From contig JBAXGN010000029.1 in NCBI GenBank assembly GCA_037139415.1, forward strand, positions 1-50,289: a stretch of 50,289 nucleotides of DNA, given 5' to 3'. Shown here one piece after another: positions 1-50,289 of this stretch. Position 1 is the stretch's first letter. Each line of letters begins with the position of its first letter. The stretch comes from Verrucomicrobiota bacterium. GTDB lineage: Bacteria; Verrucomicrobiota; Verrucomicrobiia; Limisphaerales; Fontisphaeraceae. The position numbers were made by a program, and so were the translations under genes. The notes beneath the pieces are model-generated. The model saw only the letters and a program-made list of their open reading frames with translations, ran no database searches and was not told the origin of the DNA.

Positions 1-33
1 AGCCGGTTGCACCGACTGAGCTACCTCCTACCC
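1..33 (-). tRNA. partial tRNA-like sequence, 5' part only
   Basis: On the minus strand this begins GGGTAGGAGG, followed by a typical D-arm start TAGCTCAGTCGGT and then GCAACCGGCT, where the window ends. AACCGGCT fits the 5' side of an anticodon arm and would suit tRNA-Lys(UUU), but the anticodon is outside the window. The D-arm lacks about three bases compared with the usual GGTAGAGC, so this could be an odd or decayed tRNA. The identity is a guess. Confidence 0.4.
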
Positions 34-119
34 AAATCCAGATGAGTCAGCCCTGGCAAGGGATCACGGTTTATTGAATGAGTGCTGGCTTGGTCAGGCG
101 GTGGGTGATATGTTCAGGC

Positions 120-389
120 ATGATGAAATGCTATATGATTCTGTTTCTGGCGGGTTGTTTGCTGCTGGCTGGTTGCATGACGCGGTACAATGTGACCCTC
201 AGCAATGGCACGGTCATCACCGCCAAAGGCAAACCGAAATTGGACGAACAATCGGGGCGTTATGTATTTACGGACGCCACGGGAAAGCAAGTGGCCGTGT
301 CGGCCATGCGGGTGAAGGAAATTGCTCCGGTTGGCTGGGGCTCGGATTCCAGCGATGGCCCCCATTTCAAATCCAGGTCCTATCGCTGA
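120..389 (+). CDS. YgdI/YgdR-type small lipoprotein
   Basis: A short lipoprotein of about 89 residues. The first 20 residues form a hydrophobic signal ending in the lipobox LLAGC, so it should be lipidated and membrane-anchored. The mature part (TLSNGTVITAKGKPKLDE, then YVFTDATGKQ and VKEI) follows the E. coli YgdI/YgdR pattern (DUF903, a small SH3-like beta barrel). The role of this family is not established. Two adjacent ATG codons at 120 and 123 are possible starts. An upstream TTG/ATG in frame would add residues before the signal peptide and is less likely. It stands alone, about 155 bp before rpsU. The family call is by pattern recognition. Confidence 0.72.
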   Translation: MMKCYMILFLAGCLLLAGCMTRYNVTLSNGTVITAKGKPKLDEQSGRYVFTDATGKQVAVSAMRVKEIAPVGWGSDSSDGPHFKSRSYR

Positions 390-544
390 TCCTGGTGCGC
401 CGATGTGGGGGTGAGCAGTTGCTGTTTTTCCCGGTTGACAGGGAGCCGGTGGCCCCCTATTTTTTCCGCTCCTTTTGGCTTGAGGCTGGTTCGGTCCGGG
501 AAGGTCCGGCCGGCCCATGAATACCGGGAAGGATGTGAATTAGA

Positions 545-742
545 TTGACTGAAATTCGATTAAAAAAAGGCGAGCCGGTTGACAAAGCGTTACGGCGGCT
601 GAAAAAGCGGATTGACCGTGAAGGCACTTTGAAAGAAGTGCGCAATCATCGTCATTACGAAAAGCCGAGTGAACGACGGCGGCGCAAAGAAAAGGTCGCG
701 CGGTTTAGCGCGATGTTGAGTGCTCGTTACGCGGATATGTAA
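545..742 (+). CDS. rpsU: 30S ribosomal protein bS21
   Basis: A 65-residue, highly basic protein reading TEIRLKKGEPVDKALRRLKK after the start, then an arginine-rich centre (PSERRRRKEK). Length and sequence are typical of bS21, a small-subunit protein next to the 3' end of 16S rRNA that helps start translation. The start is TTG: no in-frame ATG or GTG gives the conserved N-terminus, and a purine-rich GGAAGG lies 12 bp upstream as a weak ribosome site. It is followed by a strong intrinsic terminator and so appears to be a single-gene unit, perhaps with the lipoprotein gene upstream. Confidence 0.95.
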   Translation: MTEIRLKKGEPVDKALRRLKKRIDREGTLKEVRNHRHYEKPSERRRRKEKVARFSAMLSARYADM

Positions 743-760
743 TCTGCGGCTGATTTCAGC

Positions 761-798
761 GCCGGGCAGGACTGATTGTTTCCTGCCCGGCTTTTTTG
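761..798 (+). terminator. rho-independent terminator of rpsU
   Basis: A 10-bp perfect stem, GCCGGGCAGG at 761-770 with CCTGCCCGGC at 782-791, is followed at once by TTTTTTGTTTTT. It lies 18 bp after the rpsU stop codon. Confidence 0.93.
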
Positions 799-844
799 TT
801 TTTACTCTTTGAACCGGTTGAGATAAACTTGGTCTCATATACGT

Positions 845-1759
845 ATGTATTCGTTATCCACTTGTTGGAATTCGCACCGCCACACGGATGGCCGTGCCAT
901 GTTGCGGGAAATCCGGGAGCTGGGTTTTGAGTATGCCGAGTTAAGTCATGGCATACGCATCAGCCTGTTGCCGGGTATTTTCGAGGCGGTGGAGGCGGGG
1001 GAAATCAAAATATCCACCCTGCACAATTTTTGCCCGTTGCCGTTGGGGGTGGAGCGGGCGGCGCCCAATATTTTTAAATTCACCTCGTTGGATCAACGCG
1101 AACGCGAGAACGCCCAGCGCCACACGTTCAAGACCATCGAAATGGCGGCGCGGCTCCAGGCGAAGGTGGTGGTGCTGCACTTAGGGGCCATTGAAATGAA
1201 GGAATACACCGAACGGTTGCTGGACATGGTGGGCGAGCATGAGCGGGAAACGCCCAAATACGAGAAACTTTGCGCCGAATTGATGGCGCTGCGCGAGGAG
1301 AAAAAAGATAAGCATCTCGAAGTGGCGTATGAATTGTTGCATCGGTTGGCGGCCGAGGCCGAAAAGCACGGCGTGCGCTTGGGGATTGAGAACCGGGAAG
1401 CGCTGGAAGAGGTGCCGCTGGAGAGTGATTATCCGTTTTTTTTCCGTGAATTTCCCAATCCCACGGTCGCCTATTGGCATGACACCGGGCACGCCCAAAT
1501 CAAAGAGAATTTGGGTTTCATCTATCACACCATGCATCTCGAGGGTTTGGCTGACCGCCTGGCTGGTTTCCATATTCATGATGTAAAATTTCCTGGCCGC
1601 GACCATCAGGCGCCTGGCTCCGGCATGATTGATTTTGCCGCCCTCAAGCCCATGGTGAAGCCGGAACACATCAAGGTGTTTGAGTACAGTCCGCGCATGA
1701 CTGCGGAAGACGCCTTGGCGGGCGTCAAGCATATCAAGGCGATCTGGGGCGAAGAGTGA
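845..1759 (+). CDS. sugar phosphate isomerase/epimerase (xylose isomerase-like TIM barrel)
   Basis: A 304-residue protein of the AP-endonuclease-2/xylose-isomerase-like TIM-barrel superfamily, which binds a divalent metal in the barrel mouth and usually isomerises or epimerises sugars or their derivatives. Probable metal ligands are Glu182 (GIENRE), His212-Asp213 (WHDTGHAQ), His243/His245 (GFHIHDV) and Glu280 (KVFEYSP). There is no signal peptide, so it should be cytoplasmic. The substrate cannot be told from sequence. Its stop codon overlaps the GTG start of the next gene by 4 bp, so the two are translationally coupled. ATG at 845 follows a short AT-rich stretch after the rpsU terminator, where a promoter probably lies. 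Confidence 0.85.
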   Translation: MYSLSTCWNSHRHTDGRAMLREIRELGFEYAELSHGIRISLLPGIFEAVEAGEIKISTLHNFCPLPLGVERAAPNIFKFTSLDQRERENAQRHTFKTIEMAARLQAKVVVLHLGAIEMKEYTERLLDMVGEHERETPKYEKLCAELMALREEKKDKHLEVAYELLHRLAAEAEKHGVRLGIENREALEEVPLESDYPFFFREFPNPTVAYWHDTGHAQIKENLGFIYHTMHLEGLADRLAGFHIHDVKFPGRDHQAPGSGMIDFAALKPMVKPEHIKVFEYSPRMTAEDALAGVKHIKAIWGEE

Positions 1760-2853
1760 GTGCGCCGCGCAAAATCTGGAACGTCTCGTGGCGGTTGGTG
1801 GTCTGCGGACTGCTGATGCTCTGGATTTTTCACGCGATCTTCACCAATGAGGCCAAAACCTGGGTGCAAGCCCAGGGAAAAGTCTGGGAGCAGATGCCCG
1901 CCCGGGACCAGTGGCACCTTGCTTGGGGTCATGGTCCCGCCGAACTTTGGAAAACCATCCATCAGATCAGCTTGGCTAACTTTGCCCTGGCCACGCTCGT
2001 CATGGGGACCACCATCGTGTTTGGTTTCTTGCGCTGGCGGATGGTGCTGCAAGTGCAGGGCTTGAACCTTTCCGTGGGGCGGGCCGCTGAAATTTCCCTG
2101 GTGGCGCATTTTTTTAACTCGTTTTTACTTGGGTCCACCGGTGGTGATCTGATCAAGGCCTATTACGCCGCACGGGAAACCCATCACCGAAAGACCGAAG
2201 CGGTGGTTACGGTTTTTGCCGACCGCCTGATCGGCTTGTGGGCCATGCTGCTCTTTGCCGGCATGATGATGATCCCCAACTGGTCCCTGCTGCGGGAACA
2301 TGAAAAACTGCTGGCCACCGTTGGGCTGGTGATGGCTATGCTATGCGCCTGTACTGTGCTGGTCACCCTCTCCTTCTGGGGCGGAGTTACCAAACGCTGG
2401 CCGGGAGCGCGGGAACGGCTTCGCCGTCTGCCCAAGGGCGAATGGCTGGAGCGTTCGATTGATTCGTGCCGTGAATTTGGCAAAGCGCCTGGCTTTCTCC
2501 TGCGCACACTCGCTGTTTCCATGCTATTGAATGTTGCCTGTGTGATCCAATTCATTATTCTGGCAAACGGCCTTGGCTTGACCATTTCCTGGATGGCCTT
2601 GTGCCTGATCGTTCCCTCTATCATTTGCATCTCCGCCTTGCCCATCACTCCCAGCGGCCTTGGGGTGCGCGAAAATTTATTTGTCTTGATGCTGGCGGTG
2701 CCGGAGTTGCGGGTGCCGGCAACCGCCGCCTTGTCGCTCTCGCTGCTGGCCTACGCCGGCAGTCTGTTCTGGAGCCTTGTCGGCGGCGTGGTGTATGTCA
2801 GTCTCCGGGAACGTCACCATCTCAAAGAAGTAACGGAAGCGCCGGTGGAGTGA
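1756..2853 (+). CDS. lysylphosphatidylglycerol synthase TM-like (UPF0104) membrane protein
   Basis: A 365-residue integral membrane protein with several hydrophobic segments. It has the glycine-rich motif GSTGGDLIKAYYA at about residues 126-138 and a later motif LPITPSGLGVREN, both typical of the flippase-like transmembrane domain found in MprF and in UPF0104 proteins. In MprF this domain moves aminoacylated phosphatidylglycerol across the membrane. Stand-alone members are generally taken as lipid or glycan flippases, but the substrate here is unknown. The catalytic synthase domain of MprF is absent. The start is GTG, overlapping the stop of the isomerase gene (GTGA), which points to an operon. 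Confidence 0.8.
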   Translation: MSAPRKIWNVSWRLVVCGLLMLWIFHAIFTNEAKTWVQAQGKVWEQMPARDQWHLAWGHGPAELWKTIHQISLANFALATLVMGTTIVFGFLRWRMVLQVQGLNLSVGRAAEISLVAHFFNSFLLGSTGGDLIKAYYAARETHHRKTEAVVTVFADRLIGLWAMLLFAGMMMIPNWSLLREHEKLLATVGLVMAMLCACTVLVTLSFWGGVTKRWPGARERLRRLPKGEWLERSIDSCREFGKAPGFLLRTLAVSMLLNVACVIQFIILANGLGLTISWMALCLIVPSIICISALPITPSGLGVRENLFVLMLAVPELRVPATAALSLSLLAYAGSLFWSLVGGVVYVSLRERHHLKEVTEAPVE

Positions 2854-3061
2854 GCATCGCAGGGCCATCGCGTTGCGCGGCTAAAGTGGCCGGCACCGGC
2901 CAGTGCCCGTCCGCCCGGTGAAGTGTGCCCGTCAAGGTGTTGGGCCGCACTTTGCGCATCAAATCGCGCACGTGGCAGGGGGCGTTGGAAAATGCTTGAA
3001 AAGGGTCCAGGAGGCCCTAGTCTGGCCATGCTATGAATGGCGGTGGACCAAAATCCTGATT

Positions 3062-3856
3062 ATGATGAAACTCAATGGATGGCTGCTCGGTTATGGCATG
3101 ATCCTGGTGATGCTCGGGCTAACGTCGTGCTCCAATCAAGAGTCGGCAGACCGCCAGTTGTTGGCGGAAATCCGGGCCAAGGCGGAAAAGGGCGATGCCC
3201 ATGCGCAAAATCAACTGGGCGAAGTGTTTTATAGTGGCAAAGGCGGCGTGGCGAAGGATTACCAGCAGGCCGTAAACTGGTACCGCAAAGCCGCCGGGCA
3301 GAATGATGCCCCGGCACAATTTAATCTTGGTGTCTGCTACGAACATGGTCAGGGCGTCGCCAAGGATGAGGGCGAGGCGGCCAAGTGGTTTCGCAAAGCC
3401 GCCGAACAAAATCACGCCAAGGCACAAATTAATCTGGGTTTCTACTATTTCAAAGGCCGTGGGATGGCTAAGGATGAGGCGGAGGGGATCAAATGGTGGC
3501 GTAAGGCCGCCGAGCAAAACAGCGCTGACGCGCAAAACAATCTGGGCGTCCTTTACTTCCTCGGCCAAGGGGTGGCGAAGGATGAAGCGGAGGCAGCGAA
3601 GTGGTTTCGCAAGGCGGCGGAGCAGAATCTAGCCGGGGCGCAGTCCAAACTGGGCAACTGCTACGCGAATGGTCAGGGGGTGGCAAAGGATGAAGTGGAG
3701 GCCTACAAGTGGTGGCTGCTGGCGGCGACACAGGGTGATGAACTGGCCAGAAACAACCTGGCGATCTTGGAAAGCGCGCTGACCCAGGTTCAAATTGCGG
3801 AGGGAAAAAAACGGGAGCGGGAGTTCAAGCCGAAGAAGTTGACCCCGGTGCCGTGA
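3062..3856 (+). CDS. Sel1-repeat lipoprotein
   Basis: A secreted lipoprotein of about 264 residues. The signal peptide ends in VMLGLTSC, which gives the lipidation cysteine. The rest is five tandem Sel1-like repeats of 36 residues with the pattern AQxNLGxxYxxGxGVAKDExEAxKWxRKAAEQ, then a partial sixth and a basic tail (KKREREFKPKK). Sel1 repeats form alpha-alpha superhelices that hold other proteins, so a scaffolding role at the cell envelope is likely, but no partner can be named. The open frame reaches back to 2903, but translation from 3062 or 3065 (two ATG codons) puts the signal peptide at the N-terminus. The repeats are alike at DNA level too, which suggests expansion by duplication. 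Confidence 0.88.
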   Translation: MMKLNGWLLGYGMILVMLGLTSCSNQESADRQLLAEIRAKAEKGDAHAQNQLGEVFYSGKGGVAKDYQQAVNWYRKAAGQNDAPAQFNLGVCYEHGQGVAKDEGEAAKWFRKAAEQNHAKAQINLGFYYFKGRGMAKDEAEGIKWWRKAAEQNSADAQNNLGVLYFLGQGVAKDEAEAAKWFRKAAEQNLAGAQSKLGNCYANGQGVAKDEVEAYKWWLLAATQGDELARNNLAILESALTQVQIAEGKKREREFKPKKLTPVP

Positions 3857-3948
3857 ATTGCTGTCAGCTATGATTCGCCCGAACCACCTCTGGGTGTGCG
3901 CTCGGGGCAATTCCATGCGGCGTCAATAAATGCAGGACGTCGTTTGCT

Positions 3949-5544
3949 TTACACTTCCGTGGTGGTGAAGGGGCGGCCGTGGCTGGCGCAGATCATCTGG
4001 GCAGCGTAACGGGCGGAGAGCGCGGCGTAGGGCAGGCCACCGCCTGGTTCGACCCAGTGGCCCGCCATGTAAAACTCTTTTAGTCCAGGCAGCGTGCGGG
4101 GGGGCAGCCAGCCCACGACGCGCGGCGTCGGCATCCAACCCTGGCAACTGCCCAACCAGTTGCCGGTGTGGCGCACAAAGGTGGCGGGGGTGGCGACATC
4201 GGAAACTTCCACCTGCTGGGCCAGGCCGGGGAAACGAATATCGAGTGCGGCGACGATCTGTTGTAGCAGCGATTGCTTTTCCCGCTGATAGGCGGCGAAG
4301 TTGTCTTTTCGCAGGGCGGTCCAGAATTCGCACCGGCAGCGCAGGCCAATGGTTATCACCGTGCAGCCTTCCGGGCACAGTCCGGCGTCGGCAGTGAACA
4401 CGGAAATTGGGAGCCGGGCATGGTGCGTTTGATCGTCCACTCGCAGCGGTTGGAACAGGGGAAGGCTGAGCGTATGGGGCGCGTCTGGAAAGGTTTGCTG
4501 AATCCCCAGGGAGACCTGAATATGGCCCGGAAACACATCCCCCGCTGCGTAGGCATCACTGGTCTTGCGATCCACAAACCGGCCCTCAAGCATCTGGTAA
4601 ATCGTCGTGCGCCCGTCCGCGCAGGAAATCACCGTGGCGGCGGGAATGACCGTTCCATCCGCGCAACGTACGCCCGTGGCCCGGCCATGCTCGACCGTCA
4701 CTGAAACCACGCGGGTGTTGCACCGGATGTGCCCGCCGAGTCGGACATAGCGGTCGGCAATTGCCTGGATGAAAGCCCGCGACCCGCCGGTGACATAGCC
4801 GGCGTTTTTCCTGGAACGCCACGCCAACAACATCACCAGCACCATGGCCGAGGTGCGTCCGTCGCCGGCAATGGCCATCAGGGCTTGGCGCAGGAACTCG
4901 TTTTGATACGTTGCCAGGTAGGCGTCCACCGTCCGGTTCTTCCAGGCCAGGACCACTGGTACTGTCGGCAGGTAGCGGAGTCCCAGCTTGATTTTTTCAA
5001 ACGGGGTCATTAACTCCAACGGTTTTTCCATGGGCGGTTCGAGGCTCGCACATCGTCGCGCCGCCCTTAGGAGCGTATCAATGCGCTTGGTGTCTTCGGG
5101 GGCGATGCGTTTGAACTCGCGTGCCAGTTCGTCCAGGCTGGCAGGCACGGAAACGGCTTTGCCGTTCTGCCCCTCGATGCGCATGAAGCTGTCGTGATTG
5201 ATCACGGTGCGTCCGGCAATGGCGCCCAATTCCCGCCAAATCCGGTGAAAGGCTGAATCGGGATCAGTGCCGACCAACCAGCGCAGGCAACCATCAAACG
5301 TGTACGCACCGCGATCCCAGGCGGCGCACAGGCCGCCCGGCACAAGGTCAGCCTCGATAATCTCGCTCTGGAACCCGTTCATTTGCAGGTAACAGCCGCA
5401 GGCCAGCCCCGCTAGTCCTCCGCCAATGATGAGTTTACGGTCGGAGCCCTGGCCCGTGACCTCCGGTTTCCCGGCGGCGTTCAGACCCTGGTCGCTGTGG
5501 TTGCTTCCGCGACCCTCTGCAAAATTATTGTTGGACACAGTCAA
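3949..5544 (-). CDS. phytoene desaturase/carotenoid isomerase-like FAD oxidoreductase
   Basis: A 531-residue flavoprotein of the phytoene desaturase (CrtI)/CrtISO/retinol-saturase-like family. A dinucleotide-binding motif GGGLAGLACG lies at residues 41-50, followed by the adenine-ribose-binding acid in EIIEADLVPGG. The C-terminal end (HWVEPGGGLPYAALSARYAA) matches the family flavin-binding motif. Such enzymes desaturate or isomerise polyenes, or act on retinoid-like substrates. No other carotenoid gene lies nearby, so the substrate is open. The first 36 residues are not conserved-looking, so the true start may be a little downstream. It is divergent from a GbsR/MarR regulator, with an inverted repeat between them that could control both. 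Confidence 0.82.
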   Translation of the reverse strand: MTVSNNNFAEGRGSNHSDQGLNAAGKPEVTGQGSDRKLIIGGGLAGLACGCYLQMNGFQSEIIEADLVPGGLCAAWDRGAYTFDGCLRWLVGTDPDSAFHRIWRELGAIAGRTVINHDSFMRIEGQNGKAVSVPASLDELAREFKRIAPEDTKRIDTLLRAARRCASLEPPMEKPLELMTPFEKIKLGLRYLPTVPVVLAWKNRTVDAYLATYQNEFLRQALMAIAGDGRTSAMVLVMLLAWRSRKNAGYVTGGSRAFIQAIADRYVRLGGHIRCNTRVVSVTVEHGRATGVRCADGTVIPAATVISCADGRTTIYQMLEGRFVDRKTSDAYAAGDVFPGHIQVSLGIQQTFPDAPHTLSLPLFQPLRVDDQTHHARLPISVFTADAGLCPEGCTVITIGLRCRCEFWTALRKDNFAAYQREKQSLLQQIVAALDIRFPGLAQQVEVSDVATPATFVRHTGNWLGSCQGWMPTPRVVGWLPPRTLPGLKEFYMAGHWVEPGGGLPYAALSARYAAQMICASHGRPFTTTEV

Positions 5545-5680
5545 TGGCCGGTGAATTTGCGTTCTTTCTGGTGTGATGTCAACTGGCGGGCGCTTGAATT
5601 CGCACTTTTGCGCTTAGGCACCAGGTTTTTGAATCTCGCCGGACCAATAAATACTTGCCGGACGCTCAGTTATACGGCAA

Positions 5681-5698
5681 TTTCTGTACTGACAGAAA
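5681..5698. promoter_or_regulatory. inverted repeat, candidate operator
   Basis: TTTCTGT, a 4-base spacer ACTG, then ACAGAAA: a perfect 7-bp inverted repeat 11 bp before the regulator start at 5709 and in the divergent promoter region of the oxidoreductase at 5544. The placement suits autoregulation by the GbsR/MarR protein. No binding data are implied. Confidence 0.5.
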
Positions 5699-5708
5699 TT
5701 ACAGAACT

Positions 5709-6260
5709 ATGCAGACATTAAATTCGGTGCAACAAAAGTTCATCCTTCACTGGGGGGAAATGGGCACCCGGTGGGGCATCAACCGCACGGTGGCCCAGAT
5801 TCACGCCCTGCTCTTTATCTCGCCCCAGCCGCTGCCGGCGGAAGTGATCGCCGATACCCTGGCCGTGGCCCGCTCCAATGTCAGCACCAGCCTCAAGGAA
5901 TTGCAGGCTTGGGGCGTTATCCGCCTGGTGCATGTCATGGGTGACAAACGCGATCACTTTGAATCCATGAAGGATGTCTGGGAGATGTTTCGCGCGGTGT
6001 TGGACGAGCGTAAAAAGCGCGAATTGGACCCGACCCTCACGTTGTTGCGTGATTGCCTGATTGACGCCGAACAAAACAAGGTCGCCGACCCATATACCGA
6101 GGAACGGCTGCGGGAGTTGACCGAGTTTTTTGAAACCACCAATGCTTGGTATGCCCAAGTGCGGCTCTGGCCGCGCGGTTCGCTTGGCAAATTGGTGAAA
6201 CTGGGGGATAAGGCGCTGAGGATCTTGGGGATTGGCGGAAAAGAACGGACCATGAAGTGA
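5709..6260 (+). CDS. GbsR/MarR family transcriptional regulator
   Basis: A 183-residue winged-helix regulator. The N-terminal half (GINRTVAQIHALLFISPQ, then ADTLAVARSNVSTSLKELQA) fits the DNA-binding helix-turn-helix of the GbsR/MarR group, whose founder GbsR is a choline-sensing repressor. The C-terminal half is helical and probably the dimer or sensor part. Starting at ATG 5709 removes an unconserved N-terminal stretch that an upstream start at 5655 would add. It reads away from the phytoene-desaturase-like gene, and local control of that gene is an inference from this arrangement. The ligand is unknown. Confidence 0.85.
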   Translation: MQTLNSVQQKFILHWGEMGTRWGINRTVAQIHALLFISPQPLPAEVIADTLAVARSNVSTSLKELQAWGVIRLVHVMGDKRDHFESMKDVWEMFRAVLDERKKRELDPTLTLLRDCLIDAEQNKVADPYTEERLRELTEFFETTNAWYAQVRLWPRGSLGKLVKLGDKALRILGIGGKERTMK

Positions 6261-6864
6261 AAATAACGTTGTCCCGCATGATGAGTTGCTGAAATCCGAA
6301 GTGCGAACGCCGAAAACCAGAATGCCATACCCGGCCAGCTTTGAAGCTCCCATCTTGAATTATTGAACCATGAATTCTCAGATTCCACCTGCGTGCCAAT
6401 CACCAAACCATGCTCCCCCCTGCGCTTCCCCGCCGACCCAGACTGCCACCGGGCTATGGCAGAAATTGAAATCCGCTTTCGCTGGCGAACCGCCGGTTGC
6501 CCGTTCGTTCTCCCCGACCGCCGTTCGGCATAAACATCACCGGTGCATTCCGTTTTTTGATATTCCGTAACGCTCAGCAACTTAAACGGTGAAGGTTACA
6601 AGCCGTTTGCCGGAGCTGCCGGATGGCAGCACGCGAGCGGCACTGAATGATTTGTTGATACGCATCAGTCTGGCTCAGGGTGGCGGTGCTTGGTATAAAT
6701 AACTAGATTAATTCGCCAAACCAACTTGCTCCCGGTTTCTATTGGTTGGTCATTTTTTGCCCGAAAATATTTCCGGTGCAGCCTTCGATCTTTGACCGGC
6801 CAGCGTGTGGAAGTCCCGCCTCGGTAATTGATGGTGGAACCGAGTAGTAACCCACCGTACGGAG
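6261..6864. other. gene-poor interval with a possible ORF remnant
   Basis: About 600 bp between converging genes with no convincing gene. A 37-codon frame, 6589-6702 on the plus strand (GTG start right after an in-frame stop), encodes TSRLPELPDGSTRAALNDLL followed by a short tail. It looks protein-like and may be a gene fragment. A second frame at 6370-6570 is proline/serine-rich with no recognisable pattern. No clear terminator for either flanking gene was seen. Confidence 0.4.
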
Positions 6865-9573
6865 TTATGGGGTGGCGATGGGTTTTGGTCCGGCTGGGGT
6901 GAGGGTTACGGGGCCTAGCAACCCGGAGTCGGTCAATGGCCAGTTGGAGGCGTCAAAGGGTTTATAATCGAGGTTGACGAAATTGATGTCATGAAAGTTC
7001 TGCCATTTGACCTTGCGCCGATCCAGATCGCGAATGCGATTGGCGGAGACGTTGACCACTTCAATTTCCAATTGGTTGCCCGTCGGTTTCAATGGTCCGA
7101 CTGAGACTTGGAACGGCGGGATGAACAAGGTGCCCAGGTCGCGTCCATTCAGGTACACGCGCGCGCTCTGGCAAACCCGGCCAAGATCCAGAATCCACTG
7201 TGAGCTGCTGGACGGCGGGGCATCGAAAGAGAGCGTGTACCGCGCAGTGCCCGCGAACCGTTGCGCGTTGGTACCGCCCAGTTCCGTCCAGGATGCCAGG
7301 TGATCGGTCTGGAAGGGCGCGGGTAATTCCGGCCCCCCTTGCAAGAAGGTGACCTGCCAGGAACCCGTCAGCGTGGTTTGGGGCGCGAGCGTTTTTTGAT
7401 AGGGCCAAGGTTCGCCCGTCACCCCGGTATTGAAGGTGCGCAGCACCATGGAGGCGCCTGGCGTCAGGTCGAGGTAAACTGCAATTCCGCCACGCGCCTG
7501 CTTGTGCAATGCCCCCAGCCCGGTCTGGCCGTTCATGGGGTCCATCAGCACAACTGAGACGGCGGAGTCGTTCAACGGTACCCAACCCGTTACCGGTTGT
7601 TCCGAACGATTCGCGATGAAGTAGTGGCGTCCGCCTTCATGCGTGCGCCGGATGAAATACAGGCCCGCATGATCTACCAGAGATTCGCGCCCAACTTGGG
7701 CAGCAGCCAACGCGGCTTCCAAGTCGCCGCACACCACCCGGCCCTTGCCCACGATGGTTTGCGACACGCCGTCGCCGGACTTGCCCGGTTGCAGCCGGGC
7801 CAGCGTTTTATGCAGCGCCGCGCGCCGCGTCTCCAAGTTTCCCCAGCCAGGCACATCGGTCGGCAGTTGGCCTTCAAAGATAACCGTCGCCCCCGCTTCC
7901 GCCAGGGCCACCAATTGTTCAAACGTTGGCAGGTGCATGACCTGGCAGCGCGGCACCACCACCACGCGATACGCGGCACCGGCGGTCTTGAGGCGGCCCT
8001 CGGCCACCGTGGTTCCGGCCAACTGGCGGTCCGAGATATAATCAAAGGCGTACCCGCGATTCCAGAGATGCTCGGCCGCTTTGCCGAGGGGTTGCGCCTC
8101 GAACCAGTCACGCGCATGAACCGTCATGTTGAGCACCCGCCCGCCGGGAGTCTGCCAGTAGTCATAAATGGGCCAGTAGAGTAAAACATCATTGTCCGGG
8201 CGTCCGGCCTGCAAGATGGATTGGCAGCGGGCGGCATACGCATTCAACGCGGAAACATGTTGCCAGACGGAATTGCGCGGATTCATCTCGAACGCGGCAT
8301 AGAATACCCAGCCGGGCCACTCCGCCTCATCCGGCGAGTAGCAGGTGCCGTGATAAAAAATATGGTTAATGCCGCTGACGAACAGATCGTCCAACAGATA
8401 TTTCATATCCCCGAGCGTCTCGGTGAAATGTTCCTGGAGCCAGGTGCCGGTTTCATTGGCTACCAACGCTCGCCCCGCCACATGGGCGGAGGAGGAGGCA
8501 AACTTGGAAATCAGCTTATTGCGATCCTTAAAAAACATCTCGGATTCCGGGATGTCCGCCAGGGCGTACAGATCGAGCAGGTTGCCTGGGGAACCATGCG
8601 CCTCGTTGCGCGTGAGGAAACCGTTCTTTTTCGCCCACGCCGTCCAAAGCGGCATGGTTTCCTCCGCCATGAGATCGGAAATGGTCTCGCGATAATCACA
8701 TTTTATCCGGGCGGTGTGCTCGTTCGTGGCCTTGCCAAACAGCGCGGGCAACTCTTGCTCCAGCCGGTACCCGCGACGCTGCGCGAACTTGGTAAACAAA
8801 TCCGGCGCCCAATCGGACCGGTATTCATACGAATCATGGTACACGGCGCGCGGTTTGGGGCCTTGGTAACCGGCAAATGCCTCATCAAACCAGCGCAGAT
8901 AGTTTTTCATTCCGTCGGCGTAAAACAGATTCAGCATGTGGCCTTCGCCGCCGGGCGCGGCCCGTTTGACCTTCTGGCCGGAAGGCTTTTGAGACACCGC
9001 ATAAACCGTCCATGGCCCGCCCTCCGCCACCCAGGCGACCATGCCATCGACACCGATTTTCCCGGTGAGTTCAAGCGCCTTGCCATCCGGGGAAAACGCC
9101 ATTAAAGCCTGAATGGACTTCCGGTCAAATTTTTCAAGCAGCCGCGCCCCCGGCTTGACCTCGGTGACATTCACAACGACGGCGGCGTTGGCTTCCTGAG
9201 CCGTGACTCGTGGCCCGCCAAAGCACCAGCCGGTGCCCGTGGTCATATCCACATTCAAGTCCAGCCGCTGCCCCTCGGTTACGGTATGGCGCAGCATGGC
9301 CATCCATTGGGGGCTGAGATAGGGAATGTACTTCTCTTCCCAACCTTTGGCACCATAGATGGGGATAATATGGACCGCGCCCATGCCGGCGTCGTGATAC
9401 CGTTGCATCTCGCGGCTGAGGTTATTGGTATCCACGGCACTGGCCATCCACCACCAGTAACCGCCTGGGCGGCATTCACGGGTGATTGGTGGCCAGGCGA
9501 AGGAATCGGCGCTGGCCGCAAATGTTCCCAGCCAGGCCATGGCCATTCCGAGATGACACAAACGCAATTTCAT
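6865..9573 (-). CDS. secreted glycoside hydrolase, GH106-like (alpha-L-rhamnosidase type)
   Basis: A protein of about 902 residues with an N-terminal signal peptide (hydrophobic stretch LCHLGMAMAWLGTFAASA). The mature start PPITRECRPGGYWWWMASAV, then HDAGMGAVHIIPIYG and TTGTGWCFGGP, is typical of the large glycosyl hydrolase group annotated as GH106/alpha-L-rhamnosidase-like, common in polysaccharide-degrading Verrucomicrobiota, Planctomycetota and Bacteroidota. The C-terminal part (WILDLGRVCQSARVYLNG, NQLEIEVVNVSANRIRD) is a galactose-binding-like beta-sandwich. It would act outside the cytoplasm on rhamnose-bearing glycans, but the exact linkage is not readable. An upstream ATG at 9600 adds nine residues. 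The gene stands alone. Confidence 0.8.
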   Translation of the reverse strand: MKLRLCHLGMAMAWLGTFAASADSFAWPPITRECRPGGYWWWMASAVDTNNLSREMQRYHDAGMGAVHIIPIYGAKGWEEKYIPYLSPQWMAMLRHTVTEGQRLDLNVDMTTGTGWCFGGPRVTAQEANAAVVVNVTEVKPGARLLEKFDRKSIQALMAFSPDGKALELTGKIGVDGMVAWVAEGGPWTVYAVSQKPSGQKVKRAAPGGEGHMLNLFYADGMKNYLRWFDEAFAGYQGPKPRAVYHDSYEYRSDWAPDLFTKFAQRRGYRLEQELPALFGKATNEHTARIKCDYRETISDLMAEETMPLWTAWAKKNGFLTRNEAHGSPGNLLDLYALADIPESEMFFKDRNKLISKFASSSAHVAGRALVANETGTWLQEHFTETLGDMKYLLDDLFVSGINHIFYHGTCYSPDEAEWPGWVFYAAFEMNPRNSVWQHVSALNAYAARCQSILQAGRPDNDVLLYWPIYDYWQTPGGRVLNMTVHARDWFEAQPLGKAAEHLWNRGYAFDYISDRQLAGTTVAEGRLKTAGAAYRVVVVPRCQVMHLPTFEQLVALAEAGATVIFEGQLPTDVPGWGNLETRRAALHKTLARLQPGKSGDGVSQTIVGKGRVVCGDLEAALAAAQVGRESLVDHAGLYFIRRTHEGGRHYFIANRSEQPVTGWVPLNDSAVSVVLMDPMNGQTGLGALHKQARGGIAVYLDLTPGASMVLRTFNTGVTGEPWPYQKTLAPQTTLTGSWQVTFLQGGPELPAPFQTDHLASWTELGGTNAQRFAGTARYTLSFDAPPSSSSQWILDLGRVCQSARVYLNGRDLGTLFIPPFQVSVGPLKPTGNQLEIEVVNVSANRIRDLDRRKVKWQNFHDINFVNLDYKPFDASNWPLTDSGLLGPVTLTPAGPKPIATP

Positions 9574-9782
9574 GCGGTGATTGTTCCCCAAATTCCCCAT
9601 TTGTCACTTAAAAAGAGGCTATTGTAGCGATTTGGCACACCTTGGTGCTGGTTTGGGACGCTACGGGGCAAAATGGAACTTCCGCTGATGATGGATCGCT
9701 TGCCAATCCGGCAGAAGGATGCACCGTCGAGCCTCCGCCTGACACCGCATCATCGCCTACCGTCACATGCCCCGCTACACCA

Positions 9783-11411
9783 TCAGGCTTTTGTTTTGGC
9801 CAGCGATTCTTGGTAGAACATGCGCACCGGAGCGCCCCCCAAGGCAATGGCGCACCAGGCGGCTTCATCCAATTGGGCCTGGGTAAGCCCCAACTTGAGG
9901 GCTTTCTCATAATGCGCGTCAAAGCAGGGATGGCACCGGCTGTAAATCACCAGGCTGAAGAGGATGAGTTCCTTGGTCTTTTCATCCAGCACGCCGGGGC
10001 CTTGCACGGAGCGGATGAGCGCGGCAAACGCCTTTTGGGATTCCCCCACGGAACTAGGCGCGTGGGGAGCGTTGAACACGTCCGCACAACAGCCGGGCGG
10101 GTGGGCGTCGGGAGCAGGTGATGGTGTATTCATGGTGTCGAGGGTGGTTTGAGAATTAACGGGTAATGCTGACAAATCAGGTGGCAGGTCGGCGGTCACC
10201 TCAATCCGCCCGTCCGACGGGCCGGTGATTTGGCCAATAACGCAGCCATCGCAGCCACGCTCCGCCAGGGAACGTTGCAACGCTGCCAGGCGATCCGGCG
10301 GAATGGCAATCAGCAGGCCGCCGGAAGTTTGTGCGTCAAAGCCGAGGTGTACACGCGCCTCCACCACGTCGGCGGCAATCTGCAACGCCTCACCGACAAA
10401 TTCCCGGTTCCGTTCCACCGCGCCCGGGATGATGCCTTGCTGGAAGGCGTCCAACACGCCATCAAACGACGGCAGGGCATTGGCGGCAATCCGGGCAGTG
10501 AGTTTGCCCTGGCGCAGCATCCGAAAGAGATGGCCGAACAGACCAAAGCCGGTGATATCGGTGCAGGCGGAAGCGCCGGATTGCCGCATCGCTTCGGCAG
10601 CGGCTCGGTTGAGGGTTGCCATGGATTTTTCCGCCGCCGCCAGGCCTGCAGGAAATTCCCTTCCAATCTGCCGCGCGAAAATCAAGACCCCGGTGCCCAG
10701 CGGCTTGGTGAGGACCAGCAAGTCGCCGACCTTGGGAGTTTCCAAAGCGCGGGCCACGGCTGGGTCAATGGTTCCGGTGATGGCGAATCCAAGCTTGATC
10801 TCTGGATCCTTGAGGCTGTGTCCTCCGATCAGCGCCACGCCTGCCTGGCCGAGCACCTCCATGGCACCCGCGAGCATTTGATACATGACTTCGCCCGGCA
10901 AGGTTTCCGATGGAAACGCGAGAATGTTCAGCGCTGTGCGGGGTTCTCCCCCCATGGCGTAAATATCGGAAAGGCAGTTGGCCGCGCAAATACGGCCAAA
11001 GAGATGGGGATCGTCCACGCAAGGGGTGAACACATCCACGGTTTGCACCAGGCAAAGGGTATCGGAGATGCGATAAATGGCGGCGTCATCCGCCGCCGCC
11101 AAACCTGAGATGACCGCTGGATCGTTCACGGCCGGCAATCGTGCGAGGGCGGCCTCCAGATCGGCGGGGGCGATCTTGGAAGCGCAGCCGGCGTTATGCA
11201 CCAGTTGCGTGAGTTTGACTTGGGAAAGCTCCACCTGCTCGGGCCGTTCTCCCGCGCACGGGCAAATTCCCTGGTCGCGGAACACGTCGCAAGGGCAGGG
11301 GCGTCGGGGATCACAGATACAGTGGCCCAGCCGTTGCGACAACTCCATCACCCGTCTGCGTTTGGCAAAATCAATTTTCATCGGGATCATGCCAACGCAA
11401 AATACCCGCAA
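9783..11411 (-). CDS. selD: selenophosphate synthetase fused to an AhpD/CMD-like domain
   Basis: A 542-residue fusion in three parts. Residues 1-60 hold a cysteine cluster (Cys31, 33, 39, 41, 50, 52; CPCDVFRDQGICPC) resembling the iron-sulfur region of ferredoxin:thioredoxin reductase. Residues about 60-426 are selenide, water dikinase, which makes selenophosphate from selenide and ATP: HNAGCASKIAP carries the catalytic Cys76 (the second Cys of the E. coli GCGCK motif is Ser here), followed by GGHSLKDPEIKLG and TDITGFGLFGH. Residues about 427-542 are a carboxymuconolactone decarboxylase/AhpD-like domain with the redox motif CHPC at 493-496 and a downstream His. The frame is continuous; Met427 could also start the last domain on its own. 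No SelA, SelB or tRNA-Sec is visible nearby. The start is uncertain: ATG codons at 11390 and 11381 are alternatives. Confidence 0.87.
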   Translation of the reverse strand: MRVFCVGMIPMKIDFAKRRRVMELSQRLGHCICDPRRPCPCDVFRDQGICPCAGERPEQVELSQVKLTQLVHNAGCASKIAPADLEAALARLPAVNDPAVISGLAAADDAAIYRISDTLCLVQTVDVFTPCVDDPHLFGRICAANCLSDIYAMGGEPRTALNILAFPSETLPGEVMYQMLAGAMEVLGQAGVALIGGHSLKDPEIKLGFAITGTIDPAVARALETPKVGDLLVLTKPLGTGVLIFARQIGREFPAGLAAAEKSMATLNRAAAEAMRQSGASACTDITGFGLFGHLFRMLRQGKLTARIAANALPSFDGVLDAFQQGIIPGAVERNREFVGEALQIAADVVEARVHLGFDAQTSGGLLIAIPPDRLAALQRSLAERGCDGCVIGQITGPSDGRIEVTADLPPDLSALPVNSQTTLDTMNTPSPAPDAHPPGCCADVFNAPHAPSSVGESQKAFAALIRSVQGPGVLDEKTKELILFSLVIYSRCHPCFDAHYEKALKLGLTQAQLDEAAWCAIALGGAPVRMFYQESLAKTKA

Positions 11412-11737
11412 GGCGGGCGGGTCACCTGCTTCTCTGAATCATGTTGGTACAGCACTGGCATCGGCGGCTTTTATAACCGAGGTTTACTCGGGAAAGCAAC
11501 CCAGCAGTGCGGTGGCGAAATAAAATTCGCCTGCCCTCCTTTGACGTTGAGAAGCGATGCGCTTGGCCATGACGCCAATTTGCCGAAGACAACGTCGACG
11601 TTGCGTGGCTGAACCAGTTGGCAACCTATTTTGTTGCCTTGAACGGATAGATTGAAAAAGAGGGCACGATAACAGGGGCAACCTGTTGTGAATCATTAGC
11701 AGCCCATGGTTACGGGTGCCCCCTTCGTGTGGTTCAA

Positions 11738-12301
11738 TCAGTTGGTACTGGGTTTTGTGGTTGCGGCGGTGGTTACCCGGGCCAGAGTTTGGAAGGCCTT
11801 CAACCACTGGTTGTGGGCTGCCGTACGGAAACTGATCGCTTTATCGGTCAAAACAACCCTTCTGCCTGTGCTGCCGCATTTGGCCGCCAAGCGACTGTAC
11901 TTCTGGGATAGTTTGGCTTTCGAAGCGGCCAGTCGCGCCATGACCAGGGTGCGTCCGGCGAGGCGTTTGAGGCCTGATATGACAACGCACATGCTGTCCG
12001 GTGTGCCGTGGTGTCCGCTGAGACTTCCAACTTGGAGGCCTTCGGTAGTACGCACGATGCAGGGGCCGCAGAGCACGTCGGTCTCCGCGATGGACGGGTT
12101 CTTTTGGAAGAGCACCAGGGCCATTTCGGCATTGTTTCTGGTTCCGACGCTTGCTGGGGCAACGCGGGTGGTTCCCTCCATTTTAGCGGGGGAGAACTGC
12201 TCTTGAAGGTGAATTTCGGTTTCGCCCTGATGGACGCCGCTGCCGATGGTAACCGGTTTGAGCGTGAACGGGAATTCCTGCAATGTTTTTATGTTATTCA
12301 T
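11738..12301 (-). CDS. hypothetical protein, not recognised
   Basis: A 187-residue frame on the minus strand, starting ATG at 12301. I do not recognise a family. The first half is mixed with no signal peptide and contains a Cys pair (LCGPCIV). The second half is basic and Ala/Thr-rich (RTLVMARLAASKAKLSQKY), ending ATTAATTKPSTN. No good ribosome-binding site precedes the start. It is the longest frame in a region without rivals and its N-terminus looks protein-like, but frames of this length also arise by chance in GC-rich DNA. The neighbours are the SelD fusion (same strand, downstream) and an ABC transporter (divergent). Confidence 0.45.
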   Translation of the reverse strand: MNNIKTLQEFPFTLKPVTIGSGVHQGETEIHLQEQFSPAKMEGTTRVAPASVGTRNNAEMALVLFQKNPSIAETDVLCGPCIVRTTEGLQVGSLSGHHGTPDSMCVVISGLKRLAGRTLVMARLAASKAKLSQKYSRLAAKCGSTGRRVVLTDKAISFRTAAHNQWLKAFQTLARVTTAATTKPSTN

Positions 12302-12706
12302 GGTTTTTTATCGGTAAATGAAGCGAGGCCATCCTAAACCGATTGCACCAAGGTCCAAAAACCGCACTTATAGTACTCTGCAATTATGAGAAAGCGAACT
12401 ATATCGCTTTTATTATTTTGGTCCGTTTACACCAGGTTATTTTGGCAGGATGCCGGCGTTAAAATACGCTTATGCCCGTGGCTGGTCGTGTTCCCCGATG
12501 CATTACTTCTGCCAGACGCCAAGCCATCGGGATGCTGAGATTCGACCAATGGACGCTTCATCCAGCCATAACGCCCATCCGTTGGATGGTTCAATCAAGC
12601 TCGTGAGGCGGCTCCGGTTGGTAAAAGTAAAAAATTCGATTGCGGTTGTTGCTTGATTTCCGTGAACGTCCGGGCCAAAATCCGGTCGTATATTTAGGTG
12701 TGATTT
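12302..12706. other. divergent intergenic region with a hairpin
   Basis: About 405 bp between the unrecognised minus-strand gene and the ABC operon. It contains a 7-bp inverted repeat at 12391-12410 (AAAGCGA, ACTATA, TCGCTTT) followed by TATTATTTT on the plus strand. There is no plus-strand gene to end there, so it may be an operator or a relic. A good ribosome-binding site (AGGTG, 12696-12700) lies 6 bp before the ATPase start. No gene was seen. Confidence 0.4.
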
Positions 12707-13471
12707 ATGGCGATAGCAACGATACTTCAAATCGAAAACCTCAAGGTTGAGTATCGCGACCGTGAGGGTGGTGGCGTCAAGTTGGCAGTCAACAACTTGA
12801 GCCTGCGGGTGCTTGCCGGTGAGGTGTTTGGGTTTCTCGGGCCAAATGGCGCCGGGAAAACTTCCACCATGAAGGTGCTGCTCGGTTTTCTCAAACCCGC
12901 GAGCGGGTCCGCCAGCATCTTCGGGGTGGATGCCAGCCAGCCGATTGCCCGTCAACGCATTGGGTATCTTCCGGAATTGACCTATTATTACAAGTTCCTG
13001 ACCGCTGAGGAGTTGCTGCGGTTTTACGCCAAGTTGTTTCAATTGCCTTCCGTAGAGGCCAACCGCCGCATTGATGCGGTTCTGAAACTGGTGGAATTGG
13101 AGGCGGTGCGGCAGCGGCAGATCAAAACGTATTCCAAAGGCATGATGCAGCGAGTCGGGTTGGCCCAGGCGCTGATTAATAACCCGGATCTCTTAATTTT
13201 GGATGAGCCCACCAGTGGTCTTGATCCGGTGGGGCGCATGCAGGTCAGGGATATTATCCAGCGGTTGAAAAGTGAAGGGAAAACGGTATTTTTTTCATCG
13301 CATGAATTGGGCGAGGTGGAGACGGTTTGTGATCGGGTGGGTATCTTGTGCCGGGGAGAGTTGAAAGTGGAAGGCCGGGTGGCTGATCTCACGCGGCAAT
13401 ATCAGGGTAATCTCGAACAAATTTTTCTGAAAGCCATCGGGTACGTGAACGCCCCGGCGGCGACTGCTTAA
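12707..13471 (+). CDS. ABC transporter ATP-binding protein
   Basis: A 254-residue ABC ATPase with Walker A GPNGAGKT at residues 45-52, a signature variant YSKGMMQRVGLAQ, Walker B LLILDEPTSGLDP and the switch histidine in SSHELGEVE. The signature SKGM, in place of SGGQ, is common in the DRA/NodI/CcmA-like exporter subfamily, which fits the type-2 permease encoded next. The protein supplies ATP hydrolysis on the cytoplasmic face. An AGGTG ribosome site sits 6 bp before the ATG. It is the first gene of a tight three-gene operon (gaps of 4 and 3 bp). The cargo is unknown. Confidence 0.93.
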   Translation: MAIATILQIENLKVEYRDREGGGVKLAVNNLSLRVLAGEVFGFLGPNGAGKTSTMKVLLGFLKPASGSASIFGVDASQPIARQRIGYLPELTYYYKFLTAEELLRFYAKLFQLPSVEANRRIDAVLKLVELEAVRQRQIKTYSKGMMQRVGLAQALINNPDLLILDEPTSGLDPVGRMQVRDIIQRLKSEGKTVFFSSHELGEVETVCDRVGILCRGELKVEGRVADLTRQYQGNLEQIFLKAIGYVNAPAATA

Positions 13472-13475
13472 GCGT

Positions 13476-14252
13476 ATGCAAAACATCCTAGCCATCGCTG
13501 GAGTGGTGCTCCGAGAGATGATCCGGCGCAAGGATTTTTATGTCTTGTTCGTGCTCACGGCCTTGATTGTCCTGATTATGGGCTCGGTGAATTTTTTTGG
13601 CGATGACAAGATTGTCCGATATCTGAAGGAAATTTGCCTACTGCTGATCTGGGTCTCTTCGCTGGTGATGGCGATTACCACAGCGGCGCGCCAACTTCCC
13701 TCCGAGCGGGAGAATCGCACCATTTTTCCTCTGCTGGCCAAACCGGTCACGCGTGATCAAGTGGTGCTGGGTAAATTTTTTGGCTGCTGGTTCGCCATGG
13801 GAATGGCGCTGCTATTGTTCTACCTGTTTTTCGCGGTAATCAGCGGTTCTCGCGAACATTATCTGCCGGTGGGAAGCTACCTTCAGGCACTTGGGGCGCA
13901 TTGGCTGGCCTTGGGGGTCATTGTCGCCATGGCGTTGCTGGGTTCCCTGGTATTCGCGGCTCCTTCCAGTAATGGTACGATCTGTTTGGTGGTGGTGATT
14001 GGCATTCTGACCGTGGGACGGCATTTGAACAAGGTGGCCTTGGGGATGCCCGAACCGCAGCAGACCTTGGTGTACACCCTATATTATCTTTTGCCGCATC
14101 TCGAGCTGTTTGACCTCCGGGACCTGGTGATTCATAACTGGCCGGTGGCCCCTTGGTGCCCCTGGCTGATGCTGCACTTATACGCGGCCGTATATGCCGC
14201 CCTGTTTCTGTTAGCCGCCTGCCTGAAGTTTCGGCGCACAACCTTGGACTGA
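13476..14252 (+). CDS. ABC-2 type transporter permease
   Basis: A 258-residue integral membrane protein with about six hydrophobic segments. After an N-terminal amphipathic start (REMIRRKDFYVLFVLTALIV) comes the motif PSERENRTIFPLLAKPVTRD, a hallmark of ABC-2 permeases (NatB/NosY-like), which reads as the coupling region before the membrane segments. It pairs with the ATPase 4 bp upstream to form an exporter in the inner membrane. The substrate is not known, and homologous pairs are linked to quite different cargos. The following TPR protein begins 3 bp after the stop. Confidence 0.88.
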   Translation: MQNILAIAGVVLREMIRRKDFYVLFVLTALIVLIMGSVNFFGDDKIVRYLKEICLLLIWVSSLVMAITTAARQLPSERENRTIFPLLAKPVTRDQVVLGKFFGCWFAMGMALLLFYLFFAVISGSREHYLPVGSYLQALGAHWLALGVIVAMALLGSLVFAAPSSNGTICLVVVIGILTVGRHLNKVALGMPEPQQTLVYTLYYLLPHLELFDLRDLVIHNWPVAPWCPWLMLHLYAAVYAALFLLAACLKFRRTTLD

Positions 14253-14255
14253 CCC

Positions 14256-15113
14256 ATGGCTGGACCTGTGTACCTGTTTGCCTTGTTGTTAACGCTGGCC
14301 TTTTCCATGGCGGCGGGATTGGTACCGTGGCATCAGCAGTGGTCGGGTGCGCGCGGGCGCAATGACAGTCTGCTCGCCACGGTTTTTGGCGACAGTCGGC
14401 GCTTATTTTCCAATCATTTCTTTGTCAAGGCGGATGTGTATTACCACATGGGCTTTTATCCGGGCATTTTTGATCTGCAATCGAATGAACGCGGGCAGAT
14501 CCACATGGCCGAGGATGCCGGGTTGCAGGCGGAACACGACGAAGGCGCGTTCTTTCGCGGCACCAAGCCATTGGATTGGCTGGATTCCTTTGAGCGGAAT
14601 TTTCACCCCTCCACGCATGTTCATGCCGACGATAAAACTCAGGGGAGCGAACGGGAAATTTTGCCTTGGCTGAAAGTGGCCGCCGAATTGGACCCGCAGC
14701 GGATTGAAACGTACACGGTGGCGGCTTTCTGGTTGCGCAAGAGCATGAAACGTCCGGAAGTTGCCGAACAGTTTTTGCGCGAGGGACTACGCAATAATCC
14801 CGGCAATGCGCAAATTCTATTCGAGCTTGGACGGATTTTTTTGGATGAACATCATGACCTGATGCGCTCTCGCAATGTCCAGGAATTGGCGTTGCGCAAG
14901 TGGCGGGAAAACGAGGCAGCCAAACCGGAGTCGGACCCGTTCCTGCTGGAACAAATTTTAGGACAGTTGGTCTTTTTAGAACGTCAGGTTTCCAACTGGT
15001 CGCGAGTGCTTGATTATTTGCGTGAGTTGCGATCCCTTACACCCAATCCAGACGCCATTGACAAGCAAATCCAGGAAGTTCGTGAACTCATGGCTAAACC
15101 CGGCGGCAAATAG
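14256..15113 (+). CDS. membrane-anchored TPR-like protein of the ABC operon
   Basis: A 285-residue protein with one N-terminal hydrophobic segment (LFALLLTLAFSMAAGLVPW), so it is anchored in or exported across the membrane. The rest is mostly helical. From about residue 125 it has TPR-like pairs (ILPWLKVAAELDPQRIETYT, REGLRNNPGNAQILFELGRI), followed by a helical stretch and a tail RELRSLTPNPDAIDKQIQEV. The middle (HEDAGLQAEH-like, HPSTHVHADD) is rich in His/Asp and may bind metal, which is speculation. Its position 3 bp after the permease suggests it is an accessory of that exporter. No family name can be given with confidence. Confidence 0.75.
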   Translation: MAGPVYLFALLLTLAFSMAAGLVPWHQQWSGARGRNDSLLATVFGDSRRLFSNHFFVKADVYYHMGFYPGIFDLQSNERGQIHMAEDAGLQAEHDEGAFFRGTKPLDWLDSFERNFHPSTHVHADDKTQGSEREILPWLKVAAELDPQRIETYTVAAFWLRKSMKRPEVAEQFLREGLRNNPGNAQILFELGRIFLDEHHDLMRSRNVQELALRKWRENEAAKPESDPFLLEQILGQLVFLERQVSNWSRVLDYLRELRSLTPNPDAIDKQIQEVRELMAKPGGK

Positions 15114-15260
15114 CCGTAATGGACTTTTTACCGACGCCGGGGCCTTATGCGGCGTTTCTCGTCGGCGGTGATTGGAACTGGCTCAAGAACCCCGCTCCCC
15201 AATGGCAGGCGTGCTTCCGGTGGGAATTCCCATCAAGTGAGTCTGGACAGCGGATTCGTA

Positions 15261-15295
15261 GAAAAAAAGCGGGACTGGTGATGCCAGTCCCGCTT
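15261..15295 (-). terminator. rho-independent terminator of the groEL transcript
   Basis: A 12-bp perfect stem (AAGCGGGACTGG at 15267-15278 with CCAGTCCCGCTT at 15284-15295, loop TGATG). Read on the minus strand it ends in a run of T (complement of the A-run at 15262-15268), 44 bp after the groEL stop. Confidence 0.92.
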
Positions 15296-15338
15296 GAATG
15301 TGCATTATCCGGTTTCCCGGTTGCGCAGAGCAAATGGA

Positions 15339-16976
15339 TTAATAGTCCATTCCGCCGCCCATGCCTTCATGGCCGGCCGGAGCGGGTTTCTTTTCCTTCT
15401 CCGGAATCTCGGTGACGAGGCATTCGGTGGTGAGGAGCAGTCCGGCGATGGACGCCGCGTTCTGCAGGGCGGTGCGGGTGACCTTTTTCGGATCCACCAC
15501 GCCGGCCTTCACGAGGTCTTCATAGACGCCCGTGGCGACGTTGTAACCATCGTTGCCCTTGCGGCGCTTGACTTCCTCGACAATGACGGAGCCTTCGACA
15601 CCGGCATTGCGGGAGAGTGCCTTCAAAGGATACTCGACCGCGCGCTTGACGATGTCCACGCCAATGCGTTCATCTTCATTGGCGCCTTTGACGGCGTCAA
15701 TGGCGGGCAGACAGCGGATGAGGGCCACGCCGCCACCGGCGACAATGCCTTCTTCGACTGCGGCGCGGGTGGCGTGCAGGGCGTCTTCCACGCGGGCCTT
15801 CTTCTCCTTCATTTCGGATTCCGTCGCGGCGCCAACGCGGATGACCGCGACGCCACCGGCCAGCTTGGCCAGACGTTCCTGGAGTTTTTCGCGATCGTAA
15901 TCCGAGGTGGTTTCCTCGATCTGACGGCGGATCTGGTTGACGCGGCCCTGGATTTCAGAGCTTTTGCCATTGCCTTCGACGAGGGTGGTGTTTTCCTTGT
16001 CCACCACCACGCTCTTGGCGCGGCCGAGGTCAGAGAGTTCCACGGTCTCGAGCTTGACGCCGAGGTCTTCAGTGATGAACTTGCCACCGGTGAGGATGGC
16101 GATGTCTTCGCACATGGCCTTGCGGCGGTCACCAAAGCCGGGGGCTTTGACGGCGACGCACTTCAGGATGCCGCGAATGTTGTTCACCACGAGGGTGGCC
16201 AAGGCTTCGCCTTCTACTTCTTCGGAAAGAATTACCAGCGGTTTGCCCGCTTTGGCAACCTTCTCGAGCAGCGGGAGCAGGTCCTTGAGGCTGCTGATTT
16301 TCTTTTCGAACAGCAGGATGTAGGGGTCTTCGAATTTGCATTCCATCGTCTCCGCGTTGGTGACGAAGTAGGGAGAGAGATAGCCCTTGTCGAACTGCAT
16401 GCCTTCGACCACTTCGAGGGTGGTTTCGATGGACTTGGCTTCTTCAACCGTAATGGTGCCGTCTTTGCCCACTTTGTCCATGGCATCGGCGATAATTTTG
16501 CCGATGTCACTGTCCCAGTTGGCGGAAACGGTGGCGACCTGCTTGATTTCTTCCTTGTCCTTGACCTTCTTGGTGATCTTGTCGAGCTGGCTCACGGCGG
16601 CGTCAACGGCCTTTTGGATGCCGCGTTGGAGCCCGATCGGGTTCGCGCCGGCGGTGACAAACTTCAGGCCTTCGCGATAAATCGCTTCGGCCAGCACGGT
16701 GGCGGTGGTGGTGCCGTCGCCCGCGGCGTCGCTGGTGCGGCTGGCCACTTCACGAACCATCTGCGCGCCCATGTTTTCATAGGGGCATTCGAGTTCGATT
16801 TCCTTGGCCACGGTCACGCCGTCTTTGGTGACGGTCGGCGAGCCGAATTTTTTGTCGAGCACCACGTTGCGGCCTTTGGGCCCCAGGGTGGCCGTGACGG
16901 CGCGGCTGAGTTTGCTGACACCGCGCAGGATGGCCTGCCGGGCGGCTTCGTCAAAAATCAATTGTTTTGCTGCCAT
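15339..16976 (-). CDS. groEL: 60 kDa chaperonin GroEL
   Basis: A 545-residue group I chaperonin subunit that forms the double-ring folding chamber in the cytoplasm. It carries the ATP-binding motif [12 protein letters not shown], the equatorial motif [16 protein letters not shown], the apical-domain segment with [14 protein letters not shown], and the usual glycine/methionine-rich tail (EGMGGGMDY). Length is standard and no key residue looks missing. It is the last gene of the chaperone group, 39 bp after groES on the same strand, and ends at a strong terminator. The 39-bp spacer has no clear Shine-Dalgarno sequence. Confidence 0.98.
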
Positions 16977-17015
16977 AGTATTTAGTTAGGTTTAAATTAG
17001 GGTTGTGGTTGCAAG

Positions 17016-17309
17016 TTATTCGAGTACGGCCAGAATATCTTCAGAATTCAGGATCTTGTATTCCTTGCCGTCAATTTTGATCTCGGTGCCGCCATATTTG
17101 CTGGTCAGCACGCGGTCGCCCACCTTGACTTCAAAAGCAATCTTCTTGCCATTGTCGTCGAGTTTGCCCGTCCCGAGCGCCACGACGGACGATTCGATGG
17201 GTTTTTCTTTCGCGGTATCAGGAATGATAATGCCGCCTTTTTTTGCTTCTTTCTCTTCGACTGCTTCCACGAGGACGCGGTCGCCGAGCGGTTTCACTTT
17301 AAGTGCCAT
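17016..17309 (-). CDS. groES: 10 kDa co-chaperonin GroES
   Basis: A 97-residue GroES. It starts [18 protein letters not shown], has the mobile-loop region [15 protein letters not shown] that docks on GroEL, and ends [13 protein letters not shown]. Seven copies form the lid of the GroEL chamber. Order on the minus strand is dnaK, groES, groEL, with 78 bp between dnaK and groES and 39 bp between groES and groEL, so co-transcription is likely. The leader before its ATG is an unusual CAA-repeat tract with no Shine-Dalgarno sequence (separate entry). Confidence 0.98.
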
Positions 17310-17345
17310 ATTCGGTTTGTTGTTGTTTTGTTGTTGTTGTTGGTT
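17310..17345 (-). promoter_or_regulatory. CAA-repeat leader of groES
   Basis: Immediately before the groES ATG the minus strand reads a run of CAA triplets (CAACAACAACAACAA, AA, CAACAACAA) and then ACCGAAT. This is an unstructured A/C-only leader with no purine-rich ribosome site. Such tracts are known as unpaired translation enhancers in other contexts; the role here is inferred. Confidence 0.5.
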
Positions 17346-17357
17346 GGTACAGTTAAT

Positions 17358-17377
17358 CCCGCCGCACTCGCGGCGGG
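17358..17377 (-). other. hairpin in the dnaK-groES gap
   Basis: CCCGCCGC at 17358-17365 and GCGGCGGG at 17370-17377 form a perfect 8-bp stem with a four-base loop. On the minus strand it follows dnaK by about 10 bp and is not followed by a T-run (ATTAACTG follows). It is therefore more likely an mRNA-stabilising or processing hairpin, or a weak attenuator, than a full terminator. Confidence 0.6.
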
Positions 17378-17387
17378 AAATTATCCG

Positions 17388-19331
17388 TTAATTCTTGCCT
17401 TTTTTCTCGTCCACTACCTCAGCGTCAATGATCGGGCCCTGATCTTTCTTACCCGCCTCCTTGGCGTCGCTGGAGGCGCCTTCCGTAACGGGCGCGGCCT
17501 TGCCAGCTTTGGCTTTTTCCGCCGCTTCGCGGTATAACTCCGCTGATGCCGCCTGCCAGGCTTCGTTGAGCTTGTCGGCAGCGCTGCGCAACGCGGCGGC
17601 GTCACTTCCCTTGAGCGCTTCCTTTACCACCTTCACCGCCTCCTCAATTTTGCTCCGGTCAGTGGCCGGGATTTTATCCTGGTTCTCCTTGAGCATTTTT
17701 TCGGAGCGATACACGGCATTATCAGCCTCGTTTCGGACTTCCACTTCTTCGCGCTGGCGCTTGTCATCTTCCGCATGGGATTCGGCTTCCTTGCGCAAGC
17801 GTTCTACATCGTCCTTGGCGAGACCGCTGCCGGCGGTGATGGTGATTTTCTGTTCCTTGCCGGTGCCGAGATCTTTGGCGCTGACGTGCAGGATGCCGTT
17901 GGCATCAATATCAAAGGTCACTTCGATCTGCGGTACGCCGCGCGGGGCAGGGGGAATATCCACCAAGTCAAACTGGCCCAGCACCTTGTTGTCGGGGAAC
18001 ATTGCGCGCTCGCCTTGGGCGATGCGGATGGTCACCGCTGGCTGGCTGTCCGAGGCGGTCGAGAAAATTTCCGATTTCCGGGTCGGGATCGTAGTGTTGC
18101 GCTCAATCAATTTGGTGAACACCCGGCCCAACGTTTCGATGCCGAGCGATAGCGGGGTCACGTCAAGCAGCAGCACGTCTTTCACTTCACCCTTCAGCAC
18201 ACCGCCTTGGATGGCTGCGCCCACGGCGACCACTTCATCCGGGTTCACGCCTTGATGCGGCTGTTTGTTGACCAGTGTGCGGGCTACTTCTACTACGCGG
18301 GGCATGCGTGTCATGCCGCCCACCAGAACCAACTCATCAATTTTGACGGCTTCCACCTTGGCATCCCGCAAACAGTTCTTCACGGGAGCAATGGTGCGCT
18401 CAAAAAGAGAATCGCAAAGCTGTTCCATTTTGGAACGGGTCAGCTTGGTGCTAATGTGTTTCGGCCCAGAGGCGTCTGCCGTGATGAACGGCAGGTTGAT
18501 GTCGTATTGCTGGGCGCTGGAGAGTGCAATCTTGGCTTTTTCGGCCTCTTCTTTGATGCGCTGTAGTGAATCCGGCTGTTTGCGCAAATCAATGCCGTGT
18601 TCGCGCTTGAATTCATCAATAATCCAGTCCATGAGCTGGTTGTCCCAGTCATCGCCGCCTAAGTGGGTATCCCCGTTGGTGGCGCAAACCTCAAACACGC
18701 CATCGCCGATTTCGAGCACGGAAATATCGAAGGTGCCGCCGCCCAAGTCATAGACCGCTATCTTTTCATCCTTCTTTTTGTCGAGCCCGTACGCCAGTGA
18801 GGCAGCGGTCGGTTCGTTGATGATGCGCAGCACTTCAAGACCGGCAATGCGTCCGGCGTCCTTGGTGGCTTGGCGTTGGGAATCATTGAAGTAGGCGGGC
18901 ACGGTAATTACCGCTTGGGTGATCTTTTCGCCCAGTCGCATTTCCGCATCCGTTTTCAGCTTGGCCAAAATCATCGCGGAGACTTCCGGCGGACTGAAGG
19001 CTTTGCGCTGACCGTCCACGTCCACTTCCACATGGGCGTCGCCGTTGGCGGCCCGCACCACCTTGTAAGGCACGCGTTTGACTTCTTCCTGCACTTCTTC
19101 AAACTTGCGTCCCATGAAGCGCTTGATGGAATAAACCGTATTACGGGAATTGGTCACGGCCTGACGCTTGGCGGCTTCCCCGACCAGACGTTCGCCGTTC
19201 TTCGTGAAGGCCACCACCGAGGGAGTGGTGCGTTTGCCTTCCGAATTCTCCAAAACCATTGGCTCCCCGCCTTCCATGATGGCCATGCAGGAGTTCGTGG
19301 TTCCCAAATCAATGCCTAAAATCTTTGCCAT
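17388..19331 (-). CDS. dnaK: chaperone DnaK (Hsp70)
   Basis: A 647-residue Hsp70. The N-terminal ATPase domain begins [20 protein letters not shown] and includes [15 protein letters not shown] and [10 protein letters not shown]. The substrate-binding domain contains [16 protein letters not shown] and [14 protein letters not shown]. The acidic tail ends [12 protein letters not shown]. It binds exposed hydrophobic peptides in an ATP-driven cycle with DnaJ and GrpE, neither of which is in the window. It is the first gene of the dnaK-groES-groEL run. No CIRCE element was found upstream, but a 21-bp palindrome lies 165 bp before the start. The ATG is preceded by an A/T-rich stretch with no good ribosome site. 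Confidence 0.98.
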
Positions 19332-19495
19332 AAAATTCTTATGTTTTAGCTTCGAGTAACAAACCCGTTAGCAAGACCTACCTAGCAAGATGAGTGCCGA
19401 TAAAATAACTGTTTACATAAGAATTTGTATAACAACTAGTTATGAAATAAACATCAATCTTCTTTAGGACGACTATAGGGCGCTGGATAACTTGA

Positions 19496-19516
19496 GTTGT
19501 GCCAACTTGGCATAAC
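19496..19516. promoter_or_regulatory. 21-bp palindrome upstream of dnaK
   Basis: GTTGTGCCAA C TTGGCATAAC: ten-base arms with nine pairs matched and one central base, in the 240-bp AT-rich gap between the pseudopilin gene and dnaK. It has no T-run on either side, so it is not a terminator. Its form suits an operator for a dimeric regulator. Confidence 0.45.
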
Positions 19517-19572
19517 ACAGAACAAGAATGGCACACTTCTTCGATTTCTTGGGGGGGAGAGTTAGCGACGTG

Positions 19573-20460
19573 CTAGTCGGCTTTCATCACGGCTTGCAGA
19601 CGCCGTAAATCCTTGAGATCCTGCGAATTGGCAAATCGCTGCGGAACGGATTCCACAATCTTTGGGAAAGCCCAACGCCAATGTTCCACATGACCATCGG
19701 CAAAGGAAATATTGGCACCCATATTATGGCGATCAGAAGGTTGATCAAACCAGTAGTCGCCACAACGCGAGTTGGCGGGATACAATCCAAACTGGGCGTC
19801 CCAGCAGACATTTTCGTTTTCGTCAATCAACACAAACAGACGCTCTGGAGAGGGGTTCAAGATGTCAGTGAAGCGTTTAAAGAAGGGGATTCCGTTCGGC
19901 GGCATGCCAAGGAGTGCGGGATCACTGTTGGCCGAGGCGCTCATATTATAGCTACGGGTGCGGGGTTTTGGCATCAGGTTCCCGTTCGCGTCTTCCACCG
20001 AGGAACGATCCGAAGGACACCGGTAAATAAGTGCAGAACGATTGTAGGGGTATAATTTGCCATTTTCAATATTCGCCGTGGTCAAATCCACCCGTGGGTT
20101 CCCCGGACACCAGGAAACATTATTAGGACTCGAAGCGGAAGAGGTTCTGACATTAAGACCGGGGTTGAAGTTGAAGTAGTTCGGCGGCAACTCCTCTTCG
20201 TTATCGTCCGCATACATATTCCAGCATAACTGAAGCTGCTTCAGGTTGTTCAGGCAATGGATGCTGCGACCTTGCTCCATGGAACGATTTAACGCCGGCA
20301 GCATGATTGCAGCCAGCACTGCGATGATGGCGATGACGATGAGTAGCTCTACCACCGTGAACCCCGCCCGTTCAAACCTCTGTGCCGAGGCACACTGATG
20401 GCGTCCTCTTATTCGCCCGCAAAGGCAAATGCTGCTAACCTGTTTGTATTCTGTACGCAT
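19573..20460 (-). CDS. prepilin-type protein with H-X9-DG motif
   Basis: A 295-residue type II secretion/type IV pilin-like protein. A basic leader of about 32 residues precedes the cleavage site and the hydrophobic helix GFTVVELLIVIAIIAVLAA, with the conserved Glu five residues after the cut. The C-terminal part contains HNMGANISFADGHVEHW, which fits the H-X9-DG motif (His, nine residues, Asp-Gly) seen in the expanded pseudopilin families of Verrucomicrobiota, Planctomycetota and Lentisphaerota. These genes occur in many copies per genome and their function is poorly known. The pool of related genes and the lack of a nearby secretion operon make an individual role unassignable. Confidence 0.9.
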   Translation of the reverse strand: MRTEYKQVSSICLCGRIRGRHQCASAQRFERAGFTVVELLIVIAIIAVLAAIMLPALNRSMEQGRSIHCLNNLKQLQLCWNMYADDNEEELPPNYFNFNPGLNVRTSSASSPNNVSWCPGNPRVDLTTANIENGKLYPYNRSALIYRCPSDRSSVEDANGNLMPKPRTRSYNMSASANSDPALLGMPPNGIPFFKRFTDILNPSPERLFVLIDENENVCWDAQFGLYPANSRCGDYWFDQPSDRHNMGANISFADGHVEHWRWAFPKIVESVPQRFANSQDLKDLRRLQAVMKAD

Positions 20461-20550
20461 CAGGCATCTAGGCTGAGAGTCACTATAGCACGCTTGTCAG
20501 TTAAGTGCCAAGTTGTTTTTTCAAAAAAATCACGGTCGTAACTCCAATAC

Positions 20551-21480
20551 ATGCATGTCCTCAGTTCAATCGGTCTGGGCAAAAGGAATCTTAATTTTGC
20601 AGGCTTGCGACCTGTCAAAGCTTTGCTCATACTGCCGTCCGTGAAGCATTCAGCACAGCATGAAGCATCCGCCTTGGGCATTCTGGCCGGCAACCGGTCA
20701 TTGCCGTTGTTATTGGCTCGCGAGGCGCGTCAACAAGGGGTCAAGCGTCTCGTCGCCGTTGCCTTCGAGAACGAAACCCAGCCGGAGTTGGCCTCGCTGG
20801 TGGATGAAATCGTCTGGTTGCGCGTCGGGCAACTGGGGAAACTCATTGAAGCCTTCACTTCGCGTGGTATCCAGCGTTGTGTTATGGTGGGGCAGATCGC
20901 CCCCAAAAACTTGTTCGATTTGCGGCCCGACCTGCGCGCCATGTCTCTTCTGCTGCGCTTGAAGGAAAAGAACGCCCACACGATTTTCGGTGCAATTGCC
21001 GACGAACTGCATAAGGAGGGGGTGGAATTAGTGGAAGCCACTCCCTGGCTGCGCCCTTGGATGCCGGGTGCCGGATTCCAACTTGGACCCAAACCCGCGA
21101 AGAACCAAATCGAGGATATCCCGTTCGGATTTCGCATCGCCAAGGAAGTTTCCCGGCTCGATATCGGCCAGATGGTGGTGGTGAAAAACGGGACGGTGTT
21201 GGCGGTGGAAGGGTTTGAAGGCACGGACAAATGCCTGGCACGCGGTGGTGAACTGGCCGGCAAGGAGGGCGGCGCGGTGGCGGTCAAAGTCGCCAAAGAA
21301 AAGCACGACATGCGGTTTGATATTCCCTGCGTGGGGCCGAAGACCATCGAGGTTTGCGGTACGACGGGCGTCGCCGTGCTCGCGGTGGAAGCGGAGCGGA
21401 CGTTGTTGCTGGAAATGGAAGAGCTAAAACAGATGATCGAGAAATACCGGGTGACGTTGATCAGTCACCACCCTGGGTAG
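20551..21480 (+). CDS. lpxI: UDP-2,3-diacylglucosamine pyrophosphatase LpxI
   Basis: An LpxI-family protein (DUF1009), the alternative to LpxH for cleaving UDP-2,3-diacylglucosamine to lipid X in lipid A synthesis, acting in the cytoplasm. The N-terminal domain starts at ALGILAGNRSLPLLLAREA, and the C-terminal domain holds VVVKNGTVLAVEGFEGTD and VAKEKHDMRFDIPCVGPKTI, both family signatures. Its presence supports a Gram-negative outer membrane with lipopolysaccharide. The first 30 residues from the ATG at 20551 are not family-like; a GTG at 20641 gives a protein of usual length and may be the true start. It is a single gene, divergent from the pseudopilin gene. Confidence 0.88.
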   Translation: MHVLSSIGLGKRNLNFAGLRPVKALLILPSVKHSAQHEASALGILAGNRSLPLLLAREARQQGVKRLVAVAFENETQPELASLVDEIVWLRVGQLGKLIEAFTSRGIQRCVMVGQIAPKNLFDLRPDLRAMSLLLRLKEKNAHTIFGAIADELHKEGVELVEATPWLRPWMPGAGFQLGPKPAKNQIEDIPFGFRIAKEVSRLDIGQMVVVKNGTVLAVEGFEGTDKCLARGGELAGKEGGAVAVKVAKEKHDMRFDIPCVGPKTIEVCGTTGVAVLAVEAERTLLLEMEELKQMIEKYRVTLISHHPG

Positions 21481-21587
21481 GCGAAACTCCCGAATCTGGA
21501 CACCCCGCGCCGCATTCCCGACGGGTTCTCCTGCGGAGCGCATGGCCACGTAGGTTTGATCCGTGCAAAGAAACTTTATGAGCCACT

Positions 21588-23066
21588 TCACTGGCCAACC
21601 GGCGGCAGGCGCAAGGTGGCGTCCAAGGGCGGCAACTCCGCCAGGTTTTTCCCCGGAACACCCGCGCCCAGTTTGATGACGCGTTCGCCACTGGGGCGCA
21701 CGGAGCGTTCATAACTGCCCACGGCGTCGTTGAAGGCCTCATTGGCGCGGGCCAGGCCACTCCGGATTTTCTCCAAGTGATCCGTGAACTTGGCCACGCG
21801 CGCGAACAGCTCCTGCGCCGCCTCGGCGATCTGCCGGGCATTGTCCGTTTGCGCCGATTGCTGCCAACTCATACTAACCGAGCGCAAGAGGGCAATCAGG
21901 GAGGCGGGCGTGGCCAGCATGATGCGGTTTTCGGCCGCCCACACAATCAGGTCGCGGTCCCCCTCCAGCGCGGCGCTAAACAGGGATTCCGCCGGCAAAA
22001 AGAGCACCACGTAATCCAGCGCATTGGGGAACTGACCGGGATAATCCTTTTTGTCCAGGGCGCGGATGGTGTCTTTGAGCCGGGCGGCGTGCGCGGCCAG
22101 CTTCTCGTTGCGCTTGGCGGGATCGGCCTCATCCAATGCGACCAGGAAATCGAGGTCCGGCACCTTGGCATCAATGATGATGACCCGGTTTCCGGGCAGA
22201 TGCACAATCATGTCGGGCTTCTTGTCATCGGACTGCGCCTGCTCGACGAAATCGCAGTGATGACTCATGCCGGCAGCCTCCACGACGCGCCGCAGGGTTT
22301 CCTCACCCCAACGGCCGCGGGCAGGCGCGGATTTGAGCACCATGCGGAACTGCTGCGTTTCCGTGGCCAGGGTTTCGCTCTGCTTGGTCAGCGTCTCAAG
22401 CTGTTTGCGGACCTCGCCCAGAGTGGTGGACTGGGCGGTCTCGCTCTGTTGCAGACGCTGTTGATAGGTTTTGAGCTGTTCTTCGAGCGGCTTGAGCAGC
22501 GTGGCAATGGATTCCTGCCGGGTGGCCAGGTCACCCTTGGCGACTTCCTGAAACTTGCCGAAGGTTTCGTTGGCGAGCCGCAAAAATTCGGGGGCCGACT
22601 GTTTGAGGGCGTCGGCGCTCAACGCCTTGAAGGTCTCCCGCAAATCCGCGAGCGCCTTCGCTTGGGCCTCGCGGGCCGTGTTCATCTGTTGCTCCTGGTT
22701 CAGGCGCTGGGCCTCGGCCAGCTTGTGGGCGGCGGCGAGGTTGGCCTGGGTGGCGGCCAGTTCGGCAACCCGCTTGGCGAGCTGTTCGCGCAACTCCCCG
22801 GCGGTGGTATTGGCGGTTTGCAATTGATCCTGCGCCTGCTCCAGTTGGGCCAGGGCGTTATCGCGCGCGGTTCTCGCGGCGGCCTCCAGGGCACCGATGT
22901 CCGCCGCCGCTTTCCGCGAAGCCGCCAGTTCCTGCTCGCGGTTGGCGAGGAGCGCGCGCAATTCCGCTTCCACGGGGCTGTTCGTCTGGGTGGTTCGGCG
23001 GGAACCGATCAGCCAGCCGATGACCACGCCCAGCACCACACCGATGATTAAAAATAGAATTTCCAT
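21588..23066 (-). CDS. rmuC: RmuC-family DNA recombination protein
   Basis: A 492-residue RmuC protein. One transmembrane helix at the N-terminus (ILFLIIGVVLGVVIGWLIG) is followed by a long coiled coil (about residues 30-210, rich in Ala, Gln, Glu and Leu) and the conserved RmuC domain (LKSAPARGRWGEETLRRVVE, VIIIDAKVPDLDFLVAL, NALDYVVLFLPAESLFSAAL). The DAK within VIIIDAKVP fits the nuclease-like core of this family. RmuC limits inversions at short inverted repeats in E. coli, and newer work links it to phage resistance and transposon control. That is notable given the many inverted repeats in this window, but no link is shown. It is a stand-alone gene. Confidence 0.93.
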   Translation of the reverse strand: MEILFLIIGVVLGVVIGWLIGSRRTTQTNSPVEAELRALLANREQELAASRKAAADIGALEAAARTARDNALAQLEQAQDQLQTANTTAGELREQLAKRVAELAATQANLAAAHKLAEAQRLNQEQQMNTAREAQAKALADLRETFKALSADALKQSAPEFLRLANETFGKFQEVAKGDLATRQESIATLLKPLEEQLKTYQQRLQQSETAQSTTLGEVRKQLETLTKQSETLATETQQFRMVLKSAPARGRWGEETLRRVVEAAGMSHHCDFVEQAQSDDKKPDMIVHLPGNRVIIIDAKVPDLDFLVALDEADPAKRNEKLAAHAARLKDTIRALDKKDYPGQFPNALDYVVLFLPAESLFSAALEGDRDLIVWAAENRIMLATPASLIALLRSVSMSWQQSAQTDNARQIAEAAQELFARVAKFTDHLEKIRSGLARANEAFNDAVGSYERSVRPSGERVIKLGAGVPGKNLAELPPLDATLRLPPVGQ

Positions 23067-23269
23067 GACGTTCTTAATATTGGCACAGCGACCGCACTAT
23101 GACGGCAATGCGGCACCCACAGGAAGCATACGGGATGGCGGCGGATCATGTCGAGGAACGAAAGGACCGTGAAAGGGCGTTTTCGACTGCGGCCCTCAAT
23201 TGCGGGCTTGACCCGTGGCCGGGCTTCCACTCCAATGGATGAAAGCATGAACTTGAAAATGACAACCCT

Positions 23270-24373
23270 ATGAAGGGCGTACCGTTTCTTGATCTTCAGC
23301 AGCCGTATCGTGAACTCCAAGCGGAAATGGATGCCGCGTGCGCGCGCGTGCTGGCGGGTGGAAGGTATCTGCTGGGCGCTGAAATCCAGGAGTTCGAGCG
23401 CGAATATGCGGCCTACACCGGGGCCCGGCATTGCGTGGGGGGCGCCAACGGGTTGGATGCGCTGCACCTGATTCTGCGCGCCTTGGGCGTTGGGCCGGGC
23501 GATGAGGTGATTGTTCCCTCCAACACGTATATCGCCACCTGGCTGGCGGTCACCCACACCGGTGCCACCCTGGTGCCGGTGGAACCGGATTGGCGGACGT
23601 TTAATCTGGATCCTGCGCGCATCGAGGCAGTGATTACGCCGCGCACCAAAGTCATTCTGCCGGTGCATCTCTACGGGCAGGCCGCCGACCTGGATGCCAT
23701 CGTGCGGATTGCGGAAAAGCACGGGCTGTTGGTCGTGGATGATGCCGCCCAGGCCCACGGTGCCACCTGTCGCAAGCGTCGCGTGGGCGGTCTGGGCACC
23801 GCCACGGGCTGGAGCTTTTACCCCACCAAAAACCTGGGCGCGCTGGGGGATGGCGGCGCGGTGACGACCAATGATGAGGCCTTGGCCGATAAAGTGCGCT
23901 GTCTGCGCAATTACGGTTCCACAGTTAAATACCATAATCGTTGTCAGGGTTTTAACAGCCGGCTGGATGAAATTCAGGCCGCGATGTTGCGTGTCAAACT
24001 CCCTTGCCTTGACATCTGGAATGAACGGCGTGCCCGGATTGCCGGGCTGTACCGGTCGGCCTTGGCGGGGCTGCCCGGCTTGACGCTGCCGGAGGTGCCG
24101 GACTGGTCCGGGCCGGTGTGGCATCTGTTTGTGGTGCGCCATCCGGAGCGGGACCGCCTGCAACAGCATCTCCTTTCCGCCGGGGTGGAAACCTTGATTC
24201 ATTATCCCATCCCGCCGCATTTGCAGGAGGCGTATCGCCGGCTGCCGTTCGGCCCCGGCAGTTTTCCGATCAGCGAAACCATGCATCGCGAAGTGCTCAG
24301 CCTGCCCATGGGGCCGCACCTGAGCCTGGAGCAGGCCCAGCAAGTGATCGCCGCCATCCAAAGCTTTCGCTAG
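23270..24373 (+). CDS. DegT/DnrJ/EryC1/StrS aminotransferase
   Basis: A 367-residue PLP-dependent sugar aminotransferase-like protein. The cofactor lysine is Lys187 in [17 protein letters not shown], with [11 protein letters not shown] before it binding the PLP ring. The start [18 protein letters not shown] and the fold order are typical. Such enzymes transfer an amino group to a keto-sugar nucleotide for O-antigen, glycan or antibiotic sugars. No sugar-nucleotide dehydratase or glycosyltransferase is adjacent, so the product is unknown. The motif [14 protein letters not shown] supports the family. The ATG at 23270 lies in a purine-poor context. It is followed by a short TTGCGGA-type repeat. 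Confidence 0.93.
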
Positions 24374-24387
24374 CTGGCGGGGGACTT

Positions 24388-24413
24388 GATTGCGGATTGC
24401 GGATTGCGGAATT
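24388..24413. repeat. short GATTGCG tandem repeat
   Basis: Three head-to-tail copies of a GATTGCG-like unit right after the aminotransferase gene. The same unit recurs as a longer tract near 25630 and again near 29400, so it belongs to the dispersed repeat family of this genome. Confidence 0.6.
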
Positions 24414-24567
24414 GCAGCCAATATGGCGGTTAATTTTCCGCTGCAAATTCAGTTCCTATTCCTTGCCGGATACTATTTTCGCCCGGCCCGCCCCCGCCTG
24501 CGTTTATCCTTAATCCTTGATACTTTATACTTCCCTCCGCCCGCCCGTTTCCGTTACTCTCCCGGCC

Positions 24568-25449
24568 ATGCTAAACCGTACCAGTAACGCGCAATGGGTC
24601 CCCGGCCAACCAGTCGGCGCGGGGCGTTTTGTATTGGGGCAACTGCTGACGCTGCCTCTCCTGTTGATACTCATCAGCGGCTGCGTCGTTGGCAAGCAGG
24701 GGCCGAACCAGCTCGCCGGAAAGCAAACGGGGACCAATAAAGCCGTGCCGCAACTGGGCGAGCGCTGGACGAATAGTCTGGGGATGTCCTTTGCACCGGT
24801 GCCGGGGACGAAGGTGTTGTTTGGCATCTGGGACGTGCGGGTGAAGGATTATGCTGTTTATGCCGCCGCCGTTCCAGGAGTGAATGAGCGATGGAAGAGT
24901 CCCGGCTTTGCCCAGGATGGCACCCATCCAGTAACGATGGTGAGTTGGGAGGATGCCAAGGCGTTCTGCGCCTGGCTGACTAAGAAGGAACAAGGCGAGG
25001 GGAAATTGGGTGCCGGGCAAGAGTATCGGTTGCCGACGGATGCGGAATGGAGCTATGCGGTGGGGATTGGGAATAAGGAGGGGAATGGCACACCGAGCGC
25101 CAAGGACATGAAACTTGAAGATGTCTATCCCTGGGGCAATCAATGGCCGCCGCCGAAGGGGGCGGGAAACTACAGCGCATCGTTGAAGGTGGATGATTTT
25201 GAGTACACCTCTCCGGTGGGGAGCTTTAAAGCCAATCAATATGGGCTTTATGACATGGGCGGGAATGTGTGGCAGTGGTGCGAGGATTGGTACGATACCG
25301 ACCAGAAACGCCGGGTGTTGCGCGGGGCGTCGTGGTACGATGGCAATCCCGACCTTCTGCTATCCTCGAGCCGTGACGACTACACGCCTGATCTTCGGCG
25401 CAGCTTTATCGGTTTTCGGGTAGTGGCGGTGGTGGGGTCTGAGCGTTAG
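24568..25449 (+). CDS. lipoprotein with formylglycine-generating-enzyme (SUMF1) domain
   Basis: A lipoprotein of about 293 residues. The signal ends LLLILISGC, giving the lipidation cysteine. The mature part is a SUMF1/FGE-like C-type-lectin-fold domain: SLGMSFAPVPGTKVLFGIWD, PVTMVSWEDAKAFCAWLT, EYRLPTDAEWSYA, GLYDMGGNVWQWCEDWY, RVLRGASWYDG and SFIGFRVV. True FGE oxidises a sulfatase cysteine, but most bacterial members of this superfamily lack that activity and serve other roles. The two catalytic cysteines of FGE are not evident here, and no sulfatase is adjacent. The ATG at 24568 is chosen because the frame upstream (from 24517) adds non-signal residues. Confidence 0.85.
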   Translation: MLNRTSNAQWVPGQPVGAGRFVLGQLLTLPLLLILISGCVVGKQGPNQLAGKQTGTNKAVPQLGERWTNSLGMSFAPVPGTKVLFGIWDVRVKDYAVYAAAVPGVNERWKSPGFAQDGTHPVTMVSWEDAKAFCAWLTKKEQGEGKLGAGQEYRLPTDAEWSYAVGIGNKEGNGTPSAKDMKLEDVYPWGNQWPPPKGAGNYSASLKVDDFEYTSPVGSFKANQYGLYDMGGNVWQWCEDWYDTDQKRRVLRGASWYDGNPDLLLSSSRDDYTPDLRRSFIGFRVVAVVGSER

Positions 25450-25629
25450 GTGACGTTTTTTATCCTTTGTTCTTTGATTCTTTTACTCTTTGTTTTTATT
25501 TTTGTACCGCCCCGCTTGCGGGGCGGCCGAAAATTTTTAGATAATGAATTTCAGCCGGGCCACCCGTTGGGGTGGCAATGCTGAAGGCGGCTTGGCTGGC
25601 TGACCTCCGGGTGTTGCGCGGGGCCAATA

Positions 25630-25860
25630 AATTCGGATTGCGGAATTCGGATTGCGGAATTCGGATTGCGGAATGCGGATTGCGGAATGCGGAATGCGGA
25701 ATGGTTTGGCGTCGCGGCAGTTTCATCCTGAAGCAGGGCAGGGGCGATCTGGCACCCCAGCCGGGGTGCGGCCCCATTTTCCCGCGTTTCCGGTGGTCGC
25801 GCCCCGTGCCCCTCGCGACCGACCGTACAAGCTGTCAATCCTTTCGGATTGAGGGAATCC
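25630..25860 (+). repeat. dispersed repeat, copy 1
   Basis: It begins with a TTCGGATTGCGGAA-type microsatellite (25630-25702) and runs on through a segment containing GTTTGGCGTCGC, a GCACCCC hairpin, TTTCCGGTGGTCGCGCCC and TCAATCCTTTCGGATTGA. Nearly the same sequence recurs in the same orientation at 29391-29660, and a shorter copy of its end lies at 26220-26315. Confidence 0.8.
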
Positions 25861-26219
25861 CATCCAGCGGTGGGTTGGAGTCTGGTGACGCAATCCTGTT
25901 CAGGATTGGCGAGCTGACCAGGGTTTATCCCGTAGGGATAACGTCATGGGAGGCCAGGGTTGGTTGCGGGGGCAGGGGGCGCAACCTACCCTTAAACGCT
26001 CCGAATTTGCGCGCCAACCCGGAAAGGGTTGCGTCCGGCCTTGGATGCGTCGGCCCGCCAATTTCCCGCCGTCCCCAATTGCCGCAACCGCCTACGGGGT
26101 TGTTTGGTCACGGTGGACGGGGTTCCCATGGTAGGCGCAGCCCCGTTTGCCTTGCCGCGCCAACCATGGGCTCCGGTGACGCAATCCTTTCAGGATTCGC
26201 GGGTGCGTCGTCCATGCTG

Positions 26220-26315
26220 CGGTTTTCCGGTGGTCGCGCCCTGTGCCCCTCGCGCCCGACCGTACACGCTGTCAATCCTTTCGGATTGAGGGAATCCAAT
26301 CCAGCGGTGGGTTGG
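26220..26315 (+). repeat. dispersed repeat, partial copy
   Basis: It repeats the second half of the copy at 25630-25860 (TTTTCCGGTGGTCGCGCCC, then CGACCGTACACGCTGTCAAT, then the TCAATCC hairpin and CCAGCGGTGGGTTGG) with a few substitutions. It lacks the microsatellite part. Confidence 0.78.
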
Positions 26316-26887
26316 GCGGCGGCACCTATATATATATAGGTAGCCGCTGGTCGCGCCGCTACGGATTCGGTAGCCGCAGACGTGAGTCCGCGCTGATCTG
26401 CTCGGGAAGCGACATTGCGAGGGAGACCGCCGGTTGAGCCAAAGGCTGAAATTTGCGCCGACGGACGTCGTTGGCTACGCGGTGTAAAATTTTCACGCAT
26501 CTTGCGTGAAAATCACACGCCGTCAAATCCTCCACGATCCCGTTTCCACCTACGCTGGCTGCCGTCATGCGTAGTATCCAGCCGCCCGCGACCCGCTGGG
26601 AATTGGCACGGAGTTTGCTTCATTCTAATTTATATACACCCTGAAAACCATCATGGACAATTGCACCCATCGTGTCTGCAATGCTGAATAAGAAAACCAG
26701 ATGAAAAGACTTGGTGACCATTAGAACAGGATAAAACGCCAGACTGGAATAGAACTAACAATCTATATCTTTATGAAACTAAACAACACACCTGCTGCCG
26801 TCTTTGCCGCCCCCCGGAAACCCCGGAACGCCGCTCTTCCGGGAAATCCGGCGCTCCGTGCGCCGGATCGCGCCGCCTCCGGGCCGG

Positions 26888-27145
26888 TTTTACGCGCCCC
26901 TCGGCCATTTGGGGGCAGCCCTGCGCCGTTTCCGCGCGCCCCTAAATGGTTTGGGGGCAGCCCTGCGCCATTTGGGGGAGCCCCTAAATGGTTTAGGGGG
27001 TCCCCCGCGCGGTTTTGCCCCGCCCCCAAATGGTTTGGGGAATCCCCCAAGCGGTTTGGGCGCGCCCCCAGATGGTTTAGGGGAGCCCCCAAACGTCTTG
27101 GGGGAGCCCCCACGCGGTTTTACCCCGCCCCCAAATGGTTTGGGG
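26888..27145. repeat. 21-bp tandem repeat, each unit a hairpin
   Basis: Thirteen or so units spaced exactly 21 bp apart, from about 26890 to 27141. The consensus is near GCCCCCAAATGGTTTGGGGGA, itself a hairpin (CCCCCAAA, TGG, TTTGGGGG). Variants keep pairing, for example CCCCTAAATGGTTTAGGGG and CCCCCAAACGTCTTGGGGG. Because 21 is a multiple of three, several frames stay open as heptapeptide repeats (for instance APKWFGG from an ATG at 26773, and PPNGLGE in a frame ending at 27289 that overlaps ATG 27286). None has a convincing ribosome site, so I do not call a gene. Confidence 0.85.
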
Positions 27146-27405
27146 GAGCCCCCACGGGGTGGAGGGCGCGCCCAATTTGAACGAGCACCACTGCCAACCA
27201 TGAAACCAACATTAACGATTACGGCAACGCGAGCCCCGGAAGGTTTCCCGGTGCGCGGCGCGTTGGGAACGGAGCCAAACCGGTTATGAGTAACGTCTGG
27301 ATGCCACACTACGATGATGGGGTCATCCGCTACGGGGCGGGTTGGCGGTATCCGCGTGCCGGAGAGATGTCGGTTAAACAAACAAATAAACAGAAAGTGA
27401 ATCGT

Positions 27406-28113
27406 ATGCCCAAACAGTCCTATTATCCCAGCCGCAAGAATGATCAAGCGGTCTGGCTCGAAAACTTCATCCAAAAAGCGCCCGGTATCACGACCCCGCT
27501 GGGGTTGTTGCCGGCCAAGGTGGATGCCGCGGTGGCCTCCGCCAAATGGGTGCATTACGTCATCAACCAGTGGATTGTCGCCGTGCGCGTCTTCAGCCAG
27601 GCGGCCACCGGGGCGGAAAATGCCAGCACGGATGGCAAGGGCAGCAGCGTGGTTGTGCTGCCGACGTTCACCGCCCCCACGCCGCCCACTGGCACGGTGC
27701 CCGTGCTGCCCGGCGCGCTGCCGCGGATTTTTGATCTGGTCCGCGAGATCAAGGAGAGCGATGGCTACACGGAGGCCATCGGGCAGGATTTGCAGATCAT
27801 TGCGCATGAGGATGCCACGGCGCACCCGGTCCCCGGCATCAAGCTGAAGCTGCTGGATGGCGAAAGTGGGTCCGGCCAGTATGTGAAACTGCACGTCGTC
27901 AAGTTCGGCCATGACGGTGTGGTGCTGGAATGCCGCCGGAATGGTGGCGCCTGGGAAAGCCTGGGGATTGTCATGCGCTCCCCGTTCTTGGATAAGCGCG
28001 CCCTGCTGGTCGCGGGCGAGGCGGAGATGCGGGAATACCGCGCGCGTTTTTACGACAAGGGCGCGGTGAACGGGGATTGGTCGCCGCTCATCAAAATCGC
28101 CGTCGGCGTGTAA
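27406..28113 (+). CDS. hypothetical protein with C-terminal beta-rich domain
   Basis: A 235-residue protein starting PKQSYYPSRKNDQAVWLENF. The N-terminal half is helical (LGLLPAKVDAAVASAKWVHY, VINQWIVAVRVFSQ), then comes a proline/threonine linker (TFTAPTPPTGTVPVLPG). The C-terminal part (IGQDLQIIAHEDA, QYVKLHVVKFGHDGVVLECR, YRARFYDKG) looks like a fibronectin-like sandwich. I recall similar unnamed proteins in Verrucomicrobiota and Bacteroidota, but no function is known to me. The frame is open back to 27286, but ATG 27406 gives the family-like start. It has no signal peptide. Its 3' end is part of a 561-bp tandem duplication, so a second copy of its last codons lies downstream. Confidence 0.7.
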   Translation: MPKQSYYPSRKNDQAVWLENFIQKAPGITTPLGLLPAKVDAAVASAKWVHYVINQWIVAVRVFSQAATGAENASTDGKGSSVVVLPTFTAPTPPTGTVPVLPGALPRIFDLVREIKESDGYTEAIGQDLQIIAHEDATAHPVPGIKLKLLDGESGSGQYVKLHVVKFGHDGVVLECRRNGGAWESLGIVMRSPFLDKRALLVAGEAEMREYRARFYDKGAVNGDWSPLIKIAVGV

Positions 28114-28616
28114 CGCACCATGAATGAAAACCAACCGGCTGCGGGTGGGCGTTCTGGAGGCCTCGGCCTTTCCGCCCGCCCGCTATTTCCCGGCGTTCTC
28201 GAATTTCCAACCGTTCGCAGGTTGAGAAACCTGCGACACAGCAGACTTGGAAGTCTGCGGTACGAAACGCGGGCGCCCGCCTCCCCCGTAGCGCAGGTTT
28301 CCAAACCTGCTGTGTCGCCGACTTCCGAGTCGGCGTACCGTAAACAATTCCCGTCACTGGCGTTATTCCAAGGTCTGCGGATTGGAAATCTGCGCTGCTA
28401 CCGAAATCCTTGGCGCCGCTGCCGGGCTTACTTAGACTGAAACCTTAATCCTTAAACCTTATGTCCTTTGATCCAAATAAACCAGTGGACGGCTCGCTGC
28501 TCTCCGCTGAAGAACTCCGCCAACAATTTAACGGGCTGAAATCCGAGATTGACGCCGTCCCCGCCGGTCCGCCAGGGCCGCAAGGTGCCCCCGGCAATGA
28601 TGGTCAGCCCGGCCCG
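28056..28616 (+). repeat. 561-bp tandem duplication, unit 1
   Basis: It spans the last codons of the 27406-28113 gene, a spacer with hairpins, and the first part of a collagen-like gene. It starts at the heptamer CAAGGGC (28056), which recurs at 28617 and 29178, exactly 561 bp apart each time. Confidence 0.93.
28216..28334. repeat. hairpin cluster with co-varying arms (also at 28777-28895)
   Basis: Four consecutive hairpins: CGCAGGTT/AACCTGCG (28216-28235), GCAGACTT/AAGTCTGC (28241-28258), GCAGGTTT/AAACCTGC (28293-28310) and GCCGACT/AGTCGGC (28317-28334). All share a GC(A/C)G-type foot and a variable upper arm. The 561-bp duplication repeats the whole set at 28777-28895. It is non-coding. 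Confidence 0.8.
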
Positions 28617-28688
28617 CAAGGGCGCGGTGAACGGGGATTGGTCGCCGCTCATCAAAATCGCCGTCGGCGTGTAACGCACCATGAATGA
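28461..28688 (+). pseudogene. chimeric 5' copy of the collagen-like gene
   Basis: The first 48 codons match the intact gene at 29022 (SFDPNKPVDGSLLSAEELRQ, then GPPGPQG repeats). At the CAAGGGC junction the frame runs into a copy of the tail of the upstream gene in a different frame, adding RGERGLVAAHQNRRRR and stopping. The normal C-terminal half is missing. It is a by-product of the tandem duplication and is probably non-functional, though it keeps its start and could be translated as a 75-residue peptide. Confidence 0.85.
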
Positions 28689-29177
28689 AAACCAACCGGC
28701 TGCGGGTGGGCGTTCTGGAGGCCTCGGCCTTTCCGCCCGCCCGCTATTTCCCGGCGTTCTCGAATTTCCAACCGTTCGCAGGTTGAGAAACCTGCGACAC
28801 AGCAGACTTGGAAGTCTGCGGTACGAAACGCGGGCGCCCGCCTCCCCCGTAGCGCAGGTTTCCAAACCTGCTGTGTCGCCGACTTCCGAGTCGGCGTACC
28901 GTAAACAATTCCCGTCACTGGCGTTATTCCAAGGTCTGCGGATTGGAAATCTGCGCTGCTACCGAAATCCTTGGCGCCGCTGCCGGGCTTACTTAGACTG
29001 AAACCTTAATCCTTAAACCTTATGTCCTTTGATCCAAATAAACCAGTGGACGGCTCGCTGCTCTCCGCTGAAGAACTCCGCCAACAATTTAACGGGCTGA
29101 AATCCGAGATTGACGCCGTCCCCGCCGGTCCGCCAGGGCCGCAAGGTCCCCCCGGCAATGATGGCCAGCCCGGCCAG
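28617..29177 (+). repeat. 561-bp tandem duplication, unit 2
   Basis: A second copy of the preceding unit, almost identical by eye. The differences I see are three substitutions near the end (within about 28580-28620 against 29140-29180). The close identity points to a recent event or an assembly artefact. Confidence 0.93.
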
Positions 29178-29369
29178 CAAGGGCCGATGGGCGAGATCAG
29201 CGCGCAGAATTTGGCGGACGCCATCAACAACGTCCTCAACAACAGCAGCGCGAACAGCAACGGGGTGGCGACGCTGGATTTCGTGGTGAGCGATCCGCCG
29301 ACGCAATGGGAGGTGGGCACGATCCAGAACACGCTGAACGCGCTGATCTTGGCGCTGCGCCGGCAGTAG
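29022..29369 (+). CDS. small protein with collagen-like Gly-Pro repeats
   Basis: A 115-residue protein. An N-terminal helical part (DGSLLSAEELRQQFNGLKSE) leads to a short collagen-like run of Gly-X-Y triplets (GPPGPQGPPGNDGQPGQQG) at about residues 38-57, then a C-terminal helical part (QNLADAINNVLNNSSANSNG, TIQNTLNALILALRRQ). Such arrangements trimerise in phage tail fibres and in some bacterial surface proteins. There is no signal peptide. It lies 346 bp after the first gene of this small cluster, and its 5' half is copied upstream as a pseudogene. I know no function. Coding is supported by the triplet structure. Confidence 0.75.
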   Translation: MSFDPNKPVDGSLLSAEELRQQFNGLKSEIDAVPAGPPGPQGPPGNDGQPGQQGPMGEISAQNLADAINNVLNNSSANSNGVATLDFVVSDPPTQWEVGTIQNTLNALILALRRQ

Positions 29370-29390
29370 GGGAAGGGGAATTGCGGAACC

Positions 29391-29660
29391 ATCGAATTCG
29401 GATTGCGGATTGCGGAATACTCAAATTCGGAATGCGGAATGCGGAATGCGGAATGGTTTGGCGTCGCAGCAGTTTTATCCAGAAGCAGGGCAGGGACGCT
29501 CTGGCACCCCATTCGGGGTGCGGCCCCATTTTCCCGCGTTTCCGGTGGTCGCGCCCCGTGCCCCTCGCGACCGACCGGCTGCAGGCTTTCAATCCTTCAG
29601 ATTGAGGGAAACCCATCCAGCGGTCGGCTACACTCTGTCAATCCTTTCGGATTGAGGGGT
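29391..29660 (+). repeat. dispersed repeat, copy 2
   Basis: The same order as copy 1: TTCGGATTGCGGA microsatellite, GGTTTGGCGTCGC, a CACCCC/GGGGTG hairpin (loop changed from AGCC to ATTC), TTTCCGGTGGTCGCGCCC, then TCAATC-type hairpins. It is a direct repeat of 25630-25860 and closes the repeat-rich segment before glmS. The rest of the gap to 29788 holds another CAATCCGGTTCAGGATTG-type element and no gene. Confidence 0.82.
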
Positions 29661-29788
29661 GCCCATTCACCGCTGGGTTGATCGCCGGTGACGCAATCCG
29701 GTTCAGGATTGCCAGGCTGACCAGGGTTGTATCCTGAAAGCCGGTCAACATCAGGCCCGCCTGCCGTTCCGATTCTCCCGGCGGTGGC

Positions 29789-31645
29789 CTATTCCACCGT
29801 CACACTCTTGGCAAGGTTGCGGGGTTTGTCCACGTCGCAACTGCGCGCGACGGCGATGTGGTAGGCCAAGAGCTGCAGGGGCACGGTGGCGAGCAGGGGG
29901 AAGATGCATTCCAAGGTGGGCGGCAGGTAGATGACCTCGTCGGCTTTCTCGCGGATGCCTTCGTTCCCGGCGGTGGTGACGGCGATGATCGGGCCTTTGC
30001 GCGCGCGGATTTCTTCCAGGTTGCTGAAGTTCTTTTCGTAAAGGGTATCCTGCGGAATCAAGACCACGGTGGGCGTGCGCTCGTCAATCATGGCGATGGG
30101 GCCGTGTTTCATTTCCGCCGCCGGGTAGCCCTCGGCGTGGATGTACGAGATTTCTTTGAGCTTCAGGGCGCCTTCGAGCGCAACGGCGAAGTTGTACTGC
30201 CGGCCCAGGAAGAAGAAGTCTTCCGATTGGGCGTATTTTAGCGCGATGCGTTTGATTTCCTCGGTCTGTTCCAGAATTTGCTGCAATTGGGCGGGGACAT
30301 TTTCCAGCGCGCGGATGATCCGCATGCCGTCCGCGACGGAGAACATGCGCATGCGGCCCATGAGCAGCGCAAAGAGGGTGAGCGCGGTCACTTGCGAGGA
30401 GAACGCCTTGGTGGAGGCGACGCCGATTTCCGGCCCGGCGTGCAGGTAGATGCCGCCATCGGCCTCGCGGGCGATGGTGCTGCCGACGACGTTGCAAAGT
30501 GAGAGCACCTTGTGCCCGCGGCGGCGGGCCTCGCGCAGCGCGGCGAGGGTATCGGCGGTTTCGCCGGATTGGGTGATGACCAGCACCAGCGTATTCTTCT
30601 CAATCGGCGCGTTGCGGTAGCGGAATTCGCTGGCGTATTCCACCTCCACGGGGATATGCGCGAATTCTTCCAGCAAATGCTCACCGATCAGCGCGGCGTG
30701 CCAGCTTGTGCCGCAGGCGGCGATGACGATCTGGTCCACCGCCCGCAGTTCCGCGGGGGACATGTTCAGCCCGCCGAATTTGGCGGTGGCTTCCTCATTA
30801 TCCACGCGCCCGCGCATGGCATTGGCCACGGTGCGGGGTTGCTCGTGGATTTCCTTGAGCATGAAATGGGGGAAGGTGCCGCGCTCCGCCGCCTCGGCGT
30901 CGAATTCAAGCTGGCTGATCTGCACCTTGGCGGTATCGCTGCCGAGGTTGAAGACGCGGAACTGCTCCGTCGTCAACGTCACCACATCGTAATCATTCAG
31001 ATACACCACCTGCCGCGTGTGGACGGCGAGGGCGGAGGCGTCGCTGGCCAGGAAATTCTCTCCGACCCCGACCCCGACGATCAGCGGGGAACCGCGCCGC
31101 GCGCCGACGATCACCTCCGGATGCTCCGAGCACACCACCGCGATGCCATACGTGCCGATGACTTCCTTGAGGGCGCTGGCCACCGCTGCTGCGAGCGGAT
31201 GCTCCTCGGTTGCCTGGCCGCGCAGCTTCGCATAATGCTCGCCGATTAAGTGCGCCAGCACCTCGGTATCCGTGGCGGATTGGAACTGGTGCCCGGCGTT
31301 GCGCATCCGGGTCTTGAGCGAGTCAAAATTCTCGATCACGCCGTTATGGACCACGGCGATCTTGCCGCTCTGATCCAGGTGCGGGTGGGAATTGACGTCC
31401 GAGGGCGCGCCGTGGGTGGCCCAGCGGGTGTGCCCGATGCCCACCGTGCCGCGCGGTGACTCAGTGGCGAGCAAGCGGGCCAGGCCCTCGTCAATTTTGC
31501 CCAGCTTCTTGCGGATTTGCAGCCGGCCCGCGTCGAGCACCGCCAGACCGGCGCTGTCGTATCCGCGATACTCCAACCGGCGCAAACCCTCGAGGAGGAT
31601 GGGCGCCGCCGTTTTCCTGCCAATATAACCAATGATGCCGCACAT
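29789..31645 (-). CDS. glmS: glutamine-fructose-6-phosphate aminotransferase (isomerizing)
   Basis: A 618-residue GlmS, which makes glucosamine-6-phosphate from fructose-6-phosphate and glutamine at the start of the UDP-GlcNAc pathway for peptidoglycan and lipid A. The N-terminal glutaminase begins CGIIGYIGR with nucleophile Cys2. Two SIS domains follow (VIAACGTSWHAALIGEHLLE, VLVITQSGETADTLAALREA), and the protein ends NLAKSVTVE as in the family. Length is standard and no residue looks lost. It is a single gene on the minus strand. No glmS ribozyme-like leader was recognised in the 180 bp upstream. Confidence 0.97.
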   Translation of the reverse strand: MCGIIGYIGRKTAAPILLEGLRRLEYRGYDSAGLAVLDAGRLQIRKKLGKIDEGLARLLATESPRGTVGIGHTRWATHGAPSDVNSHPHLDQSGKIAVVHNGVIENFDSLKTRMRNAGHQFQSATDTEVLAHLIGEHYAKLRGQATEEHPLAAAVASALKEVIGTYGIAVVCSEHPEVIVGARRGSPLIVGVGVGENFLASDASALAVHTRQVVYLNDYDVVTLTTEQFRVFNLGSDTAKVQISQLEFDAEAAERGTFPHFMLKEIHEQPRTVANAMRGRVDNEEATAKFGGLNMSPAELRAVDQIVIAACGTSWHAALIGEHLLEEFAHIPVEVEYASEFRYRNAPIEKNTLVLVITQSGETADTLAALREARRRGHKVLSLCNVVGSTIAREADGGIYLHAGPEIGVASTKAFSSQVTALTLFALLMGRMRMFSVADGMRIIRALENVPAQLQQILEQTEEIKRIALKYAQSEDFFFLGRQYNFAVALEGALKLKEISYIHAEGYPAAEMKHGPIAMIDERTPTVVLIPQDTLYEKNFSNLEEIRARKGPIIAVTTAGNEGIREKADEVIYLPPTLECIFPLLATVPLQLLAYHIAVARSCDVDKPRNLAKSVTVE

Positions 31646-31826
31646 AAAATGAATCGCTCGTAATTATTTTCCAAGCCGCCGTGGCTCTCAATCGCGGGCA
31701 CGTTAGCAAATTCAACGGCGCGTGTCATGAGCAAAGTCACCGCTGGACCCAGGAAAATTATCCGGCGGCATTCTCCCCCATGTCTTTGGAAATCCGCCGC
31801 GTGAGCTCGGTGGCGGCTGGGGAAAT

Positions 31827-32819
31827 TCAAGGTTTCACGCGCTGGGTCAGGTTGGGCGGAGTGGCATTCGTGAAGTTCGTGAAGCAGGCTTCGATTTGTT
31901 GCGGCGCGGGAATGCCAGCGTGGATGTAGAGACCGTAGCGCAGCCGAAGCGGTTTGCCGGGCGCGAGTTTGAATTTGCCGGGGAAGGTCAACGCCGCGCC
32001 CATCCAGCCGTCGTTGCGCACGTGGAAGACGCTGGGGTAATTCAGATTGATGGGATGATCAAGCAGGGTGATGCCCTCGGCGGCGGTGGCGGTGATCGGG
32101 CCGGAGTAATCCATCCAGCGGGCGGGTTTGCGGAAGATGGCGGTTTCGCCCTGCCCGCCTTCGGAGTTGCGGAGGGTGCCGCCGCCGTCCAGGACGCCGA
32201 TGGTCTTGGCCATGCGCACGCCGAGCAGGCCAAAGGCGGTCTGTCCCAGGGTGACTTCGTCCCCATTGGCTTCGAGGTGAAGGTCCAGAAGCAAGAGCCA
32301 TTCGTGATTCGGTAAATTGCGGGCGGTCATTTGGCGGCGCTCGTAAAGGAGCACGCGGTTTTCGGCCCGCCATGCGTTATAGACGACGAGTGCGCATTCC
32401 TCCGGGCCGTCTTCCAATCGCTCGACGCGTTGATGAACGATTTTCCCCGGACCACGATCTTCCCAGAAGCTCAGGCCGTTGACGGCGGCGTGGGAAATCC
32501 AGACGGAGTTATGGTGGCTGTGGGTTTCCGGATCGTGCGGGTGGCCCATGCGGGTGAGGGAACGGCCGCTGGGGCCGATGATCGGATAGAGGAAGGGCCG
32601 CGCCAGGTTGGTGGCGAAGTAGTAGCGGGCGATTTCCGTGCCGTCGCGCTGAAAGGAAACCTGATCCAAGGGCAGGGGGATCACCTGCATGAGCGGGACA
32701 GGCTTGGGGGCAAACGAGGCGTTCGTAATGGATTGGGCCCGCAGGAATAATGCGGTGGCCAGGAGCAGCAGCGTGGCGCAGCGCACGCGGAGGGCGTTCC
32801 GGTTCGTCTTCATGGTCAC
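31827..32819 (-). CDS. DUF6807 (PmoA-like) secreted protein
   Basis: A 330-residue protein with a signal peptide (VRCATLLLLATALFLRAQS) that should be exported. It matches the PmoA-like/DUF6807 family found in Planctomycetota and Verrucomicrobiota: YYFATNLARPFLYPIIGPSG, LTRMGHPHDPETHSHHNSVW and later FGLLGVRMAKTIGVLDGG. Despite the old name, these are not subunits of particulate methane monooxygenase. They are beta-rich and often occur with sugar-catabolic or glycan-degrading genes, and several histidines (HPHDPETHSHH) could bind metal. No enzymatic role is established. ATG at 32813 is an alternative start two codons inside. Confidence 0.83.
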   Translation of the reverse strand: MTMKTNRNALRVRCATLLLLATALFLRAQSITNASFAPKPVPLMQVIPLPLDQVSFQRDGTEIARYYFATNLARPFLYPIIGPSGRSLTRMGHPHDPETHSHHNSVWISHAAVNGLSFWEDRGPGKIVHQRVERLEDGPEECALVVYNAWRAENRVLLYERRQMTARNLPNHEWLLLLDLHLEANGDEVTLGQTAFGLLGVRMAKTIGVLDGGGTLRNSEGGQGETAIFRKPARWMDYSGPITATAAEGITLLDHPINLNYPSVFHVRNDGWMGAALTFPGKFKLAPGKPLRLRYGLYIHAGIPAPQQIEACFTNFTNATPPNLTQRVKP

Positions 32820-32937
32820 AAATTACCGCCGCACCCTTGCACATCCCGGCGCCCCGGGCCAGCTTTTTGTCGGTCTGCCAGTTGTGTCGGGCGGTTTCGG
32901 CATTGTCATCCCGGCGGATTCGGATTAGGTTGGGTTC

Positions 32938-34104
32938 ATGATGAATCGTTTGCATGGTAAATTAGTCGGGGCGGTGCTCGCGGGGGCGGTGTTCGCCGCC
33001 CAAGGTGCCGCCACGTTGGTGGTGCCGGACGAGAATCTCTCCTTTAAGAACGAAATCCAGATCGGCATTCAGCGCGGGTTGAATTGGCTGCAGCAGAATC
33101 AGAACAGCAACGGCTGTTGGTCCATGCCGGAACTGCCGGCGATGACCGCGATGAGCCTGCTGTGCTTCAAGGGCGATCCCGCCGGACGCTTTGCGAAGGA
33201 TGAACCGGCGTTTATCCGGCGGGGCTATGCGTTTCTATTGGCCAACGTCAAGCCAGACGGCGGGATCTACCACTCGAACTATGTCACCTATAATACCGCG
33301 ATCAGCATGTTGGCTTTGCTGGCGGCAAATCGCGCGGAGTACGATCCGGTGATCCTCAAGGCGCGGCGGTTCCTGGTGGGGTTGCAAAGTGATTTCGGCG
33401 AGCCGGGGAAAATGGATACCCCCTTTGATGGCGGGATCGGCTACGGGAGCCGGTACAAGCACTCGGACATGGGGAACACGCTGGCGGCGCTCGAGGCGCT
33501 CTACTATAGCGAGCGGCTGGTGAAAGATGCGCCAGGCAAAGAGCCGGAACTGAATTATGAGGCCGCGATTCACTTCCTGCAAAACTGCCAAAATCTACCC
33601 ACGCATAATAAACAGGACTGGGTTTCCGAGGATGCCAAGGATTTGGGCGGCTTTATCTATTATCCCGGCCACAGCATGGCCGGCGGGGTCACGAATGCGG
33701 CTACGGGGAAGGTTTCGCTGCGGTCGTATGGCAGCATCAGCTACGGTGGAATGCTCAGTTATCTTTATGCCCACCTGAAATCGGAGGATCCCCGCGTGAA
33801 GGCGGTCCTGAACTGGCTCAACGGCAATTATACAGTGGAGGAAAATCCCGGCATGGGCTTGGAGGGGCGGATGTTTTATTACCATACGATGGCCAAGGCG
33901 CTTTCGGTGGCCGGAGTGAGTGAGTTGACGCTGAAGGATGGCAAGAAGGTTGCCTGGCGCAGAGACCTGGCGATGAAACTGCTCAACCTTCAGCAGCGCG
34001 ATGGCTCGTGGGTGAATGAAAGCAACCGTTGGATGGAGAAGGACCCTGTGCTGGCGAGCACGTACTGCCTCATGGCGCTGGAGATGGCCGCCAAGGGGCT
34101 GTAA
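32938..34104 (+). CDS. secreted prenyltransferase/squalene-oxidase-repeat protein
   Basis: A 388-residue protein with a signal peptide (GAVLAGAVFAAQGAATL) followed by an alpha-alpha toroid with repeated QQNQNSNGCW-, YNTAISMLALLAA- and LNLQQRDGSWVNES-like segments, as in the squalene/hopene cyclase and prenyltransferase beta-subunit superfamily. True cyclases have a DXDD catalytic motif, which I do not see. Many exported members in Planctomycetota and Verrucomicrobiota are of unknown use and probably bind rather than cyclise terpenoids or peptides. An exported location argues against a normal hopanoid cyclase. Starts at 32938 and 32941 are equivalent. Confidence 0.83.
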   Translation: MMNRLHGKLVGAVLAGAVFAAQGAATLVVPDENLSFKNEIQIGIQRGLNWLQQNQNSNGCWSMPELPAMTAMSLLCFKGDPAGRFAKDEPAFIRRGYAFLLANVKPDGGIYHSNYVTYNTAISMLALLAANRAEYDPVILKARRFLVGLQSDFGEPGKMDTPFDGGIGYGSRYKHSDMGNTLAALEALYYSERLVKDAPGKEPELNYEAAIHFLQNCQNLPTHNKQDWVSEDAKDLGGFIYYPGHSMAGGVTNAATGKVSLRSYGSISYGGMLSYLYAHLKSEDPRVKAVLNWLNGNYTVEENPGMGLEGRMFYYHTMAKALSVAGVSELTLKDGKKVAWRRDLAMKLLNLQQRDGSWVNESNRWMEKDPVLASTYCLMALEMAAKGL

Positions 34105-34161
34105 ATCGCCGGGTAATATTTTTACGAATGAGGTGAGATCAGAGACGCTGTCTTTTGGGTT

Positions 34162-35088
34162 ATGAAGAAACTGAGTTATGCCATTGTGGGATCGGGCGCG
34201 TTGGGCGCACTGTACGGCGCGCGGTTGCACCATGCCGGGTTTGAGACGCATTTCCTGTTTCATGGCGATTATGATCACGTGCGGCAGCATGGGTTGCGGG
34301 TGGATTCCCCTTGGGGCGACTTGCATTTGCGCGGGATAAACGCCTATCAGCGCGTCGGGGACATGCCGGTGTGCGACGTGGTCTGTATTGGCCTCAAGAC
34401 CACACAGAATCATTTGCTGCCCACCCTTTTGCCACCGCTGGTTCGCGCGGGTACGGCGGTCATCCTGATGCAAAACGGGCTGGGGGCTGAAGAGGAGGTC
34501 GCCGCGCTGTTGCCGCAGGCGATGGTGGGTGGGGGACTCTGTTATCTTTGCTCCAGCAAGATTGCGCCGGGCCACATTCACCATCAGGATTATGGCCGCG
34601 TGATGTTTGGGGCGCATAGTCCGGGGATGGAAGACGTGTTAAAACAGGTGGCCGCTGACTTCGCGCAAGGTGGAGTTCCGGTGCAACTCACGAAAAACCT
34701 GGCGGAAGGTCGCTGGCGCAAGTTGGGCTGGAATATTCCTTATAATGGCCTTTCCGTGGTGCTCAATGCCGAGACGAATGAGATCATGGACCATCTGGAG
34801 ACGCGTGAATTGTCGCGCCAATTGATGATTGAGGTGCTGGCCGGAGCGCGTGCTTGCGGGCATCCCATTGAGGCGGAGTTTGTGGAGCAACTTTTGGGCT
34901 TCACCGTGAAAATGAAACCGTACAGCCCCAGCATGAAGCTGGATTTCCAGGCGCGGCGGCCGTTGGAGGTGGAATACCTCTACGAACGCCCCTTGCAGCA
35001 GGCGCGGCAGGCCGGTGTCGAACTGCCCCGCATCGCCGCGTTGACCGCCCAGTTGCGGTTTCTGGACACGCGGAATTGCTTGAAATGA
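34162..35088 (+). CDS. 2-dehydropantoate 2-reductase-like (PanE/ApbA family)
   Basis: A 308-residue NADPH-dependent reductase of the ketopantoate reductase family. The Rossmann motif GSGALGALYG lies at residues 10-19, then DVVCIGLKTTQNHLLPTLLP and MQNGLGAEE fit the NADP-binding domain, and NLAEGRWRKLGWNIPYNGLS holds the family catalytic Lys and the Asn that binds substrate. In pantothenate synthesis it would reduce 2-dehydropantoate to pantoate, but this family also has members with other substrates and there are no panB or panC neighbours, so the gene symbol is withheld. It has no signal peptide. The next gene begins after a short gap. Confidence 0.83.
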   Translation: MKKLSYAIVGSGALGALYGARLHHAGFETHFLFHGDYDHVRQHGLRVDSPWGDLHLRGINAYQRVGDMPVCDVVCIGLKTTQNHLLPTLLPPLVRAGTAVILMQNGLGAEEEVAALLPQAMVGGGLCYLCSSKIAPGHIHHQDYGRVMFGAHSPGMEDVLKQVAADFAQGGVPVQLTKNLAEGRWRKLGWNIPYNGLSVVLNAETNEIMDHLETRELSRQLMIEVLAGARACGHPIEAEFVEQLLGFTVKMKPYSPSMKLDFQARRPLEVEYLYERPLQQARQAGVELPRIAALTAQLRFLDTRNCLK

Positions 35089-35129
35089 TGGGCGGAAAGC
35101 CTTATCTGGTCTTCTTTACAAAATATATT

Positions 35130-36473
35130 ATGAATCCATTCGCTAACCATCGAATCACGGTGAAGCTGTCGGCCCTGAAAGCCGGAGTGTTCCTCAGTTA
35201 CTTATTGGTCGCCTTGAGCAGCTCCAGCGCGTTCGCCGCGCCTGACCTTGTGATCAAGGCGGAGAAGGCTGGTGCGGTGTATCAAGCTGGCGAGACCATT
35301 ACTTGGCGCGTCGAACTGCGCGGGGGCGGCGCGGATATCAAAGAGGCGTCCTATGTGATTAAAAAAGCCGGGGCATCCGTACATCATCAAGGCACGGTCA
35401 CCCTGAGTGGCGGCGCCGGGACGGTGCAAACCAAATTGGACCAACCCGGCACGTTGTTGCTGGAAGTCGTGGCCAAGGTGCCGGGTGCCAAGGAAATCCG
35501 TGCGCTGGGCGGTGCGGCCATCGCCCCGGAGAAAATTCCCCCGTCGTCTCCCTGTCCCGAGGATTTCGATGCCTTCTGGAAAGGCAAACTGGACGAACTC
35601 GCCAAGGTTCCCGCTAACCCGGTATTGGAGCAGGGTAAGAGCGGGAAAGACGGCGTGGATTACTGGAAAATCACCATGGATAACATCCGGGGCACTCACA
35701 TTCGCGGACAATTGGCGCGACCCGCCCAAGGGGCGAAGCTGCCCGCCATGTTGGTGGTGCAATGGGCTGGCGTGTACGGGCTCAACCAAGGATTTGCCAC
35801 TGGCCCCGCCGCCGAGGGTTGGCTCACTTTGAACATCACAGCCCACGATCTGCCAATTGACGAGCCGGAGAGCTTTTATAAACAGCAGAATGACGGACCG
35901 TTGAAGAACTACACCGCCATTGGCAACGATGACCGCGAGAAAAGCTATTTCCTGCGCATGTTTCTCGCCTGCTATCGCGCGGTGGAATACCTGGCCCAGC
36001 GCCCCGATTGGGACGGCAAGACCCTGATTGTCACCGGCACCAGCCAAGGCGGTCTCCAGACCTTCGTGACGGCCGGGTTAAACCACAAAGTGACCGCCCT
36101 GCTCGCCTTGGTGCCCGCCGGCTGCGACAATACCGGTGGTTTGGCCGACCGGAAACCCGGCTGGCCCTACTGGATGGCCAATGTGGCGGGCAAGGATGAA
36201 AAGAAAGCCCTCAACACCTCCCGCTACTTCGATGGGGTGAACTTCGCGGCGCGCATTAAATGCCCCGCCTTGGTAGGGCTGGGGCTGATTGACACCACGT
36301 CGCCGCCCTCGGGCGTCTATGCCGCCTTTAATCTGATGCAGGGACCGAAGGAAACGGTGGTTCTGCCCGACTCCGACCACCGTGGAAAAAATAACACCCA
36401 AGCCCCATACTCGGCGCGCGCTAGCGTCTGGCGCAAGGCCCTGCTGGCCGGTTCCCCGCCGCCGGTTAAATGA
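35130..36473 (+). CDS. secreted acetyl xylan esterase-like alpha/beta hydrolase
   Basis: A protein of about 447 residues with a signal peptide (YLLVALSSSSAFAAP) and an N-terminal beta-sandwich-like segment (AGAVYQAGETITWRVELRGG). The AXE1/cephalosporin-C-deacetylase-type alpha/beta hydrolase domain follows. The nucleophile is the Ser in GTSQGGLQTF, the acid is probably Asp in LGLIDTTSPP, and the histidine lies in DSDHRG. The conserved CPEDFDAFWKGKLDEL is a family entry motif. Such enzymes remove acetyl groups from xylan or small acetylated sugars in the periplasm or outside. The frame is open upstream to 35076, but ATG 35130 gives the signal peptide. It fits the glycan-degrading theme with the GH106-like gene. 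Confidence 0.85.
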   Translation: MNPFANHRITVKLSALKAGVFLSYLLVALSSSSAFAAPDLVIKAEKAGAVYQAGETITWRVELRGGGADIKEASYVIKKAGASVHHQGTVTLSGGAGTVQTKLDQPGTLLLEVVAKVPGAKEIRALGGAAIAPEKIPPSSPCPEDFDAFWKGKLDELAKVPANPVLEQGKSGKDGVDYWKITMDNIRGTHIRGQLARPAQGAKLPAMLVVQWAGVYGLNQGFATGPAAEGWLTLNITAHDLPIDEPESFYKQQNDGPLKNYTAIGNDDREKSYFLRMFLACYRAVEYLAQRPDWDGKTLIVTGTSQGGLQTFVTAGLNHKVTALLALVPAGCDNTGGLADRKPGWPYWMANVAGKDEKKALNTSRYFDGVNFAARIKCPALVGLGLIDTTSPPSGVYAAFNLMQGPKETVVLPDSDHRGKNNTQAPYSARASVWRKALLAGSPPPVK

Positions 36474-36586
36474 GCCGGGCTTGAATTTTACCGGCAAAAT
36501 CAGCGTATCACGCGTATTGACGTGTCCGTTGTGAGTCGGTACAGTCGCCTTGTTCTGTTTGAAGGAACAGCTTTAAAGATACCGCT

Positions 36587-37390
36587 ATGAAAATGATACC
36601 AGTTCTCACGGTTGCAGCCGTGTTGCTGCCATCCTTGGTGTTGGCGCAACCCGGTAGTCCGGATGGTCTCACCTATAAAACCGGCTACTCCGCGATCACC
36701 AAAATTGGCGGGGACCTGCAAAAGGCGCTGAAAGACAAGTATAAGGCCATGATCCACTCCCAGCCGGTGTTTCTGGAGACGGACATGATGCCGTTTATCA
36801 AACTTACGGAATATCCCGATGAAAGCAAACCACTGCGGGCGGTCTTCATTTCCGTGGGGTTCGTGGATTTGATGAATCACGTGGCCCACGCCAAGGCCAT
36901 TGACCGGATTGAGAAGGGTTACTTTGAAAAATATGTTGCCGCCTTGGCTCAGGAAAGCGGGGACAAAGAACTGCACGAGCCGCCCAAGCTGGATAATAAA
37001 AAGTATTGGACGGAGGACATGATCAATGAGCAGCTTAGCAGCTTCAACCAAATGGTGGGCATGGTGCTGGCCATCGAGTTGTCGCATCATTATCTGGGAC
37101 ACTTCAAAAAGTATGCCGCGCAACTGGACGACACCAAGGGCCGTCCGCCACCCATCAACAACCTGCTCACCCCCTCCGAATGGGATGAATCCATGAAGGC
37201 TGGCTGTGTCAATTCGCTGGAATCCGGCTTTGGCGTGGATGGGATCAAGGCGTTGTACGACGCCATTAACAAAATGCCGCAGCGCCCGGCGTGGGCGGCC
37301 TATTTCCTGCCCGTCAATCTCAAGGTGGATAAGGTCAAAAAAGACCTCGAAAAAATCGAAAAGAAGTTCTTTGCCGGTGACCGGCTTTAG
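36587..37390 (+). CDS. secreted protein with an altered metallopeptidase motif
   Basis: A 267-residue exported protein (signal peptide LTVAAVLLPSLVLAQ). The centre reads AIELSHHYLGHFKKY at residues 162-176. In zinc peptidases the equivalent is HEXXH: here the first His is Ile163, while Glu164, His167, His168 and His172 remain. The region KAGCVNSLESGFGVDGI downstream could supply another ligand. I do not recognise a named family. It may be a pseudo-peptidase or use His167/His168/His172 differently. It stands alone, 16 bp before the end of a convergent MBL-fold gene. ATG 36587 has a weak upstream GAAGGAAC. Confidence 0.65.
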   Translation: MKMIPVLTVAAVLLPSLVLAQPGSPDGLTYKTGYSAITKIGGDLQKALKDKYKAMIHSQPVFLETDMMPFIKLTEYPDESKPLRAVFISVGFVDLMNHVAHAKAIDRIEKGYFEKYVAALAQESGDKELHEPPKLDNKKYWTEDMINEQLSSFNQMVGMVLAIELSHHYLGHFKKYAAQLDDTKGRPPPINNLLTPSEWDESMKAGCVNSLESGFGVDGIKALYDAINKMPQRPAWAAYFLPVNLKVDKVKKDLEKIEKKFFAGDRL

Positions 37391-37407
37391 TCTGGTGGCT
37401 GCCGGCG

Positions 37408-38337
37408 CTAAAACACCGCCGGCACGCCTTCTTCCAGAAAGCAAAGTTGCTGCGTGAGCTTCTGGTTTTTGGCCAGCTCGTTCAGCCAGCGGGGTGGCTC
37501 GTCCAGATCTTCAAAGGAGAGTTTGAACGAGCCATAATGCATCGGCACCATCCACTTGGCACGCAAGTCACGAAAGCCTTTTAGGGCATCATCCGGGCCC
37601 ATGTGAACCGTCCGGAACGAATCCGGATAATACGCCCCAATTGGCAGGAGGGCGATTTCGGGATGGCACCGCCGGCCAATTTCCTTGAACCCCTCAAAAT
37701 ACGCGCTATCGCCCGCATGATACACGCTGCGCCCCTGGCATTCGATCACGAAACCGCCGTAGCCCCGGTTGACATCCTGCAAGTAACGCGCTCCCCAATG
37801 TTTGGCCGGGGTTAAGGTTACCTTCCAACCATCGCCGCCGAACGATTCCCACCAGCGCATCTCAATGACGCGGGTAAAATTGAGTCCCCGGGTCAGACGT
37901 CCCACCCCCCACGGTACGATGCCGGTTTTGGGCGGTGGCAATTGGCGCAACGTCCGCCGGTGAAAGTGGTCAAAATGCGCATGGGTGATCAGCACCAAGT
38001 CAATGGGCGGCAAATCCTTCAGTTTGAGTCCAGTCCGCTTTAAGCGTTTGAGCAGGAATAGCCAGTTGGCAAAATTAGGATCCACCAGGACGTTCAAGCC
38101 GCTGAATTGTATCAGGAAGGAGGCGTGCCCAATCCAAGTGATGGCCACTTGGCCGGGTTTGAGCTTGGGAAACTGTGGCGGGTGGTGTTTCCCGGTTCGT
38201 TTGGTCAGCCAACCTTTCCAGATCATCTCATGGAAGAAGGTCCGCGGGTTAAAATGCTTGCTCGGCGTCAGGTCCTTGAACGACCGCGGCAATTTGCGGC
38301 GCGGCTTGGCGGCGGTATCTGGAGCGCTCGAATTCAT
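37408..38337 (-). CDS. MBL-fold metallo-hydrolase (NAPE-PLD/UlaG-like)
   Basis: A metallo-beta-lactamase-fold protein of about 309 residues. Zinc ligands are in THAHFDH (His119, His121, Asp123, His124), the Asp in HAGDSAYF and the His in VPMHYGSF. ITWIGHASFLIQFSGLNVLV is the strand typical of this group, which includes N-acyl-phosphatidylethanolamine phospholipase D and lipid A-related hydrolases (RomA-like). There is no signal peptide, so it is probably cytoplasmic, and the substrate is not predictable. A longer frame to 38376 overlaps the histidine kinase promoter region; ATG 38337 is preferred. It is divergent from the kinase. Confidence 0.83.
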   Translation of the reverse strand: MNSSAPDTAAKPRRKLPRSFKDLTPSKHFNPRTFFHEMIWKGWLTKRTGKHHPPQFPKLKPGQVAITWIGHASFLIQFSGLNVLVDPNFANWLFLLKRLKRTGLKLKDLPPIDLVLITHAHFDHFHRRTLRQLPPPKTGIVPWGVGRLTRGLNFTRVIEMRWWESFGGDGWKVTLTPAKHWGARYLQDVNRGYGGFVIECQGRSVYHAGDSAYFEGFKEIGRRCHPEIALLPIGAYYPDSFRTVHMGPDDALKGFRDLRAKWMVPMHYGSFKLSFEDLDEPPRWLNELAKNQKLTQQLCFLEEGVPAVF

Positions 38338-38438
38338 CAATGCTGGTAGTGTCCATCTGGAATTTAAAAACGTCAATTGCGACTTTACGCTTTATTTTTT
38401 CCCAATCCCGCTCTATAAACGCTCAGAAGCGAAGCGTG

Positions 38439-41186
38439 ATGGATAACCGCAACCCAAATTTACCCAGTCCGGTCACGGCTGAATCTGCCGTCTGGCAGCG
38501 TCATCTCCGATTGATTTTACTGGCCCTGGTCGGTGTGCTGGTCAGCTTCTTGTTATTCCGCATGATCCGGGAATACGAGCAAAAGCGGCTGACGCTGGAG
38601 TTTGATAATGCCGCGGAAAACCGCACGGAGGCCTTGCGCCGGGAGGTGCGTGACGTCGAGGAAATTGCCAACGCCTTGAGTACTCTCTATGCCAGCAGCC
38701 AGAGTGTAGTACTGGAGGAGTTTAAAATATTTGCGTCCGATTACCTGGATGTTCATCCCGAACTTGAAGCGCTGCAATGGCTCCCCCGGGTGTACCTGCA
38801 TCAACGGATTCCCTTCGAGCTTGCGCATCAGCAGGTCGGCCATCCCCAATATGAAATCACCGAAATGGACGCGCGGGGCCGCTTGCGCCGGGCGGATAAT
38901 CGGTTGGAATATTTCCCGACCACCTATCTGGAGCCCAGTCAAGACAAGGCGAAGCTGATGGGGTTTGATCATTTTTCACAGGCTGAGTCGCGCGAGGCGA
39001 TGGAACGCGCGCGCGATTCTGGGCAACGGATTGCCACGCCTTGGATGCGCCTGAATGGCACCCGGGCGGAGGAGGCGACTTACGGCTTTATGATTTTTTC
39101 TCCGGTGTACACGAATGGGGCGCCGCACGAAACGCGCGAGCAGCGGCAAAACAATCTCGCCGGCTTCCTGCTGACCGCCATCTCCCTGGAACGCATGATC
39201 GCGGAGGCCTTTCATGCCATCCCCAAAGAGGAAATTGAGTTGGTGCTCCAGGATCAGGCGCTGCCCGCGACGGCCCGCTTTGCGTTTTCCATTGATCCCC
39301 TCAAAGGCCGCATTCAGCGGCGGCCGGAAGCGGAGCTGAATCTGCGCGACGACCGGGACCGTAACGGGGTGGTGGATGCGATTGGCCGGACTTGGCACGT
39401 CTGGTGCCGTCCCATGCCCGGTTATCTTGCCGTTCGCCGCAGTTACGGCGCTTGGGGAGCCTTGGTGGCGAGCCTGACGATGACGCTGCTGGTGGTGAAT
39501 CATTTGCGGCAATCCATGCAGCGCACCGCGCGGGTCGAGGAACTCGTCAACCAGCGCACCGCCGAACTCCACGCCGAAATCCAGCGGCGCAACCGGCTGG
39601 AAGCGGATTTGGAACGCGAACGCGATCTCCTGCACATGCTGCTGGATCATTTGCCGGATCGCATCTATTTCAAGGATCGCCAGAGCCGCTTTTTGCGGGT
39701 CAGCCGCGCCATGGCCAAATTGTTTGGCCGCACGGATCCCGCTGAAATCGTTGGCAAAACGGATTTTGATTTCTTTACGCGTGAACATGCGGAACCGGCC
39801 TATCAGGATGAGCTGGACATCATCCGCACCGGCCAACCGCTCATTGGGCGCATCGAGCTGGAAACCCTGCCGGATGGCAAAACCGGTTGGGCCCACACCA
39901 CCAAAATGCCGCTGCGCGGCAAAGCGGGGGACATTGTCGGCACCTTTGGCATTTCGCGCGACATCACCGCGCTTAAACGCATGGAGGAGGTCTTGGCCGA
40001 GGAGCGCAACCTGCTGCGCAACCTCATCGAGAATCTGCCGGATTACATTTATGTGAAAGACCGGCAGGGGCGCTACCTGGTCTGCAACATCACCTATGTG
40101 CACGTCATCGGGCGGGATCAGGTGGAGGATGTGTTGGGCAAAATGCCGGCGGACCTTTTTTCCGTCGAGGAGAGCGGGCGGTTCCACGCCGCCGATCTGG
40201 AGGTCATGGCCTCGGGGCAGCCGCTGATCAATCAAGAGGAACCCCTGCGGGATTCCTTTGGGCATGAGCATTGGTTCCTGACCACCAAGGTGCCGCTGCG
40301 CGATGGCAGCCAGCGAACGGTCGGCATCGTGTGCATTGGCCGCGATATCACCCTGCGCCGCCAGGTGGAACAGCAACTCAAGCTCGCCAATGCCGAATTG
40401 CACAAATCCCATGAGGACTTGATCGCCGCCCAAATGCAGCTCATCCAGGCGGAGAAGATGCAATCCATCGGGTGCCTGGCGGCCGGCGTGGCGCATGAAG
40501 TCAAGAACCCGCTGGCCATCCTGGGCATGGGGGTGGACTACCTGAACTCTTCCGTAAACCCGGCGGACGCAGATGCCCGGCTGGTCATTGATGATATGCG
40601 GGCGGCCATCCGGCGCGCCGATAACATCATCCTGGGCCTGCTCGATTTCTCCGCCCCCAAACAACTCAAACTCCAAAAGGACAATCTGAACCGCGTCGCC
40701 GAACAGGCGCTGACGTTCACCCGACATCAACAGATGGATCGTCAGATTACGGTGAAACGCGATCTGCTGGCCACCCTGCCGCCCGTCGAACTGGACCCGG
40801 ACAAGCTGACCCAGGTTCTCGTCAACCTGTACATGAACGCCATCCAGGCCATGCCCGTGGGCGGCTGCCTCTCCATCCGCAGCTACACCCGCATCTTGGC
40901 CGAGACCGAGGCCTCCCGCACGCTGGATGGACACCAGAACCTGTGTTTCCGGGTTGGGGACGTGGTTGTAGTGCTCGAAACGGACGACACCGGCCCGGGC
41001 ATCCCGGAGGATAAACTCATACGGGTCTTCGATCCGTTCTTCACAACCAAACCGGCGGGGCAGGGGACCGGCTTGGGGTTGACCGTGACGCGTAAAATTG
41101 TGGAATTGCACCAGGGCTATCTGGAATTGCGCAACCGCCCCGAAGGCGGTCTGCGCGCCAGCATCTGGCTCAAGCCTGCCCCATAA
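38439..41186 (+). CDS. CHASE-PAS-PAS sensor histidine kinase
   Basis: A 915-residue membrane sensor kinase. In order: transmembrane helix at about 22-41, an extracytoplasmic CHASE sensory domain (about 65-290, with ALQWLPRVYLHQRIPFE), a second transmembrane helix (336-354), a coiled coil, PAS 1 (about 400-510), PAS 2 (about 525-635), dimerisation domain with phospho-accepting His686 in GVAHEVKNPLAILGM, and the ATPase domain with N-box (QVLVNLYMNAIQAM), G1 (DDTGPGIPED), F-box (FDPFFTTKP) and G2 (GTGLGL). CHASE domains detect small molecules, such as cytokinin-like ligands in plants; the ligand here is unknown. No response regulator lies next to it. ATG 38439 is used; an upstream frame to 38340 adds unlikely residues. 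Confidence 0.93.
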   Translation: MDNRNPNLPSPVTAESAVWQRHLRLILLALVGVLVSFLLFRMIREYEQKRLTLEFDNAAENRTEALRREVRDVEEIANALSTLYASSQSVVLEEFKIFASDYLDVHPELEALQWLPRVYLHQRIPFELAHQQVGHPQYEITEMDARGRLRRADNRLEYFPTTYLEPSQDKAKLMGFDHFSQAESREAMERARDSGQRIATPWMRLNGTRAEEATYGFMIFSPVYTNGAPHETREQRQNNLAGFLLTAISLERMIAEAFHAIPKEEIELVLQDQALPATARFAFSIDPLKGRIQRRPEAELNLRDDRDRNGVVDAIGRTWHVWCRPMPGYLAVRRSYGAWGALVASLTMTLLVVNHLRQSMQRTARVEELVNQRTAELHAEIQRRNRLEADLERERDLLHMLLDHLPDRIYFKDRQSRFLRVSRAMAKLFGRTDPAEIVGKTDFDFFTREHAEPAYQDELDIIRTGQPLIGRIELETLPDGKTGWAHTTKMPLRGKAGDIVGTFGISRDITALKRMEEVLAEERNLLRNLIENLPDYIYVKDRQGRYLVCNITYVHVIGRDQVEDVLGKMPADLFSVEESGRFHAADLEVMASGQPLINQEEPLRDSFGHEHWFLTTKVPLRDGSQRTVGIVCIGRDITLRRQVEQQLKLANAELHKSHEDLIAAQMQLIQAEKMQSIGCLAAGVAHEVKNPLAILGMGVDYLNSSVNPADADARLVIDDMRAAIRRADNIILGLLDFSAPKQLKLQKDNLNRVAEQALTFTRHQQMDRQITVKRDLLATLPPVELDPDKLTQVLVNLYMNAIQAMPVGGCLSIRSYTRILAETEASRTLDGHQNLCFRVGDVVVVLETDDTGPGIPEDKLIRVFDPFFTTKPAGQGTGLGLTVTRKIVELHQGYLELRNRPEGGLRASIWLKPAP

Positions 41187-41538
41187 GAACGGACCTCCTC
41201 TCCCCAAGGGAGAGTAGCACTGTTGGGTATTGCACAACGGCTGATTGTGAAGAAGTACGAACAGATGCCGAAGAGAAGTTCATATACTAAATAGTTGGAA
41301 GATAACGGGTTGTGAATTAACACTGACATATTCTGTGATATCCGAAACACCGGACTCATCTTTACCAACATTGGTTCACGGTAATTGTTCACTGGGTTTT
41401 GCACAAAGCGTTCTGACAACTACTTTCGTTGGGAGCCATTCATGGTTTGATCTAGTTACTTGTCCTATTCTATTAAGACAATGAAGTACTCATGTCTCGT
41501 AAAGCACGCCAAGTTGGTTTTTACGGAAGTCCGTAATG
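41187..41538. other. intergenic region, compositional boundary
   Basis: A 7-bp inverted repeat CTCTCCC/GGGAGAG at 41198-41214 follows the kinase but has no T-run, so it is a weak terminator at best. From here rightwards the DNA is visibly richer in A and T than the preceding 41 kb. No gene was seen in the rest of the gap. Confidence 0.6.
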
Positions 41539-41763
41539 TTATGATTTACCCTTTATTTCCGGTTTTGTCTCCATCGTCAAACAACACCAATCACCGTACT
41601 TGAGGTCTTCGTAAAAATTAATACTAACAAAATCATGTCCACACACAGTGCGTATCTCGTCATAGTCATCGTCTGGACCAGTCGCTACGATACAAAAATC
41701 AGCGTCACCGTGCTTAGTCTGCAATTGTTGCAACTCGGTAATAATCTGGGATAATTTCATCAT
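41539..41763 (-). CDS. small hypothetical protein
   Basis: A 74-residue, mostly helical and acidic protein. The start MKLSQIITELQQLQTKHGDA resembles the N-terminus of several small proteins from phages and plasmids (MKLSELIKEL-type), followed by DADFCIVATGPDDDYDEIRT. No function is assigned. It lies in the AT-rich accessory region with a second small gene upstream on the same strand, so the two could be co-transcribed. Confidence 0.6.
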   Translation of the reverse strand: MMKLSQIITELQQLQTKHGDADFCIVATGPDDDYDEIRTVCGHDFVSINFYEDLKYGDWCCLTMETKPEIKGKS

Positions 41764-41881
41764 AAAAAATCAAAACGTGTAGTGATACCTAACCATTAAT
41801 TTTTGAGCTGACAATAATCTGCCCGATTACGCTCAAGTGTGGTTTAGGTATTTTTTGTTAGGTGAGATGATACTCCTAATC

Positions 41882-42127
41882 CTATCCTGATTTCTTCATA
41901 TTATCTAAGCCCGCAAGTTTGCGAAAACGCGCAATCATTTCATCAACCGAATTATGGCCAGTCAGCGTCCTTAACTCCTCAAGAAACTTAGAGTCCGAAC
42001 CTGCCTGAGAAGCCTCGTGCGCAAAGGCCCTAAAAGCTTCCTCTACCTTGAGTTTTGATGATTTGGATTCGCATGCTTTCAGGAGACGGTTGATGTTCCG
42101 AGTTTTTTCGAGTTTAAGGTTGTCCAT
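41882..42127 (-). CDS. small hypothetical protein
   Basis: An 81-residue, basic, helical protein (KTRNINRLLKACESKSSKLK, then VDEMIARFRKLAGL). I do not recognise the family. About 120 bp upstream of its start lies a complex palindrome (42253-42294) that may be its operator. It is a reasonable gene by length and codon look, but weak evidence. Confidence 0.5.
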   Translation of the reverse strand: MDNLKLEKTRNINRLLKACESKSSKLKVEEAFRAFAHEASQAGSDSKFLEELRTLTGHNSVDEMIARFRKLAGLDNMKKSG

Positions 42128-42252
42128 AGATTCGATTTTTTTGTTTTGTCATCCAATTCATTGCGTAATGCGCAGTCGTTACCTTACCATTAAATTATCT
42201 GGGGAGACTTTCCCAGTGAGCCGGTAAAATTTGGAGTTCCATTTGCAACATG

Positions 42253-42294
42253 ACTTGAAGCTTATACAGGACACTGTATAAGTCAAGTACTTGA
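42253..42294. promoter_or_regulatory. compound inverted repeat, candidate operator
   Basis: ACTTGA, AG, CTTATACAG, spacer GACA, CTGTATAAG, TCAAGT, then a further ACTTGA. The two CTTATACAG/CTGTATAAG arms are perfect, the outer ACTTGA/TCAAGT arms are perfect apart from a 2-bp bulge, and the last twelve bases are a palindrome. No T-run follows. It lies upstream of the 81-residue gene. Confidence 0.55.
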
Positions 42295-42481
42295 TAATAG
42301 TGGGCAGATGACGATTACGATTCTCCGTTAGGTCCTAGTGCTGTTTTGACATTCCATTTAAAAACCGAGAATTCCTCCGAATATCATAATCTGCACACAC
42401 TATCTGCGACGTTACGAACTTGCCGTTCTCGACAAGTTCCAACGTCTTTGGTTACGCATCCTCAGTGATTATTCTGTACAC

Positions 42482-42691
42482 ATGAAAAACACGAACAAAA
42501 TAGCACGCCGATATTGTCCCTTCCGCAGGTTGATCAAACAATGGTTCCTGAGTTTGATTAAGCGCAACAATAGTGGTTGTTCCAATGAGTTCAACCGAAT
42601 CATGAAAAAGCTCCAGGACGTAGAGGACATGATTGAGGTTATTGCACGTCAAGTCGCCAAATGGGCCAAAGTAGAATCGGATGAGTCATAA
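42482..42691 (+). CDS. small basic hypothetical protein
   Basis: A 69-residue protein with a basic N-terminal half (KIARRYCPFRRLIKQW) and a coiled-coil-like end (MKKLQDVEDMIEVIARQVAK). Family unknown. A 36-bp imperfect hairpin lies just upstream at 42409-42445 (ACGTT and GAACTTG arms against CAAGTTC and AACGT). It is convergent with the large ATPase gene, ending 25 bp before that gene's stop. Coding is plausible but not proved. Confidence 0.4.
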   Translation: MKNTNKIARRYCPFRRLIKQWFLSLIKRNNSGCSNEFNRIMKKLQDVEDMIEVIARQVAKWAKVESDES

Positions 42692-42715
42692 ATTTTGACC
42701 AGCCCCGACACAATT

Positions 42716-45172
42716 CTACACCGTTTTCTTTTTGAGGTTTAAATTCGTCTTACCACATTCACATCGTAACACCTCAGCACTTTCCCGATCAGGTGAGACG
42801 CGAAGAAATTCGGAACAGGTCGGACAGGTAAATCCCGAAAGAAGGGCGTGAAATACATTCACTACTGGCAAAAAGTCGTTCTTTGTGAAATTGGCCCACG
42901 CATTGAAATGAACAGCAGGGTTGATTTGCCATTGTTCAACTTGTGATGCAACGACAAGTTTGCTGAATTCGTCAGCGCGATTGCCAATGTCAGAGACAAT
43001 ATCTTGTTGTTTCCATGAATTCGCAACATCTTTTGCAGTGGTATAGAGTTTCCGCAAACGCCCAACCGCAGGCGGAAGCATTTCGCCAAGTTGATATTGG
43101 GCATCACCACGAAACTCTACCGGGGCACGCAACCGATGACATAATTCTGCTGAGGTGTATTCAAGAAAATGACGAAGCAATGCAGCGGCAGCCCTGACAT
43201 CATTTTTATTCAGGTAATCATGCATTTCCGTCCACACATCTCGATCATCCCATTGGGTTGGTCCTTGATCAACGTTCCACACTCTGAATTGAACCGCGCC
43301 TTGCCCGTTAATCAGCCCCTCGGTTTTCATATGCCTCATCCAAATCGGATCATGCGTTGTCATGATAAACTGAGTGTTGGGAAACTCCTTTTTCAATAGC
43401 GTGCATACTTCCCGCCTATGCCCCGTGTCAACCGACATGAGCACGTCATCAAGCACTGCAAATGTGAATTCCGATCCTTGGAGGTGACGCATTAATGCCA
43501 GGTACAAACAAAGTCCCATTCCATCTTGATGCCCTTCACTATGGTAGGCACCGGGCGGGAAAAAGCCTCGCCCATAAAAATCGACATCAAATCCGAGTTT
43601 TCCCATGGAGGGAATCAATCTTGCCGAAAAGTTCTTTTCGTCATCGTGATTGATGGCAGTGTAAAGAGCAGCAAAGTCCTTTTGGACTTCAGTGTAAAGT
43701 CCCGTAAGCACCTTGTCACTGGCTTCGACGTATTTATCAGATACCTGACGGGCGATTTGAGCCTGTGCCGTAGCGGACTTTTCCGCACGTTTGGCTTCGC
43801 GCCATACGTCGAGACGCTCCTGGGCGATGGCAAGAAACTCACGTGCCGCATCCTGTTTGGTCGGTTCTGGCAGAGCGGAAACGACTTTTTCAAAGTCACT
43901 AATGGCGCTGGTGACCGATGGTGGCACAGTAGCCATACGAGTGAGTATTGCCATCGTCTCAGTAAGCGGCAGCAAATTCGACAAAACCTTAATTGAGGTG
44001 CGACAAAAAGAACTGTAATCGTTGCATGCTTGAATTGCAATCGGAGGTTTCTGCAAATTCGCATACCTGACCAGGGTATCCATTGCGGCTTGCACCTTTC
44101 GCAAGGTCGCAATCAATGGTTCCATTTGTTTTTCAACATCTTTGCGTTTTTCGGACAAATCTTTTAGCTGATTAAGTTTTGCATGAGCACGCTTCCTTAA
44201 TAGTTCCTGGTCCCATTCGGCATCACAAAACGGACAAGTGTCATCTCCAATCAATGACAATCCTGTAGTAAAAAAATTCTCTCTAGTTACACCTGTTATA
44301 AAAGCAGGGTTCGCAGCCAGGGTTTCCAATTCACTGATGAGCTTACCAATTTGTGGTTGGGTGGACTGGTTAGAAATTTCATTGAGAGCTTCCCGAGCCG
44401 CTTGAAAATCCACCATCGCCTGTGCCTTCGGAATCAGTTGGGGCTTTGCTGTAGCAGGTGTCGCCATTCCATCCTTGAGGGAGGTGGTGGCTGTAAGTTC
44501 AAGTAATTCAGGGAGACCAAGGATTGCCCGCTGGGCATTGGTAATAAAAAGAATATTCTCCTTGTTAAATTCAGCGATAGAAAGCGCACGCAAAAGATTG
44601 TCCTGGGCTGTTTTGACTGGTTGAGAAATCATTTTAGACTGCTTCTCAGCACCATTTGCAATTTTCTGGAATATTGCCCTAACCTCCTCAATCTTATCAA
44701 GATGTAGCAACGCTTGTACTTCCTCGTTACGCTTTCCTGGGGTAGCCAGTACGTAGCGAATTAGCTCTCGCCGGGAAAGGACAATTTCAGGATGTGTTTC
44801 GACACCCTGGAGTATTTTGAGAACATCAGGATCATTCGGTGTTACTTTGGCCGTCCCTGGTGTTTTGGCTGTTCGTTCGATAACAACAGTTTTCTTGAGA
44901 CTTGGAATTGTTAGTTTAATGGTGACAATTGCTTTTGCCGGATCATTTCGTTTATCAACATGTGGAGCATGTTGTTTTAGGGTAATTTCCCCACGACCTT
45001 CACCAGCCAATCGGGAAATATTCCCGGTAAGCACAAATTCCAGAGCATCTACGACACCGCTCTTTCCGGTGCCATTCGGACCACATATGGCAAAATTCTT
45101 GCCCTTAAAGTCCAAGGTGAGATTACGGATGCCCCGGAACTCCTGAATTGTCATTGAATCAATGTAAATCAT
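42716..45172 (-). CDS. SMC/RecF-like ATPase with CPFC motif and C-terminal zinc ribbon
   Basis: An 818-residue ABC-type ATPase of the RecF/SMC/Rad50 group. Walker A GPNGTGKS lies at residues 31-38. The middle (about 170-500) is long and helical with a CPFC motif at 313-316, at the place where a Rad50-like zinc hook would pair two molecules. The signature-like segment SEGHQDGMGLC is at about 545-555, Walker B FAVLDDVLMSVD at 571-582, and the H-loop TTHD at 605-608. About 200 further residues follow, ending in a zinc ribbon CPTC (783-786) with CEC (804-806). Such proteins act on DNA ends or sense foreign DNA, and many belong to defence systems. It is the last gene of the XRE operon, 12 bp after the 59-residue gene. 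Ribosome site GAGGAA overlaps that gene's stop. Confidence 0.83.
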   Translation of the reverse strand: MIYIDSMTIQEFRGIRNLTLDFKGKNFAICGPNGTGKSGVVDALEFVLTGNISRLAGEGRGEITLKQHAPHVDKRNDPAKAIVTIKLTIPSLKKTVVIERTAKTPGTAKVTPNDPDVLKILQGVETHPEIVLSRRELIRYVLATPGKRNEEVQALLHLDKIEEVRAIFQKIANGAEKQSKMISQPVKTAQDNLLRALSIAEFNKENILFITNAQRAILGLPELLELTATTSLKDGMATPATAKPQLIPKAQAMVDFQAAREALNEISNQSTQPQIGKLISELETLAANPAFITGVTRENFFTTGLSLIGDDTCPFCDAEWDQELLRKRAHAKLNQLKDLSEKRKDVEKQMEPLIATLRKVQAAMDTLVRYANLQKPPIAIQACNDYSSFCRTSIKVLSNLLPLTETMAILTRMATVPPSVTSAISDFEKVVSALPEPTKQDAAREFLAIAQERLDVWREAKRAEKSATAQAQIARQVSDKYVEASDKVLTGLYTEVQKDFAALYTAINHDDEKNFSARLIPSMGKLGFDVDFYGRGFFPPGAYHSEGHQDGMGLCLYLALMRHLQGSEFTFAVLDDVLMSVDTGHRREVCTLLKKEFPNTQFIMTTHDPIWMRHMKTEGLINGQGAVQFRVWNVDQGPTQWDDRDVWTEMHDYLNKNDVRAAAALLRHFLEYTSAELCHRLRAPVEFRGDAQYQLGEMLPPAVGRLRKLYTTAKDVANSWKQQDIVSDIGNRADEFSKLVVASQVEQWQINPAVHFNAWANFTKNDFLPVVNVFHALLSGFTCPTCSEFLRVSPDRESAEVLRCECGKTNLNLKKKTV

Positions 45173-45184
45173 GGCATTGATTCC

Positions 45185-45364
45185 TCAATCAAAGATTGCT
45201 GCTTTCAAGGCAACCTCAGTAAGCACCTGCTTTTCTAACAGTGCTTTTCTGAGCCGTTCCACCAATTCAGCAGAAGCCTTGCCTTCCGTTAAGTTAGCGA
45301 GAAATGTTTTGTAAACCAGCTCTGGGACATCGACATTTGCTGGTGTCGCTTGTTGTGTTGACAT
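45185..45364 (-). CDS. 59-residue helical protein of the XRE operon
   Basis: A short gene: ATG at 45364, TGA stop at 45185-45187. It encodes MSTQQATPANVDVPELVYKT followed by helical segments rich in Leu, Ala and Lys (NLTEGKASAELVERLRKALL, EVALKAAIFD). It sits 12 bp before the ATPase and its stop overlaps the ribosome site of that gene, so the two are likely to be co-translated. The role is unknown; a small adaptor or regulatory partner of the ATPase is a fair guess. It reads as a true gene because its frame is intact, its start lies in a sensible place and the spacing is operon-like. Confidence 0.72.
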   Translation of the reverse strand: MSTQQATPANVDVPELVYKTFLANLTEGKASAELVERLRKALLEKQVLTEVALKAAIFD

Positions 45365-45433
45365 GCATAAAGATTAGCTCACTGAATCATTTTTGTCGAG
45401 CAATAAACCCGTGTGCTTTTTGTTTGAATGGAT

Positions 45434-45943
45434 TCAAATGGTCTTTTTTATCCTTAACGCCACCACCAGTGCCACAGCATCAAAAATGTCCATTTGGTAA
45501 TGTTCACTCATCCATGGTTTTCGTTTCGGCGGCAGAAATGAACCGAGTTCATCTGGAAACCGTTTGGCAATGATTTCAGCCAAAGCATGTTTTGTCCCAT
45601 GAGCGTTACCAAAATAAACGCGACGTAATTTTTCAGCGGACAATAATACAACTCTGATGTTTCGAGCCGTGGCCACCTTAACGATTTGCTGACTGAGTTT
45701 TTGTATTCGAGGATATCGACGAGAGTTCTTAGCCGAAGTATCTGGCAAAACCAATACCTCCGGTTGGTAATGAGCAATCAGCTTTTCCACTTTTGCAAGC
45801 GATTGGGCGTTTTTGTCCCCTTTGACAGTTTTGACGCCCCAATCAACCAGCGTTTCCTGTCCTTCTAAAACAGCAAAGCCGACGCCCCTGGCGGTGGGTG
45901 CGATGCCCAATATTCGGAAGTGTTTCGGGTGGATATGATTCAT
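45434..45943 (-). CDS. RuvC-fold protein, first catalytic Asp replaced by Ala
   Basis: A 169-residue RNase H/RuvC-fold protein. The first strand, FRILGIAPTARGVGFAVLEG, aligns with the LGIDPG start of Holliday-junction resolvase RuvC, but Ala15 stands where the metal-binding Asp should be. The third strand EVLVLPDTS keeps an acidic residue (Asp68), and the last helix FDAVALVVAL has Asp152 and Asp155 spaced as the final RuvC pair. One of four ligands is thus missing: the protein may bind DNA or junctions without cutting, or use a different first ligand. It is 2 bp after the XRE gene and 69 bp before the 59-residue gene. Confidence 0.72.
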   Translation of the reverse strand: MNHIHPKHFRILGIAPTARGVGFAVLEGQETLVDWGVKTVKGDKNAQSLAKVEKLIAHYQPEVLVLPDTSAKNSRRYPRIQKLSQQIVKVATARNIRVVLLSAEKLRRVYFGNAHGTKHALAEIIAKRFPDELGSFLPPKRKPWMSEHYQMDIFDAVALVVALRIKKTI

Positions 45944-45945
45944 GT

Positions 45946-46281
45946 TTAATTTTTAGATTTATTGGCGATAGTAGTAAGGAGTTGACGACGGATAACTGTT
46001 CGACGATTGGATTTATTTCGATCCATTTTGTGCGAGAGGACTTTGGCTCGTGCAGCAACTTTCTGTTGAACTTGTTGATGGAGACCCACAAAGAGATCGC
46101 TGGTTGGTTTCTGAAAGACCACTTCATACGCCAAGGCTGTCGCTAGATTTGGTACACGAACAAACCGTTCATAGCGACATACCTTGTCTCCATTTCGTGT
46201 TCCCAAAAGGAAAGCCACGTCCTTTTGTGAGAGCGCCAGGCGTTTACGGTTTGATCGTAAATAATTGGATAGTTGTGCCAT
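45946..46281 (-). CDS. XRE-family helix-turn-helix regulator
   Basis: A 111-residue protein. Residues about 5-60 form a lambda-repressor-like helix-turn-helix (NRKRLALSQKDVAFLLGTRN, then VCRYERFVRVPNLATALAYE), followed by a basic tail (KVLSHKMDRNKSNRRTVIRR). It is the first gene of a four-gene minus-strand operon. Its DNA target is unknown, but a candidate operator with 7-bp arms (46335-46354) lies 54 bp upstream of its ATG, within a leader that also contains a terminator and a GNRA hairpin. It probably regulates its own operon, which is the usual arrangement of such mobile-element regulators. Confidence 0.8.
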   Translation of the reverse strand: MAQLSNYLRSNRKRLALSQKDVAFLLGTRNGDKVCRYERFVRVPNLATALAYEVVFQKPTSDLFVGLHQQVQQKVAARAKVLSHKMDRNKSNRRTVIRRQLLTTIANKSKN

Positions 46282-46334
46282 GGGAGTGAATACGAACTCA
46301 TTGTGAATTCAAAGTTAGAGTATCGGATTGTTAA

Positions 46335-46354
46335 AATTACCAAAGGAGGTAATT
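46335..46354. promoter_or_regulatory. inverted repeat, candidate XRE operator
   Basis: AATTACC, spacer AAAGGA, GGTAATT: 7-bp perfect arms. It is located in the transcribed leader of the XRE operon, 54 bp before the ATG. On the plus strand the spacer and right arm read AAAGGAGGT, a perfect extended Shine-Dalgarno sequence; on the minus strand they give its complement. Confidence 0.55.
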
Positions 46355-46372
46355 CTTGCCGTTTCCGGCAAG
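46355..46372 (-). other. leader RNA hairpin with GNRA tetraloop
   Basis: On the minus strand CTTGCCG, loop GAAA, CGGCAAG: a perfect 7-bp stem closed by a GNRA tetraloop, a common stable RNA fold. It lies between the early terminator and the candidate operator in the leader of the XRE operon. Confidence 0.6.
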
Positions 46373-46378
46373 TTTTAT

Positions 46379-46406
46379 AAAAAAACACCGAGTTTGATGC
46401 TCGGTG
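46379..46406 (-). terminator. rho-independent terminator in the leader of the XRE operon
   Basis: A perfect 7-bp stem, CACCGAG (46386-46392) with CTCGGTG (46400-46406), followed on the minus strand by seven T (complement of 46379-46385). It starts about 5 bp after the predicted transcription start of the promoter at 46418-46446. Confidence 0.8.
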
Positions 46407-46417
46407 GTCAGGAGTAT

Positions 46418-46446
46418 ATTATAATATAAAACCGTGTTTTTGTCAA
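46418..46446 (-). promoter_or_regulatory. consensus sigma-70 promoter of the XRE operon
   Basis: On the minus strand TTGACA (complement of 46441-46446), a 17-bp spacer, and TATAAT (complement of 46418-46423). Both hexamers match the consensus exactly and the spacing is ideal. Transcription would begin near 46411 and run into the terminator at 46406. Confidence 0.83.
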
Positions 46447-46531
46447 TTCGTCCACCGCAAACATAAATATGCCGTAATTGGCAAAACTCCCCTCCTTTCA
46501 GCATCACCCTTGCACCAGTAAAGTGGCTGGC

Positions 46532-46708
46532 ATGACAACACCACAACAATTGAGCCGCGAGGCTATCGAGGAATTCAGAAAAATTTACCAGGAGGAATTC
46601 GGAGAGCGTCTTTCCGATGATGAAGTCCAGGAAATCGCCATGCGCTTGCTGCGATTCTTTGGAATTTTGAATGACTCCCTTCATACGGAAAACTCCCGGA
46701 AACAATGA
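46532..46708 (+). CDS. small companion protein of the serine recombinase
   Basis: A 58-residue acidic, helical protein (REAIEEFRKIYQEEFGERLS, then DEVQEIAMRLLRFFGIL). I recall very similar small proteins immediately upstream of large serine recombinases in Candidate Phyla Radiation and other genomes; this is from memory and not checked here. The function is unknown; it could be a recombinase cofactor or directionality factor. The ATG at 46532 is preferred over a TTG at 46478. It is followed by a 9-bp hairpin and then the recombinase start, 87 bp downstream, so the two probably share control. Confidence 0.7.
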   Translation: MTTPQQLSREAIEEFRKIYQEEFGERLSDDEVQEIAMRLLRFFGILNDSLHTENSRKQ

Positions 46709-46740
46709 TCCGTTTGACGGGAAATTTTTGTCGGGTTAGC

Positions 46741-46766
46741 ATGACCTTGTAACAGCTCAAGGTCAT
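46741..46766 (+). other. hairpin before the recombinase start
   Basis: ATGACCTTG (46741-46749) and CAAGGTCAT (46758-46766) form a perfect 9-bp inverted repeat with an 8-base loop, 29 bp before the recombinase ATG. No strong T-run follows (TTATCATTC). It may be an attenuator, an operator or a recombinase-related site. Confidence 0.55.
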
Positions 46767-46795
46767 TTATCATTCTCAATTCATCATTCATCACC

Positions 46796-48637
46796 ATGCC
46801 AGGATATTTTATCTACTGCCGCAAATCATCCGAAGCCGAAGATCGGCAGGTTCTTTCGATTGAATCTCAAATCCGAGAACTGGAGCAGTTGGCTGCGAAA
46901 CTAAATTTGCAAGTGACTGAAGTGTTGACCGAATCCAAATCTGCCAAAGATCCAGGTCGTCCGGTATTTAATAACATGATGCAGCGCCTTTACCGTGGTG
47001 AAGCCGCCGGCATCATTTGTTGGAAGCTTGATCGTCTTGCGCGTAACCCTGTAGATGGTGGTTCCATTATTTGGGCGATAAAGCAGCATGGCATTAAGGT
47101 CATGACCCAGGCCCAAAGCTTTGCCAGAGAGGATGATAATATCATTCTCATGTATATCGAATTCGGCATGGCACAAAAGTATGTCGATGATTTGAGCAAG
47201 AACGTAAAACGTGGGCTCAAAACCAAAATTGAAAACGGGTGGCATCCATGCCTGGCACCAATTGGATATTTAAACCACACGAACAAGATCACTGGAGAAA
47301 ACACTCTGATTAATGATCCTGAAAGATTCCCGTTGGTTCGGCGAATGTGGGACTTAATGTTGACCGGGCTATATACCCCACCAAAGATTCTTGAAATCGC
47401 TAATCAAAAGTGGGGGTTCCGAACAAGGCAAACACGCACGAAAGGCAACAAACCAATCAGTCGAAGCACAATCTACCAGATTTTCACCAAACCTTTCTAT
47501 TATGGTTGGTTTGAATACCCCGCTGGCAGTAGCCAGTGGTATCAAGGAAAACACGAACCAATAATCACCGAAGCCGAATATGACCGGGTGCAAACCTTGC
47601 TTGGACGCCATGGTAATCCGCGCCCTCAATCGCATCATGATTTTGCCTTCACTGGGCAAATTCGCTGTGGGGAATGCAATCAGATGGTAACTGCCGAAGA
47701 AAAGCATCAGCTCATATGCAGTCACTGTCGATTCAAGTTCGCATATCGTTCGCGCAATACCTGCCCGCGTTGCGCAACTCCAATTGAAAAGATGAAGAAT
47801 CCGTTGTTTCTCCGATACGTGTATTATCATTGTTCCAAAAGTAAACGACCACTGTGTGCGCAGAAATGTATCAGTGGTCAGGAGCTTGAAAAGCAGATTG
47901 GGACGTATCTTGCACGGATCAGTATTTCGGTAAAATTCAAGGATTGGGCGATTGGTTTTGTACGTGAATATTACGCAAATGAAAGTACAGCGCGCAACGA
48001 AATCATTCAGGCCAACGAGAAAGCATATCAGGATTGTATGCGACGTATTGATAACCTGGTTAAACTACAAACGTCTCCAGACAATGCAAACGGTGCCTTA
48101 TTATCCAACCAGGAATACGGTCAGCAGCGATTTGCACTGTTAAAGGAAAAGGCCGCCTTGGAGGAATTGATGCGAGATGCCGGGCACCGAGTTGAGCAGG
48201 CATTGAAACTCACGGAAAAATTCTTTGAGTTCGCATGTATCGCCCAAACTTGTTTTGCGAAAGGCGATACCATGACCAAAAAGGTGATTCTTGATGCCAT
48301 TGGATCGAACCTGGTTTTAAAGGATAAAAAACTCATTATTGAAGCCAAAAAACCGTTCTTCATTCTAGAAAAATCCAATTTCGGTGAAGCATTGGAAATT
48401 GAATCAATCGAACCTAAAAATACCCGCCTGCCATATATACAAAAAGAGGCTTTCGCCTCTCCTCGTCCCATTATGCTCCCTAAACTACACGACGTTAGAA
48501 CATTACGACATAGAAATGAATATATCGTCAACTCAATACACCACTTCTTTAGAAGTGTCTGTAATTCCCCTTCATTTAAATCGTCTGACTGGGTGTTTCT
48601 AATACATGAGGATAATATAGATGATTCAAAGAACTAA
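46796..48637 (+). CDS. large serine site-specific recombinase
   Basis: A 613-residue large serine recombinase. The resolvase domain starts GYFIYCRKSSEAEDRQVLSI with nucleophile Ser11 after Arg9, followed by ESKSAKDPGRPVFNNMMQRL and GIICWKLDRLARNP. Next come the recombinase domain (RFPLVRRMWDLM) and a zinc-ribbon region with many cysteines (CGECNQ, CSHCRF, CPRCAT, YYHCSK), then a coiled-coil and helical tail. Such enzymes integrate and excise mobile elements at att sites. The protein closely resembles, from memory, recombinases common in Candidate Phyla Radiation genomes. Its 3' end contains a hairpin that works as a terminator on the other strand (48441-48460). The stop overlaps a convergent gene fragment by 4 bp. 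Confidence 0.93.
   Translation: MPGYFIYCRKSSEAEDRQVLSIESQIRELEQLAAKLNLQVTEVLTESKSAKDPGRPVFNNMMQRLYRGEAAGIICWKLDRLARNPVDGGSIIWAIKQHGIKVMTQAQSFAREDDNIILMYIEFGMAQKYVDDLSKNVKRGLKTKIENGWHPCLAPIGYLNHTNKITGENTLINDPERFPLVRRMWDLMLTGLYTPPKILEIANQKWGFRTRQTRTKGNKPISRSTIYQIFTKPFYYGWFEYPAGSSQWYQGKHEPIITEAEYDRVQTLLGRHGNPRPQSHHDFAFTGQIRCGECNQMVTAEEKHQLICSHCRFKFAYRSRNTCPRCATPIEKMKNPLFLRYVYYHCSKSKRPLCAQKCISGQELEKQIGTYLARISISVKFKDWAIGFVREYYANESTARNEIIQANEKAYQDCMRRIDNLVKLQTSPDNANGALLSNQEYGQQRFALLKEKAALEELMRDAGHRVEQALKLTEKFFEFACIAQTCFAKGDTMTKKVILDAIGSNLVLKDKKLIIEAKKPFFILEKSNFGEALEIESIEPKNTRLPYIQKEAFASPRPIMLPKLHDVRTLRHRNEYIVNSIHHFFRSVCNSPSFKSSDWVFLIHEDNIDDSKN
48441..48460 (-). terminator. minus-strand terminator inside the recombinase gene
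   Basis: AGAGGC, loop GAAA, GCCTCT on the minus strand, followed by TTTTG. A 6-bp stem with a GNRA loop and a short U-run. It could end transcripts coming leftward from the RHS genes; there is no other minus-strand gene close upstream except the fragment at 48634. Confidence 0.55.
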
Positions 48638-48834
48638 CGAAGACGCACAGATTTGTCAGAAGCGACAAACCTGTAAAGACTGCTTGTATTCGACATAATC
48701 CCATGCTGGGAAATGAAAGCATGAGCTTGTTGACGAATCCACGGCTGAGAAGTGCGACATAGATATTTACACAACCCTTGTTGCGCCACGTAAATAGTTG
48801 GAATTTCGCCTGCTATTGGTTGGCGTCTGGTCAA
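48634..48834 (-). pseudogene. probable gene fragment, 5' end missing
   Basis: The frame reads TRRQPIAGEIPTIYVAQQGL, then CKYLCRTSQPWIRQQAHAF and IMSNTSSLYRFVASDKSVR, and stops at 48634. The frame extends upstream to an in-frame TAA near 48868 with no good start; TTG at 48834 is the nearest. It looks like a real protein whose N-terminal part has been lost, perhaps a relic of the element boundary. I do not recognise the family. Its stop overlaps the end of the recombinase gene. Confidence 0.4.
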
Positions 48835-48860
48835 GTGGAATGCATTTGCTTCTATTAATT

Positions 48861-49325
48861 TTATAGCTTATGTAGTTTGACGATTTTAATAATATCATCA
48901 TAAAGGCCGTTATCATCTTTTTTGTTCGGGCCGTAAGATTGAATCATTATACTATTGCCATTACTAACAAAAACGAATCGTATTACATTTCCCCATTCAT
49001 CAATAATATCCCGATTATCGTTCGTCTCGTATCGTCCTGGTACATAATATTGCCTGTTATTTGGATTGTTCGTTTTTTCTGTGCCTGTTATTTTCAATGA
49101 CAGTTTGTTGAGATCAAGCCCGTTTGTGTTTGTTTTTTCAGATAAATATTTTTCTATAGCTATTCCTAGTGAATCTACTTGGAATCGAGTCGCTATCCCT
49201 CTGTGAAAATGCATTGTATAATATTCAAGTGTAAACACTACACTTATCGCCACTAAGCAGCCATAAAAAATGTGCCTTGTGTTTACCAAGCGCCCCATCG
49301 TTGATTTGTTTTTACAAATTTTCAT
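48861..49325 (-). CDS. GspG-like membrane protein, possible RHS immunity partner
   Basis: A 154-residue protein with one transmembrane helix near the N-terminus (FYGCLVAISVVFTLEYYTMH). The C-terminal part DEWGNVIRFVFVSNG, IQSYGPNKKDDNGLYDD matches the typical end of type II secretion pseudopilin GspG (DxWGN, SxGPDG), but the prepilin cleavage motif is not convincing. Its ATG overlaps the RHS stop codon (TAATG), so the two are translationally coupled. In RHS and related polymorphic toxin loci the gene directly after the toxin usually encodes the immunity protein, so that is the favoured guess. A secretion accessory or an unrelated pseudopilin cannot be excluded. Confidence 0.65.
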   Translation of the reverse strand: MKICKNKSTMGRLVNTRHIFYGCLVAISVVFTLEYYTMHFHRGIATRFQVDSLGIAIEKYLSEKTNTNGLDLNKLSLKITGTEKTNNPNNRQYYVPGRYETNDNRDIIDEWGNVIRFVFVSNGNSIMIQSYGPNKKDDNGLYDDIIKIVKLHKL

Positions 49326-50289
49326 TACCGATCATCAAATTCGGATCCATTACCAGTTTCACTCACGGTTCCTTCGATAGTGACTGGATCATTCCACCAT
49401 ATATTTAAAAAGCTAACGTCAACGAAAAACCCAGTTACCCAGCCTTTTGAAGACACATTAAGGTTCCAGTAAGTTTTAGTAGGGTCGGATAAATAAGTTT
49501 TTTCAGGCAAGCCGCTAAACTTTCCGACAGTGCTACACCCGTAAAGTACCATATTCCGTATTTTGTATGGTGAATATCTGCCAGGGCGTACAGTGTCATT
49601 ATTGTTCTGTTTACCTCCTGGTGCTAGCACTTGAGGATATCCATCAAGACCATGTCCGCCATACATATATATATAAATTCCATCTGTACGTAAATGGTCC
49701 TTGATTTGAAGCGATGTTACATTATCATACAGTGCTACATAATAGCCTTCGTCTTCCAATGACGCTGCCGCCAAGCGCAAAGAATCCTGCAAGCGCACAA
49801 GAAGAGACGAGAATTCCATGCTGTAAGGAACAAACTTGTTTCTTCCAAGATCGACAAATACTAAATTGGGAACTGTATAAGTCGTGTTAGGAGTTAATGA
49901 TGTAATAGATTTCCCATTAATATCGCGGAGCCACCCCTTCACGCCAAGTGCATCTGTCGCATCTAATTGAAGTGTTTCAGCTAGGCTTGATATGGTATCG
50001 CCCGTTTCGGAACACACCTTGGCACGTGGTTGGTTGGATTTGCGTTCAACCTTAGTCCAAAGACCTAAATAATCATTTTGCGATATAGGGTTGTTTTTAA
50101 CAAACCCATATAAATTCATGCCGCCCTTGATTCCAATCGGATCCCTACTCATCCATTTCTCCATTTCCGGCTCATAAAACCGATACCCGTAATAATACCG
50201 TTTGGTTTCCCAATCGTAATACTTGGTCGAAAACAGGAAATTAAACTCCCTGGCCATCGGCCCCGTCGCCCGAATGACCACCCCAAACG
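49325..50289 (-). CDS. RHS-repeat protein, 3' part, with LysM-like and CHAT/caspase-like segments
   Basis: The C-terminal part of a larger gene that continues past the right edge (the frame is open with no start). It begins with the RHS core (FSTKYYDWETKRYYYGYRFY, then KWMSRDPIGIKGG and LYGFVKNNPI), the usual boundary before a variable toxin tip. Residues then include VCSETGDTISSLAETLQL, like a LysM repeat, and a 180-residue tip. In the tip, IYIYMYGGHGLDGY (His about 210 from the first visible Met) and MVLYGCSTVG (Cys about 249) resemble the His-Cys dyad of CHAT/caspase-like peptidases. This assignment rests on motif shape only. The stop overlaps the start of the downstream small membrane protein. 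Confidence 0.8.
   Translation of the reverse strand, partial: FGVVIRATGPMAREFNFLFSTKYYDWETKRYYYGYRFYEPEMEKWMSRDPIGIKGGMNLYGFVKNNPISQNDYLGLWTKVERKSNQPRAKVCSETGDTISSLAETLQLDATDALGVKGWLRDINGKSITSLTPNTTYTVPNLVFVDLGRNKFVPYSMEFSSLLVRLQDSLRLAAASLEDEGYYVALYDNVTSLQIKDHLRTDGIYIYMYGGHGLDGYPQVLAPGGKQNNNDTVRPGRYSPYKIRNMVLYGCSTVGKFSGLPEKTYLSDPTKTYWNLNVSSKGWVTGFFVDVSFLNIWWNDPVTIEGTVSETGNGSEFDDR

Follow-up and report, generated by a model that had tools for sequence, protein, structure and literature searches.

A Rad50-like ATPase and its small partner as probable defence cargo of a putative serine recombinase element in a Verrucomicrobiota genome

Genes and features of the locus

The window (the whole stretch of 50,289 nucleotides from a Verrucomicrobiota bacterium that was analysed) contains four open reading frames on the minus strand, which encode an XRE-type regulator, a RuvC-fold protein, a protein of 59 residues (P59) and a Rad50/SMC-like ATPase. 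The ORF list of the window gives successive gaps of 2, 69 and 12 bp between them, as a previous sequence-only reading of this DNA had stated, and all four are considered real genes because each has homologues elsewhere. They face a short ORF and a recombinase gene, and the region is composed as follows:

42716..45172, minus strand: Rad50/SMC-like ATPase, 818 aa (motifs, profiles, structure models)
45185..45364, minus strand: P59-family partner, 59 aa (P59 profile)
45434..45943, minus strand: RuvC-fold protein, 169 aa, with D changed to A (15) and E to P (67) (profile and alignment)
45946..46281, minus strand: XRE-type HTH protein, 111 aa (profile matches and alignment of relatives)
46285..46411, minus strand: leader with hairpins preceding the XRE and RuvC-fold genes, aligned in 7 elements
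46418..46446, minus strand: promoter-like TTGACA-17-TATAAT preceding the XRE gene, 12 of 12 consensus bases, a consensus match only
46532..46708, plus strand: ORF of 58 aa from ATG (76 aa from TTG at 46478), conserved in elements, located upstream of the recombinase
46796..48637, plus strand: large serine recombinase, 613 aa (Resolvase and Recombinase domains)

The genes had been described as lying in AT-rich accessory DNA beside a large serine recombinase and an RHS locus, and this is borne out: the G+C content of 42420-48668 is 44.8%, against 58.2% for 1-41186, the recombinase has Resolvase (E=7e-22) and Recombinase (E=2.8e-10) domains, and the end of an RHS core (TIGR03696, E=1.2e-18) adjoins the locus. 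Matches to the promoter consensus are in no surplus across the region as a whole. The TTGCCG...CGGCAA hairpin is the sole RNAalifold consensus of the leader, while its first hairpin is seen in single-sequence folds; Rfam gave a single match, CopA (E=0.12), below gathering and judged to be due to chance.

The P59-ATPase pair

The ATPase has a Walker A motif (GPNGTGKS), a CPFC zinc hook and the motifs SEGHQDGMG and LDDVLMSVD; its C-terminal domain carries R667-x3-E671 ... N751-x3-H755 and is followed by a terminal zinc ribbon. The two zinc sites already recognized in the protein are C313/C316, in the hook, and C783/C786/C804/C806; the former are present in 81 of 81 aligned ATPases, and the ribbon is invariant in the close relatives, 80 in number, insofar as the domain ends are present. 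R667, E671, N751 and H755 are found in all 79 aligned ATPases reaching that far (L137 and L087 are without the C-terminal domain). In an alignment that took 51 of the 81 sequences, no charged or histidine residue of this domain other than R, E and H is invariant. Two distant plasmid homologues depart from the pattern: L084 keeps E and H and lacks R and N, whereas the sequence of L086 stops short of this domain.

The full structure model of the ATPase matches Smc, Rad50 and Lamassu heads. In the models R667 and E671 share one helix and H755 lies at the start of another, with low confidence near H755 (the domain model has a pLDDT of about 59 there, the full model one below 50 at 750-753). The C-terminal domain gave no significant fold match (best Foldseek E=0.65) and nothing over a Pfam cut-off, and its matches to PDB profiles did not go below E=1.2. 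HEPN toxins (Z 4.7-5.0) turned up in VIA-align mixed with unrelated helical bundles; the HEPN Rx4-6H motif is absent from the domain, which has N751-x3-H755 instead and its Arg at 667.

P59 is tightly coupled to the ATPase. A tblastn search (E<=1e-3) of a one-genome-per-species set of 84,980 species found 246 relatives of the ATPase, the best 80 of which were kept; L119 yielded no ATPase start. Of 97 ATPase loci, at least one of them a repeat (L140 and L073 are one record), 92 have a P59 profile match immediately upstream of the ATPase. They come from many phyla, and this count includes the seeds of the profile, one of which (L166) was taken in the wrong frame. The remaining five have an annotated ORF of 58-79 aa in the P59 position, and in 77 of the 92 pairs the two genes overlap, by 4 or 1 bases, where the profile starts. 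Two phage records match the ATPase, both of Brochothrix phage NF5 and over 16% of the query; viral contigs yielded no relatives of the ATPase or of the RuvC-fold protein to single-sequence queries, which find close relatives only.

The sequence-only reading had compared the ATPase and its small partner with DNA-sensing defence systems, and the pair does recur in unrelated genomes and plasmids, several times beside defence genes. BREX-5 pglX/pglZ are located on both sides of one locus, TIR and DarT-like genes neighbour a locus, and single loci lie next to a methylase or a restriction endonuclease. When near and far neighbours were scanned in the 42 of 80 loci with long flanks, defence names were modestly enriched near the pair, with at least 12 distinct PADLOC names for 74 near genes (counted in the best 25 of 31 families) vs 4 names for 78 far genes (8 families).

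RloC had been named as an analogy for the ATPase, rightly so. The window protein has the Rad50-like ABC ATPase head, coiled coil and CxxC zinc hook of RloC, and its C-terminal R-x3-E...H resembles that of RloC and PrrC; according to PMC2610378, the PrrC/RloC triad was confirmed by mutation, and R, E and H of the window ATPase come in the same order. Six AAA_13/RloC-type proteins that we fetched all have R-x3-E, five with N-x3-H and the sixth with D-x3-H. The window ATPase differs from these proteins in its E-H spacing (84 residues vs 29-41), in its extra C-terminal zinc ribbon and in having a partner gene (53-79 aa across the family) directly upstream, and hhalign of its C-terminal domain with RloC-type domains gave E=0.018 at a probability of 2.5%. 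It was not filed as RloC because its AAA_13 (PF13166) score, 27.9 bits, is below the curated cut-off of 36; 2 of 58 ATPase relatives exceed that cut-off.

When the ATPase was checked against defence-system models, PADLOC gave LmuB of Lamassu as best match (E=3.3e-22, best stretch 153-616, within the best 25 of 112 families), with several other PADLOC ATPase models scoring nearly as well, but the protein is far under the NCBIfam cut-offs. PMC10586767 describes for Lamassu a small ATPase that often has a zinc hook and, in many of the systems, a small gene in the middle. Unlike Lamassu, the window has no LmuA match among the nine other proteins scanned, its ATPase carries an extra C-terminal domain of its own, and the partner, of about 60 aa, comes first in the pair. 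PtuA of Septu and retrons and mad3 of MADS are also related ATPases (PADLOC E=7.7e-17 and 7.5e-19), but the NCBIfam scores are far under the cut-offs (43.8 of 500 and 17.1 of 420 bits), and the window proteins scanned include no HNH nuclease (PtuB was sought in the nine other proteins), reverse transcriptase or MADS partner. The metallophosphatase partner of SbcCD/Mre11-Rad50 was found in none of ten window proteins scanned, and Metallophos occurs in 2 of 74 near-neighbour proteins of other loci. PMC10544981 reports a Halorubrum SMC gene, flanked by two small genes, that responds to virus. In the open-access literature searched, no title or opening contains a description of the P59-ATPase pair or of the XRE-RuvC core.

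The pair is probably a bacterial self-defence unit. It would be a self-contained anti-phage or anti-plasmid unit similar to RloC, in which the hooked ATPase would sense DNA ends or abnormal DNA and switch on the C-terminal domain, a putative metal-independent RNase; the target would probably be tRNA, and growth of the infected cell would be stopped. P59, presumably made in step with the ATPase, may keep it inactive or relay the trigger.

The pair could instead be a DNA repair or plasmid-stability factor, with an ATPase that bridges or clamps DNA, a C-terminal domain that binds a partner, P59 as a stoichiometric loader and no suicide RNase, although we consider this rather unlikely. Database records attach 'double-strand break repair' to ATPase homologues, the fold is like that of Rad50 and Smc heads, SOS-type and repair-exonuclease genes are also among the neighbours of the pair, 12 of the 37 plasmid records with an ATPase match are typed as conjugative, and many neighbours are plasmid-transfer genes, found near several loci. 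Such a factor fits poorly with the lack of a Mre11/SbcD-type partner gene in the window module, with the restriction of charged or histidine invariants in the extra domain to R, E and H, and with a patchy spread: the ATPase query matched 4 of 146 genomes of the order (this set includes the window's own genome, and the other three matches are weak) and 2 of 387 genomes of the phylum sample, one besides its own. A toxin-antitoxin addiction module, with the ATPase as toxin, P59 as antitoxin and upkeep of the carrying element as main role, would agree with the tight coupling, the overlapping genes and the carriage on elements and plasmids; it seems doubtful to us, as P59 matches no antitoxin family in the profile libraries scanned, and a Rad50-like head that bears a zinc hook points to a trigger other than antitoxin loss alone.

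The XRE-RuvC pair and the candidate mobile element

The identification of an XRE regulator holds insofar as its HTH can be aligned with six relatives (28-60% identity), but the HTH library matches (E=0.001 to 0.05) are all under cut-offs, so the label is weak. Of 19 loci fetched from other genomes, 9 have an XRE homologue next to the RuvC-fold gene; the rest are fragments, contig ends or ordinary RuvC. The two genes are also found together on four Bradyrhizobium plasmid records (37% for the RuvC-fold protein), whose gene table, which is incomplete, lists no recombinase or ATPase near them.

The RuvC-fold protein matches Pfam RuvC under the cut-off (E=0.0023), and its family profile supports the fold, with RuvC accounting for 7 of 12 PDB matches (best E=3.3e-4). 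One catalytic residue had been reported as altered, but two positions are changed in the window copy, Asp15 to Ala and Glu67 to Pro; among 11 aligned relatives the first Asp is present in 2 and the Glu in 6. Because the first catalytic Asp and the Glu are lost, the protein is probably not a nuclease. That it is nonetheless an active nuclease with a changed metal site, for instance a recombination factor or an immunity effector, appears improbable: 10 of the 11 relatives retain the last Asp (155), and L036 and L037, with no recombinase match on their contig pieces, retain the first one, but nine of the 11 have lost the first Asp and five the Glu.

The XRE-RuvC genes and the P59-ATPase genes are two separate conserved units, each of which recurs, while the set of four is almost never found together. 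A single system, with XRE as regulator and the RuvC-fold protein acting together with the ATPase, as the four-gene operon of the sequence-only reading implied, is very improbable in spite of the shared strand, the short gaps and an Asticcacaulis contig (L159) with both pairs and a serine recombinase about 7 kb apart, and the operon as a unit was rejected on co-occurrence, since none of the 19 RuvC-match loci of other genomes has an ATPase or P59 gene, L159 is the only one of the 97 ATPase loci with RuvC, and in G023 a CRISPR-Cas locus holds the same place.

Because each pair recurs without the other, we read the four-gene string as the core and the cargo of a small mobile element. The core would consist of the XRE-RuvC genes facing the 58-aa ORF and the recombinase, an arrangement present in several genomes of the same order, and the P59-ATPase pair would be the cargo. 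RuvC-family matches occur in 14 of the 146 order genomes (those in G021 and G101 resemble ordinary RuvC) and recombinase matches in 8, with 7 genomes common to both (Fisher p=1e-7), and of 10 places with a recombinase, 6 have RuvC next to it. In the wider phylum, RuvC-fold matches are limited to 2 of 387 genomes, the window's own and one weak match; two genomes of the same family have no match to the ATPase, the RuvC-fold protein or the recombinase. The sequence after RuvC differs between elements: in G023, Cas9d (1253 bits), Cas1 and a 21-repeat CRISPR array follow about 86 bp after RuvC, and in G125 there is no ORF of at least 90 aa for about 240 bp. The window element resembles those of XisF/Ccr-type large serine recombinases (NF041201 XisF E=1.8e-27, CcrB E=1.7e-17) in its small ORF upstream of the recombinase and its variable cargo; it differs in the XRE and degenerate RuvC-fold pair of its core, and the XisF equivalog cut-off is far above the recombinase score (96.4 of 375 bits). 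XRE and the degenerate RuvC-fold protein may control or assist the recombinase, as a repressor and a DNA-junction binder.

We propose that the element extends from about 42420 to 48668, roughly 6.2 kb, with a 33-bp site at each end:

42420..42452, minus strand: 33-bp imperfect palindromic site, proposed left end, score 25.5
46339..46371, plus strand: third 33-bp copy, in the XRE/recombinase intergenic region, score 17.2, within the null range
48636..48668, plus strand: proposed right end, 33-bp site where the recombinase gene ends, score 34.4

The matrix was built only from copies in other genomes, leaving out all window copies, although the first version of the core motif came from five copies that included the right-end site in the window. 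The two outward-facing sites exceed the largest score (18.2) of 30 simulated windows. The left-end site was recovered in the window only and was not found at the left of the six other recombinase-bearing elements; L034 has the opposite orientation of the site that follows the recombinase. In 20 hand-chosen genomes, which are no random sample, the pattern was found in 5 of 11 genomes with recombinase or RuvC-family matches vs 0 of 9 without (copies in the window's own genome are too diverged for it). It also occurs away from elements, at 21 places in 5 of the 20 genomes, against 2 for a backward-control pattern, and some copies sit between plasmid-type genes at a spacing of about 1.2 kb. This may be an integron-like cassette array; the sites could also act as operators or RNA hairpins instead of serving recombination.

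A dispersed sequence at 41212 was first taken as the left end because it is near RuvC in G125 and G046 (about 330 and 1600 bp), and was dropped: it occurs at 12 places in 8 of the 146 genomes, and 9 of the 12 have no matches to element proteins in the fetched flanks. About half of the places have, by eye, a degenerate HTH ORF. Three of the elements have this sequence close by.

Proposed organization and implications

For the complete proposal, namely a 6.2-kb element of core and cargo whose cargo is an RloC-like defence unit with an RNase and whose XRE and RuvC-fold proteins aid the recombinase, we regard the chances as evenly balanced. More tentatively, at somewhat less than even chances, P59 and the ATPase may represent an undescribed two-component defence family of many bacterial phyla and haloarchaea, in which a Rad50-like sensor with a hook, joined in one protein to an RNase domain similar to that of RloC, would be restrained or armed by a protein of 60 residues; here it would be carried by a family of unrecognised serine-recombinase elements with a dead RuvC-fold recombination or regulatory factor, which would also ship CRISPR-Cas9d.

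The pair is common, yet it lies far under the cut-offs of the NCBIfam defence models and has only partial PADLOC matches. Should it prove to be a suicide RNase of the RloC kind whose small controller is separate, it would offer a clean two-gene handle on how a zinc-hook ATPase senses foreign or broken DNA and releases an RNase. The element family, for its part, would illustrate the way in which units of this sort, and CRISPR-Cas9d, pass between distant members of one order.

Separate XRE-RuvC and P59-ATPase units

The four ORFs that the sequence-only reading had taken as one operon and a single system are indeed present, all on the minus strand and separated by 2, 69 and 12 bp, and they face a small ORF and a large serine recombinase.

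Genes of the window
45946-46281, minus: XRE regulator
45434-45943, minus: RuvC-fold protein
45185-45364, minus: P59, 59-residue protein family
42716-45172, minus: 818-aa Rad50/SMC-like ATPase
ATG at 46532, plus: small ORF, 58 aa
46796-48637, plus: large serine recombinase, 613 aa (Resolvase E=7e-22, Recombinase E=2.8e-10)

The RuvC-fold protein has matches in 14 of 146 genomes of the same order, including the window's own; good matches have 42-65% identity and many others are fragments. In a wider sample of the phylum it is found in 2 of 387 genomes, one being the window's own. An XRE homologue adjoins RuvC in 9 of the 19 RuvC-match loci fetched from other genomes, and five of these nine (six with the window) also contain the small ORF and the facing recombinase, at 60-73% identity. 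About one tenth of the 19 are ordinary RuvC (L044 and L045, by eye) and the remaining ones are contig ends or broken copies. The recombinase (E<=1e-60) occurs at 10 places in 8 of the 146 genomes; it adjoins RuvC at six of these places, and seven of the eight genomes have RuvC-family matches (Fisher p=1e-7).

The sequence downstream of RuvC varies between genomes. Two copies in genome G076 carry one or two small genes there, followed by a very long ORF that matches RHS. Genome G125 has no ORF of at least 90 aa within about 240 bp. At locus L034, where the XRE-RuvC pair adjoins a divergent serine recombinase (26% identity), a CRISPR-Cas system lies directly 3' of the pair.

L034 (G023:C17), 5236-9275 minus and 3403-4767: Cas9d (1050 aa), Cas1 and a 21-copy CRISPR array

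This Cas9d reaches 1253 bits where the cut-off is 375, and CRISPR-Cas may also be carried by the same element family. Because the content downstream of RuvC differs and neither the ATPase nor P59 was matched in the 19 loci from other genomes, XRE and RuvC are considered the core, and P59 and the ATPase the cargo; that these are two separate units is very probable. The single four-gene system is also contradicted by the ATPase loci, only one of which, among 97, has a RuvC-fold gene: in L159 (Asticcacaulis) this gene, preceded by an XRE-like ORF (by eye), and a serine recombinase are on the same contig as the ATPase pair.

The RuvC fold itself was confirmed by profile: RuvC structures rank first with the family profile and make up 7 of its 12 matches (best E=3.3e-4). 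More than the single catalytic residue previously described is altered: the window copy lacks both the first Asp, opposite which the profile alignment places an Ala, and the Glu. Of 11 aligned relatives, 2 retain the first Asp, 6 the Glu and 10 the last Asp. Judging from these residues, a binding role would be more likely than DNA cleavage. The protein may help the recombinase or have a role in regulation; for XRE and RuvC as helpers of the recombinase we see somewhat less than an even chance.

Candidate ends, leader and surroundings of the element

The proposed mobile element (42420-48668) has a G+C content of 44.8%, versus 58.2% in the window's first 41 kb. A 33-bp imperfect palindrome is repeated among elements. 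It was scored with a matrix built only from copies of other genomes, against 30 simulated windows (largest score 18.2), and the two best copies point outward and bracket exactly six genes and a 69-aa ORF.

Sites and leader
48636-48668, plus: 33-bp site, rank 1, score 34.4
42420-42452, minus: 33-bp site, rank 2, score 25.5
46339: weaker third copy, score 17.2, below the null maximum
46285-46446, minus: leader ahead of the XRE gene, also in six other elements, with a promoter-like box, two hairpins and a CCTCCTTTGG stretch

As no left copy was recovered from the other elements, and the L034 site downstream of the recombinase has the opposite orientation, these ends are a proposal only. The XRE-RuvC genes are preceded by a sigma-70 promoter-like box matching the full consensus, and the leader can be aligned across seven elements. 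Its TTGCCG...CGGCAA hairpin was recovered as a consensus structure; the other hairpin, which shows when sequences are folded singly, is terminator-like, with stem bases that vary among copies.

In L208 (14356-16801) and L210 (3000-4228), 33-bp-like sites about 1.2 kb apart lie amid plasmid-type genes (ArdC-like and primase-like, by eye), possibly reflecting cassette spacing. RHS core or RHS-like genes adjoin elements in the window (49325-50281), L030, L031 and L038, with small genes at the RHS 3' ends in the first three; RHS tails may attract insertions. A dispersed repeat at 41197-41330, starting within a CTCTCCC...GGGAGAG palindrome, is present at 12 places in 8 of the 146 genomes, three of them at most 5 kb from a RuvC element, and about half of its copies, judged by eye, continue into a degenerate HTH ORF. 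Near another copy in the window's own genome (L060, contig C6) there is an ORF with a SIR2-like GAGISY start (by eye).

Distribution of the P59-ATPase pair and the ATPase C-terminal domain

A profile scan of genomes of 84,980 species gave 246 ATPase relatives (tblastn, E<=1e-3), the best 80 of which, with 38-63% identity, belong to Verrucomicrobia, Acidobacteria, Omnitrophota, Spirochaetes, Nitrospira, Bacteroidetes, Patescibacteria, Proteobacteria and others. In 92 of 97 loci the ATPase has a P59 profile match immediately upstream, with an overlap of 4 or 1 bases in 77 of them, and the profile found no further match below E=0.05 in these loci; the other five have an annotated small ORF in that place. 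Relatives are also present in 37 plasmid records, 24 covering at least 80% of the ATPase length; the long matches listed have 21-50% identity and come mostly from Alphaproteobacteria, but also from haloarchaea and Hymenobacter. An ORF of 53-79 aa overlaps the ATPase start in all 16 annotated plasmid regions opened, a seventeenth, unannotated record being outside this count.

The ATPase groups with Rad50, Smc and Lamassu heads by sequence and predicted model (full model pLDDT 79, pTM 0.52), and its CPxC hook is kept in all 81 aligned homologues. R667, E671, N751, H755 and four Cys are invariant in the 79 homologues that reach the C-terminal domain; across 51 sequences this 201-residue domain has 16 invariant positions (F, W, G, P, W, L, R, E, W, W, N, H and four C). 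Among distant plasmid homologues, judged by eye, R, E and H are retained in L075, L080-L082 and L085, R and N are lost in L084, and L086 stops ahead of the domain.

According to PMC2610378, mutation confirmed the catalytic triads, R-x3-E and then H, of PrrC (R320, E324, H356) and RloC (R692, E696, H737), and the zinc hook regulates the nuclease; DNA breaks activate RloC (PMC3874168). A 2013 survey (PMC3710099) places the RloC/PrrC domain among HEPN RNases and describes further ABC-HEPN fusions, some of which lie in mobile islands. In six AAA_13/RloC-type proteins, one matching PF13166 at 614 bits and five picked by similarity to it, R-x3-E is always present; the motif that follows it is N-x3-H in five of them and D-x3-H in the sixth. 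However, their E-H spacing is 29-41, versus 84 in the window ATPase, whose C-terminal domain lacks the strict HEPN motif. Comparison of this domain with RloC-type domains by hhalign gave E=0.018 and a probability of 2.5%, Foldseek found no match for it, VIA-align placed HEPN toxins at Z 4.7-5.0, not standing out from other helical bundles, and predicted models are weak around H755. By analogy, the domain could act as an RloC-like RNase, for which we see a little less than an even chance; our reading is that the ATPase would work like RloC, yet it is not classed as RloC.

Defence context of the pair

Annotated plasmid neighbours of the pair include TIR, DarT-like, N-6 methylase, restriction and BREX genes; transfer genes are numerous as well. 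In a Halorhabdus plasmid (L075) the pair is flanked by the pglX and pglZ genes of a BREX-5 operon. A PADLOC scan of 42 loci matched 31 families in 74 near proteins and 8 in 78 far proteins, a difference to be read as a weak trend because families were counted and one protein can match several. On balance, P59 and the ATPase probably form a defence unit.
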